Source: Tachypleus tridentatus
Taxonomy: Eukaryota > Arthropoda > Merostomata > Xiphosura > Limulidae
Assembly (NCBI RefSeq): GCF_004210375.1
Contig: NC_134834.1
Coordinates: 161,157,290 to 161,221,289, forward strand
Direction: 5' to 3'
Length of the DNA: 64,000 bases
In this document: positions 1-64,000 of the stretch, piece after piece
Layout of the letters: the number at the start of each line of letters is the position of its first letter
How positions within the stretch are numbered: position 1 is the stretch's first letter
Notes under the pieces: model-generated
Told to the model about the DNA's origin: nothing
The model's input: the letters and a program-made list of their open reading frames with translations, nothing else
The model's database searches: none
Program-made: the position numbers and the translations under genes

Positions 1-459
1 NNNNNNNNNNNNNNNNNNNNNNNNNNNNNNNNNNNNNNNNNNNNNNNNNNNNNNNNNNNNNNNNNNNNNNNNNNNNNNNNNNNNNNNNNNNNNNNNNNNN
101 NNNNNNNNNNNNNNNNNNNNNNNNNNNNNNNNNNNNNNNNNNNNNNNNNNNNNNNNNNNNNNNNNNNNNNNNNNNNNNNNNNNNNNNNNNNNNNNNNNNN
201 NNNNNNNNNNNNNNNNNNNNNNNNNNNNNNNNNNNNNNNNNNNNNNNNNNNNNNNNNNNNNNNNNNNNNNNNNNNNNNNNNNNNNNNNNNNNNNNNNNNN
301 NNNNNNNNNNNNNNNNNNNNNNNNNNNNNNNNNNNNNNNNNNNNNNNNNNNNNNNNNNNNNNNNNNNNNNNNNNNNNNNNNNNNNNNNNNNNNNNNNNNN
401 NNNNNNNNNNNNNNNNNNNNNNNNNNNNNNNNNNNNNNNNNNNNNNNNNNNNNNNNNNN
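1..459. other. Assembly gap (run of N)
   Basis: All bases are N, so nothing can be read. The sequence proper begins at 460. Confidence 1.
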
Positions 460-793
460 GGAATAGAGCAATTATTTATTGCTTAAGCATGAAGTACTGT
501 TAAAATTATATATCTGTAGGTAGATTCAGTTTAAATAAATAAAGGCGCAACCCAATATCTCTAGCTTATGTAATAACGTGAGAGAAAGACCTCGACAGAG
601 AATAAAGAGAGAAACTTATTTCCTGTTAAAGGAAAAATGTTAGGCTCGGTGTGATTTAATGATTAGGATGTTATATTTTGTATCAGAGGGTCTATGTTGG
701 TATCTGATGACAAACAAGCAAACAATTTATTACACATCGCATTTAAGAGCTACAAGTGTATTATTGTGTGTGATTCTTTTTCCTTTTTTTTTT
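460..793. other. Non-coding stretch, nothing recognised
   Basis: AT-rich sequence with no coherent reading frame, repeat or RNA signal that I can support. Confidence 0.6.
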
Positions 794-1033
794 AATTTCG
801 CGTAAAAGTACATGGGGACTATCTGTGCTAGTCGTCCCAAATTTAGTAGTATACGACTACAGGGAAGGCAGTTACTCATCACCTCCCACCGCCAACACTT
901 GTGCCAACGAATAGTTGGCCATATATATAACGCTTCAAGATTGAAAGGGTAAGCATGTTTGGTGGGACGGGGATTCGAACCCTGACGACTTAGATTACGA
1001 GTCGATCGCCTTAACCACCTAGTCAGGCCAGGA
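794..1033 (-). mobile_element. tRNA-derived SINE (family 1), minus strand
   Basis: Reading the minus strand gives the family order: tRNA-like head with A and B boxes (the B box region appears as ggattcgaacc on the plus strand), a body ending near the aattaggga-type block, and a tail with aatttcgcg. It is diverged from the best copies in this window (for example 63393-63672), so it is an old insertion. SINEs of this kind are transcribed by RNA polymerase III and mobilised by a partner LINE. Confidence 0.85.
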
Positions 1034-2251
1034 CCACTTGGGATACCACAATTGATAGTGGAGGAAGCTATATACTGACTGTCTGCTTTCCCTCGTGGAA
1101 AGTTTCAGTTTTAAGATAACGTAAATTAAACACTAATTCCTGCAATCTAATCTTTATTGATATATATATTTGACTCTTAAACTACTATTGTTTGACTGTC
1201 ACTCTTATAGCATGCCAACACAGCACCAAAGTGCAGGGCATTATTTCGTTTAGTAGTAACTGGACTTAACCAAGAACCCTCAGTCCCATAGTCTGGATTA
1301 CTGGTAGTTCAGCTTAAAGAAGTGAGCAATAGGCCGCAAATGCTTTTATTGTTTAAGCCCGTATTCCTCGCATCTGTGGGTTAAGTTTGTTGTTTTCTGC
1401 ATAATTCTCACTGTTTTCGTATGAATGACACACAGGTTGGTTCTTCGAAGAGTCCCCAAAATGGCCTCACTATCCTGTTGAAAGCTATGACGTGAAGCTC
1501 TGGAATCGCAGGTCAGTCTTGAAGTCCTGAGCTATGGGTACTTCACTCCCTAGGTTTTCTTGTATTTTGTTTTATACAGTGATGACGTCTTCGGTATGAC
1601 GGGTCTGTAAGGAAGCGATATAATCCATATCGGGTAGTAAGACCTCAGAGATTGATTGGTTGTTTTAATTTTAGCGATGACTATCTGTGTCACCAGTCCC
1701 TGACTTTGAAGTGATAGAGTAGAGGGAAAACAACTAATCAACACCAAACATCACCAACATTTGGGCTATTCGAAACGAACAAAATGTTAGATTCTCACGT
1801 TCTTATGATCATGTTCTTATTTAATTTGGGTCTTGTGTTTGAGAAGTGGAACTAGTAACCATGCTTCGTTCTTTCAGCTGTATGTGCGTCATAATAGTAA
1901 CAGTCAATCCTAATTTTTCTTTAAGAAAAAACTCTTCAGACGGTAAATGGTGTGGACTGATTACCTTACCAATGTTTTTTGGTTCAAAATTACGGTCTGT
2001 TAAGCCTAAATCACTGGGTATCTCCAACATGGCAACTTATCGCATTATGCGCATAATATATCAATTAATTGTACAAAGAAACTTATAATACGTGTATTGT
2101 TTTAATAATAATTTCATTGCTACTGTATATGACAATTTTTAATTGAGTTAAACAATCAACTCCTGTAACCACTACAAACTTTACATGAGCAACGTCTTGA
2201 CCCTACTGTTGTTACTGGCAACAGACTGTGATATTAATTATTGCGTTTTTA
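1034..2251. other. Non-coding stretch, nothing recognised
   Basis: No repeat family, splice-flanked exon or RNA gene could be supported. The short open frames here have no protein-like composition. Confidence 0.5.
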
Positions 2252-2520
2252 GGGCCTTGCATAGCCTAGGAATCAGTACATTTGACTCTGTAATCTGTGG
2301 ATCGCGGGTTTGGATCCACATCACCGAACATGATTACCCTTGGTCATGGAAGCTTTTATAATATACGGCCAATTCAACAGTTCTTTTGTAAACGAGAAAC
2401 CCCAAATTTGTCAGTGGATAATGTTGACTAGCTCCTTTCCAGTAATATATCACTGCTATATTAAGGACGTCTAGAAGAGATAGCTCTGTACTATCTTTGC
2501 GCGAATTTCGAATCACACAA
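2252..2520 (+). mobile_element. tRNA-derived SINE (family 1), degraded
   Basis: A tRNA-like head (agggccttgcatagcc, with a recognisable gcgggtttggatcc B box), then the body and a gcgcgaatttcgaa tail in the family order. It is much more diverged than other copies in the window. Confidence 0.75.
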
Positions 2521-3420
2521 AATTTTAGGTTTTGGGGTAAATTGCATGATTCCAACGTCGTGTTTGCTCAAATAACAATATGAATTCAATAATTAAAAGT
2601 ATATACACTCAGCTTCATTGTTATGACAAAATTTACAGCAATTTAAAGTCCAATCTCAAATTCTCCGGTACAACTTATCAGAGTGATGTTTTTTGTTGAA
2701 TGAAATGATCGACAGGTTCGACAAACGTAAAAGCACAAAAAGAAGTCTGAAAACAGGGAATGTCAAAACCTTAGTGATGTCTAAATATCATGAATTTATG
2801 GAAGGTGAAAGTACTAGTAACTTTGCAATCCACAGCTATTATTACATACTAACATATTAACATTAAATAGTATCAGTAAGATTAAAACACTAGTGTGATT
2901 AACAGCAATAAGAACTTTTCTATATTAACAAATCGCATCAACTGCTATATACCAATAATAATGAGAGACAAAATATTTCCCAAAACGCCATTTGTATGTC
3001 CAGCCTGATACTATATGCAGTTTACATGATTTTTATCATAAAATATATATAGCATGGGTATTAATGCAGAGGTTAGTGAAGCAAAGAAGGTTTTCCGATA
3101 ATAAAAGAGTTGAAGAACCACTTCAAGCGAAGATATCCTTTGCCCTTATTCCTCTCTAAATGATACACTTCTTATGATTTAGTGTCTGAATTGGACTAAA
3201 TACGACAAAAAAACCGGTAGTTAAAAGGTGTTTGAATTAAAACTTTTAATTATAATTTCATTTATAAAAACAACACATGATTGCCCATATTATTACAGAC
3301 GAGGCCTGTCGTTATCACTAGAAGATCGTAAAGACAACAAGATTCGTAATGTTGTTTATGAATACAGATAACAGTACATAAAGCTATATATATATATATA
3401 TATATATATATACGAGAAAT
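2521..3420. other. Non-coding stretch with a (TA)n run
   Basis: AT-rich sequence without coding signal. A TA dinucleotide run lies at about 3388-3412, just before the SINE at 3421. Confidence 0.6.
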
Positions 3421-3623
3421 GGCCCGGCATGGCCAGGTGGGTTAAGGCGTTCGATTCATAATCCGAGGGTCGCGGGTTTGAATCCCCGTCATACACTAAA
3501 CATGTTTGCCCTTTTCAGCCGTGTGGTCGTTATAATATGACGGTCAATTCCACTATTCGTTGGTAAAAGAGTAGCCCAAAAGTTGGCGGTGGGTGGTGAT
3601 GACTAGCTTCCTTCCCTCTAGTC
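3421..3623 (+). mobile_element. tRNA-derived SINE (family 1), 5' part, split by a hAT element
   Basis: A good copy of the SINE head and body (ggcccggcatggccaggtgg, then the gtcgcgggtttgaatcc B box). It is interrupted at ctctagtc by the hAT insertion at 3624-6671 and resumes at 6672 with the duplicated ctctagtc followed by ttacactgctaaatta. The SINE is therefore older than the hAT insertion. Confidence 0.92.
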
Positions 3624-4098
3624 CAGGGGTGTGCAACAGGCGGCCCGCGGGCCACAACCCGGCCCGCCAAGCCATTTAGTGTGGCCCTAGTTGTTGTAAT
3701 CTAACCATGTGGCCTGATCTGTAATCCAACGCAAATGGAATATTTTTAAAAGCATCGATCCTACGGGATTCCCAGGCTTCGACTCGACAAACTTCTAAAA
3801 TTATCTTTGCTAGAGAGGAGCAGGCCGAATTCGATTGGTCGGCCTCCTTAGGGCATGAATAGGTGACGTGCACTAGCACTATTGTCTACGACTCAACGTC
3901 ATGTCCTGAACCTCGCCTTCGCCCGCTGGCGACAATTTTCCTAACCTCTGCTGTCCGTCATTCATTATTGGTGAAAATTTTATTACCTTTTACAGTTACT
4001 ACAAGAGATTGAAGGTAAATTGATTATTATTTAGCATATTGTTGTGACTTTACTGAATTTATTAAAATTTTGCTTTCAGATGCATCTGATTCTATGTA

Positions 4099-4551
4099 CA
4101 GTGTGACCTCGTTATTCGCGGGGGTTACGTTCTTTACCCTCCCGCGAATAGCGAAAAACCGCGAATATTGGATGCAGTTTTAAAACGTATATGTATGCGA
4201 TTATATACTATATGAAATGCTTCCCAAACACTAATGATACTTATACTCATTGATGCAGTAATAATGTAGCAATATTGCATACTGTTATGTATTTCATTAA
4301 ATTGTACCGTGCGTTACCGGGCTGTGCTTTGCCGTTTGCGTTGTTGGGGAAGCTGAGGCAGTCAGCCAATAGCAGTCCAATCTTGTTTGGTGAAGACGAC
4401 AATTGATAAAACGGCTTGATTGAGTAAATACAACAGAAATCTCCTCGAAAAGCCCTTTCAGTCTCTGTGACCTACGAAAACGCAGTTCGCGCATAACCCG
4501 CGAATATGCGGGGCCGCGAATGGCGAACCGCGAATAGGCGAGGTCACACTG
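4099..4551. mobile_element. Tigger/pogo-type MITE nested in the hAT element, copy 1
   Basis: A 453-bp non-coding element with terminal inverted repeats beginning cagtgtgacctcg and ending cgaggtcacactg, flanked by TA duplications (4097-4098 and 4552-4553). The ends also carry attcgcgg/ccgcgaat motifs. TA targets and these termini fit the pogo/Tigger branch of the Tc1-mariner superfamily; the assignment is from memory of family termini. It sits at the same internal site in the second hAT copy, so it was already aboard when the hAT moved. Confidence 0.85.
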
Positions 4552-4720
4552 TATTTTGCTATTCTCAATTAATTTAAGTACCGGAAGGCTATGATGGGAT
4601 GCCAATTTAGAAACATGTGTTTCTGTCCATAAGAGGTTCCATGTGTAAATAAATTCTATGTTTTTTCTACTTTGCTATTTTCGTGAGAATAATTTTTGTT
4701 TTGATTTCAGGGCTAGTAAA

Positions 4721-6509
4721 ATGTCAGCAGTTAAGAAACGAAAATTGATGATGAGGGAAGGTTATTCAACAGTGAATGGTGCACAAAATATCTTGTTGTC
4801 CCACATAATCAAGGTGTTGTCTGCCTCGTCTGTCAAACTGCAATTGCAGTCATGAAAGAGTACAATATTAAGCGACATTACGCAACTAAGCACTCCTCCC
4901 AGTTTGATGAAATTGTTGGTCAGGCACGAAAGGACAAAATTGAACATTTAAAAACATCCATTGAAAAGCAACAAGGTGTTTTACCACTTTCAAGAAAAAA
5001 ATTCAGAACTGGTGACAAAACTGAGTTTTAAGCTTTGTGAATGTATGGCAGAAAAGGGAAAGCCTTTCAGTGATGGAGAATTTATTAAAATTGTTTAACA
5101 ATATTCACAGAATATGCATGTCCAGAGAAAAATATTTGGTGGAGCAAACTAGCCTTTCCCGCTTTACTGTCTCACGCAGGACAAAAGATCTTTCAGAGGA
5201 CATCAAAGAAACTTTGAAAGAGAGATTGAATTCGTGTGAAGCTTTCAGTCTGGCTTTGGATGAAAGCACTGATATCAATGACAAATCCCAACTTGTCATT
5301 TTCATCAGAGCTGTTACTGCAGGCTTTGATGTTTTCGAAGAGTTTTAGATATGGCAAGCCTTTCCTCCACAACCACAGGACAGGATATTTGTGAACAAGT
5401 GCTTAAGGTTGTAGAAAAGTTTGAACTGAATCCTTATAAATTATGTGGTGTTACAACAGATGGTGCTCCTTCCATGACAGGTAGGACAAATGGATTCACC
5501 AAGAAATTTCTAGCTGCAATTGGAGCACAAGACGTAGTTGTAAGCCATTGCATTATTCACCAAGAGAGCTTGTGCACCAAAGTTCTGGATTTTGCAGAAG
5601 TCATGAAAAATGTCGTCCAATGCGTAAATTATATTCGAACACGAGGATTAAATCATCGACAATTTAAAACTTTTTAGATGAGCTGGACAGTGAGTATTCA
5701 GATGTTTTGTACTTCTCTGCTGTACGTTGGCTTAGTAGAGCTGCTACTTTGAAGAGATTCTGGAATCTGCGAGAGGAGATTAAGTTCTTCATGGAGAGCA
5801 AACGTCAGAATGTGGACTTCTTGAGCAATGAGAACTGGCTGAATGACTTAGCATTCCTCACAGACATTACACAGCATCTGTCTGATTTAAACTTAAAACT
5901 ACAAGGGAAAAGTCAACTTGTGAATAAGTTGTTTGAGCATATTTGTGCTTTTGAGAAGAAATTGGAACTTTTCCAGGTTCAGTTGAGAAGAGCCATATTG
6001 ACCCATTTTACATGTCTTGCAACCAGGAAACTGGAATTTTCTAATCTGGATTGCACCAAATATGGAACCAGGGTACAAAGCTGCGTGATGAGTTTGCAAA
6101 CAGATTTCCAGATTTCAGACAAACTGAAATTAGATTGAAATTGTTCGCTCAACCTTTTGATTTGGCAGTGGAAGACAGTCCTGATGATTGCCAAATGGAA
6201 CTCATTGAACTGCAGGCTGACATGGACACTAAAAGGAAATTCTCTGAAAACAGTTTGCTAGACTTTTACAAACTCTGTGTACGTGAAAAGTTTCCCAATT
6301 TGTCCCGTCATGCACAAAGAATTGCCTCCCTTTTTGGTAGCACCTACTGCTGTGAGCAATTTTTCTCCAAAATGAAGCTCATCAAAACCAAATGTAGAAG
6401 TCAGCTGACTGATGAACATTTGACCAGTCAGTTAAGAGTGGCAACCACTTCTGTCAAAGCTGATATTGACAAGCTCTGCAAGGACTCTAAATTTCAAGTG
6501 TCGCACTAA
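4721..6509 (+). pseudogene. hAT transposase, copy 1 (several frame breaks)
   Basis: Encodes a cut-and-paste transposase of the hAT Charlie branch, the family from which vertebrate GTF2IRD2 took its C-terminal half. Starting at the ATG at 4721 there is a BED-type finger (C-x2-C ... H-x4-H), then segments with LDESTDIND and GVTTDGAPSMTG around acidic catalytic positions, and finally a hAT-C dimerisation block (YCCEQFFSKMKLIKTKCRSQ) ending in VSH at 6509. The frame is interrupted about seven times, nearly always by a base more or less in a homopolymer. Two interruptions, after about 5340 and 5670, are shared with copy 2. A cttttgatttcag-like acceptor just before the ATG suggests a 5' intron. As written it cannot make full-length transposase. 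Confidence 0.9.
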
Positions 6510-6671
6510 AATGATCACTCATGCAAAAATATAAAATATTATTGCTTGCATTTTGAGAATTTTTTTTAATTTATTGTGCATGTACACGAATAAGCTTGTT
6601 TTTTAAGTGGCCCCGCTTGATTGATGAAGTTGGTTATATGGCCCACCGACGAAAAATGTTGCACACCCCTG

Positions 6672-6799
6672 CTCTAGTCTTACACTGCTAAATTAGGAAC
6701 TGCTACTGAGCTGAAAGGGTTAGTATGTTTGGTGCTACATGGATTCGAACCCGCGAATTGCGGGTCGAACGTCTTAACCCACCTGGCCATTCCGGGCCT
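6672..6799. mobile_element. SINE continuation plus inverted SINE head
   Basis: From 6672 to about 6712 this is the continuation of the SINE split by the hAT. From about 6713 to 6799 the sequence reads as the minus-strand head of the same SINE family (ggattcgaaccc, then ttaacccacctggcca). The result is two family-1 SINEs in opposite orientation sharing a junction, with the first lacking its tail. Confidence 0.8.
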
Positions 6800-6870
6800 A
6801 CTAGCTTCTAATATTCATGATTTGGGATATATATTGTATACAAATTATACAGAGTATTGCATTCTTTCGC

Positions 6871-6988
6871 TGAATACAGTGGTAAATCTACGGATTTACA
6901 ACTCAAAAATCAGGGGCTCGATTCCTCTCCGTGTATTCAGCATATAACCCGACGCAGCTTTCCTATAAGAAAAAAAAACACACTCATG
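6871..6988 (+). mobile_element. Second SINE family (family 2)
   Basis: Matches the other family-2 copies in this window: ggtaaatctacggatttacaa, a gctcgattcctctc B-box-like block, and a tail equivalent to cagatagcccgatgtggctt followed by an A-rich cacac end. It is clearly distinct from family 1 in head and body, but the tail shares the agatagcc/gtggctttg core. Confidence 0.7.
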
Positions 6989-7159
6989 AGGTACAGTGAA
7001 AAAGTGGTTGATTTATTGTTGAGAATTAAGCAGAAAGCCACACAATGTGATATCTGTGTTATCCCTACCATGAGTATTGAAACGCGATCAATGATTTACA
7101 TGTTACAATTTAAGAGTCCCATCTTCAAGTTGTAATACACACAACAATATTTAATAAAA

Positions 7160-8600
7160 GTTTTAAGTATAGGTATAAAAGTGTTTTACTTTGCATAGGT
7201 TTAGAGTGGTTTTACTCTTGTATTAGAAGGAATTATTAGGTTTATTGTTTTATGACGTTGAATTTCCTCTTTGGTAAGTAAATGTTACGAATGATATACT
7301 TACCTGAGGTGCAATTTTAAAAAAAAACACGTGAGATTTTGTGTTGAGTCATATGAATTTTTTTCAGAGTTATGGTGTTGCTTCCCCGACTTAAAATACA
7401 TGAGACTTACCATCATGTAATTTATATACGACATTAGTATTGTGTTTGCTTTCTATTTTTTTACCAGAATGAAAGTATTTTGTTGTTAATTCTTTTTTTT
7501 TTGGATTAAGGTTATTCACAGGGTGATTATCGCGTTGTTGACTGAGGTTTCTCCCTTTACTAGTTACTTCAAATATCCTTCCCAGTCGCTCTATAACCTA
7601 AAAATGTTGAATATTATTTGAATCTCGTAATAAAAAGTTTTAAGTAACTCATTTCAGAATGTTTCCTAAACTAATCTTCAAGTGCGTTTCTCAACAAAAT
7701 AAATGCACGAAATAGACTGCTTGCAATGGTTTTAAAAATACTCACAATATAAATCCACGTGAGCAGTATCATTTTCATATAACATTGAGGCTTCATTTCC
7801 AAATAATCTAAAGTGAACAATTTATTACTTTCGAAAGAACATGAAATCAGATTCTCATAATTTTTATGGGAGGACTTGTCCATGTGGAAATATGATTGGT
7901 AAACATATCTACCTCTAATTCCTATGAATATTACCATAAATCCCACACATTCTAAAGACAAACCATTGGAACATTTGTACGTCTATACACTGATCCAATT
8001 TATCACGACTCCAGTCTTATAAGTGATATCGCCAAATTCAACATGCCAAGTAGATCGACACAATCTTTGAATATGTTTATAGTAACACCAATAGGATACT
8101 CTTGGAACATTAATCTTATTCCATTAATTGGTACTAAAGATGAGCTGCAAGGGATATTTCAGGGAAATGATGAAGAAGAACTCGTGATATTATTGGTACT
8201 GTATCAGTGCCAGGCTGCCTTTGAAATTTAGAGTTATCATACTCTTCAGTTTATAGGAATGAATAAACCACACCAAAACCGGTTTGAATATGCCAACTGG
8301 CAACTAATGTGACAATCAAAGACATATGAAGTCGTAGTACAACAAAATTTATCAGAACTTCTTTATGACATAGCTTAGCGTTTTGTAGATATCTTGATGT
8401 AACCAAAGATTGCTCGCTTTTGGAAAAGGTATATAATAGGCCTTTGCAATGTAAATGTTTATATGCTCAAATATTAATTTAAATTTTCTAAACAAACTTG
8501 GTTCGCTAGAACAATTCGGAAAAAGTTCTGCAACATTTCGAAGAAACACAAATGTCAGAGACGCTGAAGCAACGAAAAATATCTGGAAACTTGGTCAACC
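7160..8600 (+). repeat. Unclassified ~1.4-kb segment, copy A (partner at 31.24-32.58 kb, inverted)
   Basis: Aligned by eye along its whole length with the reverse complement of 31240-32580, at roughly two-thirds identity. Shared landmarks include a block around ctcttgtattagaaggaatta, one around ttgttgactgaggtttctc, and decayed coding traces on the plus strand of this copy. Two conserved peptide traces are VRxYTDP near 7980 and NRPLQCKxLYAQI near 8430-8470. I do not recognise the protein. It could be an old duplicated host gene fragment or an unclassified interspersed element; both copies are broken. Confidence 0.7.
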
Positions 8601-8609
8601 TGGTGTGGA

Positions 8610-9950
8610 TTACTTATTTATTATTTATTTCTGACTTGGTAGTAGTTTAGGTTTTAAAGTCCTTAAAGGAGACCCTTAAGGCAAACCTGGGGCGCTCAGA
8701 AACTTTGATTTCTCTTCAGCCCCACACGCGTATAAGGTAAGATGTGTCGTGAGGAGAAAGGTAGAAAAACTAATTGAATGATGTATTACAGAAAATAACG
8801 ATAATATAGGAAGGTTGAGGGGCGGAGAGCTGGACTGGTACACTTTGGACGGAAATCATCATGATCACGAGCAGGGAGACCAAGCTGCAGCAGGTCACAA
8901 ATGTTTAAAGGAACCAGTGACATAAGGAGGGATAGAGAAAGGAGAGAGAGAGAGAAAGAAAGAGAATAAAATATGGAGAGAGAGATAGGAAAGAGGATAG
9001 TGTGGAGAGTGAGAGGAAGAGAGACAGAAGGTCCTTTCAGAGCTAGGGTGCGGGGATCTATAAATCAAATGGCAAGAAATTAAATGTGGGGAAACAGGAG
9101 TACCCGGAGAAAACCACTTTCACTGGGTGGGCGCGGAAAACAATACCAACCCAGTGCCCAACCTGAAATGTAAAACATTAATGACATATAAATGGGTAAC
9201 ACAGCATTGTCTGTTTTATCGGTAATGGTTAGTACTGGTCCCTGTGGTTAGTAGTCCAGTTTAATGGTGAAGTATACTTTGTCCAGGCTTGAGGTGTGTC
9301 TGCAAGTCGGAATAATTGGCGAGTTTGGGAGTTTTTGTCAGAAGCTTTAGTGTAGTATCGTTTGGTAAGTTTGATGGATCGATCCTTAATTGGTAATGGT
9401 TGAGTTAGGAAGTTGAGGTATGTTGCGGGAGTATAGTTGGGGAGGCGGTAAGCGGTTTTAATGGTGCGGTTTTGCAGGTTTTGTAACACTGAGTATTGTC
9501 TTTCAGTCATGTTACATGTGGCTGCACTACCATATTCGAAAAGGGGTCTAATGAATGCTTTGTATATTGCGAGAATAATTTTGGGAGAACAGCCTTTGTT
9601 GGGGCCACTAATACGTTTAAGAAAGAAAATTCTATTACTTGCTCGGGTGGCGATTTTCTGAAAGTGTGGTGTCCAAGATAGGTTATGAGTCATTGTAAGG
9701 CCTAGAAAAGTGATAGACTTTGTGAAGATGATGTTAGTTTTATTGAGGTTAAGTTTAATGTTTTTGATTTTTTTCTGAAAAGTTATGTCATTAATATATA
9801 TATTATAAAGTACTGGGCTGAGTACAGACCCTTGGGGCACGCCTGCATTTAAACTGAATGGGTGTGTGACCGAGGTATTTATCTTAACACTTGCCTTACG
9901 AATGGTAAGTGTATGGATGAAACAATATCAGACTTTCATTTATATCTTAT
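8610..9950 (-). mobile_element. Non-LTR retrotransposon (Jockey/I-like LINE), 5'-truncated
   Basis: The minus strand from about 9940 encodes the C-terminal part of a reverse transcriptase, including AGVPQGSVLSPVLYNIYIND, the start of the RT palm. The frame then jumps directly to the KTNIIF...FLGLTM block, so the segment that normally holds the YADD catalytic motif is missing. The thumb/C-terminal region (RISGPNKG..., YKAFIRPLFEYGS) follows to the stop at 9229. The 3' UTR extends to about 8610 with a GA/CT-rich stretch (8935-9030) and ends in an AAT-rich tail next to 8610-8630. Dead on arrival: truncated, and lacking the RT active site. Confidence 0.8.
9229..9882 (-). pseudogene. LINE reverse transcriptase fragment
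   Basis: About 210 residues remain open. They include GVPQGSVLSP (RT motif) and a downstream region typical of Jockey/I/CR1-type RTs (WTPHFQKIATRASNRIFFLK). The catalytic aspartate pair is absent through an internal deletion between the NDITFQ and LNLNKTN segments. It normally would copy its own RNA at a nicked chromosomal site. Clade assignment beyond non-LTR RT is from memory and uncertain. Confidence 0.8.
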
Positions 9951-11547
9951 ACTCAGCAAGCAACTGATAAATTCCATGTAATCTTGAAAGACTAGACTGT
10001 TGCCTGCAGTAGTTTTTAAATATATGCTCTTGATAACTTTAATTAGTTTGTGATTTTTCGAGAAAATCAATTCTATAATTGTAAATTTTTAACCCATTTT
10101 CATGCCAAACCACCTTGTAAGTTTATACAGTATGTATTTCATTTTAACTATCAGTTTTTCTTAGAAAGGAAACGTGAATTTGTAAAGACCACTTTTATAC
10201 ATGTTTATTAATTCTTCAATTTCTAACTTTTATTGTAGGAAGAATTAATTTAATTACATGGGATTTGGAAATCGTAAAAAAAAAACCAGGGTAATAAATG
10301 AATGAGACTTTCTGTTGGCTCATCAAACCGTAACTTTCCTGAATCAATACAAATAGGCTATGGAGGAATTACGGAGTTTATTGGTTAATGATAATAAGAA
10401 ATATGACACTCACAGTCTGCCTGAAGATGGCGCTGATTTATTCAAAAATGGCTCCTGTTTAGTAGACTTGATCGATTGTGATCAACGCATGCGTGATCAA
10501 TAATAACTACCTGAGAAAATGAATTAGTCGCCTATTTAGCTAATGTTTCACTTAGATAAAAAAAAGTCTATACTGAACATTTTTAGCGGATAACAACGAA
10601 AAAGGTTTAGAAGTTAGTGTTAACCATTGTGAGCTGTAAAGTGCAATGGTAGAGTCATCGTGGATCATTATGAAGTGTAAATACTAGCAATGTATTCTTC
10701 AGAGATGAAGTTATTGTTGACTAAGTTGAGGTGTGAATGTCAGTTGATGAAACTGTTACAGATTGTTTGTTTATTTTTCTTATTCTTACCTTATATTTAT
10801 TTTTCAATTCATTATTTTCTTCTTTACTTTGGAAATCAGTCACCTTCCCATAACTCCCTGCAGGCAGTGAATGGTGATATGGATGTAGGACGTTGTGGGC
10901 TTCAGCACCCACATCTTGCCCTCCCAATTTCTATTTTCTATATCTATATCTATTGCTATTCCTTTATTTTCTTTCTTTATGTGAGACTGGCTAATGGAGG
11001 TTAAGACGGTGTATCCCCACCATAGTGTGGGGCCTACTTCTTCAATTACCTCCAAAACCTAGGGTACATTTTATATCCCACATTATAGCTTGTATCCTGG
11101 GATCTTTTCATTTAGTGCAGCGTTTTTTATTTTGTTTGTTATTTTTATAATTTATTTTTGTTTTTGGCTTGTTTTTAGGCTAAAACAAACTAATATAATT
11201 AGTCAAAGATTTGGATTTGCTGTTTTCAACGCAATTATTCCTTGTAATTTTGTTTACTTAACTTTATCAATATTAATTTTCTCTACATTGCACCAAACTA
11301 GCGTTACTAGCAAATGATGGGAATCATGCAAAATAAATTGTTAAGGCATTCACAATGCTTTTCATAAAGAAGATATGATTACTAAAAATGTTCACATAAT
11401 TAGGATAAAATATCGTTAACTTTACAAACATAAACATATATTAATAAATTAAAGTGTTTTAACTCATATATGTATTGCCTTTTTTCTGTTTTTCGAGGTG
11501 ATAAAACTGTCCATAATTCTTTGCTATATTTTCTTTTATTATTTTGT
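9951..11547. other. Mostly non-coding; possible unclassified repeat at ~10840-11100
   Basis: No exon-like frame stands out. The part at about 10840-11100 is locally GC-richer (tccctgcaggcagtgaatgg, gtggggcctacttcttc) and contains a tatatc run. It looks like the 3' region of some interspersed element, but I could not assign it. Confidence 0.35.
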
Positions 11548-11672
11548 CCCTCTGGTGGGACGGCTTCAATCTTACTGACTTTCAACGCTAAAATCCAAGG
11601 TTCGATTCCCGATGATAGATACAACAGATATCCTAAATTGGCTTTGCTCTAAACATTACCAAGCAAACAAAA
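11548..11672 (+). mobile_element. SINE, family 2, degraded
   Basis: Contains ccctctggtgggacgg, aacgctaaaatcc, ggttcgattccc and a tail ggctttgctctaaa followed by aaacaaaac. This is the same order as the family-2 copies at 22156 and 42478. Confidence 0.75.
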
Positions 11673-12200
11673 CTTCCACACAAAGGTAAAAGGTTATTTC
11701 TGTTAGAATACCGTAAATAATTTGATGGTTTAATGTACACGTCACACTGTCAGTCAAGATCGCCTAAGTAATATGATTATATAATGTTGAATATCATATC
11801 ATTCTATTACATTACTGCCAGCATGGGCATATTATTCTGAAATAAAGTTATATCTTCTTTTATCTTAGCAATCACATGAGACAGGTTAGGTCTCATAATG
11901 CTTTCGATTACATTTCTCTAATATAATTTAGAAATACGAGTAAAACCTTCTTATATTATTTCTTTCATTCGCACCTTGGGAATCTCTTACCAGAATTAAT
12001 TTGTTCTAAAACGATTCTTAATGTAATACACCTATTTCATTGCAATGATAACTTGTGAAACTGCACGGTGAATTTCGAATTGGAAAGAAATTAACAAGTA
12101 AACCTTTAACATTATGGATTCGTGCCTTCTGGTTGTGTGGAAATCTTAAAGGATAACATCTTAAGCCTTATAAATGTGTTCATAATCCAGTGTTGTAACC
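11673..12200. other. Non-coding stretch before the minisatellite
   Basis: AT-rich sequence with no recognisable gene or repeat. Confidence 0.5.
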
Positions 12201-14265
12201 ACATTCTACACTCCATCACCTAACACTATGTATTAACTTTATTCTACGCTCTCTTACCTAGTATTGTGTATTAACTTCGTTCTTCACCCTCTTATCTGGT
12301 ATTGTGTACTAAGTTCATTCTACACCCCCTTACCATACTTCGTTCTATACATCTCTTTACCTTGTATTGTGTATTAACTTCGTTCTATACATCCCTTTAC
12401 CTAGTATTGTGTATTAACTTCGTTCTTCACTCTCTTATCTAGTATTGTGTACTAAGTTCATTCTACACCCCATTACCATACTTCGTTCTATACATCTCTC
12501 TACCTTGTATTGTGTATTAACTTCGTTCTTCACTCTCTTATCTAGTATTGTGTACTAAGTTCATTCTACACCCCATTACCATACTTCGTTCTATACATCT
12601 CTTTACCTTGTATTGTGTATTAACTTCGTTCTTCACTCTCTTATCTGGTATTGTGTACTAAGTTCATTCTACACCCCCTTACCATACTTCGTTCTATACA
12701 TCTTTTTACCTTGTATTGTGTATTAACTTCGTTCTATACATCTCTTTACCTAGTATTGTGTATTAACTTCGTTCGAAACATCCCTTTACCTAGCATTGTG
12801 TATTAACTTCTGTTCTATACATCTCTTTTACCTTGTATTGTGTATTAACTTGTTCTTCACTCTCTTATCTGGTATTGTGTACTAAGTTCATTCTACACCC
12901 CCTTACCATACTTCGTTTTATACATCTCTTTACCTTGTATTGTGTATTAACTTCGTTCTATACATCTCTTTACCTAGTATTGTGTATTAACTTCTGTTCG
13001 AAACATCCCTTTACCTAGTATTGTGTATTAACTTCGTTCGAAACATCCCTTTACCTAGTATTGTTGTATTAACTTCGTTCTATACATCTCTTTACCTTGT
13101 ATTGTGTATTAACTTCGTTCTTCACTCTCTTATCTGGTATTGTGTACTAAGTTCATTCTACACCCCCTTACCATACTTCGTTCTATACATCTCTTTACCT
13201 TGTATTGTGTATTAACTTCGTTCTATACATCTCTTTACCTAGTATTGTGTATTAACTTCGTTCGAAACATCCCTTTACCTAGTATTGTGTATTAACTTCG
13301 TTCGAAACATCCCTTTACCTAGTATTGTGTATTAACTTCGTTCTATACATCACTTTACCTTGTATTGTGTATTAACTTCGTTCTTCACTCTCTTATCTGG
13401 TATTGTGTACTAAGTTCATTCTACACCCCCTTACCATACTTCGTTCTATACATCTCTTTACCTTGTATTGTGTATTAACTTCGTTCTATACATCTCTTTA
13501 CCTAGTATTGTGTATTAACTTCGTTCGAAACATCCCTTACCTAGTATTGTGTATTAACTTCGTTCTATACATCACTTTACCTTGTATTGTGTATTAACTC
13601 TTGTTCTTCACTCTCTTATCTGGTATTGTGTACTAAGTTCGTTTCTACACCCCTTACCATGCTTCGTTCTATACATCTCTTTACCTTGTATTGTGTATTA
13701 ACTTCGTTCTATACATCTCTTTACCTAGTATTGTGTATTAACTTCGTTCGAAACATCCCTTTACCTAGTATTGTGTATTAACTTCGTTCTATACATCACT
13801 TTACCTTGTATTGTGTATTAACTTCGTTCTTCACTCTCTTATCTGGTATTGTGTAATAAGTTCATTCTACACCCCCTTACCATACTTCTGTTCTATACAT
13901 CTCTTTACCTTGTATTGTGTATTAACTTCGTTCTATACATCTCTTTACCTAGTATTGTGTATTAACTTCGTTCGAAACATCCCTTTACCTAGTATTGTGT
14001 ATTAACTTCGTTCTATACATCACTTTACCTTGTATTGTGTATTAACTTCGTTCTTCACTCTCTTATCTGGTATTGTGTACTAAGTTCATTCTACACCCCC
14101 TTACCATACTTCGTTCTATACATCTCTTTACCTTGTATTGTGTATTAACTTCGTTCTATACATCTCTTTACCTAGTATTGTGTATTAACTTCGTTCGAAA
14201 CATCCCTTTACCTAGTATTGTGTATTAACTTCGTTCTATACATCTCTTTACCTTGTATTGTGCAT
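12201..14265. repeat. 40-bp minisatellite with ~223-bp higher-order unit
   Basis: The basic unit is about 40 bp (…tattgtgtattaacttcgtt…). Unit variants recur in a fixed order: one 63-bp variant containing cttatctggtattgtgtac and attctacacccccttacc, followed by four 40-bp variants distinguished by ttctatacatctc, a second form of the same, ttcgaaacatccc, and ttctatacatcac. The total period is about 223 bp and is best preserved from about 13110 onward. Open frames through the array are an artefact of the repeat. Confidence 0.95.
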
Positions 14266-14555
14266 TTGCTTGCTTGAAACAATACGTTGTAGATATTGGC
14301 CAAGAATAATGAAGTCATGATGTGCACATGGTTTTTCAAACAATATGTTTTTAAAGGTCCTGTTACTTAGGACTTTCATGCTATGTTTTAAACCAGGGGT
14401 GTGCAACATTTTTCGTCGGTGGGCCATATAACCAACTTCATCAATCAAGCGGGGCCACTTAAAAAACAAGCTTATTCGTGTACATGCACAATAAATTAAA
14501 AAAAATTCTCAAAATGCAAGCAATAATATTTTATATTTTTGCATGAGTGATCATT

Positions 14556-16340
14556 TTAGTGCGACACTTGAAATTTAGAGTCCTTGCAGAGCTTGTCAAT
14601 ATCAGCTTTGACAGAAGTGGTTGCCACTCTTAACTGACTGGTCAAATGTTCATCAGTCAGCTGACTTCTACATTTGGTTTTGATGAGCTTCATTTTGGAG
14701 AAAAATTGCTCACAGCAGTAGGTGCTACCAAAAAGGGAGGCAATTCTTTGTGCATGACGGGACAAATTGGGAAACTTTTCACGTACACAGAGTTTGTAAA
14801 AGTCTAGCAAACTGTTTTCAGAGAATTTCCTTTAGTGTCCATGTCAGCCTGCAGTTCAATGAGTTCCATTTGGCAATCATCAGGACTGTCTTCCACTGCC
14901 AAATCAAAAGGTTGAGCGAACAATTTCAATCTAATTTCAGTTTGTCTGAAATCTGGAAATCTGTTTGCAAACTCATCACGCAGCTTTTGTACCCTGGTTC
15001 CATATTTGGTGCAATCCAGATTAGGAAATTCCAGTTTCCTGGTTGCAAGACATGTAAAATGGGTCAATATGGCTCTTCTCAACTGAACCTGAAAAGTTCA
15101 ATTTCTTCTCAAAAGCACAAATATGCTCAAACAACTTATTCACAAGTTGACTTTTCCTTGTAGTTTTAAGTTTAAATCAGACAGATGCTGTGTAATGTCT
15201 GTGAGGAATGCTAAGTCATTCAGCCAGTTCTCATTGCTCAAGAAGTCCACATTCTGACGTTTGCTCTCCATGAAGAACTTAATCTCCTCTCGCAGATTCC
15301 AGAATCTCTTCAAAGTAGCAGCTCTACTAAGCCAACGTACAGCAGAGAAGTACAAAACATCTGAATACTCACTGTCCAGCTCATCTAAAAAGTTTTAAAT
15401 TGTCGATGATTTAATCCTCGTGTTCGAGTATAATTTACGCATTGGACGACATTTTTCATGACTTCTGCAAAATCCAGAACTTTGGTGCACAAGCTCTCTT
15501 GGTGAATAATGCAATGGCTTACAACTACGTCTTGTGCTCCAATTGCAGTTAGAAATTTCTTGGTGAATCCATTTGTCCTACCTGTCATGGAAGGAGCACC
15601 ATCTGTTGTGACACCACATAATTTATAAGGATTCAGTTCAAACTTTTCTACAACCTTAAGCACTTGTTCACAAATATCCTGTCCTGTGGTTGTGGAGGAA
15701 AGGCTTGCCATATCTAAAACTCTTCGAAAACATCAAAGCCTGCAGTAACAGCTCTGATGAAAATGACAAGTTGGGATGTGTCATTGATATCAGTGCTTTC
15801 ATCCAAAGCCAGACTGAAAGCTTCACACGAATTCAATCTCTCTTTCAAAGTTTCTTTGATGTCCTCTGAAAGATCTTTTGTCCTGCGTGAGACAGTAAAG
15901 CGGGAAAGGCTAGTTTGCTCCACCAAATATTTTTCTCTGGACATGCATATTCTGTGAATATTGTTAAACAATTTTAATAAATTCTCCATCACTGAAAGGC
16001 TTTCCTTTTCTGCCATACATTCACAAAGCTTAAAACTCAGTTTTGTCACCAGTTCTGAATTTTTCTTGAAAGTGGTAAAAACACCTTGTTGCTTTTCAAT
16101 GGATGTTTTTAAATGTTCAATTTTGTCCTTTCGTGCCTGACCAACAATTTCATCAAACTGGGAGGAGTGCTTAGTTGCGTAATGTCGCTTAATATTGTAC
16201 TCTTTCATGACTGCAATTGTAGTTTGACAGACGAGGCAGACAACACCTTGATTATGTGGGACAACAAGATATTTTGTGCACCATTCACTGTTGAATAACC
16301 TTCCCTCATCATCAGTTTTTCGTTTCTTAACTGCTGACAT
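14556..16340 (-). pseudogene. hAT transposase, copy 2 (better preserved)
   Basis: From the ATG at 16340 the first 208 codons are open. They cover the BED finger (VCLVCQ ... IKRHYATKH), a long helical region and the LDESTDIND segment. The rest continues as MASLSSTTTG..., the YFSAVRWLSR region and the hAT-C dimerisation block, to VSH* at 14556. About four frame breaks remain. The two near 15712 and 15384 are single-base shortfalls in T runs and are identical in copy 1; the others (near 15100-15160 and 14833) are again homopolymer-length differences. Role: DDE-type transposase recognising the element ends. Known members of the family have nearly identical protein sequence, consistent with recent activity. 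Confidence 0.9.
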
Positions 16341-16511
16341 TTTACTAGCCCTGAAATCAAAACAAAAATTATTCTCACGAAAATAGCAAAGTAGAAAAAA
16401 ACATAGAATTTATTTACACATGGAACCTCTTATGGACAGAAACACATGTTTCTAAATTGGCATCCCGATCATAGCCTTCCGGTACTTAAATTAATTGAGA
16501 ATAGCAAAATA

Positions 16512-16964
16512 CAGTGTGACCTCGCCTATTCGCGGTTCACCATTCGCGGCCCCGCATATTCGCGGGTTATGCGCGAACTGCGTTTTTGTAGGTCACAGAG
16601 ACTGAAAGGGCTTTTCGAGGAGATTTCTGTTGTATTTACTCAATCAAGCCGTTTTTATCAATTGTCGTCTTCACCAAACAAGATTGGACTGCTATTGGCT
16701 GACTGCCTCAGCTTCCCAACAACGCAAACGGCAAAGCACAGCCCGGTAACGCACGGTACAATTTAGTGAAATACATAACAGTATGCAATATTGCTACATT
16801 ATTACTGCATCAATGAGTATAAGTATCATTAGTGTTTGGGAAGCATTTCATATAGTATATAATCGCATACATATACGTTTTAAAACTGCGTCCAATATTC
16901 GCGGTTTTTCGCTATTCGCGGGAGGGTAAAGAACGTAACCCCCGCGAATAACGAGGTCACACTG
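16512..16964. mobile_element. Tigger/pogo-type MITE nested in the hAT element, copy 2
   Basis: 453 bp, the inverted equivalent of 4099-4551, with cagtgtgacctcg termini and TA on both sides. Its identical internal position in both hAT copies means it entered the hAT lineage once, before both insertions. Confidence 0.85.
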
Positions 16965-17449
16965 TACATAGAATCAGATGCATCTGAAAGCAAAAATTTT
17001 AATAAATTCAGTAAAGTCACAACAATATGCTAAATAATAATCAATTTACCTTCAATCTCTTGTAGTAACTGTAAAAGGTAATAAAATTTTCACCAATAAT
17101 GAATGACGGACAGCAGAGGTTAGGGAAAATTGTCGCCAGCGGGCGAAGGCGAGGTTCAGGACATGACGTTGAGTCGTAGACATTAGTGCTAGTGCACGTC
17201 ACCTATTCATGCCCTAAGGAGGCCGACCAATCGAATTCGGCCTGCTCCTCTCTAGCAAAGATAATTTTAGAAGTTTGTCGAGTCGAAGCCTGGGAATCCC
17301 GTAGGATCGATGCTTTTAAAAATATTCCATTTGCGTTGGATTACAGATCAGGCCACATGGTTAGATTACAACAACTAGGGCCACACTAAATGGCTTGGCG
17401 GGCCGGGTTGTGGCCCGCGGGCCGCCTGTTGCACACCCCTGTTTTAAAC

Positions 17450-18214
17450 AATATCGCAAAGAATCGTGTATTTGTATTACTGAACAGTTCCCGGATGATA
17501 ACACGTGAATATGTATAGGTAACATAGCTTAATCACAACATAACTCCCTATAGTGTAACTACATTTAACAGAATATTTACAATTCACATTAGATTTCACA
17601 ACACTTGAACTATAAATATGTGGCTATAATTTAGAATAAAATGAAATATATTTTGTGATTGGAATTCTTAAACCAACTGATGAATCGTCTCTACAAATAA
17701 ACATCAATGATTTACTGTAACCAATGTAAATATTCAGTTAAGGTCTCCGAACATTTTATCATTTTATTTCTCTTGCGTGTTACGAGAGGATATAAACTCA
17801 AGGAATATTGTACACTATGTTTAAACAGTTTCTGTCTACTTATTAGAGATCAATCGATCGATTTAGAGGTTACACGTAGAAGAGCGAAATGTCTAAACTG
17901 ATATACGAGGTACGATTCTCCGCATATAGCCCAACGTAGTTTTCTCTGAAAAAACAACAACATGAGTTACGGTTGAATGGTTTTTATAACTCTAATTATA
18001 ATGACCCATTTTAAATCGAATATTCCACAACTGAAATAAAACGTATAAAAATATATATTCACTAAATCTTGTTTATTGTTATATTTTATGTGTTTCAGCG
18101 ACATCTCAGAAAGTGTCTTCAACAAATAGTGTTAAATTTCAGAACTAAATCGATTGAGAATGTTAACAAATTAAACTTTACTGGATGTTCCAGATTTGTG
18201 CACTCGTACTGCTG
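17450..18214. other. Mostly non-coding; weak SINE-2 trace at ~17860-17975
   Basis: The trace consists of a cgattctccgcatatagcccaa-like block followed by tagttttctctgaaaaaac, resembling a worn family-2 SINE tail. Nothing else is recognisable. Confidence 0.35.
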
Positions 18215-18668
18215 ACTTTTATACCAGTTTTACCATCATGTATTTCATTTCTTCATGATGTGTCACTATACCTGTCTCACACTTTAAACAATATATTTTA
18301 TACCAGTTTTATCATCATGTATTTCATTTCTTCATCATGTGTCACTATACCTGTCTCACACTTTAAACAATATATTTTATACCAGTTTTATCATCATGTA
18401 TTTCATTTCTTCATCATATGCCACTATATCTGTCTCACACTTTAAACAATATATTTTATACCAGTTTTATCATCATGTATTTCATTTCTTCATCATGTGT
18501 CACTATATCTGTCTCAAACTTTAAACAATATATTTTATACCAGTTTTACCATCATGTATTTCATTTCTTCATGATGTGTCACTATACCTGTCTCACACTT
18601 TAAACAATATATTTTATACCAGTTTTATCATCATGTATTTCATTTCTTCATCATGTGCCACTATATCT
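18215..18668. repeat. 79-bp tandem repeat, about six copies
   Basis: The landmark ataccagttt recurs at 18221, 18300, 18379, 18458, 18537 and 18616, exactly 79 bp apart. Copies differ by a few substitutions (catgatg versus catcatg). The reading frames across it are incidental. Confidence 0.97.
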
Positions 18669-18891
18669 TAATGATTATCTTTACATCCAAACATCTTATA
18701 TCTGTCAAGGTTCACTGTATCTACTCTTTCTCTGTGTATCGTCTTCAATATTTTTCCGTTAATTTCCATGTTCTGTATTTTGAAAAACAGTTTTTTTTTC
18801 TGCCTGTAAAATCAAATGGTGGCTAACAGTAACACCTTGTTTTTCTAGGCATTAGAAACAAACATATTATTCCTTGTTTCATATATAATCT

Positions 18892-20912
18892 ACATGATTG
18901 TCTGTAATGTTATATGATTGTCTGTAATGTTATGTGATTGTTTGTAATGTTATATGATTGTTTGTAATGCTATATGATTGTCTGTAATGTTACATGATTG
19001 TCTGTAATGTTATATGATTGTTTGTAATGCTATATGATTGTCTGTAATGTTATATGATTGTCTGTAATGTTATATGATTGTTTGTAATGTTATATGATTG
19101 TTTGTAATCCTATATGATTGTCTGTAATGTTATATGATTGTTTGTAATGCTATATGATTGTCTGTAATGTTACATGATTGTCTGTAATGTTACATGATTG
19201 TCTGTAATGTTATATGATTGTTTGTAATGTTATATGATTGTTTGTAATCCTATATGATTGTCTGTAATGTTATATGATTGTTTGTAATGCTATATGATTG
19301 TCTGTAATGTTACATGATTGTCTGTAATGCTATATGATTGTCTGTAATGTTATGTGATTGTCTGTAATGTTATATGATTGTTTGTAATGCTATATGATTG
19401 TCTGTAATGTTACATGATTGTCTGTAATGTTATATGATTGTTTGTAATGCTATATGATTGTTTGTAATGTTATATGATTGTTTGTAATGCTATATGATTG
19501 TCTGTAATGTTACATGATTGTCTGTAATGTTATGTGATTGTTTGTAATGTTATATGATTGTTTGTAATGCTATATGATTGTCTGTAATGTTACATGATTG
19601 TCTGTAATGTTATATGATTGTTTGTAATGTTATATGATTGTTTGTAATGCTATATGATTGTCTGTAATGTTATGTGATTGTCTGTAATGTTATATGATTG
19701 TTTGTAATGCTATGTGATTGTCTGTAATGTTACATGATTGTCTGTAATGTTATATGATTGTTTGTAATGCTATATGATTGTCTGTAATGTTACATGATTG
19801 TCTGTAATGTTATATGATTGTCTGTAATGTTACATGATTGTCTGCAATGTTATATGATTGTCTGTAATGTTGCATGATTGTCTGTAATGTTGCATGATTG
19901 TCTGTAATGTTATATGATTGTTTGTAATGCTATATGATTGTCTGTAATGTTATATGATTGTCTGTAATGTTATATGATTGTTTGTAATGTTATATGATTG
20001 TTTGTAATGCTATATGATTGTCTGTAATGTTACATGATTGTCTGTAATGTTATATGATTGTTTGTAATGTTACATGATTGTTTGTAATGCTATATGATTG
20101 TCTGTAATGTTATGTGATTGTCTGTAATGTTATATGATTGTTTGTAATGCTATGTGATTGTCTGTAATGTTACATGATTGTCTGTAATGTTATATGATTG
20201 TTTGTAATGCTATATGATTGTCTGTAATGTTACATGATTGTCTGTAATGTTATATGATTGTCTGTAATGTTACATGATTGTCTGCAATGTTATATGATTG
20301 TCTGTAATGTTGCATGATTGTCTGTAATGTTGCATGATTGTTTGTAATGCTATATGATTGTCTGTAATGTTACATGATTGTCTGTAATGTTATATGATTG
20401 TTTGTAATGCTATATGATTGTTTGTAATGTTATATGATTGTTTGTAATGCTATATGATTGTCTGTAATGTTACATGATTGTCTGTAATGTTATGTGATTG
20501 TTTGTAATGTTATATGATTGTTTGTAATGCTATATGATTGTCTGTAATGTTACATGATTGTCTGTAATGTTATATGATTGTTTGTAATGTTATATGATTG
20601 TTTGTAATGCTATATGATTGTCTGTAATGTTATGTGATTGTCTGTAATGTTATATGATTGTTTGTAATGCTATGTGATTGTCTGTAATGTTACATGATTG
20701 TCTGTAATGTTATATGATTGTTTGTAATGCTATATGATTGTCTGTAATGTTACATGATTGTCTGTAATGTTATATGATTGTCTGTAATGTTACATGATTG
20801 TCTGCAATGTTATATGATTGTCTGTAATGTTGCATGATTGTCTGTAATGTTGCATGATTGTCTGTAATGTTATATGATTGTTTGTAATGCTAAATGATTG
20901 TTTATAATGTTC
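18892..20912. repeat. 20-bp satellite, about 100 copies
   Basis: The unit is atgattgtctgtaatgttat with variants (tttgtaatgc, tacatgattg, tgcatgattg, tctgcaatg). The register is perfectly 20 bp throughout. Variant order shows long-range duplications inside the array, described in the findings. Confidence 0.98.
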
Positions 20913-21089
20913 TCTTATTTTTTAAAGCTATATTCTTAGAATTTCACCCCTCAGTAAAACTGCAGAATGTCTACGGACTTATAGCGCTAGAAACCGAATT
21001 TTGATACCCGTAGTGAACAGGTTGCAGAAAGCTTTATCTCAAACAAAGAAAGAAAGAAAGCTTAATTTTTCACCCATTATACGTCTTTC

Positions 21090-21705
21090 ACTTACATCCA
21101 ATATGTTCACTACATTATTTATATATGTGATTTTAAATTTACATCCAATGTGTTCACTACGTTATTTATTTATAATATTTTAAACATACATAAATGTATT
21201 CACTACGTTATTTATATATAATATTTTAAACTTATATCCAATATGTTCACTACGTTATTTATTTATAATATTTTAAACATACATCAATGTATTCACTACG
21301 TCATTTATATATAATATTTTAAACTTATATCCAATGTGTTCACTACGTTATTTATATACAATATTTTAAACTTACATCCAATGTATTCACCACGTTATTC
21401 ATATATAATATTTTAGCCTTACGTCCAATGTGTTCACTAAGGCTATTTATTTATATTATTTTGGACTTTCATCCAATGAGTTCACTAATGCTATTTATAT
21501 ATAATATTTTACACTAACATCCAATGTGTTCACTAAGGTTATTTATTTATATTATTTTAAACTTACATCCAATGTATTCACTACGTTATTTATATATAAT
21601 ATTTTGGACTTACATCCAACGAGTTCACTAAGGCTATTTATATATAATATTTTACACTAACATCCAATATGCTCACTAGGGCTATTTATTTATGTTATTT
21701 TAGAC
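21090..21705. repeat. ~48-bp AT-rich minisatellite, site 1
   Basis: The unit resembles cttacatccaatgtattcac followed by tacgttatttatatataata and ttttaaa, repeated about a dozen times with increasing divergence to the right. The same unit recurs at 25877-26165. Confidence 0.9.
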
Positions 21706-21711
21706 TTACAT

Positions 21712-21770
21712 CCATACCAGCATCGTGTAGCATTGCGCGAAATTCCAAACAAACCAAAAATCCTTAGATG
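21712..21770 (+). mobile_element. SINE tail fragment (family 1)
   Basis: Only the 3' tail remains: catcgtgtagcattgcgcga, then attccaaacaaaccaaa. It abuts the minisatellite. Confidence 0.6.
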
Positions 21771-22155
21771 GCCATTTTTTGATAAATCCTATAATATATC
21801 GTAACATTTCAAAACAAAATTCTGCTTTTCATCAGCGACCATGTAGGATATTTTCTCTTAAATACATTAAATTTTCTATCCTTTCGTAGTAGTATAACAA
21901 TAGGTGATCATTGCTTAAAATTCTTGTTGGTTTTCTATAGATAGAAATAACAGTTCTTGTTTTGCTTTAGCTGTAAACATGTCTAAATATAGCGACAAGG
22001 TACTGGTTCACTTTTAAAGTTAATATAATACTATGCTTTACTAATCTTTTGAAAAGACATAAAAATCATTTCTGAATTCAAGTTGAATAAAATACATGAA
22101 CGTGTCCAAACTTATTTCATATAAACATCTAGTTACATAGTAGAGACTTTAACTT
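21771..22155. other. Non-coding stretch, nothing recognised
   Basis: AT-rich, with no coding or repeat signal. Confidence 0.5.
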
Positions 22156-22352
22156 CAGCCCCTCACTCCCTGGTACAGCGGTAAGTCTACGGATTTACAA
22201 CGCTTAAATCAGGAGTTCAATTCCTCTCAGATGGCTTAATAGATATTTCGATGTGACTTTGTTGAAAGAAAACAGGTATCCCGATGTGGCTTTGTTTAAA
22301 CAAAACGGATATCCTGATGTGGCTTTGTTAAAACAAAACACACACACTTTAA
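22156..22352 (+). mobile_element. SINE, family 2, with a triplicated tail
   Basis: Head tacagcggtaagtctacgg, then ggagttcaattcctctc. The tail block gatatcccgatgtggctttg plus an A-rich segment occurs three times in tandem (about 22228, 22274 and 22309) before acacacac. Confidence 0.85.
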
Positions 22353-22976
22353 CTTCACATTATTACTCAGTCTTGACTTTATTGTAATTTGTTCTTTTTG
22401 TATTCTGCCTCCATTTTATCAGTTTCAAAAACTAATTATTTTCGTTCGTTACTTTTAAAAAAAAATATGTTTATAACTTCTTCTTGTAGCCGTGGCTACA
22501 CTAGGTGTGACAGTCATATACATCAACAGATCACTCAAGAGTAGCTAAAGAGTTGACGACGAGTTCTGTTAGCTTACTGCCTTTTTAATGTTCTTTAATG
22601 TTCTGAGCGAAATGAACTTTCTGAAAAGACAAGGGTTTTGTTTTTCATTGAGGTTCAACTTTATTTATAATTTATCAATAGTATATATGTATGTAAAACA
22701 TTTAACAGATTCTGATATGTTATTACACTTGTTTACTTCACATATTGTTCATGTTTTGTATTGTTTCTTGATGTACTTCCTCAAGTTATTATGAATGAAG
22801 TATTCTAAAAATAACACACATTTTGTATAGACACATGTACTTACCACATTTAACCATCAATGTGTTAGTTAATCCATTATGTATCAGTGTAATAGGGTTT
22901 GAGTAAAATGGTTGAAATACTTTTTAACTTACGGACGATCACAACATGTACGGTGTGAAGGTCTGTTAATTGTGTT
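22353..22976. other. Non-coding stretch, nothing recognised
   Basis: No supported exon or repeat. Confidence 0.5.
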
Positions 22977-23040
22977 AATATAGCCCTCGCAGATAGCCCT
23001 CGAGTAGCTTTGCGTGAAATTCAAAAACAACAAAAAAAAC
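22977..23040 (+). mobile_element. SINE tail fragment (family 1)
   Basis: agatagccctcgagtagctt, then tgcgtgaaattcaaaaacaa. The tatagccctcg element is doubled at its start. Confidence 0.7.
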
Positions 23041-23886
23041 AATTGAACCTAACATTACCTTCACCAGTCTTTAGAAGAATTTTATAACTTCTGAGTCATT
23101 ACACTTGAAAGCAAGTAGAAAAACTGTTGATCAAACAACAACTTGAAACATTGTTTACTCTAGAATTAAATCTGGTCTCATAACATTTTGAAAAGTCGAT
23201 AATGTTGTATAATTACTGTGAGATAGCAGATTGTAGTTTTATTTTGTGACGTTTCGGTTACCATTAAGTTTGTACATTTTCGATCGTTTAGTTAAACTAT
23301 GAATTTTTAATTATGTTAAAGTGCTAACTCACTTTCCAGATACAGCACGTTAATTTTGAGTTCTCATGTATTATGAAACCGAGACAAGTTTCCCCTAGCG
23401 GTGACGTACAGATATTAATGTTGTGAAAGATTATGTAGATTTATAGTAATAACTAGTCACATGAGATGCAATCTCGTGGTCTAATCAGTAGATAAAGATG
23501 GCTAAACGAGTTAGTTAAAAAGAATTATTGCTAAATATTGTTACTGACATAAGAAATGGTTCATTTTTGAAGCATTGTGTTATTCTCTGGTTCTTTCTTC
23601 TTTTGTTTGATATTTGTTGATATTCATCTAAGTGACATTTATTTTGTATTATTTATTAATATATATATACCTAGTCCTGGCCAGATACTGGCTTACTAAC
23701 TGTTGTTTTGCACACAATAAAACTCGGATGCTAGTTGTTTTGGTTATCTGTTGTTATTTTACACTTCTTGAGCGGCGTTTTGATTAATTACACTTTGAAT
23801 TGATTCTATGACTAAATTATTACGAGAAAGATGGGTTTCAACAGAAGATGGTAAATAATTAAACTCACAAACCCAATGAATAGAGA
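23041..23886. other. Non-coding stretch, nothing recognised
   Basis: No coherent coding or repeat signal. Confidence 0.5.
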
Positions 23887-24047
23887 GGAACTAAAGCACG
23901 TGACTGAGTCTACCAATGATAGGTAGGAACTAGAGCGCGTGACTGAGTCTACCAATGATAGGTAAGAACTAGAGCGCGTAACTGAGTCTACCAATGATAG
24001 GTAAGAACTAGAGCACGTGACTGAGTCTACCAATGATAGATAGGAAT
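23887..24047. repeat. 39-bp tandem repeat, four copies
   Basis: The unit carries gtgactgagtctaccaatga and is 39 bp long, i.e. 13 codons. The minus strand is therefore open with a repeated SYLSLVDSVT peptide (frame 23812-24141). There is no other sign that this is a gene. Confidence 0.9.
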
Positions 24048-24985
24048 CGCACAACAAAATGAAAGTGCTTAAAGCTAGCTCTTTACTGTCACACCTGGAC
24101 AACATAGACTTCACCTGACAGATCGATGAATGAATCAACATTTATAAAAGTAATCAATTTTTAAAAAAAAACACAACATTTTACTGTTTAAACTTGTGTT
24201 GAATCTATCGTTGTTTCACATGGCTTGACGTCATTGACGCGTAAACTGCTCTACAACCTTTAATAACGAGAAAATAGACGGTGAAACTTCCACATTCCAA
24301 ATCTTATTATGTCGTGACTGACTTTAACATCTTGTATGTGTGACTGAATATTTCTGTCCTTGGTAACCCTGCAGGTTCCACGTAAGTAAACTTTTTTTAC
24401 TCTTTTTACGAATTACTTAAATCTTATGTTATTACATGCTTATTAACACTTAATTTTTTTTATTTCATGCTTTTGGAATAACACTTGGCGGTAATTTAAA
24501 TATCAACACTTAACAATAAGTTTTTAATTGGGTTAAAGCAAATTAAGCGATGACGTCATTCGCTAAAATAAAGGTGCATATTAAAACGTAAATATTTTTA
24601 ATAAATATAAAGTTATTTTGTACTTTTGGTACAAAAGGTAACTTCGGTCATTAGGTTCATAAAACCAACATAACATGTAAACAATCAGACATGTGTCTAA
24701 GCTTCTGAGAAATGTACAGTCAAAGGGAATCTTTGTGGCTAACGTTTGTACTTGTGAAACAGAAAGCATGGAAGCTGTAAGTTTTGTATGTTTGTGCATA
24801 GCACGTGTAATTGTTTAAATGTCTGATAAAATTAACTTACTTTCCTTCCAACACTGATAGCATTAAAATATTAATATTCTTAGGTTTTCTTATTTGGATA
24901 AAAATACATATCTAACTGAACTTTTGTATTATGCATTTATTCAGATTTTTTTTTACTTTATGATATTCTGTATTCTAACACGATA
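24048..24985. other. Non-coding stretch, nothing recognised
   Basis: AT-rich. One isolated donor-like cacgtaagtaa near 24380 has no partner that I can find. Confidence 0.45.
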
Positions 24986-25260
24986 AGGCCCGGCATGGCC
25001 TAGCGGGTAAGGCGTGCGACTCGTAATCCGAGGGTCGCGGGTTCGTGCCCGCGTCGCACCAAACATGCTCGCCCTTTCAGCCGTGGGGGGGTGTATAATG
25101 TGATGGTCAATCTCACTATTCGTTGATAAAAGAGTAGCCCAAGAGTTAGTGGTGGGTGGTATGACTAGCTGCCTTCCTTGTAGTCTTACACAGCTAAATT
25201 AGGAACGGCTAGCACAGATAGCCCTGGAGTAGCTATGTGCGAAATTGAAAAACAAACAAC
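24986..25260 (+). mobile_element. tRNA-derived SINE (family 1), well preserved
   Basis: Full order: ggcccggcatggcctagcgg head, gtcgcgggttcgtgcccgc B box, a caatctcactattcgttg body, taaattaggaacggctagc, and the agctatgtgcgaaattg tail with aaacaaacaac. Confidence 0.95.
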
Positions 25261-25876
25261 AGTATGTAGTACCTGTGCTGCCTCTGCTGGTGGAATTTTG
25301 AAATATTCCTCGTATATCATAAAACATTTACTGTATTACAGCATTTTTGGGTGAATTAGAGGTAAATATAGTATGTAAAAGAGTTTCAGCTCGGTTTTCC
25401 TAAGGATACACCTTACTAGACTACATTACAATAATATAACTGGTTTTATTATTCGAAAGTAGTTTTCACAATTAAAACATAAAACTACACAATTTGGCTA
25501 GCAGCATTTATAGATTTTTAACATTACAAACAGTTTAACTTCAGTTAATCAACTTTTACATTATTATTACTTCGAAAATGTTAAATATATTCGGCGGAAA
25601 AATTCAGCTTGTAAGGATGTGCAGCCTATCAAACTAAATAGCTTAAACGAGGAGTAGCACTATTAACGTCTACAAGTTTATAAAACTGTTGTATATAATC
25701 CAGCATTTGTAATAACTCTTAGTGATAACGGTTTTCATAAGTTATAATTTTGTATTAAAATTTATTTGTCTTAAAAAAGAACATTGTTTCTTTCAAACTT
25801 TTTACAAAATATCATAAATTTAATACGTATAAACGTTAATGTTTTGGTGTTAACAGTTTAATACGTTTTAATAAAC
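25261..25876. other. Non-coding stretch, nothing recognised
   Basis: AT-rich, with no coding signal. Confidence 0.5.
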
Positions 25877-26165
25877 GTATTTATATATAATATTTTAAAC
25901 TTATATCCAATATGTTCACTACGTTATTTATTTATAATATTTTAAACTTACATCCAATGTATTCACTACGTTATTTATATACAATATTTTAAACTTACAT
26001 CCAATGTATTCACTACGTTATTTTTATACAATATTTTAAACTTACATCCAATGTATTCACCACGTTATTCATATATTATATTTTGGATTTACATCCAACA
26101 AGTTCACTAAGGCTATTTATATAAAATATTTTAGCCTTTCATCCAATGAGTTCACTAATGCTTTT
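25877..26165. repeat. ~48-bp AT-rich minisatellite, site 2
   Basis: Same unit and the same variant types (tattcatatat, gagttcactaatgct) as the array at 21090-21705, about 4.2 kb away. About six units. Confidence 0.9.
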
Positions 26166-26673
26166 AAAATTATATCCTATAAGAAAAATCAGGTTTGTTT
26201 CCGAACTTTTCCAATGATAAACGTATCTTGGCTGTCAGAATTTTCAATGAGAATAACAACCTTTTTTTTTCGATGTCCTTGTTTACTCTTTGGTTTAACG
26301 ATAATAAGTTCATCGTAATTGTTCACATTTCTAGGAAACAGAGGTCGCTGGATATATTCTTTAATAGCTTTTCCTTGTTTTGACGCTGGTGTTTCTGTCT
26401 GAAGATGTAGAATATAGTAATGTTTAGTGGTGCAACACTCAAAATTTGAGCAATAATTTTACTATAACATGCATAAAACCAAATAAATGTTTCTATAAAA
26501 ATTATAAATTATGAAATTGGTTTCAGTTATCTCATAAATGTTTTCTGGAAACTAGAAAAACTATTTCAAACATTGTTTCACGCAGTGAATAAATAATGAT
26601 ATACAGCAGACAATAGCTTAAATACTGTTTTCCATTTATATTTTACACGTTCACAAAGGATAACTAGATTGTT

Positions 26674-26945
26674 TATATTATTGTCTAGACAAGATGAAAG
26701 TACGGTTACAATTAAATATCAAGTGTTCCACTCAATTTATTGTTATATAACTAGACAAAATGAAAGTGCGGTTATAATTAAATGTCAAGTGTTCTACTCA
26801 ATTTATTGTTATATAACTAGACAAAATGAAAGTGCGGTTATAATTAAATGTCAAGTGTTCTAATCAATTTATTGTTATATAACTAGACAAGATGAAAGTA
26901 CGTTTATAATTAAATGTTAAGTGTTCTACTCAATTTGTTGTTATA
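26674..26945. repeat. 66-bp tandem repeat, four copies
   Basis: The landmark ctagacaa recurs near 26685, 26751, 26817 and 26883. The period of 66 bp is divisible by three, which keeps a trivial plus-strand frame open (26669-26863). Confidence 0.92.
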
Positions 26946-27854
26946 TAAATTAAACATCAAAAGTTATGTGATCTGAACTTCAAACGACTGGTTATTTACC
27001 TTATGTTACAGAGAGAAACAGTTTTCAAACTGTCTTATTTTTTTGCAACTTTGGAATAAATCACGCACCTTATAGCGTTTTAAAACAATCAATAATCTTA
27101 GTAAAGTCCAAAAGAAGAGAACTGGATATTTCACTAAATGTCTTTCAGACCAATGAAAGTTGGCTGACAGTCAAAAAAGAAAAAAAAACTGTTGTAAAAT
27201 GTCTGAAAGCGTCATCAACAAGATATAGTTGAACCACTTGCAACAAAATGGCACAAATACACTGGTACTTGGCTAAGAAGGTCCCAATCCACCTTTAAAG
27301 CAGGTTGCCGTTATATACCGATTATGTGTAACCTGATAATATCTGAATCAGATGTTCAAAGCTCCAACATGACGTCATTTCATTGTACATACAGTTAAAA
27401 AAACGAAATAAAGTGAGCAATATGAGCGGAAGTGATATATTATGGTGCCACTAGTGTATAAAATAATTCGCTTTTATTATCAGTAGTGATAGTATGTATG
27501 TGAATGAAAAATTACGAAAGGGCATTCTGATCTTTATGTTTTCCAGATGTTATTGATGCAATGGACATCAGTGAAGGTAATGCGAACTTCTTACACAATC
27601 ATATATTGTTACGATTGGCTCTGGCTTCAGTTTAATGGATGGTAATTGTCTTCCAACATGTACTAAGATTGAAGAAGAGGTGATTCATCAATTTAACTAG
27701 CATATAGACTTATTAGACCTCAATGGTATCGAACATGTACAAGTCTATTTTGGAGAAAAAAATTGCATGCAATCAAACGACTCTGAACATTAAAGATTCT
27801 CTGAACGCATCTTTTTTTTTAACTGTAAAAATGTGAATTTACTTGCATCAAATA
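26946..27854. other. Non-coding; 3' flank of the receptor gene
   Basis: Nothing coding is evident. On the minus strand this is where the 3' UTR and polyadenylation site of the receptor gene (stop at 27855) would lie. Confidence 0.5.
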
Positions 27855-28176
27855 TTAATTATTACGTAAGATGAATAAGAACTTAATTGAATTTCGAACC
27901 AAAGTATTCCTTTCTCCTAGGTCGTTTTCATATATCGTCTCCAGGGTTGTTCGTTTGGTCACTTTTTGCTTTCTTGGAATATTAGTTTTTGTCTTCTTAA
28001 CATTCTTTGCAGAGACCTTCTTCTCACATTCATGGATCAGTGGCATAGCCTCCAATATATCCAATTCATCAGTGGTTATCTTTTCATCACCAGGCTGTTT
28101 GTGTTCGACACGGTTTTTCAAAACATTCCGTTCTTCCCGAGGTTTATATTTCCAGGTGTAGAAAAAACAAAGTACG
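27855..28176 (-). CDS. Receptor gene exon 5: cytoplasmic tail and stop
   Basis: Acceptor tgatcatgcag at 28177-28187. Begins VLCFFYTWKYKPREER, completing the membrane helix, and runs 106 codons to TAA at 27855. Lysine-rich middle (KKTKTNIPRKQK), then TTLETIYENDLGERN. The LETIYE...ERN stretch reminded me of the Tantalus domain of PRR14-like proteins, but membrane topology makes a receptor tail the better explanation. Confidence 0.72.
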
Positions 28177-31100
28177 CTGCATGATCATTACAGAAAATAA
28201 ATAAATAAGAATCACGTGTTTCAAGTCCATTAAAATACATATTGTAATTAAATAAGCTATGGATAATGCGTCACAGTTAAAACTTGCAGTCGTAACTTAC
28301 CACAAAGCAGTAAGACACATCAAAATGAGTGCTGTTCGCCAAGCACATCTTGGAACTGTAAATTTTGAAGTCAAGTGAAGCGTAGCCTTCGAAACCACTT
28401 CAATTCGATCTTAAGACAGAGAGTCGTATTTAAAATCAGTTTACGTACTCCACCGGTCACGTAAAACAGAAAAATAAAACTTCAAATGTAAGTTAACAAT
28501 AATAGTAATGTGTATAATTCTTTAAGTTTTCATTAACATATTAAAATTGTAATTAAATAAATATGAAATTTCTTACATTTATAATATATTTTCATATTAA
28601 ACATTGATAACAACCTTTACAATTTGCCAACTGTATATATACATTTTTTCTTTACACGTTAAACAGATAATTAGCAAAGAAAAATGACGCCTGTTATATT
28701 ATTTGAGCTCCTTACTGGTAGACAAGTAGTACAGTTGTGTAATAACAACAACTATATAGTTATATAACATAAAATCAGCTAAGTTTTCCAACATATTTAC
28801 ATTAATAGAAATACAACAAGGAGCCTACTGACTTTCCATTCCAAACACACGTGATCAGACTATATAAGAAAAATCTCGCCATTTCTTTACGATAATTGAC
28901 ATATAATACAACTCAGTATAACACAGTGAGTTAAATCAACTTCGATTCACTTAACTTGTAAGGATATGTAACACAGTCTTTCCATTGACTACTTAATAAA
29001 GTCAGTTTGTTTAATGGGTATTCACTTACTGTGTTAAGTTTTATAATTAACAGCTTCACTTATTATGGTGCATAATTATATTTTACTATCGAATCGCATC
29101 CACTGAATGGTAGTTTCTGCGTCTTTACAAGACTATTAAAAACAGTAATTTTTACAAATTTCTCTTTACTCTAAATTTCCCAGATAAATAACGATACCAT
29201 TTTGACCACAAACACTGAACGTCGTACGTCACTGCTCATGAAGTTTTTCGGTTACTTGGTAACAATTCTTTCTAATAGTTTTATTGAGTACTCATGAGGC
29301 ACTGCTAACGTTTTGATAATCCAATGGTATTATAAACTTATATTAAAACATTTGTTTTGCATTTGGACAAATTACTGTATTTTATTACAAAAACGACATT
29401 ATGAACACAAAATAAACATATTAAACATAGGTTTAAGTTATGTTTTGGGACATATGCTGTTTTAGTTAAATATCTTTACTTCTTTTTAGTAATAATGTGA
29501 CGCATACAGATGTGCTATCGAGACACCGTAATATTTGTTTGTTTTTCAATTTCGCGGATAGCTGAACGAGGGCTTTCAGCGCTAGCCGTTCCTAATTTTG
29601 AAATGATATACTGGAGGTAAGACAGCTATTCAATACTATTTGTCGTAAATGTTTGAGCCCATCTTTAAAAACGAGTAGTAGGATTTCCCAGTAAAAGCAA
29701 AGCTTTTTAATGCATTAAAAACCATGAAAGTTATGAAGTATCGTATTATAACAATCTGCATGAACAAAAATAAACATCTTTAAAATGTTAAGGAAACAAT
29801 AAAAGAAAACTTTAAAACCCTTTTGTTCCATTACTTCTACAAAGATCTTTATTATCAGCTCCTTCTTCATCAGTAATTTCGTCTTCAGGACAAGCTATAC
29901 AGGCGTCAGCAGCAAAAGACGTCATGAAAGTCCCTCCTGGACACGGCAGGCAGTGAGTTTGGGATCCGTTATCATAGTGTCCAGGAGGACATGGATCTAA
30001 AAGCGTTAAAAGTACATAGCTAAACATTTATTTACCCAGTGTTAATTTTTATTGTTCTAACAACGTCTTTAGTGTCAAAAAACGTATTTGTTTAACTAAA
30101 ATTCCATATTTTTAAAAGTCTTTCATCTATTTGTGTTTAATGTGAACAGTTTAAAGTAATTGAGTGTCATGTATACTTACAACACCTGTCAGCATCTCTT
30201 CGGTATCCCCGAGTACAGTTGAGATTCTCGGCTGGAACATACACTGGGGAAAACAACAGAGAGTTAATATTTTTGTTAGCACGTTTTGTGTCACCGTTGG
30301 AATTTTAAGGTTTTTCACAATGAGCACGACGCACAAGTTATAATATTAATTATGACTCACTCTGTAAAATAACAACATAAATGTTACTTTTCGTGAGAAA
30401 AATAAAACGTGTCAAAACAGTTTCTTAACAGTAGACTTTTGTTTCTTTATGTACTTCCTAATGGAGTTAACTAATGAAACTAATCACACAAACTTGGAAG
30501 TTTATGAAATTACACACGATCTTTTTTTTATTGGTATATTTGATTGCTGTTGGCGTTTCCCTTGTAAAATTCTTATTTGTCACAGTTAAACGTTAAACTG
30601 TTGTCACTGTTTATGTTAATATCAGTATTGTAAATACAGGTTCTTTTGGGAATATTACGTTGGTAAAATGTATCAGTATATGATTGTGTCTTGCAAACAA
30701 CAAAATATCAAATAATATCCTTATAATGCAGAAGTTGGATGAAATGCATTCCGAGAAAATTTTTCATTTGAAGTTAATACAAAAGCAAATACTTAATTTT
30801 TTTGTGGATTTATCAAGATAAATAATATTGCGATCTAACACCTTTCACTGTAAATTTAAAGTATTGTTTATTCAAAATACGTTCTTAAAAAACTTCGTAG
30901 ATATAATTTGTGTCTTTACAGTTCACAAGATTTTGCTTCAACATTCACAAGTTGAGTTCATTATATCAAAATAACTTTGGAGCCTCATCACTTCTCTCTA
31001 CAGGTTTACCATAATCCATCTGGTCTCTGATCACATAGAAATCTATAATTACTACATCAGTGACGTGACTGGTAAGTGTGTGTGTGTACAATAACATGCA

Positions 31101-34100
31101 TATCTATCTAATTACTCAGCGGTTAGAAGACTGAGATATTTTTTACGTACTGTCGCCTGGGACACTTCAGCGTTTTTTATCCTGACATTTGTGTTCGTAC
31201 GACTTGTTGCACGTCTTTTTATGAATTGTTCATAAATTGTTTTGGCGAACCAAAATTATTTTTTCGATGCTTTTAAATACAATAAATATCTTTGTTTCGA
31301 AAAATTTAAATTCTCATTTGAATATATTTTCATGATTTGGGCATATAAAAATTTACATTGTAAAGGTCTGTTACACACCTTTCCCAAAAGTAACCAATTT
31401 TCGGTTACATCACACCATTTACGAAATGTTAAGCAATGTCATAAAGTTGTTCTGATAAATTCTGTTCTATCGTGACTTTATATCAGATTGAGTCACATTA
31501 TATGCCAGGTTGCATATTCAAAACTGTTTTGGCATGGCTTACTAATCCCTATAAACTATAAAGTATTATTGCTGTGAACATTAGTGGCAGACTCTGACTA
31601 ATACTGCATGTTTATTTCAGGAGTACCGATAAGATTACGGGTTCGTCTTTATCACTGCCCTGAAATAGCTCTTTTCAGGGCATCTTTAACATCAACTGAT
31701 GGAATGTGATGCATCTTTCATAAGTATATTATAGCTGTCAATATCAACATCTTCAAATAATCTGCCGACCCACTTAGCACCTTGGAGTTGGGCAATATCA
31801 CCCTTACTGGAGTCCTGATTAGATGGATCAGTATATGGACGAACAAAGAGTGTAGTATTGATGGTAACATTTAAAGTAATTATATGTGGATATGTTTACC
31901 AATACTTATTCATACCACACTTCAACATCGACATTTCCTCTCATTAAAATTAAGAAAAACTGATTTCATGTTATCTCTAAAGTAATAATTCCTTGTAAGT
32001 ACTTTTAACAATGTTGTAATAATCTGTTTTATGCATTTATATTTCTGAGGAACCCACTTGAAGCTAATAAATATTGCAGACATTCTACAATGGGTAATTT
32101 AAAACTTTTTTATTAGATAATTCATATATAATTCGATGTTTCTAGGTTATAAAGCGATTAGGAAGGAGATTTGAGATAACGGTGACACAGAGAAACCTCA
32201 GTCAGCAACACGATACTCACCCAGCCAATAACCCTAAATACAATAAGCAAAATACCTTGATACTTATTAAGAAAAGAAAGGAAATACAATACTAATGTCA
32301 TTTATAAAATATTTTATGGCAACTTCCACGTATTTTACGTCGGAGAAACAGGCCAAAAACACAAAACAACTTTCATGTAACACAAAAAATTGAATCTCAC
32401 GTTTTTTTAATTTAACACTGCAACTCAAATAAATATACTATAGGTAACATTTAAATTCCAAACAGAGAATCCAACATCATTAGACGATAAACCAAATAAT
32501 TCCTTGTAATACAAGAGCAAACACACGTTAAACCAACATAAAGAAACACTTTTATATCTATATTAATAAACTTCAATAAATCTTGTTCGATGTATTATAA
32601 TTTGAAGATGATACTTTTAATTTACAATATTTTATAATTTACAAAATATTCTGAGAGTACTAAGAGTAATGCAGATAGTATTAATAGGAAATTACACGAA
32701 GGTTGTTAAAAACTATCATATGAAAATAAGACAGTTCAATTTTCATTACAATTAAATGATATAAAAGATAACGTATCGTTTTATGAACGAAATCGATAAA
32801 AACACAGTTTAATTAACGTAGATGAGAGTATTTTAAAATTCCTATCTGGTGCAGTAACAACAGTTTGATCAGCAGAGACAAATCCATAAAGAAATTATTT
32901 ACTCTTTAGGTGAACAAACGAATAATATGAATTATTTGACTCAACCAACTGAAAACCATGATTGGAAAAGTATTCAGATCATTGGTAAGTATCACTAATA
33001 TACCAATACATATCAGAAAAAAACAAAATGAAATATATAAAACAAGAGCTGAGTTGTTAGTTTTCAATGACAAAATTCAGAATAACTGACAGTAGTTCGC
33101 TTTTACAGTGGAAAACAGTAGATCGGAGTTAGCTCAGTTAGTACAAGCACTGAATGTGACCGCAAATAGAAAGTTAAGTTCTTGCTTTCTACTCCGAGTA
33201 AGCTATCAAATCTATTAAACAAAAGCGAAAGATCACCTCACACTTGCAGTTTGTGGTCCCTACACATAGTTATCAGATTTTCATTTATTACATGTGAACT
33301 GACACTAATACAGCTACAATTAGAGATACCTTGAAAATGTTTAGACAAGTTACATAGAAATGTACTTATTGTAGCTGTATTAATATCATAATATCAGTCC
33401 ACGTGTAATACATGAAAATCTGACAACTATATATAGGGACCACAAACTGTAAGTATGAGGTAATCTTTCACTTTTTGTCTTGATAGCTAACTTGGAGTAG
33501 AAAACAATAACTTTACTTTCTAATTAACTGTAGAGAATGAAAAGCTTTTCGAATGATCAAGCACACATAGTTTTTCTTATAACAAAACCACATCAGGCTA
33601 TTTACTGTGTCCACCGAGGGCAATCGAACTCCTGATCTTAGCGTTGTAAATCCATAGACTTACCGCTGTTCCATCGGGAGACTATTTCATTAAAACAATA
33701 ACTCCATGAACATAGTTATATAATGTTAAGTGTTAACTGATTTTATCTGTTGTCAGTCCAAAACTGGTTGCTTATCAGTTCGATTATAAGACTATAATCG
33801 TAACGTTTTTTAATTAATGATTAAATGGTACAATAGATTATATTACACATTTTAAAGCTGTGAGTTTTTGTTTCTATTTTTCTCTGTAAATATGCACTCT
33901 ACTTAAACTAAAGACATACTTATACGACTTGGATTTAAATCTATTCATAAAGAATATGAAAAAACAACGTATTTGCGAGTCACTTGAAAATATTGAACTG
34001 CAAGAAAAAGAGAATCAATTTAAAATAAAACACCAGTTTTAATAAATGAAGTTCAATTAAAATTCCTTTTAACCAAAGAAATTATTCAGTCACATTTATT

Positions 34101-36138
34101 CCAGTTTAAACATTAAATCATCGTGTAATATCATTGCTTCGCCAACTTAAACATTTTCTACCCATCCTGTACATATTTTACAACGCATAAAGAAAAAATA
34201 TTTTGATCGCTATAAATGAGACCTACTAACGGGTTCTAGCATTAAAGTAATCATCTAAAACGAGATTTTCGCACACCACTGACTTAAAATCAGTAATGAG
34301 CATATTGAGAAAAATGAGGCAGAAATATTTGCGAGCAAATGTGGCATTAAACATAATTATTAGGATTCACTAACATCTGCACTCTCCATCAAAACGTTTT
34401 ACTATTAAAGAAACATCCGTTCACGGTAAGAACGAAAATATTTAATTTGTATACGTAAAAATAAATGTAGAGCTAAGTTGTTTATGTTTGTGTCTTTTTT
34501 TCCTTTAGTAGGGCCAGCATACTCGTCTTTTCAACCGTGGGGGCGTTATGTGACGGTCAATCCCACTATTCGTTGGTAGCCCAAGAGTTGGCGGTGGGTG
34601 GTGATGACTAGCTGCCTTCCCTCTAGTCTTACACTGCTAAATTAGGGACGGTTAGCACAGATAGCCCTCGAGTAGCTTTGTGCGAATTTCAAAAAAACAA
34701 ACTTCTTTTAGCAAAGCCACGTCGGGCTATCTGCTGAGCTCACCGAAGGAATTCGAACCTGTGATTTTAGCGTTGTAAATCCGTAGACTCTGTACTAGTG
34801 GGGGGCAGAGCTTAGCTAGCAAAAAAAGAAAGAGAATAGAACGGCGGTGGTATTAACAGTTTGAAACTACTGTAGACAAACTTTAAATAGATTGAAAGTG
34901 TAGTGATCAGTAGGATATCTTTACAGTTACAAAATTTTAACCAAATCTTTGAATTCCTAAGGTTGATTTGTCAGAGAGTATCTTGTTTACTTTTAGCTTC
35001 GTTAACTACCAAGCTCTGTGAGAGAAAAATCAGGAATTCCATAGCTCTAACCAATGAATACAAATAAATATCACAAACATATAGTAAGATTGATAAAATA
35101 TTGGTTATCGAATTTTTAATGACAATTAAACTAATTTCAAATGCTTTACAAACGATAATTAATGACAGAATTAATTTTCTTTTTTCTTCGCATGAACATT
35201 CCGCTTGGTTGTTTACAAATAAGTAACACATAATATGAAATTTTTATTGTGAAATAATTAAGTTAAAAGTGATACTATTGTCATCATAATCTTATGTATA
35301 CATGGGCAATATAAATAATTTTGTAGTCAATACACGTGTAGAAACGGGCATATTTACATAATGTCTGAATAAAACAACATATGAATCAAGATTTACATGT
35401 ATTTATACTAAAGTTATACAAAGATGTTTAGAAGTACTTTTTCGAGATTTGCGACTGAAATATATAAATCCCTTTCAAGTATCAGCCCCCAAATATATTC
35501 CCCCCATCATGTTTTCGTTGTACACGCTCCCAAGTCACAAAAGCAAAGTTTGAAGACAATAGGCCTTTACCATTTACTTTAGGCATAAGCAATTAGGAAA
35601 TAACATTTTGTCCCCAAGAACAAGAAAAAGTAAAAATTTTGTTACATAGTGTAATCTTACATATACACAGGCAATTATTTTTATAATCAATACACATGGT
35701 GAAATATCAAACGAAAAGGTTATGGCTGAAAGAAATTTAAAAGCAAGATGGACGATTCAGATTTAGATGTTATTTCTGTTAAATTACTATCGTTTAATAA
35801 ATAAAAATATGGTCTACAAAAAAAACTTTGAATTTACCTCTGACATCATGTTTGTAATCACCTTCACGATTTTTGCATGTGTAAATTCCCGCGTCTTCAA
35901 ATTCCACGTCGGTTAGCACTAATTTGCCACCGTATTTTATTTGCGTTCTCTCATTATTAATAACTAGTTCATTGCGATTTGAGTACCAAATAACTATTTC
36001 TTTTCTCCCTCTTTTATAAGCTTGGTTTGAACATATTAATGTAAGAGTAGAACCACGTTCAGTTTCGTAGACGAATTTAAAACCTGAAACAAGCAGGAAA
36101 CTACCGAAAATATAAAATAATTGAGTGTAATTAGCCAT
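27855..36138 (-). CDS. Single-pass receptor-like protein: signal peptide, Ig, GCC2/GCC3 cysteine module, TM, tail (5 exons)
   Basis: Exons 36138-35838, 30243-30181, 29996-29835, 28355-28301 and 28176-27855. All four introns have GT-AG borders and phases that fit, giving 903 nt (300 residues plus stop). Residues 1-19 look like a signal peptide. Residues 20-105 are an Ig domain (Cys in LTLIC, Trp in IVIWY, DAGIYTC). Residues 108-175 carry eight cysteines in the CPPGxY / CxPCPGGTF pattern of GCC2/GCC3 (ephrin-receptor-like) repeats. About residues 183-201 are a hydrophobic helix followed by basic WKYKPR, so the tail is cytoplasmic. The tail has EAMPLI (acidic dileucine sorting consensus, 236-241) and YEND (pYxN, Grb2-SH2-type consensus, 276-279). 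Likely a cell-surface receptor or adhesion protein; ligand unknown. An acceptor-like site at about 36084 leaves open that exon 1 starts there and the real signal exon lies further upstream. I know no named orthologue. Confidence 0.75.
28301..28355 (-). CDS. Receptor gene exon 4: transmembrane helix
   Basis: 55 bp between aaaatttacag and GTG|GTAAGTTACG. Encodes PRCAWRTALILMCLTAL. The phases (2 bases in, 2 bases out) fit exons 3 and 5 exactly. Confidence 0.75.
28356..29533. other. Intron 3 of the receptor gene
   Basis: AT-rich intron sequence between exons 3 and 4, without other recognisable content until the SINE fragment at 29534. Confidence 0.6.
29534..29630 (-). mobile_element. SINE fragment (family 1) in intron 3
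   Basis: Tail and part of the body on the minus strand: tttgtttgtttttcaatttc, then agcgctagccgttcctaatt. The head is missing. Confidence 0.75.
29835..29996 (-). CDS. Receptor gene exon 3: GCC2/GCC3 module
   Basis: Acceptor acgcttttag; donor AGAA|GTAATG. Encodes PCPPGHYDNG, HCLPCPGGTF, CIACPEDEITDEEG and DLCR. If the donor were not used, the frame would stop at 29812 (a secreted form). The phase match to exon 4 favours splicing. Confidence 0.82.
30181..30243 (-). CDS. Receptor gene exon 2 (63 bp)
   Basis: Acceptor ttttccccag, donor GTT|GTAAGTATAC. Encodes VYVPAENLNC and TRGYRRDADRC, the start of the cysteine module. It begins and ends in phase 1, so it connects exon 1 to exon 3. Confidence 0.8.
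31240..32580 (-). repeat. Unclassified ~1.4-kb segment, copy B (inverted partner of 7160-8600), in intron 1
   Basis: The minus strand of this copy corresponds to the plus strand of copy A over the whole 1.4 kb. The best coding trace is on the minus strand at about 31883-31695, including TTLFVRPYTDP and GAKWVGRLFEDVDID. Conserved NRPLQCK and LYAQI traces lie at about 31385-31335. The protein family is not recognised. It is broken, and old enough for about one third of positions to differ from copy A. It sits within the 5.6-kb first intron of the receptor gene. Confidence 0.7.
33123..33197 (+). other. Degenerate tRNA-like sequence
   Basis: A 7-bp acceptor-like pairing (tcggagt with actccga), an A-box-like tagctcagttagtacaagc and a weak B box make this look tRNA-derived. 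The anticodon arm does not fold well, so it is a SINE head or tRNA pseudogene rather than a working tRNA. It overlaps the left arm of the fold-back at 33166-33525. Confidence 0.4.
33166..33525. repeat. Fold-back (inverted repeat) element, ~360 bp
   Basis: Two arms of about 155 bp (33166-33320 and 33368-33525) are imperfect reverse complements around a 47-bp spacer. Matching landmarks are tttgtggtccctacacatag on the left with the complement of tatatagggaccacaaact on the right, and cagctacaat with attgtagctg. Confidence 0.85.
33574..33690 (-). mobile_element. SINE, family 2
   Basis: Minus strand: ttataacaaaaccacatcag tail, gcaatcgaactcctg, agcgttgtaaatccatagac and cttaccgctgttccatcggg head. 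A clear family-2 copy. Confidence 0.85.
33691..34508. other. Intronic non-coding sequence
   Basis: Within intron 1 of the receptor gene. No other signal seen. Confidence 0.5.
34509..34705 (+). mobile_element. SINE (family 1) lacking most of the tRNA head
   Basis: gggccagcat is joined directly to actcgtcttttcaaccgtgg, so the A/B-box part is deleted. The body and the tail (agccctcgagtagctttgtg) are intact. It meets a family-2 SINE tail-to-tail at 34706. Confidence 0.88.
34706..34806 (-). mobile_element. SINE, family 2, tail-to-tail with the SINE before it
   Basis: Minus strand: agcaaagccacgtcgggcta, then attcgaacctgtgattttag and cgttgtaaatccgtagact. Joined to the family-1 SINE through a shared A-rich stretch. 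Confidence 0.85.
34807..35837. other. Intronic non-coding sequence
   Basis: AT-rich sequence in intron 1, just downstream of the Ig exon. Nothing else recognised. Confidence 0.5.
35838..36138 (-). CDS. Receptor gene exon 1: signal peptide and Ig domain
   Basis: ATG at 36138. Ends at AGAG|GTAAAT (phase 1). The G-strand of the Ig fold is completed only by exon 2 (…KHDVR + VYVP), which supports direct splicing across a 5.6-kb intron. An alternative acceptor, ctgcttgtttcag, lies inside this exon before residue 19. Confidence 0.75.
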
Positions 36139-36754
36139 TGAAATCTCTCTGCACTGTACGCTTTGTAAGTCACTTTCTGTATTGTTTCTAAGTGAAATAT
36201 CAGTGTTACTATGCTTACAAAGTATTCTTGTTTGAATGACGTCATGAACTCAAGTAATATCGTTTGGTGGAAAAATTTTACTAACAATTATGATTGCTGA
36301 TTGCAAAGTTTACTGTTTTCTGTTATTGGTTGAACTGAGATATTATAATCATGTTTATGTTATGCAGTACCAACTCAAGTAATTTAGATTTAACAAACAA
36401 TAACAACACTTTCCTGAGATTTCAACTTGAAATTTAGTTAAAGCAAATAAAATTTATACGAAGTTTTGCTTTGCAATTTCTTTTGACAATACAAGTCTTG
36501 TCGGTATTTATGATTTCAACCACAATAAGACTGCTAACAGATGTCTCATGATACATATAAATTATAATTGAGTAGTTATAAATGTATAAACATTGTAACC
36601 ATATTTAAATTTTAAAAAATCAGTTAAAGAATATTCACATATATAACTTATGTGACAAATACTGCATTCCATGGTGCTATATAGGGATTAATAACTACAA
36701 TTAGCTATATCAAATATTCTGTTATTAAAACTAATAAGATTTCAATAGTTTGTT
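36139..36754. other. 5' flank of the receptor gene
   Basis: Presumed 5' UTR/promoter or upstream intron of the minus-strand receptor gene. No TATA box in a convincing position could be chosen from the AT-rich background. Confidence 0.4.
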
Positions 36755-37021
36755 TTGGTTTTTGAATTTCGCACAAAGCTAGTGCGATATTTGTGCTAGT
36801 CGTCTCTAATTTAGCAGTGTAAGATTAGAGGGAAGGCAGCTTGTCGTCACCACCCACCGCCAACCCTTGGGCTACTCTTTTACCAACAAATAGTGGATTG
36901 ACCGTCACATTATAACGCCCCCACGGCTGGGAGGGCGAGCATGTCTGGTGCGACTGGGATTCAAACCAGCGACCCTCGGGTTACGAGTCGAACGCCTTAA
37001 CACACTTGGCCATGCCGGGCA
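36755..37021 (-). mobile_element. tRNA-derived SINE (family 1), full length
   Basis: Complete on the minus strand, from the ttgaatttcgcacaaagct tail to the cttggccatgccgggc head, including gattcaaaccagcgaccct over the B box. Confidence 0.93.
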
Positions 37022-37199
37022 AGATTTCAATTGATCTTTCGTCCTAAAACGGTAATATGTTCATTACCCTGTTCATGGTTGCCAGGCAAAATACTATCAT
37101 AGTTTTGTTGTGCTGTAACAATAAAGTTAATACCCTGGATCAAATAGGCCTAAGATTTATAATAAATATTATGTAAATTGCAAATGCTACTTTCCCCCT

Positions 37200-37437
37200 T
37201 AGGCCCAGCATGGCCAGGTGGTTAAAATACTTGACTCATCATACGAAAGTCGCGGGTTCAAATCCCCGTTATAATGTGACAGTCGATCCTACTATTCATT
37301 GGTGAAAGAGTAACCCGAAAGTTGGCGGTAAGTGGTGATGAATAGCTGCCAGCCCTTTAGTTTTACATTGCTAAATTAGGGACGGATATCACAGATAGTT
37401 CTCGTGTAGCTTTACGCGAGATTCAAAAACAAACAAA
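37200..37437 (+). mobile_element. tRNA-derived SINE (family 1) with internal deletion
   Basis: aggcccagcatggccaggtgg head and gtcgcgggttcaaatccccg B box, then a direct jump to ttataatgtgacagtcgatc. Body and aaacaaacaaac tail follow. It lies 180 bp from the minus-strand SINE at 36755, forming an inverted pair. Confidence 0.9.
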
Positions 37438-38024
37438 CCTATCTCTTTTTTGACGTTAAAATATACTTACTTCTAGATTTTTAAGTTGTTCAATTCTCAG
37501 TTAAACTGAAGAATAGCATGCAAAATTAACGTGTAAATCAATTACAAGGTAGTACATGAATGAAATTCTTTGCTAAATATAATTTTTGTTACTGTGACAC
37601 TTCGATTTTTGAAACGTAGATTTATATTTCTATAAATGTTCAATTTCATAAATATCTTGTGACATATTTCTCTTCGTCTTTGAAGTGTGTTCTTGGATAT
37701 TAATGGAGGTCCACAGTGCAGCTTAACAGTATGGGATTCACTATAGTGGGACTTCACGTATAAGTCTTTGGGCCCTTTTTATTATGGTTGACATTTTAAT
37801 AAATATTTCTAAAAAAGATGTCTACAAATTTGTGTCATTCGCTTATTCTAGATCTTTCTGGAAGCCTATACAATGCGCATGCACATTTATATGCTGTACA
37901 GTATAAATCTGAGCATCACTTGCTGTCAGCGACAGTTCAGTTTTTTCATGTTAAGGGGGGGGTATATACTTTTTACAGAGATCCTTTTATTATGCGTGAG
38001 AAAAAGAATGTGTGATGATACCGA

Positions 38025-39170
38025 GCCAAAGAAAACACTCTGGTATGCATAATATTCGTATTGCAAGCGAAAGTTCAAGTGTAGACAAAGATGCTGCTGA
38101 AAAATTTCCTAATGAATTTATAGAAATTATTAAAAAAGTACGGTACAAAGATAACCAAATATTAATGTTGATGAAACGGGTTTATTTTGGGAAAAATATG
38201 CCTTCTAGAACTTTCCTATCAGAAAATGAAAAAAAACTCGGCCACGTTAGAAGCGCTAAAAGATCGTTTGACACTTGTTAGGAAGAGATGGATCTGGCGA
38301 CTTTAAATTAAAATCTATGCTTGTGTATCGTGCAGAGACCTCCCGAACATTTATCAGCTGTGCAAAGAAGACTCTCCCAGTTGGTTGGCGAACAAATAAA
38401 AAAAAATGGGTCACGAAACCTTTGTTTCAAGACTGGTTAAAAAGTTATTTTTGTCCTGCAGTTGAACATTACTGCAAAAGAAAACAACCTGGACTTTAAA
38501 GCCATCCAACGGGACTTTGTGACTTTAATGAAAATGTCAAAATTCATCTTCTTCCACCCAATACATCTCTACTGCAATTAATGAATCACAGTGTCATTGT
38601 GACGTTTAAAGCTTATTATTTGAAGCGAACTTTTTCTCAAGCAATAAAGACTACAACTACAGAAGCTGCACTATCTTCGACTAAATTCTGGAAAAATTAC
38701 ATCATCAGAAGTGCAATCGAGAGTATCAACGATTCGAGAGTAACATGAGAGCAATATGGAAGCACGTTCTGCCTAATTGTGCAAGCGATTCCTGCGGCTT
38801 TAAGTCCTAAATTAGGGATATTTCTGAAGACGTCGTCAAAATTGGACACAGTCTTGGATTTGAGTCTTTGGAAGTGGCTAATATTCGAGAGTGTACTTAC
38901 ACACATTCTCAAGCTCTCGATAATGATACGGTCCTTAATTTATACCAAGATCGGGCACATCAGGAAGAAAAAAAGTCCAGAGTGTAACGAAGGTGCCAGT
39001 GAAGAGCGGGAAAAATAATTTCCCTTACATAAACTTCACAAAATGTTTATAGCAATGGAAACTGCTTCAGACTTAATTATGAATCATGATCCAGACATAG
39101 AGCACTGCATTAATGCCAGACGAGCGTTAAGTGCTTTTTATGTAAAGATAGTTGACATGGTTTTATAAAG
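38025..39170 (+). pseudogene. Decayed Tigger/pogo transposase (TIGD1-like)
   Basis: The successive fragments read as a jerky/Tigger-type DDE transposase: NIRIASESSSVDKDAAEKFP, MPSRTFLSENEKK, SGDFKLKSMLVY, WVTKPLFQDWLKSYF and LLPPNTSLLQLMN (catalytic-domain block), then VTFKAYYLKRTFSQAIK and a C-terminal tail to about 39167. Such enzymes move elements by cut-and-paste into TA. Reading frames are interrupted several times and the DETGLF-type motif is worn, so it is inactive. No clear terminal repeats were found. It ends about 240 bp upstream of the anoctamin start codon and may lie in its promoter region. Confidence 0.88.
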
Positions 39171-39406
39171 TTAAAAGCAAATCATTGTTGCAATCTGTGA
39201 TCGTACATGTTGATATTGATTCAATAGCTGGATAATATTTGTCATCTACAGTGCTAGTTTTGTGTCTTTAAAACATCTAATAATTCTCAAATAACTATGT
39301 AATTTGGTTGAATAATATATGATTATATTTAGCAAGTGTAGTGTGTTTTCAAGTTTCTGTAAATGTCACATTTGGTTATCTAGATTAGCTGTTCAATATT
39401 AAGAAA

Positions 39407-39455
39407 ATGAGTGGGGAAGAGCCTGATGTGGAAACAGGCCAAAGAATTTTAGCAG
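39407..39455 (+). CDS. Anoctamin exon 1
   Basis: MSGEEPDVETGQRILA, ending GCAG|GTAAGTACC (phase 1). The donor is a near-perfect consensus. Confidence 0.82.
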
Positions 39456-41711
39456 GTAAGTACCGAATAAGAATATAAATACTTCAGGACAAATATTGAA
39501 AAAGAAACATGTTTTTCATGTTGTAATGGTATAAGTTTTTCTTGTCGTTTTATGTATGTATTTAATAATTTTGATTTAATATCATCATTTAAACTGTTTC
39601 TAAAGAAAAATGTGCTTTTGCCTGTTCCACAAAATGTTTTGTATGTGTATAAAATATGCTTAATGTTCTTAATTTATTCTTTGAATTATTTAGCAGAGGC
39701 ATTTAAAATAATAAATGTGAAACAAGATCTCTCATTTCATTTATCACTTGTTGAAATATTATACCAGTTTTAGGAATTTCACCCCTCAATTTGCCCCTGT
39801 CGAGGCTAAATCATGAGTGGTGAAATTCTCTGAAACTGGTATAACTCAAGTGACGAATGGTAAATCAAATCTTTGAAGAGACACTGTAGTTAAATGACAT
39901 TTATAATTGTTTTGAGACTGAATGTTTTTTAAAATATCTAAAAAGATTTACAGCTAACAGGAGATTGTATTCAACAAACAGTTAATTTAGAGCCAATTTT
40001 ATGATTGATTGGTCACTAATTATAGTTTGTCATTATCTCATTGAAAACGTCACCTGGCAGATATAAAAGACTGGTTAGTGTAGGTAGTGTTTGTTTATTT
40101 ATTTTAAGGATTAACATTTGAAAAGTAAGAAAAATTTGGACATAAGAAAACCAGATTTTCCGTACAATTTACTTTTTAATTTCAACAGTGAACAACATTA
40201 AAAATTACCATTTCTGTGTATTCTTTCATTGTTTTAATTATTATTATTTCTGTTAGATTCAGAGTCTGAGTCGAGCACTAATGAAAGTGCTAAAGATATC
40301 AGATCAATATCAAGTGAAATTGATATTCAGATTGAGGAATCCACAGAGGTATTATTACATTGTTCAATAGTTAAAAAGAGTTTATGATTCTGTTTATTAT
40401 TTATTACACGATGCATGTTTATTAGCACTTCTCCTGTTTTATCATTACAAAATAGTTACGTTGCTAACTTTTTTTACTTAAAAACATCAACAGATATTCA
40501 AATTTCTTGTATTTTAAAGTTCTAATGGTGTATGTAAAAAAATCAAATCTTACAAACAGTTTTTAATGTACAACTGTCATGTGAATTAAGTAGTTCAATA
40601 ATTGAGGTATTGAATGGTGGAATAAATGTGTCTTATATACACCTTAAGTTGGCTTGATTCTTTTCAGCATTTTATATACATATATATATATATATAGAAC
40701 ACTAGTTTCATTTTGATATGATTATATTTTGTATATTTATTAATAATATAAATATTTACTGTGCCCCTTTGTGTATATAACATGTCTTGTTTTTTATCAA
40801 GGGAATTAATATGACAGGTTTAATGTACATGATATAATTTTTTTATACCAATCACTGAAATTAAATGCTTTTTTTTCAAAATCATTAACTATTCTGTAAT
40901 ATTTAAAGAAAATTTTCTTTCAGAATTATTTTCTTGAGGGGAAGAATTGTAATTGATGAATTCTGTGGAGCAGAACATTCATGTGCTAAAGACACACTAT
41001 GTCTATAAACATTGTCTAGTTTTATATCTAAAGATCTTTTGTACAAGTATGTTTAAAATGGCCCTGTTTTAAGGGCCCCTTACTTTTTATTACAAAAGTT
41101 ATCATTTAGAAATAAAACCCTTAAATTTGGAAATAATTTTTTCTTGGGTGAGGTTACTTTAGGGGAAGTTTCCCCATGTTCTGTGGTAAGAATACTTATT
41201 CATTTATGCAACTTGTGAGCTTTACATGTACAGAAATTACAAGCTGCCACTAGGATATTTCAGTAAATGTGTTCATATACTCTTTAGAAGCCTATTAATA
41301 TTTTTTTTATAAATACAGATTCACTTTTGATAGATGAAAAAAAGATCAAGTGTATATGTATATATTGAACTATTTTTGTTATGAACAAGAAACAGAACAT
41401 TTAGACAAACCAATAATACAATTCCAAAATTTTGTAATTCTAACTAGGTTTTTATTTCATCTAAACAAAACATTTAGACAAACCAATAATGATTTTTGTT
41501 TAGATGAAATAAAAAACTAGTTAGAATTACAAAATTTTGGAATTGTATTAACTAGGAACCTTCTTTGTTTGACGATGGATACCGTCGAACTGACTTTGTG
41601 TTAGTTTACAAGCCATCATCAGAGAAAGACAGCGGTCCTCATGAAAACATTAGACAACTTTTTGAGGCAAATCTGGAAGATGAAGGGTTGGAACTGGAAC
41701 ATGTTCATCAA
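39407..41711 (+). CDS. Anoctamin (TMEM16) family gene, first three coding exons
   Basis: Anoctamins are ten-helix membrane proteins acting as calcium-activated chloride channels and/or lipid scramblases. Exons 39407-39455, 40257-40348 and 41556-41711 join in phase to 99 residues: an acidic, serine-rich N-terminus, then FDDGYRRTDFVLVY at residues 52-65 and IRQLFEANLEDEGLELEHVHQ near the end. These are the hallmark of the cytosolic anoctamin dimerisation domain. The ATG is fixed by an in-frame TAG at 39386. Later exons (the TM helices) were not found; either intron 3 is very long or they lie outside. The paralogue (for example ANO3/4-like versus others) cannot be decided from this part. A hairpin adjoins exon 3. 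Confidence 0.88.
40257..40348 (+). CDS. Anoctamin exon 2
   Basis: Acceptor tatttctgttag, donor ACAGAG|GTATTA. Encodes an acidic serine-rich stretch (DSESESSTNESAKDIRS) typical of the variable anoctamin N-terminus. Phase fits exons 1 and 3. Confidence 0.82.
40349..41414. other. Anoctamin intron 2
   Basis: AT-rich intron with a short (TA)n at about 40679-40695. No other feature until the hairpin at 41415. Confidence 0.7.
41415..41549. repeat. Hairpin-forming inverted repeat, 56-bp arms, 23-bp loop
   Basis: The left arm 41415-41470 (aatacaattccaaaattttg ... ctaaacaaaa) and right arm 41494-41549 are reverse complements with one mismatch. Overlapping this, acatttagacaaaccaataa occurs as a direct repeat near 41397 and 41471. 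The right arm ends six bases before the AG of exon 3. Confidence 0.95.
41556..41711 (+). CDS. Anoctamin exon 3: dimerisation-domain motif
   Basis: Acceptor attaactag, donor CATCAA|GTAAAT. 52 codons including the family signature DGYRRTDFVLVY. The acceptor has no pyrimidine tract because the right arm of a 56-bp hairpin occupies that place. Confidence 0.9.
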
Positions 41712-42477
41712 GTAAATGTTGTTTTTTTATTATATATCTGTTATTTCATGATGAATTGTTAACAGATGGTTCAGGTGTTTGTTTTACATAAGAAAATAAT
41801 GTATGAAACATAAAATTGTAAGAAATTAAAATTTAACTAAACTAACATTTTGTGTTTGGTTACAAGATTTCATGTAGTTAAAGTGATAAATGCAAGTCTT
41901 CAAAGTTTTTGCTTATTTGCAAAGCTGTTGTTTTGCTGTATCTTTCATTATTGTGTTTTTAATGTGTCTTTCTTCAGACTTGTTTTTATTTATATTACAA
42001 AAATATTCCTGTTCTGTAGCTGTTAACTCTGAATAGTTTATTATATATTTAACAAACAACTTGTACTAAGGAAATTTATTAGGGAAAGGTATTTATTTCA
42101 AGCATTAAGTAATATGAAATGTTTAAAGCTAGTGGTATAATTATTAGTATAACATTTATTTTTATTAATTACTTGAGGTAAAAGATAGCTTTGTGCATAG
42201 ATCAACAAATTATGTAACTAACTTGATACACTGGTCTATCTAATGGTATACTGTATCACAGAAATAATTACAATAATTATATGAAGAGTTGGGTAACCTG
42301 TTTTTATTAATAATTTTACTTATAATCCTAGTAATATTTTATGAGGTTTATTAGGCTTAGAAGTTGTATATACTCTGTTTGATGTGGAAATGAATTTTTA
42401 CCCCAAAATGGGTTTTAACTTAATAATATTTGACAAAAGTATATTAAGGAAATTGCATATCGCTCATTCTTGCTTTT
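41712..42477. other. Anoctamin intron 3, start
   Basis: AT-rich non-coding sequence, with no further exon recognised. Confidence 0.6.
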
Positions 42478-42597
42478 GTTCCCCTGGTGAGATAGTGATA
42501 GGTTTAGTGATAACACTAAAATTCAGGGTTGGATTCCCTATGGTGGACACATCAGATAGCTCAATGTGGCTTTGCTCTAAAACAAACAAACATTATA
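42478..42597 (+). mobile_element. SINE, family 2
   Basis: gttcccctggtgagatagtg, aacactaaaattcagggttg, gattccctatggtggacaca, then the tcagatagctcaatgtggct tail and aaacaaacaaac. Confidence 0.85.
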
Positions 42598-42744
42598 CTC
42601 ATAACAAAAATGATGTAGAAACCACACTAAAACATCTTTTACTGTGTGAACCATAATATTCCTATTTTATTTAATCAATTGCTTTATGTATTAAAATATA
42701 GAACCAGAACTGACTTTGAATAATAAAGTAATTACATGATGTGA

Positions 42745-45700
42745 TTAGTGCATTTAACTTTTCTCCCCCCACGGTGTGGATTTCTGTACATGGTGAGGGG
42801 ACCTCCCAGTGAAGGTTCTGTTTTTTCTGGTTACCTTCTCTGGGATCTAAACATCCACACACGTGGTGACCCATGAAGGAGAGGAGAGGATCCTGGTGAT
42901 TGAGGGGTCCAACCCTAACACATCACTTTGGCCTTGAATTCCTGTAGATGGGCAGCCTTTGGGTGGCCCCCTTGGGTCAATCGGCTGGTCCACTTGGGTT
43001 AGAGTCAACCAAATACCAGTGTTGGAAGTTCTCAATGGGTGTTTTGGACATTGTGTCTGATGCTGGTGTTTGGGTATAGTGCTCACGAAACCATGGCATT
43101 GCTGCAGTGTCCTTGCTTGACATTGTAGTGCGTTCCCTCGTGGGGCTCCATGGTAGGTGGGGTCAGTGGGAACCGAAATTTTCTTGTTTTCCTATGGATC
43201 CTCTTACTGAAAATTTAAGTAAAATAGTAAAAAAACAGTCAATAGGTAAATGACCACGTCTTGAAGACTCTGAGCAGCAATCTTCAACATCTGTAACACC
43301 TGTACCTCATTTTCTTATATTACATTCTCTTTCAGAAACACTTTAGGGCAAATGTCCCCCTTTTTTATTCAGGATGGATTAGAGGGACTCGCTGGCTCTC
43401 CAAAGTCAGTAAAGAAGCTTCGATCTGGAGACATATTGGTTGAAACATCCACATCCCAACACAGTGAACTCCTCTTGAATTCAAAGGCAATTGGGGATGT
43501 ACCCATTGAGGTTACCCCTCATGCTACCTTGAATTCATTACGAGGAGTTATTGTTGAGAAGGATTTGAAGAACGTCCTTGAGTCAGAGATTCTCGTTGGT
43601 TTATCCACTTGCAAAGATGGAGTTACACTGCTGACAAATATCCTCGTTTTGACACTTACATCACTATGTGCACCTGTCACCATCAAGGCAGGTTATCTAA
43701 ATTACAAAGTACGGCTGTACATTCCAAACCCTTTCTGATGTTTTCAATGTCAGAGGTTCGGACACTCAAAGACGTCATGTCGTGGTTCCCTCACATGTGC
43801 ATGTTGTGGTGGCAAGGACCACGAAGCCTATGAGTGTGATTCAGACCCTCATTGTGTCAACTGCAATGGTTCTCACCCTTCCTACTTTTGTTCTTGCCCA
43901 AAATGGTTGGAGGAAAAGAGATGCAGCGTTTGAAAACGACTTGTAACATTAGTTATCCTGAGGCTTGGAAATTGCTGTCCGCCACTTCATCTCGAGATAT
44001 GCTGCTGCACTTCATTCCACAACTACAGTGGGAGTGCAGACAGATCTCTCTGTGCCTCAAGAGAATTGTTTTCAAAACAAATGAAAAGCATCAGACCTTG
44101 ATGCTCTCGTTGAACAGTTGCCGTCTCCCTTTCTAATCCTGGGGTACTTTAATGGACATCATCCTCTCTGGGAAGTGCTGTTATTGATTGGAGGGTCGCT
44201 CTGTAGAGTGTATGCTGTCTGATCACAATCTTTCTCTTTTTCACTACTGGTTTTTCCACTTATTTTCATGCACCTAGTCAGTTCTTTACTGCGACTGATC
44301 TCTGAATTTGCTCCCCTTTACTATTCTCCCAAATCCACTAGACAGTGATCATTTTCCTATACTTTTGAGAGAAACTGGCCGTGGTCGATGTCACCTGACC
44401 AGCGTGCCCGGTGGAAGCTAGATCAGACAGACTGGTCCACTTTCACTGCTCTCACAGAACTTGATCCTGCCATCATAAGTCAGCCAATAATAGACGACTG
44501 TGTGGCAGTGGTAACTGACTGTATTATACAAGCAGGTGCTCAGTGTATTCCAAAAACATTAACACATTTTCCACGATATTCTCATCCGTGGTGGAATCCT
44601 GTCTGTTACATGGCACGAAAGGCTCAAACACGGACCCGGGATACTTTCCTTAGATATCCCACATTTTTAAACCGCATCGCTTTTCAACAGGCCGTGCACA
44701 TGCTAGGTGGATAAGGCGTCAAAGACAGAAGGAATCTTGGATTAAGTTCACAAATAGCATATCTTCTACCACCAGTTCCAAGGTCATATGGAATAGGATT
44801 TGAAAGGTCAGTGGGCACTACAATTCTGTCCTCTTCTCAATCTTACTCTCTGATGGCCAAGAGGTAGCTGATGTCCTGAGCATTGCCAATACTCTAGGTG
44901 AAAGCTTTTGCCAAGTATCTAGCACTTCTGCTTGTTCCTCCAACTTCATGGCCATCAAGACTCTTTCCTTCCGAACTGACTGTCTCTTCGACTATAATCA
45001 TCCCTTTACACTGGTTGAACTGAAAATACCCCATTATCAGTCTGCCAGTACACCTGTTGAACCTGATAATGTACACTATGACATTCTGCGCTATCTCTCT
45101 CCTGCTTCTCTTGATAGAGTGGTGTTATGTTTGTGTAACACTCAAATCACTGTAAGAAACATTTTACTTTCTTGCCATCGTTGATTCTCAATGACGGCAC
45201 TATTTTAAACATGTTTTTTCCCAGGGATAATCTGTAACATTGGACAGTGTTATTGGTGATGGTAACACTGTCCACCTTGATAAAGTTTTTAGTTTTTTAA
45301 TGGCCATTAATCTTTTATAATCTCATTTAAGTGTTGGATATTTATTCATTACACCTTTTTAATTGTGGCTCCCTTTTAAGAGTCTCAATCTCTCTAGTTC
45401 AATTTTAAATTGAAAAATGGCCATAACATTAAATAACTCGACACCAGGACTGGAAAGGCCAACTTCAGGTGACTAACGCTGCTGTTTGAACTACCCATTA
45501 GTCATCCTGGTGACTTGTTTTTACAATTTTGCTGCATGTCTTTTAACACTTTTATTACTTTACCCTTTGGTACTGGCCATAATGACAAATAACCAGGAAC
45601 CAGGACTGAAAAGACCAACTTCAGGTGACTGGTGGTGGTTCTTGTACTTACCTGTTAGTCTTCCTGACAGGCAATGATTATTACCATTATGCTAGAGAAA

Positions 45701-45925
45701 GTCCTTTACAACTTCTTATACTCTGCCTTCTATCTTAACATTGTAGACTAGGTGTCAACATTGGTTTTATGCTTTTTCTGTTTTTCAATGATATTTTGTT
45801 TAATCTTCATTTCCTTTTATGTATTTTACTACATTTAATTTATTTTTACCTTTTTACTGGATGTTTGATGCAGATAGCGTAGCTGCTTTGTGCCAAAAAA
45901 CACTAAATCAACCAACCAACTTTTC
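42745..45925 (+). mobile_element. I-type (Nimb-like) LINE lacking the RT core
   Basis: The 5' UTR runs to about 43193. ORF1 runs from about 43194, with an RNA-binding region and three CCHC knuckles. An abrupt internal join near 44100 leads into an AP-endonuclease remnant (ILGYFNGHHPLW, SVECMLSDHN). After the linker and the first residues of RT (HYDILRYLSPASL, about 45080) the sequence jumps to the RNase-H/C-terminal end (CLCNTQITVRNILLSCHR). The RT palm is therefore absent. The 3' UTR has a roughly 154-bp imperfect duplication (45446 and 45600) and ends gcagatagcgtagctgcttt, then gtgccaaaaaaca. EN plus RNase H suggests the I group; the clade is from memory. Dead copy, inside the presumed anoctamin intron. 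Confidence 0.8.
43194..44136 (+). pseudogene. LINE ORF1 (gag-like, zinc knuckles)
   Basis: In the usual element this nucleic-acid-binding protein packages LINE RNA. Visible parts are LRSGDILVETSTSQHSELLL (RRM-like region common in I/Jockey ORF1) and, around 43740-43905, cysteine/histidine knuckles of the form CFQCQRFGHSKTSC, CACCGGKDHEAYEC and CVNCNGSHPSYFC. It contains frame breaks and its C-terminal end is joined by deletion to endonuclease sequence. Confidence 0.78.
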
Positions 45926-47118
45926 TCCTTTTGAGACCTTTTATGGGCTGTTTCAAAATGAGTTAAAAATAAATGAAATGCAGCAGGTGGTAAATTGGTT
46001 AATCCTTATGCTGAGGATAGGTCATAAGGCTTATGTTACATTTTCAGTTATATTTAAAGTGTAACTATCTCACTTTAATATCATTGTCCATGAATAAACG
46101 TGACATCAAAACATGTTTAATAATTAAAATATTAATATTACATAAGTTTTAAATTCTTAATTTTATAAGGAAATACTTTAAAAAATCCTCAAACTCCCAT
46201 AGTGTGAAATTGTGTAATTTACCCTCTAGTTTTTGTCTCTTCTCTTATTTATTTTTTCTCCTAAAAGTAGATGTGGTAGAAATTATTTGTTGTAACATAG
46301 TTATTGCTCAAGCAAAGCCTTCTATACAATTAGTTTACAGAGTAATAAATGAGAAAATCAGATCCACTTACCACACCTGCCTCTCACATTCTATCTTTCA
46401 CAAATTACCAGTAGTTCTTTCTGATGTCATAAACTATATTTATTTATATGTAATAAAAAGTCAAAGATTTAATCTAACAAATTATATATTACATCGTTTT
46501 TTTCTACAAAGAATTGTTTATTTTCTCTCCAGTTCAAACATTATTTCTGTGTGAAATATTTTGATGCGTTTAGCTGAAATTTTATCTCATAGGTGGAAAG
46601 CCAGAGAAATTGTGATAGTTGTAGGACATTGTTTGTTTTCCATGTTTTATTATGTTGTGTATGTAAGTGCATTAATTAAACAAATCAAAAATTTTTAATC
46701 TGTTTATACCTCTAATACAAAACACTAGGCTTAAATTTTGTTGAAAACAAAAAAATTGAAGATCTAGTGAAGTACTGTAATTTCTTGTTTTTCATATCTA
46801 TTTTTTATTCATTAAAATGAAAGTAAATAAAATGTAAAAAAGTAGAAACTTGTTAAATTGAAGAAGGTTTAATTAGATAAGATACCAATAATACTACAAA
46901 TGCTTCACAAGGTATGCTTGTGAGTAGTTCATGAGTTACATTATTTGATCATGTAATATATGATACACTTTGTCATGGGATTTTCAACTTTTGTAGTGGG
47001 ATTATTAGTTAGACACAGTTCAAAGAGCAATAAAACAAAAATATTTAATAGAAATTATATTATCACAATATTTAAGCTACTTATGATAAAATCATAGTTT
47101 CCTTTTTCAATTTGCAGT
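45926..47118. other. Non-coding, presumed intron
   Basis: AT-rich, with no supported exon. Confidence 0.5.
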
Positions 47119-47408
47119 CATTATGGAAAGAACATAATGGTAATTTTGATTTGTTTCATTTATTTTTATCATGGGGGTTATGAGGAGTGTCAAACTGAAA
47201 AAAATGCATGGAGAATTAGGATAGAGAAAATAGAAGATAGAATATGAAGTTTTATTGAGAAAAACTTGATATTTATTCAAGAAGTTTTGGAGATTACACA
47301 AATGAAATTTGATAATTTTCAGATGAAGGAAATTGTTTTTTATCCTCATAACCACCATGATAAAAAAAAGGGAACAAATCAAAATTACCATATGTTCTTT
47401 CCATAATG
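47119..47408. mobile_element. Fold-back element (MITE-like), 290 bp
   Basis: Terminal inverted repeats of about 67 bp: 47119-47186 starts cattatggaaagaacataat, and 47343-47408 is its near-perfect complement ending ctttccataatg. The centre is AT-rich and non-coding. No obvious target duplication is seen. The minus-strand frame across it is incidental. Confidence 0.85.
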
Positions 47409-50400
47409 TAAGAACCACTTTACACTTAGAGCAGTCAATATTTTGATTTCTTTCTGGTGTTTGTATGCAAAAATCTGGTAATGTTTACTGAAAGCTTGTG
47501 AAATTTCAAAGATACACAAAAACATTAAGTCACATCAGAAAGGACATAAAATGCTCAGATACATGAATTCTGATGAATCATAAGTTAGAAAAAGTGTTCT
47601 TTCTTGCTCTCTTTACATTTTAGAAATTAATCTAACTTTTGGAAGCAAAATTTAAAGGTCGGTGCCTATAAATGTCTTCCTGAGAACAAGAATGTATAAA
47701 AATAAATATATTTATATTAATATATTTGAGAAGTGTTTCAAATAATTGAAATGTTGTCAGTTCTTTCTTTAGAGTTATGACAACACTTTATACAATCTTT
47801 ATAATAATGAATCAACTATTACTTGCCACCTAAGTGATGTAAAACACTATAAAGCTGTGATTTAAGATATGGATAGATTTGAGATTTAAACTCTTAATGT
47901 AGCATCTATGCTAAGTTTGTTTATATATAATTTATTTTTGACAAGTAGAAAGCTTTTATTAATAACAGATGAATCTGTGGACATTGGCTTTTAAAAACTT
48001 AGTTTATGGTGGTTATTGGTTCTGAAGTAAAGGACATAATGGGTATGTTATTGAATGGAATTCCTTTAATTCCAGCATTACTTCATTTTTTGCATGTAAT
48101 TAGACATTGATTTTGTGGTATGGCTGAATGCCATATCCTTGTTTATTATCTTTAGAGTAGAAGGGTACATTTTCCTAAGCCAAATTTTTAAGTTTGCTCT
48201 GCACTTGTTTGAGATGTGGTTTTGAAGCTTATTACTGTTTTTGAATATATTCTTGGAAATTCTTTCACGTCTCTTTAAATTGTTTTCAATTGTTTTGCTC
48301 TTCTCAATATTCTGTATAAACATCTTTCCTCACAGAGGACTGTGATGTATTTCTTGAGTGTATTCAGTAAATCCTTTCACAGCTGTATTGCACTGTCAAA
48401 TTATTTAAACTGTGTTGTCGTTATAAACATTCCATTATTAATATTCTTCTTCATAAAGGGGTTTGACAAACATTCTGGAGTCTGTTCTGTAAGTATATTC
48501 ATGACATTTAATATTGTCAAAGGACCATAGATTTGCCATAAACCGAATGTACACAAGTTAATCATTTTACGTACAGTGCTGTAACTCAAATTTATCACAT
48601 CATACTAGAGCATTAACATGCGGACCTTTCTTTTAAAGTGTGATTAACCATCTGTATTAGTGATAACTCTCATTCTTTTCATTCTCTAAATTGTAGCAGA
48701 CACCTATTTATATCATCTTTTACAAAGTGGAACCTGATACTTAATATTCACTTGAAAAATAAATTACAAAGGAGATAACTCATTATATTTGCACTTAAGC
48801 ATTATTTTTTTGTACTGCAATGACTTTCATTCATTCTGAAGCAACTAGTGCTACATACCACTTATATTCTTTAAATATGTTTACAAATGCAGGTGTACTG
48901 TGGTGAATAAAGGAAAATTCAATCATATAAACTGTAGTCCCCTACTACAAGGAGTTTAGTTTTCTACTTTGCCATTTTCTGGGGTTACTGATGAGGGGAG
49001 CTGATTTCCGATAAACTGCTCTAATTTGGTGAAAAGTAATGTATCAAATGATAAGTTTGACTTCATGTTTTTTTCTTGCTGAAACATATGGTATATATAT
49101 ATGATAATGAGAAAAAGAGTCAACATTATTCTAAAGAGCACTGTCTCTCCTTGTACCATCCCTAATTGCTATGTAGCATAATACATTCAACTGGTGGGAA
49201 CTTATTCAGTGTTACATCATCACTGTTTACAAGGAAGGGATGATAGGAGGATGTCAACAGTATAATGTGGAGTTGGTGTGATAAAAACTATTGTTGTGAT
49301 ACAATACTTTAACAGAAGGCTACATCAAAGTCAAGACCATTATGTAATTAATTTGAATGTCTGAGATAGGGTAGCTGTCCACATAGAACAGATGAAAATC
49401 AACTGAGTAATAAATATTTCTAATTAAATATACAGTTTTACATTTTTGCTTGTAATCTCTTTGTTGTTGTCAGTTGAGTATTGTTGTTTGTTAGTGATAT
49501 TCTTGGCTGTAATCCCAGTAATACCTCATGATAATAATTAGCTTAGGTGATTTAGGTTAGGCTTAATTCCATGTAATAAGCTAGCAATGTAAATTAATTT
49601 TTATAATTAAAATGTAATGATAAAGCTTGTACTAATAAAAATAGATTTATAAAACAAACTCACCAGTACTGGTACTACAAAAATCCATAAAACAATTCTC
49701 CACTTTGTGCATTGAAGATTCAATAAATTAGAAAAATAACTAAAATTTATGCAACAACTATTTCTTTATTGCAGAGCATAGTTTCAAATAAAAATACTCT
49801 GATAACAAGAACTTTACTTCACTGTGGCTGCACATGTGTGTGTGATTATATCTTTACTGATGTAATGTGTAAGTACAGGAAGTAATGAATAAAGTCAAAC
49901 TATAAGAAGTAGCTGGAAAGCTAACATCATTATTATTATTATGACTAAGGACAAGATGTAGTACTAATGGTAAATGCATTTACTATAACAAAATTACTGT
50001 TAGTACTGTAATAATACACCATGTAAAGAACATGCTTTAATTATATATAGTAAGATATTAAAGAGAAGTAAAGCTAATCGTGGCTGCAATATAACAGTGA
50101 TTCATTATTACCTTAAAATTAATTTTAGAGAAATTATATTGTTGATTGTTATGTATTATAATTTATCTCAGATCAGTCTCCAATTTTTTATGTAACGTAC
50201 ATAATGTATTACAATTTGAAACAGCTGGAAATTTTAATTTAAATGTTAAATAAATGTTTATATGTATTAAATTTATGACATTTGTCAACAAGATTAATGC
50301 ACACAAAAGATATTTAATGTCCTTGTAGATATACTAATGCCATAACTTAATTCACTGAAGTTAAACAGGTTGTGATATTCAGTATCTATAAAGATTCCTG

Positions 50401-51407
50401 ATCAAATTCTATCGTTTTCTGATTAATAAGCATTAATCACAATTATAGCTTCTGTGCCTTGTAGTACACTTGTAGTGATAAAAAAAATTGTTCTGCTTTT
50501 TGGTGCATTGATTTATATGGCTTAAGGAGATAATCTTGAATGTTAAACCATTTTAAAAAATGTGTAAGCATTTTTGTAAAACAAATATTGTTGATTCTTA
50601 CTCTTAAGAATCTTCCAGAAAGTTAGAAAACAGCTGGGACTTGCACAATACACATCCAACAATATACACTACAAGCATCAAATTGAAAGAAATGTAGGCA
50701 TCAGAACAAATGCATAACAGTAAATCTGTTGCATGATGTGTGAAAGATTTGAAAAAAGTTTTATTATTTTGTAAAACTGTTACTCGTGTTATTGGTGGCA
50801 AAAAAAATTATTGGATTTATAACAATGTTGAAAAAATATGGTGTTCACCTCGTGATAGGGGAAACATCATTTGTGAAACATTAGAGTGAGCATATGAGCT
50901 CTGTCTGTGAAATCTTGTAATGTTCTTTAACATAACTGTTATTTGTTAATATAGATTAATATGTTTTGATTTTTTTTTTTTCCCAAAGTGAATTCGGGTA
51001 AATATGTTTAATAGTGTTTAGAACTCTGATTATTACTTTCACAAACACAATTAATATGCAAAGATTTATTATAGTCTTTCTTACTTAGATTTATCCTGTA
51101 AGATATTGAAGTTTGAAGAAATATAAATCTGAAACTTGTGAAAATAATTCCTACAGCTATTTCCTGTATTTCTTGGGAAACATGTTGGACAAATTGTACA
51201 TGTTAAGTAAAAATACATAGCTTGTAAGAATTTGTCTGTTTTAAAACTGTGATAACTTTAATGGAAAATATTATCATAGAAAGATCTAACATTGAGTGTT
51301 AATTCCTGTAGTTTGTAAAATATATTGAAATTATTTATGAATGATATTTTTAAAATTTTAATTAAAATAAAATGGTGTAATTATTACTATTATCAAATGT
51401 TTTTATT
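47409..51407. other. Long non-coding stretch, presumed intron
   Basis: I looked for exons with cag|...|gtaag borders and anoctamin-like peptides and found none. Open frames are short and of AT-rich composition. Confidence 0.45.
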
Positions 51408-51683
51408 TGGTTTGATTTTTTGAATTTTGCACAAAGCTGCATGAGGGCTATCTGTACTAACTGTCCCTAGTTTAGTAGTGTAAGACTAGAGGAAAAGCAG
51501 CTAGTCATCACCACCGACTGCCAACTCTTGGACTACTCTTTCATGAACAGATAATGGGATTGATTATCACATTATAATGCCCCCCACCACTGAAATAGTG
51601 AGCATGTTTGGTATGATGGGGATTTGAACCCACGACCCTCAGATTATGAGTCGAGTGCCTTAACAATATGGCCATGCTGGACC
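51408..51683 (-). mobile_element. tRNA-derived SINE (family 1), full length
   Basis: Minus strand from the attttgcacaaagctgcatg tail to the atatggccatgctggacc head. The internal B-box side reads ggggatttgaacccacgacc. Confidence 0.92.
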
Positions 51684-51907
51684 GAGTGGGAGTATAAACA
51701 TCATCATGGCTAGGAGGGTGGTGTACACTGATTGAAGAATGCTGTCAATGCTGTTTGTCTAGCATGCTCACATTTTTTCTCTATAAAGTTCTTTAGGGCA
51801 CTTTCAACATTGTGTTCAATTATTAAGGCTTCAATCACAATTTTGGTCATTTTTAGTCTGGATTTTCACAGTTTGATAAAATAGTAAAAATGAATTTGAC
51901 AGCTTTT

Positions 51908-52095
51908 TCTCCCAGCCATGGGGGGTGTATAATGTGACGGTCAATCCCATTTCGTTGGTAAAAGAGTAGCCCAAGAGTTGGCGGTGGGTGGTGATGACTA
52001 GCTGCCTTTCCTCTAGTCTTACACTGCAAAATTAGGGACAGCTAGCACAAATAGCCCTCGAGAAGCTTTGTGCAAAATTCCAAAACAAACAAACA
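51908..52095 (+). mobile_element. SINE (family 1), 5'-truncated
   Basis: Begins at the agccatggggggtgtataat body and keeps the whole tail to aaacaaacaaac. It adjoins the start of the duplicated segment at 52100. Confidence 0.9.
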
Positions 52096-52099
52096 AATT

Positions 52100-53195
52100 C
52101 AGTCCGATGAAAAATGTTTATTACCTTTTATTTCGCTTATAACATACTTTTTATTATTTTATTAAAATTACCTCCATTTTTGGATTATTTAAAATATCCT
52201 CAGAGATAAGTCTATGAAATTATAAGCTAACAACCGGTACTGAACTATGTACTAAACTATTTTAAGATAAGAGTAAAATGAACGCGAGTTGTTAGCTTCG
52301 ACGTACAACTTGGAATTCTTAAAAACAAATATCAACAATGCGGCATTTGGTGTAAAAGATTTTGTATTATTTAGTCTCAATTAACGAATCATCAGAAGAA
52401 ACGGGTAATCTTTATTGTATATCAATGAAATTAATATATGTGACGTGTTTCTATGACTACGTAATGTGTATTATAACTATACTATAATAATGTTTTATAC
52501 ATTGATAAACACGTTACAGAAGACTCGAAAAACAGAACATTACAGTTTTATAATTTAACGAATATTTTAATATCAATAAAGTACGTATATTTTAATATCA
52601 ATTTTTGCACTTTTGTATTTTAGTGTTTTGATAAAAGTGCAAAAATTATTTTCTCATAACAATTATCTATCTGATATTGTAGACACGTCATGTGGCTGAG
52701 AGTAAAACCTTAGAAACCAGTTCCACAGAAAACTATCAAAGAGATTATAAAACAAGTTCTAGAGCAAATGGAGCTGTTGTGTTTTTCCGCATTCGTTGTA
52801 TAATTTTGGTCTGCTTCCAGGAGATGGAAAAATCGCTACCACTCAAAAGGTTTATCTACTTTGTGTTTGTGATATTTCAGTCGTGTTAGCTTCAATTTAT
52901 TTAAGACACAATAGATCAAATTCCATAATATACTTACAGCAAACCGCTAAGTTTATTATATTTTTCATGTCCTCTATAATTTTACTAATTGTGGGCATAC
53001 TTCTCTTTGAAATTGTGCTACTGACATAGGATATATACAAAAAATAACATATGGGGAATATCATAATCGATGGAAATTAAAAAGCTTTCTCACCTCAGTT
53101 ATGAACAAGAAATATCCAGATATCAAGAGACTTCAAAAAATTAGTTTTTATACTTTTATAAATACAAAAAATTCCTTGATTATCCTATGTTAAAA
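52100..53195 (+). repeat. Duplicated segment, copy 1 (partner 61330-62870)
   Basis: Shares ordered blocks with 61330-62870 in the same orientation: ttaaaattacctccattttt, gctaacaaccggtactgaac, an aatttaacgaatattttaat block, cataacaattatctatctga, and the coding part. The partner has additional SINE insertions, so the pair diverged before those landed. Confidence 0.85.
52692..53030 (+). pseudogene. Tetraspanin-like multi-pass membrane protein, paralogue 1 (broken)
   Basis: A paralogue of the locus at 62230-63222. The N-terminal part reads AESKTLETSSTE...CFQEMEKSLPLK. The frame then changes near the aaaagg run at 52836, after which QKVYLLCVCDISVVLASIY and KFIIFFMSSIILLIVGILLF follow, ending at a TAG (53028) where the paralogue continues. 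Two hydrophobic helices and the linking loop are clear. The later sequence to about 53170 still resembles the paralogue but is not open. Either a pseudogene or partly an assembly error at homopolymers. Confidence 0.55.
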
Positions 53196-53224
53196 GTATT
53201 TCAGAATGAAAGATATGTCAAATC

Positions 53225-54917
53225 AAATGGACTCAAGTGTCATACACTCTAAGTAAGAACTAAGTACAAGGAAGAGTCGTACGTACACTGTTAGTGGATA
53301 CTCAAAAGATGGAAATGTCCTACACTTTTAAGTAAAAAGAAACTGGAAGGAAGTGTCCCACACGATGAGTGAGAAATAACTAGAAAAAAGAGCCCTACAC
53401 TATGGATAAAAAGTAATTGGAAGGAAGAGCAGTACACTCTGGATGAAAACTAGTTGGAAGGAACAGCCCTGTACCTTGGATGAGAAGTACGGGAAGGAAA
53501 AGCACTACACTCTGAGAGAGAAGTAAGTAGAAGAAAGAGTCCAACACTCTGGATGAAAACTAACTGGAATGAACATCCCTACACTCTGGATGAGAAGTAA
53601 CGGTGAGGGAAGAGTGCTACACTTTGGATGAAAAGTAACTGGAATGAACAGTTCTACACCCTGGGTGAAAAGTAATTGGAAGGAACAGGCCTACACTATG
53701 AGTGAGTAGTAACTAGAAGAAAGAGACCATCGCTCTGGATGAAAAGTAACTGGGAAGAACAGCCCTACATTCTAGATGAGAAGTAACGGTAAGGGAAGAG
53801 TGCTACACTTTCAGGCACAAAACTTAAAGGAAGAGTCCTACACTCTCGATCAAATGTAATTGGAAGGAACAGGCTTACACTATAAGTGAGTAGTAACTAG
53901 AAGAAAGAGACCATCGCTATGGATGAAAAGTAAGTGGGAAGAACAGCCCTACATTCTGGATAAGAAGTAAAGGCAAGGAAGAGTTCTACACTGTAAGGGA
54001 AGTAACTAAAAGGAAGAGTTCTACAATCTGGATGAAAAATAATTGGAAGGAAGCACCCTACACTCTAGATGAAAAGTAACTGAAAAGAAAAGCCCTACAC
54101 TCCTGATGAAAAGTAATTGGAAGGAAAAGCACTACACTCTGGATGAAAAGTTATTGAAAGGAAGAGCCCTACACTCTGAATGAAAAGTAACTGGAATGAA
54201 ATGCATTACACTCTGTATGAAAAGTAACTGGAAGGAAGATTTCTATACGTTCAGGGAAGTAAGTAAAAGGAAGAGTCCTACAATATGGATAAAAAAATAA
54301 CTGGAAAGAAGAGCACTACACTGTGCATGAAAAGTAATTGGTAGGAAGAGCTCTACACTATGGAAGAAAAATAACGGGTAGGAAGAGACTTACTCCCTGG
54401 ATGAAAAGTAACTGGAAGGAAGAGCACTACACTCTGGAAGAAAAATAACGGGTAGGAAGAACCCTACACTCTGGATGAAAAGTAACTGGAAGGAAGAGTT
54501 TTACACCTTAGGTAAGAAGTAACTTAAAGGAAATGTCGTACACTCTGAGTAAGAAAAAATAGAAGAAAATGTTCTACACTCTATATGAAAAGTAACTGAA
54601 AGGAATAGACCTACGTCTGGATGAAAAGTAACTGAAAGGATGAGCCGGCCACTCTGAATGAGAAGTAACTGGAAGGAAGAATCCTACACACTGGATAAAA
54701 AGTAATTGTAAGAAAGAGCCCTACACTCTGAATGAAAACTAACTGGAAGGAACAGCCCTATATTCTGGGTGAGAAGTAACTTGTAGGAAGAGCCCTACAC
54801 TCTGGAGGAAAAGTAACTAGTAGATAGAGCCCAAAACTTTGGATGAAAACTAACTGGAAGGAAGAGCTTTACACTCTGTATGAAAAGTAATTGGAAGGAA
54901 GAGTCCTACACTATGGA
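53225..54917. repeat. ~37-bp degenerate satellite
   Basis: About 45 units of the type ctacactctggatgaaaagt followed by aactggaaggaagagcc. Unit length varies slightly around 37 bp, with individual units 70-95 percent alike by eye. It ends against a SINE tail (54918-54960: tagctttgcacacaattc, aaacaaacc). Confidence 0.95.
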
Positions 54918-54960
54918 TAGCTCTTGTGTAGCTTTGCACACAATTCAAAACAAACCAAAC
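54918..54960 (+). mobile_element. SINE tail fragment (family 1)
   Basis: Only agctcttgtgtagctttgca and an aattcaaaacaaaccaaac tail remain, directly at the end of the 37-bp satellite. Confidence 0.6.
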
Positions 54961-57900
54961 CATAACCTACTACCATTCCTTACTGCAGTTCTTTGGAATG
55001 GCAGTGGAGGTATGCTCTTAAATTTCATCCATGTTTTGCTGTTTTTGGTTTCTATTTATATACAGGTTATGTAGTATTCATCTGTGAAAAGAAATAATTC
55101 TCAGTGAACCAGGACTAGTACCGATATCTGACATTACTGAATTATCATATTCAAGTGCTATTTTCATCTGTATTGAAATAGTGATCATTACTAGTGCTTG
55201 TATGATCGTGTTAATAATGTTTAAACAATAACGGAGCGTGTAAATCATCTGAATCTATTTTCAAGGATATTTATTTAGTTTTTCACTTTTTAAAATCAGT
55301 TTTTCTTGCTTTCTCTCTGATTAAATTATATTAGAGCACAGTTTCACGAGGCCTACTCTTTTGAAAATAGGTTTGAATTTATAATTACATGTTAAAAAAC
55401 TTTAGGTGGTGATTTATAAATGTTCTTGTATTGATGATAAAGTGAAAATGTACATTTTAACAGTAATATTTTAAAATACTGTTGTCAACTGCTCCATTAA
55501 ACACATTTTTGCTTTTCCTGTTTTCTGAAATTACCTATTTGTCCATGAAAGTTTCTATTTTTTTAAAAAAATGTATTGTACAGAACACAGATATTGTGAA
55601 GTTTTGTGTTTGAAAAAAGTAATTCAAGTTTTCATAATTAACATAATCATGAATTGTGTGTGACACACACACACAAACAACTTTCTTTTCTTTTAACTTA
55701 TTAAATGTAAGAAAAAACAATACTCTTCTTTCAAAATAGTAGTAATATTTATGAGGAGAATATCTGTATAATGTGTTTAGATACTGGTAAAAATATTTAA
55801 TTTTTATTGGACAAAAATGCCTACTGAAATAAGTAATAAAACAAAAGGTATATCATAAAACAAACTCATTTGAAATATGAAAGGCATTAAATAGGAATGT
55901 TTGATTATTGGTCAAACAAAAAATAAATTTAATAACTATATCTTAATAAAAATAATAAAATAGCTTTGTTTATAAAACAGTAAGTATATAATATGATTAT
56001 AAAAGATAATTTCGTAAATAATTTCATAAACTTCTATTTTATTTTTATTTGTTAATATTATACAGTTAACTTATTAATTTATAAGAAGGTATGTTTGTTT
56101 GTTTGTATTCTTGATTGATTCATCACTTGTAACATTACAAAAACTCTCCTGATCTACTTGTGATTGTGGATATTATAAATACTACCATATCCATATAGTC
56201 CTTTATAACTCACATGTGATTCCATTATTTCACAAACATTCTATGTATCTTAGTTCCTTTATCTTTACATCACTAAGTTTTTTGTTTATGAATTTTTATT
56301 CTTATTTATTTTTGTTTGTTAGTGTTAATTATTAAATCTTTATGAACATATTTCCAGTAGGTTTTATTATCTTACTTTATGTAATGTTCTTAAACTAAGG
56401 TCATATCTTTAACTGCTTTAAATAAGCAGCATCATTTGATTTTAAAAAGGTGGGTATAACAAGTTTGTGCCTTGGGTTTTCCATTTTTTAATACAACTTG
56501 ATAGCTAAGATGTTATAATTAACACTTCATGAGACAGCACAAGAGTGATAAAATTCAGAAAACTGTGTGTTAGTTCACTGTGTTGAAGACTTGGCAGGTT
56601 TGTGTTTTTACTTCTCTTGCTTTTAAAGTTTGTTTTTTTTCATTTATTTCTAAACCATTTTCTAAATGAGAAGATATTCCTTAAAACTGTCTAGAGATCT
56701 TTATGTTATCTAAAGAATGGAATTTATCTAAAATCCAGAAGTAAGGAAACATGTATTCCCTGAAGTAACTACCAAACAGTACAATAAACATTTTCACTTT
56801 TGTTAAAAGTTATCAATGCAGAGATTTATTTAGATCTGGGGAGAAGATAAAGTTGATTAATTTAACAACTACAGGTTGTTGTTGTTGGTGTGGTATTGAT
56901 TGATGTTACAGGCTGATTCATAAGGAAACATTCCAAACTTGTCCAACATAAACAGTTAACATGTAAACAAGGTGACTGAGCAGGTTCTTTACATTGTTAG
57001 CTGGAGAACAGTACAGTTTTAAAAAAACAGATTTGTTATCATAATCTAATGTAAAACATGTGTTTTGATAATCACATACTAAACAGAAGCATGCTTTTCG
57101 TTTCACCAATTTCACTCTGTGGTTTCCACTTAAAAGGTTCCATTGTATTTACAGTTTTACATATTAGAAAATGAAACCAACAAACACTTTGTGATTAATG
57201 AGGGCTAACAGATGCATTAGTTGTAGTTACTAAAGTGTTAACTTCAACTTAATAAAAGCTATCAACACTGATAGCATTAGACAGGCGTGGTATTTTTTTT
57301 ATTTTAAAAAGAGTTATAGGTAGAAATGTCATCTCCTGTTATATTCTCAACTATATATAAGTTGTGTTTGTGATGATGTTGTGTAAAATGTGGACACAGA
57401 AATCTTTTGTTGTTGTTTTCCACACACTAAACGGTTCTTATGTCCAAAATAAACATAAGCAGGATATTAGTCTTTCTCAAATTTTCTGACAGACACATAC
57501 ATAAGACATAAACATCCAAACCTCTGATAAAAGTAATAAAGTAACTCATGTTTAGCATACTTAAAACTCACTTGATGAACTGTACATTAAATGTCTCAAC
57601 CAGTAGTGTTACCTAACTGGCATCAAGCATTTCATATTATTCAATTCATGAGCTGTTACCCTCCACAGATACATTCAAAACCTACTACAAACAGACAGAA
57701 AAATTTACAATATCTCGGTGTAAAATGTTGGTTAAAGCAAAGTATCTGATATCTTGCTCAGTAAATCATGTAAACATGAGAGTGACATTGATATAAATTT
57801 TTCAAATTAAATAACTGAAAACAACAATAACTAATGATAGAAATTCTAGTATACTGCAACAAGTACAGATGTAACTAAAACCCACATTATCAATTATAGC

Positions 57901-58215
57901 CCTAGAGGGACAATAATTCATCAAAACAATTTCTGATATAGAATTCATGAAAACTAAACAGATGAAACAAAATATATGTAATATGTTTGTGATGAATGAA
58001 ATGTGTGTATATAAAATAACAGAACAATGTGATGGTTCAATAATAAATTAAACTTGGTGTTAAATTATTTTAATTTTTTATTTTCTTGTAATGTTTCTAT
58101 CAAATGTTTCTTTTCAAGCCTGAAACAAGCTTGTTGGTTAATGACAGGACTTTCTGAATGGAAAACAACAAATGAGAAAATAACGTTTTATGAGATAAAG
58201 ACATGAGTATTAATA
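54961..58215. other. Long AT-rich non-coding stretch
   Basis: No exon, RNA gene or repeat family recognised. A (CA)n run lies at about 55662-55680. Confidence 0.5.
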
Positions 58216-59110
58216 ATATATATGTAAAAACTGACTCGTTTGGGTTGAGAAAATTTTTTTAGGTAGAGGAGTGAACAATGTTTCGACCTTCTTCAGTCAT
58301 CGTCACGTTCATTGAGTATTAATAATGATGATATAACAAAGACAAAGAAAGTAGAGACAAAGTGTTCAATAAAGCTAAAGAAGTAAAATTATGATTACAA
58401 AAAATATGTAAAAACACAATTAATGTGAAGAATTTGAAAAATTATGATTACAAGAAATATGTAAAAACACAGTTAATATGAAGAATTTGAAAAATTATGA
58501 TTACAAGAAATATATATAAAACACAGTTAATATGAAGAATTTGAAAAAAATTATGATTACAAGAAATATATAAAAACACAGTTGATATGAAGAATTTGAA
58601 AAAATTATGATTACAAGAAATATATAAAAACACAGTTAATATAAAGAATTTGAAAAAAATTAAAATAAATAATTTTGACAATTTTTATAAACATTCAAAG
58701 GAATAAAGAAAACAAAGTGAAACAAAAACATATGTTTTTTTTTTATTTATAAAGGCTGAAGTATTTGTTAACACTAAAATGGCTTGTACAACCTTATTTA
58801 AAATATTATTTTTGATTTTGATTCTTTGGTGATTGATGTGTAATGTTATACAGAAATTGTCTTTAAATTCTCAACTGAAATTGCTCTATAAATCTCTCAT
58901 GTATTCAGTGAGCATGTGACTGGTTTTCCCTGTGTAAATTTGGTTCTGCTTTTCACAGATATACAATAAATTAAAATATGTACAATGAAACAGGTAATAA
59001 CAATAAATTGACTTATGGCCAGGTGTTCTATGATCTGTGTACATACAAATTTGAGTATAAGATGATGGTTGTGTGTTTTCAATTTGACTCATTCTGTTTT
59101 TCAAGATAGT
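58216..59110 (-). mobile_element. Penelope-like element, 3' part (broken)
   Basis: On the minus strand from about 59105 there is a GIY-YIG-type endonuclease end (LLYICEKQNQIYTGKTS) preceded by YTDHRTPGHKSIY, as in the C-terminus of Penelope-like reverse transcriptases. Then come a 3' region containing a 53-57-bp tandem array (58385-58660) and, at 58216-58320, a terminal-repeat-like sequence with a decayed hammerhead fold. The upstream RT is missing. An old, broken fragment. Confidence 0.65.
58385..58660. repeat. ~55-bp tandem repeat, five copies
   Basis: The unit carries aattatgattacaagaaata and cacagttaatatgaagaatt, with period 53-57 bp. It lies inside the 3' part of the Penelope-like fragment. 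Confidence 0.92.
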
Positions 59111-59164
59111 GTGTCATTTATATATAAATATATAAAAAAGGTTTATTTTGAAACATGATTGCAA

Positions 59165-59320
59165 TTACTGTCCTTTCTATAATATAAATGTTGTCAAGTA
59201 ATATACAAATGATTGGTATGTTTAATGGATTTATTATTAAACTTGTTTGCTATTACTGTCCTTTCTATAATGTAAATGTTGTCAAGTAATATACAAGTGA
59301 TTGGTATGTTTAATGGGTGA
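59165..59320. repeat. 89-bp direct duplication
   Basis: actgtcctttctataatata ... gattggtatgtttaatgg occurs at about 59168 and again at about 59257 with few changes. Confidence 0.85.
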
Positions 59321-61150
59321 TATGCAATGTAAGGTGAATGTGTTTATAGTGAACATCAGTAAAAGTGTGTTAGTTTAAGTAAGGTTTGAAATATCATTGG
59401 AATATATAAATTCCATGTCTTAATAATCACATCTGGTTAAATAAACAACATTAGTAAGGTAGCCATATTTTATACAAAAGGAGCTTCTCAACAGATTTCA
59501 ATTACAGTCATTAATTTCTTTCTTTACACAAATGGACAAGAAGATATTAATTCCAAACAACTGACTCATCTTAAGAAGTACCATCCAAACTTTCACCTCA
59601 GGGTTTAAGGACAGTCTCAAACAATGTTCTATACCTTGAAACTATTTTTATACGTAATTTGATTTGATATTAACGAAGTTAATTGTGAATGTGAGTGAAA
59701 GCTACAACAGAAGTATAAGATCTTGTCAGATCTGAAAACAATTAAAACTTAATTAGGAACAATCCACAATGGTGGATGATAAAATCATTTTAAGAGTTAA
59801 GAATAAGTTAAATGATGTTTCATTAGCTTGATTTTTAAAAATTATATTTCAGACATAATTAATAAAGAAACTACTTGAAAAATAAATAAATAAATTTAAA
59901 CACTTTTGTCAGGGTGTATTTTAGAAAATTAACAACTGTCCATGGCAAAATGAAAAATGCATAACCATATTTTATATGCTTATCCATTAAATTGCTTATT
60001 CCAACTGATACATAAAGTTAACTCAGTTTTAAGCATTAGTTTGACTGGTTTTATCAGCCACTGTGTTTAGAAAAAAAAAAATTATTAAGAATCTCAATCT
60101 TCTATAATAGTTTTCTTTATGTTTGAAGTTGTAGAGCAAAAACAGATGAAAATCCCTCTTATCTATGCAGATTTGGGGGTTGCAAAACATATTCCAAGTT
60201 GAAACAGCAGACAATTAAGACACCTTATAAGCAACAATCATTAGACTAAACCAACAAACCAATGATAAGGTAATCTATATTCAGCTTCTGAATGTTATCC
60301 TGAGAATTTTGGCATTTATTTCTGGACAACCTAATACCTTAAATTGGGTGCTACTGACTTTTACTCAGTCATCAACATATTTTTAACATTTAATGTTATT
60401 CACGTGTTTTATGTTGGATCATGTTTCCAACTCTCATCTTCTAACAAGACAAACTATTTTGATGATTAGGTTGGACCCTGTTTAAATTGAATTTCATCTA
60501 ACCAGTGTATCTTGAGTTGATCATCTATAGTACTCTATATAATAATTTTGTTAGTTAAATGTGAAATGTAATAAATGACTGAGACTAGGTAGCTGGAAAT
60601 GTTGATTTAATTTTTGGAACATTTTCTTCAGAAATTATGTTCTGTAGGATATATATTTTTATTTTACACACACAAAATCATCATTATTTGTTTACACATT
60701 AATCCAAGTTTTATTTTGTAAAAAATAAAGAGTTAATTACAAATGCAGATACTATTTTCTTTGTCAAAAATTACAGAGTGATTTCTTTTTCGAGAGTTAA
60801 TGAAAGTCATGTTGCATGTTGCTAACCTATAAGTATCAGCCATACATTGACAAATATTATAATCGGAAACATCGTGGTCTGTAAGTCCATTTCTCTTAGG
60901 CTAATATGAATTAGGCCTCTGTAAGTTTATATACGCTTATATTCGATAAAGAAATAAGTTGACACCTGTGAACATTTTTACTTTACTTTAGTTATTGTTA
61001 AATTTTACTGACTTAATGGTAGCAACAAATAAATATATACTGTTACTCTACAACCTAACGTTATATCTTTCATAAACTTTTATATTGCCGTTTGAAATTT
61101 TCAAGTGTATTTACTTCGTAATCAGTGATGTCGAGAAACCCACTTGTTGA
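59321..61150. other. AT-rich non-coding stretch
   Basis: Nothing coding recognised. At about 61155-61240 a fragment (ggctcgtttgggttgagaaa) matches the terminal-repeat-like part of the Penelope-like element at 58226. Confidence 0.5.
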
Positions 61151-61535
61151 GAAATTTATATGCAAAAACGGCTCGTTTGGGTTGAGAAAATATTTTACTT
61201 CGGTGTATACGCATGCGCATTTTGATAATAACGTGGAGATACATTTTCAGAAAAAAACAACTCATTATCACTGTAACAGAAACAAACACTTAAATACCAG
61301 ATACTGACGCTTTAGTCTAAAGAAAAATATCATGTTGCCTTTCATTTCGCTAATAAATTAGTTTTTTATTAAAATTGCCTCCATTTTTTGTTTATTTAAT
61401 TTCTCTTTCAACCCTCCTCCTACGGCTCAGCCATAAACCTGGGAACTTAAGGCTGACAACTGGTACTTAACTTTGTTCAAATCTATTTTAGAAGAGGGAA
61501 AAAATAACGCGATTTACGAGGCTACATACTTAACT

Positions 61536-61612
61536 AGGGTTGGTTTGCTTTGAACCTGTGACCGACAGATTACGAGTCGAGTGCCTCAACCATTCGGCCA
61601 TCGTTGCTCGCT
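61536..61612 (-). mobile_element. SINE head fragment
   Basis: Minus strand tRNA-like head only: tgaacctgtgaccgacagat, then tacgagtcgagtgcctcaac and cattcggcca. Confidence 0.65.
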
Positions 61613-61837
61613 CAGGTAAGAATCCTAGAAAACAAAAACTAACATTAACGATGCGGCTGTCAGTGCAAGATATTTTATATCTCGTGATGACGAGAAACAT
61701 TTTTGAAGTAAAATCGTATTCTCAAGACTAGTACTACGAGTATTAGAACAATACAATGTACAGAACAATGTTTGAACCTTCTTAGGTCATCTTGAGGTCG
61801 AAACGTTATTGTCTTATTTCAAAATTCTAGCTTGTTT

Positions 61838-61950
61838 TGAATTTCGCGTAAGAGCTGAAAGAGTAACTTTGTTTGGTGCCACACGGATTCGGACCCGTGA
61901 CCCTCAGATTAGGAGTCTAACGCCTTAACACGCTTGGTGATGCCGGGCCC
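61838..61950 (-). mobile_element. SINE (family 1) with large internal deletion
   Basis: The tail ttgaatttcgcgtaagagct is joined straight to gaaagagtaactttgtttgg and the head ending gcttggtgatgccgggcc. The body is lost. Confidence 0.85.
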
Positions 61951-62229
61951 TTCTAATACTTCAATAGTTAGTATTATAGCTACAAAGAACAAAAATGAAA
62001 CACAAATAATATTTTATACATTTTTAGATGCGCGTCGTGGCAGACTCGAGAAACATAACATTACAAACAGTTTATTAATTTAACGAATGTTTTAATATGA
62101 AACAGTTATGTATATTTTCCCCGAAGAAGCCACAAAAGCGAAACATTAGTTTAAATAAAAAGATATTCTTTTATATTTTTCTGGAATGTAAAGGTCGTTT
62201 TATCTTAACCTTTATAAAAACTTTAAAAC

Positions 62230-63222
62230 AAAAAAGCACAACAATTATATGTTTCCTCGTAACAACAATTATCTACCTGATATTGACACGTCATGTTGCT
62301 AAGAGCAAAACCTTAGAAACCAGTTCTACAGAGGAGTGTAAAAGATATTATAAGCTAAGTTCTAGAGAAAATGGATTTCCTTTCTTTTCGCATTAGTCGT
62401 GCAATTTTAATTTACTATCAGTCAATGGAAACATCACTGCCACTATCAAAGTTATATCTTCTTTTTGTTTATGGTATTTTAGTGGTGTTGGCTTTAATTT
62501 ATTTAAAGCTTAGTAGATCAATCTACATAATATATTTGCCAAAGACTACTAAGTTCATGATATTTTTCCTGTGCGCTATAATTTCGCTAATTGTGGGCAC
62601 ACTTGTCTTTGAAATCGTGTTCCTCACATATATACAAAAAATAACGCACGAAGAAAATAACCATGGCTGGAAATTAAAAAGCTATCTCATCTCAATTATG
62701 AACAAAAAATACCCTGATTTTGGGTAAGTCATGAGACTTGACGATATTGGTTTTTAACTTTTACAAATAGCTTGATTATGTCATGTCAGAAGTATTTCAC
62801 TGTGAAAGATATATGGAATTGATTGTACTGAGGTCGTCATTAATTAGCTGTATCTTTAAACATGTTATGCAATCAATAATTAACAAAACATCTTTTGTGT
62901 TTTTACAAATTACTGTATATTTACATCCATGCAATTGTAGTTGCTGGTCCTAGAGATTTCTTCAATCACGTGTATCTATACTATCCGTAGGTATATGAGA
63001 CTAATGGCTTATTCTCCATGTTACAAAAACCACAGACCTGATTATTTAACACATTTAAATCTGCTTTCTGTTGTCAGTTATCCTGATTATAAAAGATGTC
63101 ACAAGGGGTGCTCAGTGGAAGGTTCGTATTTACATAACCTGAGGAACCTCATAATCTACTATGCCGGATTTATAGTATTCGTAAGTCTTGGGTCATGTCT
63201 GCTACTCCTTCAGGTGTTAAAG
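62230..63222 (+). pseudogene. Tetraspanin-like multi-pass membrane protein, paralogue 2 (one frame break)
   Basis: Reads, in order: a first helix (STTIICFLVTTIIYLILT, about 62235-62290), a hydrophilic loop with ETSSTEECKRYYKLSSRENG, helices KLYLLFVYGILVVLALIYLK and KFMIFFLCAIISLIVGTLVF, then a second loop starting KKYPDF. Donor GATTTTGG|GTAAGTC ends the exon at 62723. A downstream exon, about 62991-63222 (acceptor tatccgtag, donor TTAAAG|GTGAGA), matches in phase and supplies SPCYKN, RCHKGCS and a last helix (IYYAGFIVFVSLGSCLLLLQ). Four helices with a large cysteine-bearing second loop is the tetraspanin layout, but I see no CCG motif, so the family is tentative. One frame change lies near the T-rich stretch at 62381-62390, where paralogue 1 is open. 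Confidence 0.5.
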
Positions 63223-63392
63223 GTGAGATTTTAGCTCAAATCGTGTAACTATTATATTTACTGAAAATCTCTCAGCCAATTATACAATACAGTAAAAATC
63301 TTCATTAGAACAACATTGAATGATTATCTGTTTAAATACTTATTGATGATTGGACACTAACTAAATGTTAGAATTATGTTTCACCAACAGCG

Positions 63393-63672
63393 GGGCTCGG
63401 CACGACCAGGTGGGTTAAGCCGTTCGATTCGTAATCTGAGGGTCGCGGGTTCGAATCCCAGTCGCGCCAAATATGCTCGCCCTTACAGCCGTATGAGCGT
63501 TATAAATGTGACGGTCAATCCCACTGTTCGTTGGTAAAAGAGTAGCCCAAGAGTAGGCGGTGGGTAGTGATAACTAGATGCCTTCCCTCTTGTCTTACAC
63601 TGCTAATTTAGAGACAGCTAGCGCAGATAGCCCTCGAGTAGCTTTACGCGAAATTCAAAACAAACAATATAA
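63393..63672 (+). mobile_element. tRNA-derived SINE (family 1), near consensus
   Basis: Full order: cggcacgaccaggtgggtta head, gtcgcgggttcgaatcccag B box, gcgccaaatatgctcgccct, ggtcaatcccactgttcgtt, gcgcagatagccctcgagta and an aaattcaaaacaaacaat tail. A useful reference copy for the window. Confidence 0.95.
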
Positions 63673-63814
63673 TTAATATTTGCTGACAAACGTATATTTG
63701 TGTGGTAAATTGTTGTTTTATAATACTTTATATAATTCAATATATGTAGTGCGTATTGGTATAGACATTTTTTTACTAATAATAAACTTTATAATTGGAA
63801 ATTTGCGTGTCTTT

Positions 63815-63905
63815 AAGTACAAAACTATACAAAGGACTATCTGTGCTCAGCTCACAACGAGTATGGAAACTTAATTTTTAGCGGCATAATCCCGCCGCTT
63901 TGCTA
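63815..63905 (-). mobile_element. SINE, family 2, worn
   Basis: Minus strand pattern ctatctgtgctcagctcaca, gtatggaaacttaattttta, gcggcataatcccgccgctt, comparable to the family-2 copy at 34706-34806. Confidence 0.5.
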
Positions 63906-63940
63906 ACGGAAGTCTCCAGATTTCTTATTTGTCTTTAATA

Positions 63941-63981
63941 GACACACAACGTTTCGCTTTACAGCTTCGTCAGGTGTGTTC
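63941..63981 (-). ncRNA. Hammerhead ribozyme-like motif (minimal type I, Penelope type)
   Basis: The minus strand gives AACACAC, CUGACGA, a short stem II (GCU/AGC around GUAA), GAAAC, a self-complementary ACGU, then U and GUGUGU. CUGACGA and GAAA are the conserved hammerhead core. AACACAC can pair with GUGUGU as stem I, and ACGU is the very short stem III known from Penelope-like and retrozyme hammerheads, which tend to act as dimers. Predicted cleavage falls after the U preceding GUGUGU (about 63947). It probably belongs to a Penelope-like terminal repeat continuing past the window end. Confidence 0.6.
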
Positions 63982-64000
63982 CAGTCAAACACTAACCGTA

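Follow-up and report, generated by a model that had tools for sequence, protein, structure and literature searches.

The window studied here, a stretch of 64,000 nt of Tachypleus tridentatus DNA, carries a five-exon gene that belongs to a large family: exon order and splice sites are conserved among its copies, open copies are mixed with broken ones, and several of them share long flanking stretches. The genome is that of a horseshoe crab and contains the Coagulin family. On balance, and with moderate confidence, we consider the window gene to be an open member of a family of type I recognition receptors that has expanded in this lineage and includes many pseudogenes. The initial annotation had described one compact gene; the five-exon gene is real, but it is one copy among well over a hundred places, and the single-gene view missed that there is a second subfamily of Ig exons and that many copies are broken.

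Gene model and domain architecture

Splicing the minus strand from position 36138 to 27855 yielded a 903-nt coding sequence with a single terminal stop, as had been proposed, and the GT-AG borders claimed for it were found at all four introns (Table 1). In this model, skipping of exon 1 or exon 4 destroys the frame and skipping of exon 5 removes the tail and the stop; the frame stays open when exon 2 or 3 is skipped. The short fourth exon is supported by its splice sites: of 11 distinct places read, 10 keep the acceptor AG and all 11 the donor GT.

Table 1. Features of the window and their positions (window coordinates unless a contig is named).
Feature	Position	Strand	Description
Exon 1	35838..36138	-	301 nt; start codon, signal peptide (about residues 1-19), entire Ig domain
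Ig landmarks in exon 1			Cys36, Trp51, Cys88; Pfam Ig_3 at residues 26-89
Exon 2	30181..30243	-	63 nt; linker and beginning of cysteine-rich stalk, residues 101-121
Exon 3	29835..29996	-	162 nt; Ephrin_rec_like / GCC2-GCC3 module, residues 127-174
Exon 3 module match, window copy	C10:161187128-161187271		from genome search
Exon 4	28301..28355	-	55 nt; juxtamembrane cysteine and initial part of transmembrane helix
Exon 5	27855..28176	-	322 nt; remaining transmembrane helix, tail, stop codon
Tail in exon 5			about 100 residues, cytoplasmic; holds EAMPLI and YEND
Shared DNA stretch	460..50162	.	holds family gene; matches C19, C9 and partly C5 copies
LINE reverse-transcriptase fragment	9229..9927	-	inside shared DNA

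The annotated domain order, an Ig domain followed by a GCC2/GCC3 module, a single transmembrane helix and a short tail, agreed with Pfam and hydropathy. The GCC2/GCC3 family Ephrin_rec_like (PF07699) scored 44.5 bits (cut-off 23.1), Ig_3 31.5 bits (cut-off 30) and ig 25.5 bits (cut-off 21.8), and hydropathy was maximal at residues 183-201 (transmembrane) and 5-23 (signal peptide). With a Pfam domain above its cut-off and the two cysteines and the tryptophan in place, the protein belongs to the immunoglobulin superfamily and, by its stalk module, to the Ephrin_rec_like family. Across 37 aligned rows, Cys36 and Trp51 are invariant and Cys88 almost so.

Several other identities were considered. 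Eph receptors give their name to the Pfam family that the stalk module matches, and EphA2 was among weak PDB sequence matches (best E 0.012), but the window protein is no Eph receptor tyrosine kinase, as the 12 families that Pfam matched at E up to 1 include no ephrin-binding, fibronectin III or kinase domain. Sp38/ZPBP was also rejected, the Sp38 domain scoring 15.4 bits in the window protein and 21.0 in a subfamily B sequence, both under the cut-off of 23.1. No relative was confirmed when viral contigs were searched with the Ig alignment. AlphaFold models of the Ig exon were too poor for use, because their mean pLDDT was 49 (37-row alignment) and 53 (29-row alignment).

Size, arrangement and subfamilies of the family

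DNA pattern searches for subfamily A found 142 genomic places for the DNA encoding the EAMPLI part of the tail exon and 107 for the 3' end of the Ig exon, with none in either reversed control. Subfamily B accounted for 57 Ig-exon matches at 61% identity or more among the best 150 listed; a short match at 60% was excluded, and most of the others were type A. The B Ig domain shares about 50% identity with that of the window copy and passes the Pfam cut-off for ig, falling slightly below that for Ig_3; B exons 2, 3 and 5 resemble the window's at 85-93% nucleotide identity. Exon 2 is present in all six A-type copies and both B-type genes read. Second pieces of the same exon were excluded from the first Ig-exon table (one, from a broken exon on C1, leaving 149 of 150 rows) and from the tail-exon table (nine, leaving 141 of 150), and the GCC (exon 3) table retained 126 of 150, with 24 stronger matches excluded, mostly dense GCC arrays elsewhere.

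In six spliced copies, the window's and five others, the five exons follow one another in order with conserved splice dinucleotides. Among the matches listed, a tail exon follows on the same strand, no more than 14 kb downstream, for 66 of 173 Ig exons; only three pairs are in the wrong order and one is on opposite strands. These counts bear out the proposal that the Ig and cysteine exons form one gene and are inherited jointly. The listed Ig exons lie on 14 numbered contigs, with local family clusters on C5, C6, C9 and C10. Stops occur in many Ig-exon and tail-exon matches.

Constraint and decay among the copies

A different reading of these copies is that one or a few functional founders sit in duplication-prone DNA and that most of the others are decaying passengers serving no repertoire; we regard this as a real possibility, although we are inclined to doubt it. 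It would account for the frameshifts in three of the six spliced copies, the other three being open, and for the concentration of 59 of the 173 listed Ig exons on C19, a 70-Mb chromosome representing 3.2% of the genome. It is harder to reconcile with the listed Ig-tail pairs, 43 of the 66 having no stop in either exon, and with the divergence from the window copy, as mismatches were fewer in exons than in introns in five of five copies (1.6-3.9% versus 3.4-5.4%). The difference was smallest in the C9 copy (3.11% versus 3.37%). Indels per kb ranged from 0 to 4.4 in exons and from 3.8 to 7.2 in introns.

Codon models pointed to modest constraint, with omega of 0.68 for the A Ig exon (p = 0.05), 0.76 for A and B together (p = 0.04) and 0.55 for the tail (p = 0.04), values that are biased because the Ig exons read were partly picked for their intact look. 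Such values, and those near 1 in several partitions, would also suit decaying passengers: 0.93 for A residues 37-64 (p = 0.81), 0.75 for B overall (p = 0.19) and 0.95 for B outside the signal and residues 37-64. Positive selection was not shown by the codon models of the A and B Ig exons and the tail. Ig exons C4 and L076 were excluded from this work, to which loci L046 and L084 also contributed no exon. Protein change in subfamily A is maximal at residues 37-64 and minimal at 84-99; in B, residues 37-64 are not the most changeable part.

Between A and B, the protein encoded by the Ig exon evolves faster than that of the GCC exons, and this constraint on the GCC exons also argues against mere passengers. 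Six intact-start B Ig exons compared with the window gave dN of 0.32-0.35 and dS of 0.33-0.39, and exon 3 of the B gene at C6:130.95 Mb gave dN of 0.07 and dS of 0.30. Nonsynonymous and synonymous counts differed between Ig and GCC exons taken from different B genes (Fisher p 0.001-0.002) and inside one single B gene (p 0.005-0.018). That single gene lacks an ATG, has Cys88 changed to Arg and a frameshifted tail, and by these features is probably a pseudogene. A and B resemble each other more in the tail (dS 0.07-0.12) than in exons 1-3 (dS 0.30-0.61), so histories may have been mixed by gene conversion.

Shared flanking DNA

Several copies have tens of kb of flanking DNA in common, most of it non-coding and including the LINE fragment, which would fit passenger amplification. 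In the window, the matching pieces cover 0.46-9.96 kb and 25.5-50 kb, with inversions and local insertions, and the sharing had not ended at the limit of the compared stretches (47-51 kb). Of the LINE fragment's best 19 genomic matches, the window's own included, 16 are found no more than 30 kb from an exon of the family; none of the next 11 examined is. The chromosome C19 carries 11 of the best 150 LINE reverse-transcriptase matches (out of 12,969), some of them beside family exons, against its 59 of the 173 listed Ig exons, so that C19 fits poorly as a sink for all repeats.

The long shared flanks of several copies, the retained introns and the spread over 14 numbered contigs could also mean that a giant mobile element carries the receptor gene as cargo and has inserted copies genome-wide. 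We find this improbable, since breakpoints vary between copies with no common ends within the 40-kb stretches compared, the local clusters fit segmental duplication, and only two of 10 scanned window ORFs (of 29 with at least 100 aa) matched Pfam at E up to 0.01, one as LINE reverse transcriptase and the other as the zinc finger of a hAT-like element. Separate transcripts for the Ig exon and the cysteine, transmembrane and tail exons, with the splice model a chance assembly, would explain why 107 of the 173 listed Ig exons have no tail exon inside 14 kb and why 77 of the 141 listed tail exons lack a recognised Ig exon of either subfamily in the 14 kb upstream, but this is very improbable given the order, strand, splice sites and phases conserved in six of six copies, the few wrongly arranged pairs, and a signal peptide in exon 1 with no anchor, matched by an anchor in exons 4-5 with no signal peptide.

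A putative recognition repertoire and its relation to known systems

In the recognition-receptor reading, each gene would encode, behind a signal peptide, a single Ig domain, a single GCC stalk module and a single transmembrane helix, followed by about 100 residues of tail. The Ig domain would be the ligand-contacting tip, free to diversify, and the stalk, membrane segment and tail a retained common chassis; jointly, the copies might act as a repertoire for immune recognition or self-recognition.

Two accounts of the shortened Dscams (sDscams) of Chelicerata (PMC4835542, PMC5775551) describe similar chelicerate-expanded, single-pass Ig-superfamily receptors, with a variable N-terminal Ig part and the rest common. 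As portrayed there, however, sDscams carry multiple Ig and fibronectin III domains, and their variation comes from 5' cassettes in one gene (PMC4835542, PMC5775551). The window protein, with one Ig stretch, one GCC module and no fibronectin III match in Pfam, is neither an sDscam nor a Dscam, and in its family the variation lies among whole dispersed copies. The vertebrate NITR, CHIR and LILR families are likewise multicopy type I receptors with Ig domains. Families of this type mix open copies and pseudogenes. The Ig-GCC family differs from them in its tail without an ITIM, its GCC stalk and its copies across many chromosomes, and the comparison is an analogy, not a homology.

The blood cells of horseshoe crabs, known for their lectins and clotting factors, are a classic innate-immunity model. 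Carcinolectin-5b and other horseshoe crab immune families are, in part of one account, also lineage-specific expansions (PMC7210998); those comprise lectins and further genes arrayed locally in tandem, whereas the Ig-GCC proteins are membrane receptors encoded over many chromosomes. The same portion of PMC7210998 does not name the Ig-GCC family, and a word search found 'immunoglobulin' absent from the main text of three genome papers; one of these counts 117 Dscams, which are Ig proteins. Judged by searches of open-access literature, the family is a candidate unreported recognition-receptor repertoire. Tentatively, and with more doubt than belief, we propose its fullest form: over a hundred chromosome-dispersed Ig-GCC receptors on one chassis, with diverging Ig tips and with tails kept alike by gene conversion. 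Large duplicons would have spread them, with a concentration on one chromosome, and they would be an invertebrate equivalent of the vertebrate variable Ig-receptor complexes. If true, a membrane Ig family this large would be a direct, testable candidate for variable recognition in an antibody-less animal, and a natural experiment in the spread of large intron-containing duplicons across a genome.

Motifs of the cytoplasmic tail

Acidic dileucine motifs, [DE]xxxL[LI], are bound by AP-2. EAMPLI and YEND, both noted in the annotation, were confirmed in the window tail. By themselves they are weak evidence, because shuffled tails contained the dileucine motif in 18%, YxN in 24% and both together in 4.6% of cases. 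The ITIM/ITAM-type motif is [IVLS]xYxxL; the tyrosine in TIYENDL mismatches it at both -2 and +3, and this reading of YEND was rejected. In the recognition-receptor reading, the tail would probably serve internalisation or the docking of an adaptor, for which the annotation had suggested Grb2. All 14 distinct tail places that were read encode both motifs, 12 of them in frame within the exon, although this conservation is weak evidence of function because the tails are closely interrelated. The dileucine form at these 14 places is EAMPLI or EAVPLI.

The receptor gene and its paralogues

The initial annotation had proposed a minus-strand, single-pass receptor gene of five exons. Exon 1 encodes the signal peptide and the Ig domain (the Ig exon), exons 2 and 3 the cysteine-rich stalk (the GCC exons), and exons 4 and 5 the membrane helix and the tail (exon 5 being the tail exon). 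The proposed model was reproduced exactly: at the positions first noted, the exons splice to a coding sequence of 903 nt, all introns are GT-AG, and the 300-residue product ends at a single terminal stop. The Ig and GCC2/GCC3 content was borne out by Pfam, which gives one Ig domain and one Ephrin_rec_like module, both over cut-offs; none of the 12 families it lists for this protein is a kinase or FNIII domain. Hydropathy has two peaks, one resembling a signal peptide and the other a TM segment. The segment from the Ig domain to the membrane helix contains nine cysteines, and of the protein's three N-glycosylation sequons one falls within the signal peptide.

Five further copies in the same genome (two on contig C19, one each on C9, C5 and C4) carry all five exons in order, and splice dinucleotides are intact in all six copies, the window included. 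Three have an open frame (the window, C19:10.07 Mb and C5:59.1 Mb); in the other three (C19:9.67 Mb, C9 and C4) indels disrupt it. The worry that the Ig and cysteine exons might be unrelated is thus countered, at the level of genomic DNA, by the order, strand and splice sites kept in these paralogues. Compared with the window, exons diverge less than introns in all five copies, barely so in C9 (3.11% versus 3.37%).

A large receptor family

The architecture had been read correctly, and the main fact, how large the family is and how widely it is spread, had been missed. We searched 2.17 Gb in 205 contigs for paralogues. The Coagulin family has 19 matches in this genome and 0 in 14 control genomes; coagulogen is a protein of horseshoe crabs. 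First-look candidates numbered 353 for the Ig exon, 333 for the tail exon and 421 for the domain PF07699; from each search 150 were scored, and every one of them matched (for PF07699, over the cut-off, with some from other genes). Stronger GCC match groups at C6:1.9 Mb, C6:101.8 Mb, C7:62.6 Mb, C10:73.85 Mb and C2:107.2 Mb are by location outside the receptor family and are probably large multi-GCC genes. DNA pattern searches, which are whole-genome counts, found the EAMPLI-coding DNA at 142 places (two mismatches allowed) and, with three mismatches, the 3' end of the Ig exon of the window gene's subfamily (type A) at 107, its counterpart in a second subfamily (type B) at 26 and a GCC-exon stretch at 37; the reversed control patterns occurred at 0 genomic places for all four.

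Among the matches listed, 116 Ig exons are of type A (at least 70% identity to the window's; 95 without a stop) and 57 of type B (at least 61% to the B query; 46 without a stop). Of these 173, 66 are followed within 14 kb by a tail exon on the same strand, a GCC match falls between the two exons in 39 of the 66 pairs, and neither exon bears a stop in 43; the tail exon is in the wrong order for three Ig exons and on the opposite strand for one. The other 107 have no listed tail exon within 14 kb, which may reflect the limited length of the lists, decay or longer introns. We also observed, among the matches listed, 77 tail exons that have no Ig exon of type A or B in the 14 kb before them, which are either orphan fragments or parts of genes with further Ig types. 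Contig C19 (69.8 Mb, chromosome-size, 3.2% of bases) holds 59 of the 173 Ig exons and 11 of 150 LINE reverse-transcriptase matches, both among the matches listed.

Two Ig subfamilies with similar stalks and tails

Nucleotide identity of two B genes to the window is 85-89% over exons 2-3 plus short flanks and 91-92% over the tail (93% for a third B tail, on C13), versus 74% for one B Ig exon; at the residue level, B Ig exons are 46-53% identical to that of the window. Measured against the window, six B Ig exons with an intact ATG have dN 0.32-0.35 and dS 0.33-0.39; for the B gene at C6:130.95 Mb, dN is 0.07 and dS 0.30 in exon 3, and 0.05 and 0.48 in exon 2, the latter from only 20 codons. The N:S counts of these six Ig exons and of the C6:130.95 Mb GCC exons differ (Fisher p 0.001-0.002), the Ig and GCC exons coming from different B genes. 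Within one B gene, at C6:125.3 Mb, the same contrast has p 0.005-0.018, and its dN may be inflated by decay, because the ATG, one Ig cysteine and the tail frame are all lost. B tails have a dS of only 0.07-0.12 to the window tail. Together, the Ig-GCC contrast and the low tail dS suggest that between subfamilies the stalk is under stronger constraint than the Ig tip, and that the tail was later homogenised, probably by gene conversion.

The 17 tail rows come from 14 distinct places, three of them being repeats. EAMPLI (or EAVPLI) and YEND, the motifs first pointed out in the window gene, are encoded at all 14 and are in frame within the exon at 12. Both occur by chance in 4.6% of shuffled tails; with these figures, we keep the acidic dileucine and pYxN readings as hypotheses.

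Selection and the status of the family

Maximum-likelihood omega for the Ig exon was 0.68 in A (p=0.05, 25 unique rows), 0.75 in B (p=0.19, 15 rows) and 0.76 in the two combined (p=0.04). Tails gave 0.55 (p=0.04; of 17 rows read, 14 were intact and 10 of those unique), and exon 3 gave 0.68 (p=0.25, 7 rows). The rows were in part picked as recognisable, which lowers apparent decay. At residues 37-64 omega is 0.93 in A, no different from 1, and 0.53 in B, while over the remainder of the mature Ig exon it is 0.52 in A and 0.95 in B; the subfamilies therefore disagree on where change is tolerated. Positive selection was not demonstrated by codon models of the A and B Ig exons. Variation within A is concentrated in residues 39-64 and 77-79, dropping off over 84-99, and the B pattern differs. 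The last 47-nt pattern of the A-type Ig exon is exact at 75 of its 107 places, where synonymous change is also low (pS 0.046), and gene conversion as well as constraint could account for this.

We lean modestly towards the family being a working repertoire. That it is mostly amplified debris surrounding a few working receptors is a less probable reading, to which we still give appreciable weight.

No Ig-GCC receptor family in horseshoe crabs turned up in searches of an open-access library, as judged by titles and abstract openings, and the words "immunoglobulin" and "ephrin" have no occurrence in the main text of PMC7210998, PMC7011531 and PMC7815833. For T. tridentatus, 117 Dscams and 42 FREPs were counted (PMC7011531), and part of the present receptor genes could be hidden within such counts. 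An Aplysia kinase receptor has a GCC2_GCC3 region adjoining leucine-rich repeats (PMC4200351), a combination unlike the horseshoe crab Ig and GCC.

Shared flanks and mobile DNA

Upstream DNA common to the window, C19 and C9 copies reaches the end of the compared stretches (window 47-51 kb) as a series of pieces 0.6-17 kb long and ~94-98% identical. Downstream the common DNA extends as far as window 25481, and C9 and one C19 copy share more there, to roughly +22 kb relative to the ATG. The upstream match to the window ends at -0.9 kb in the C5 copy and -2.4 kb in the C4 copy. Window 0.46-9.96 kb is also matched by C19 and C9 stretches and in part by C5; two copies, C19:9.67 Mb and C5, have these pieces immediately upstream of exon 1 rather than downstream, so inversions have occurred. 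A LINE fragment is part of the shared DNA: of its best 19 genomic matches, counting the window's own, 16 are no more than 30 kb away from a family exon, as are none of the next 11 examined; the zone within 40 kb of such an exon makes up 0.8% of the genome. This pattern fits large duplicated blocks, rearranged and with shifting ends.

Repeats and mobile elements in the window
Feature	Position	Description
LINE reverse-transcriptase fragment	9229-9927	
hAT-like element, two inverted copies	3624-6671 and 14394-17441	3,056 bp, 99.1% identical
20-bp tandem repeat	18894-20911	101 copies, 90% matches
47-bp minisatellite	25878-26157	~0.3 kb

One ORF of the hAT-like element matches the Spin-doc zinc finger (zf-C2H2_12). 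The gene copies at C19:9.67 Mb, on C9 and on C5 lack the first of the two element copies, and there the flanks join with an 8-bp overlap, presumably as from a hAT target-site duplication. In C19:9655000-9694999, a stretch containing 1000 N, comparison with the window shows the gene block in reverse orientation with respect to its flanks, through either an inversion or an assembly fault. In one C19 copy and in the C9 and C5 copies, the flanks of the window's minisatellite enclose ~4.7-5.7 kb of DNA in its place.
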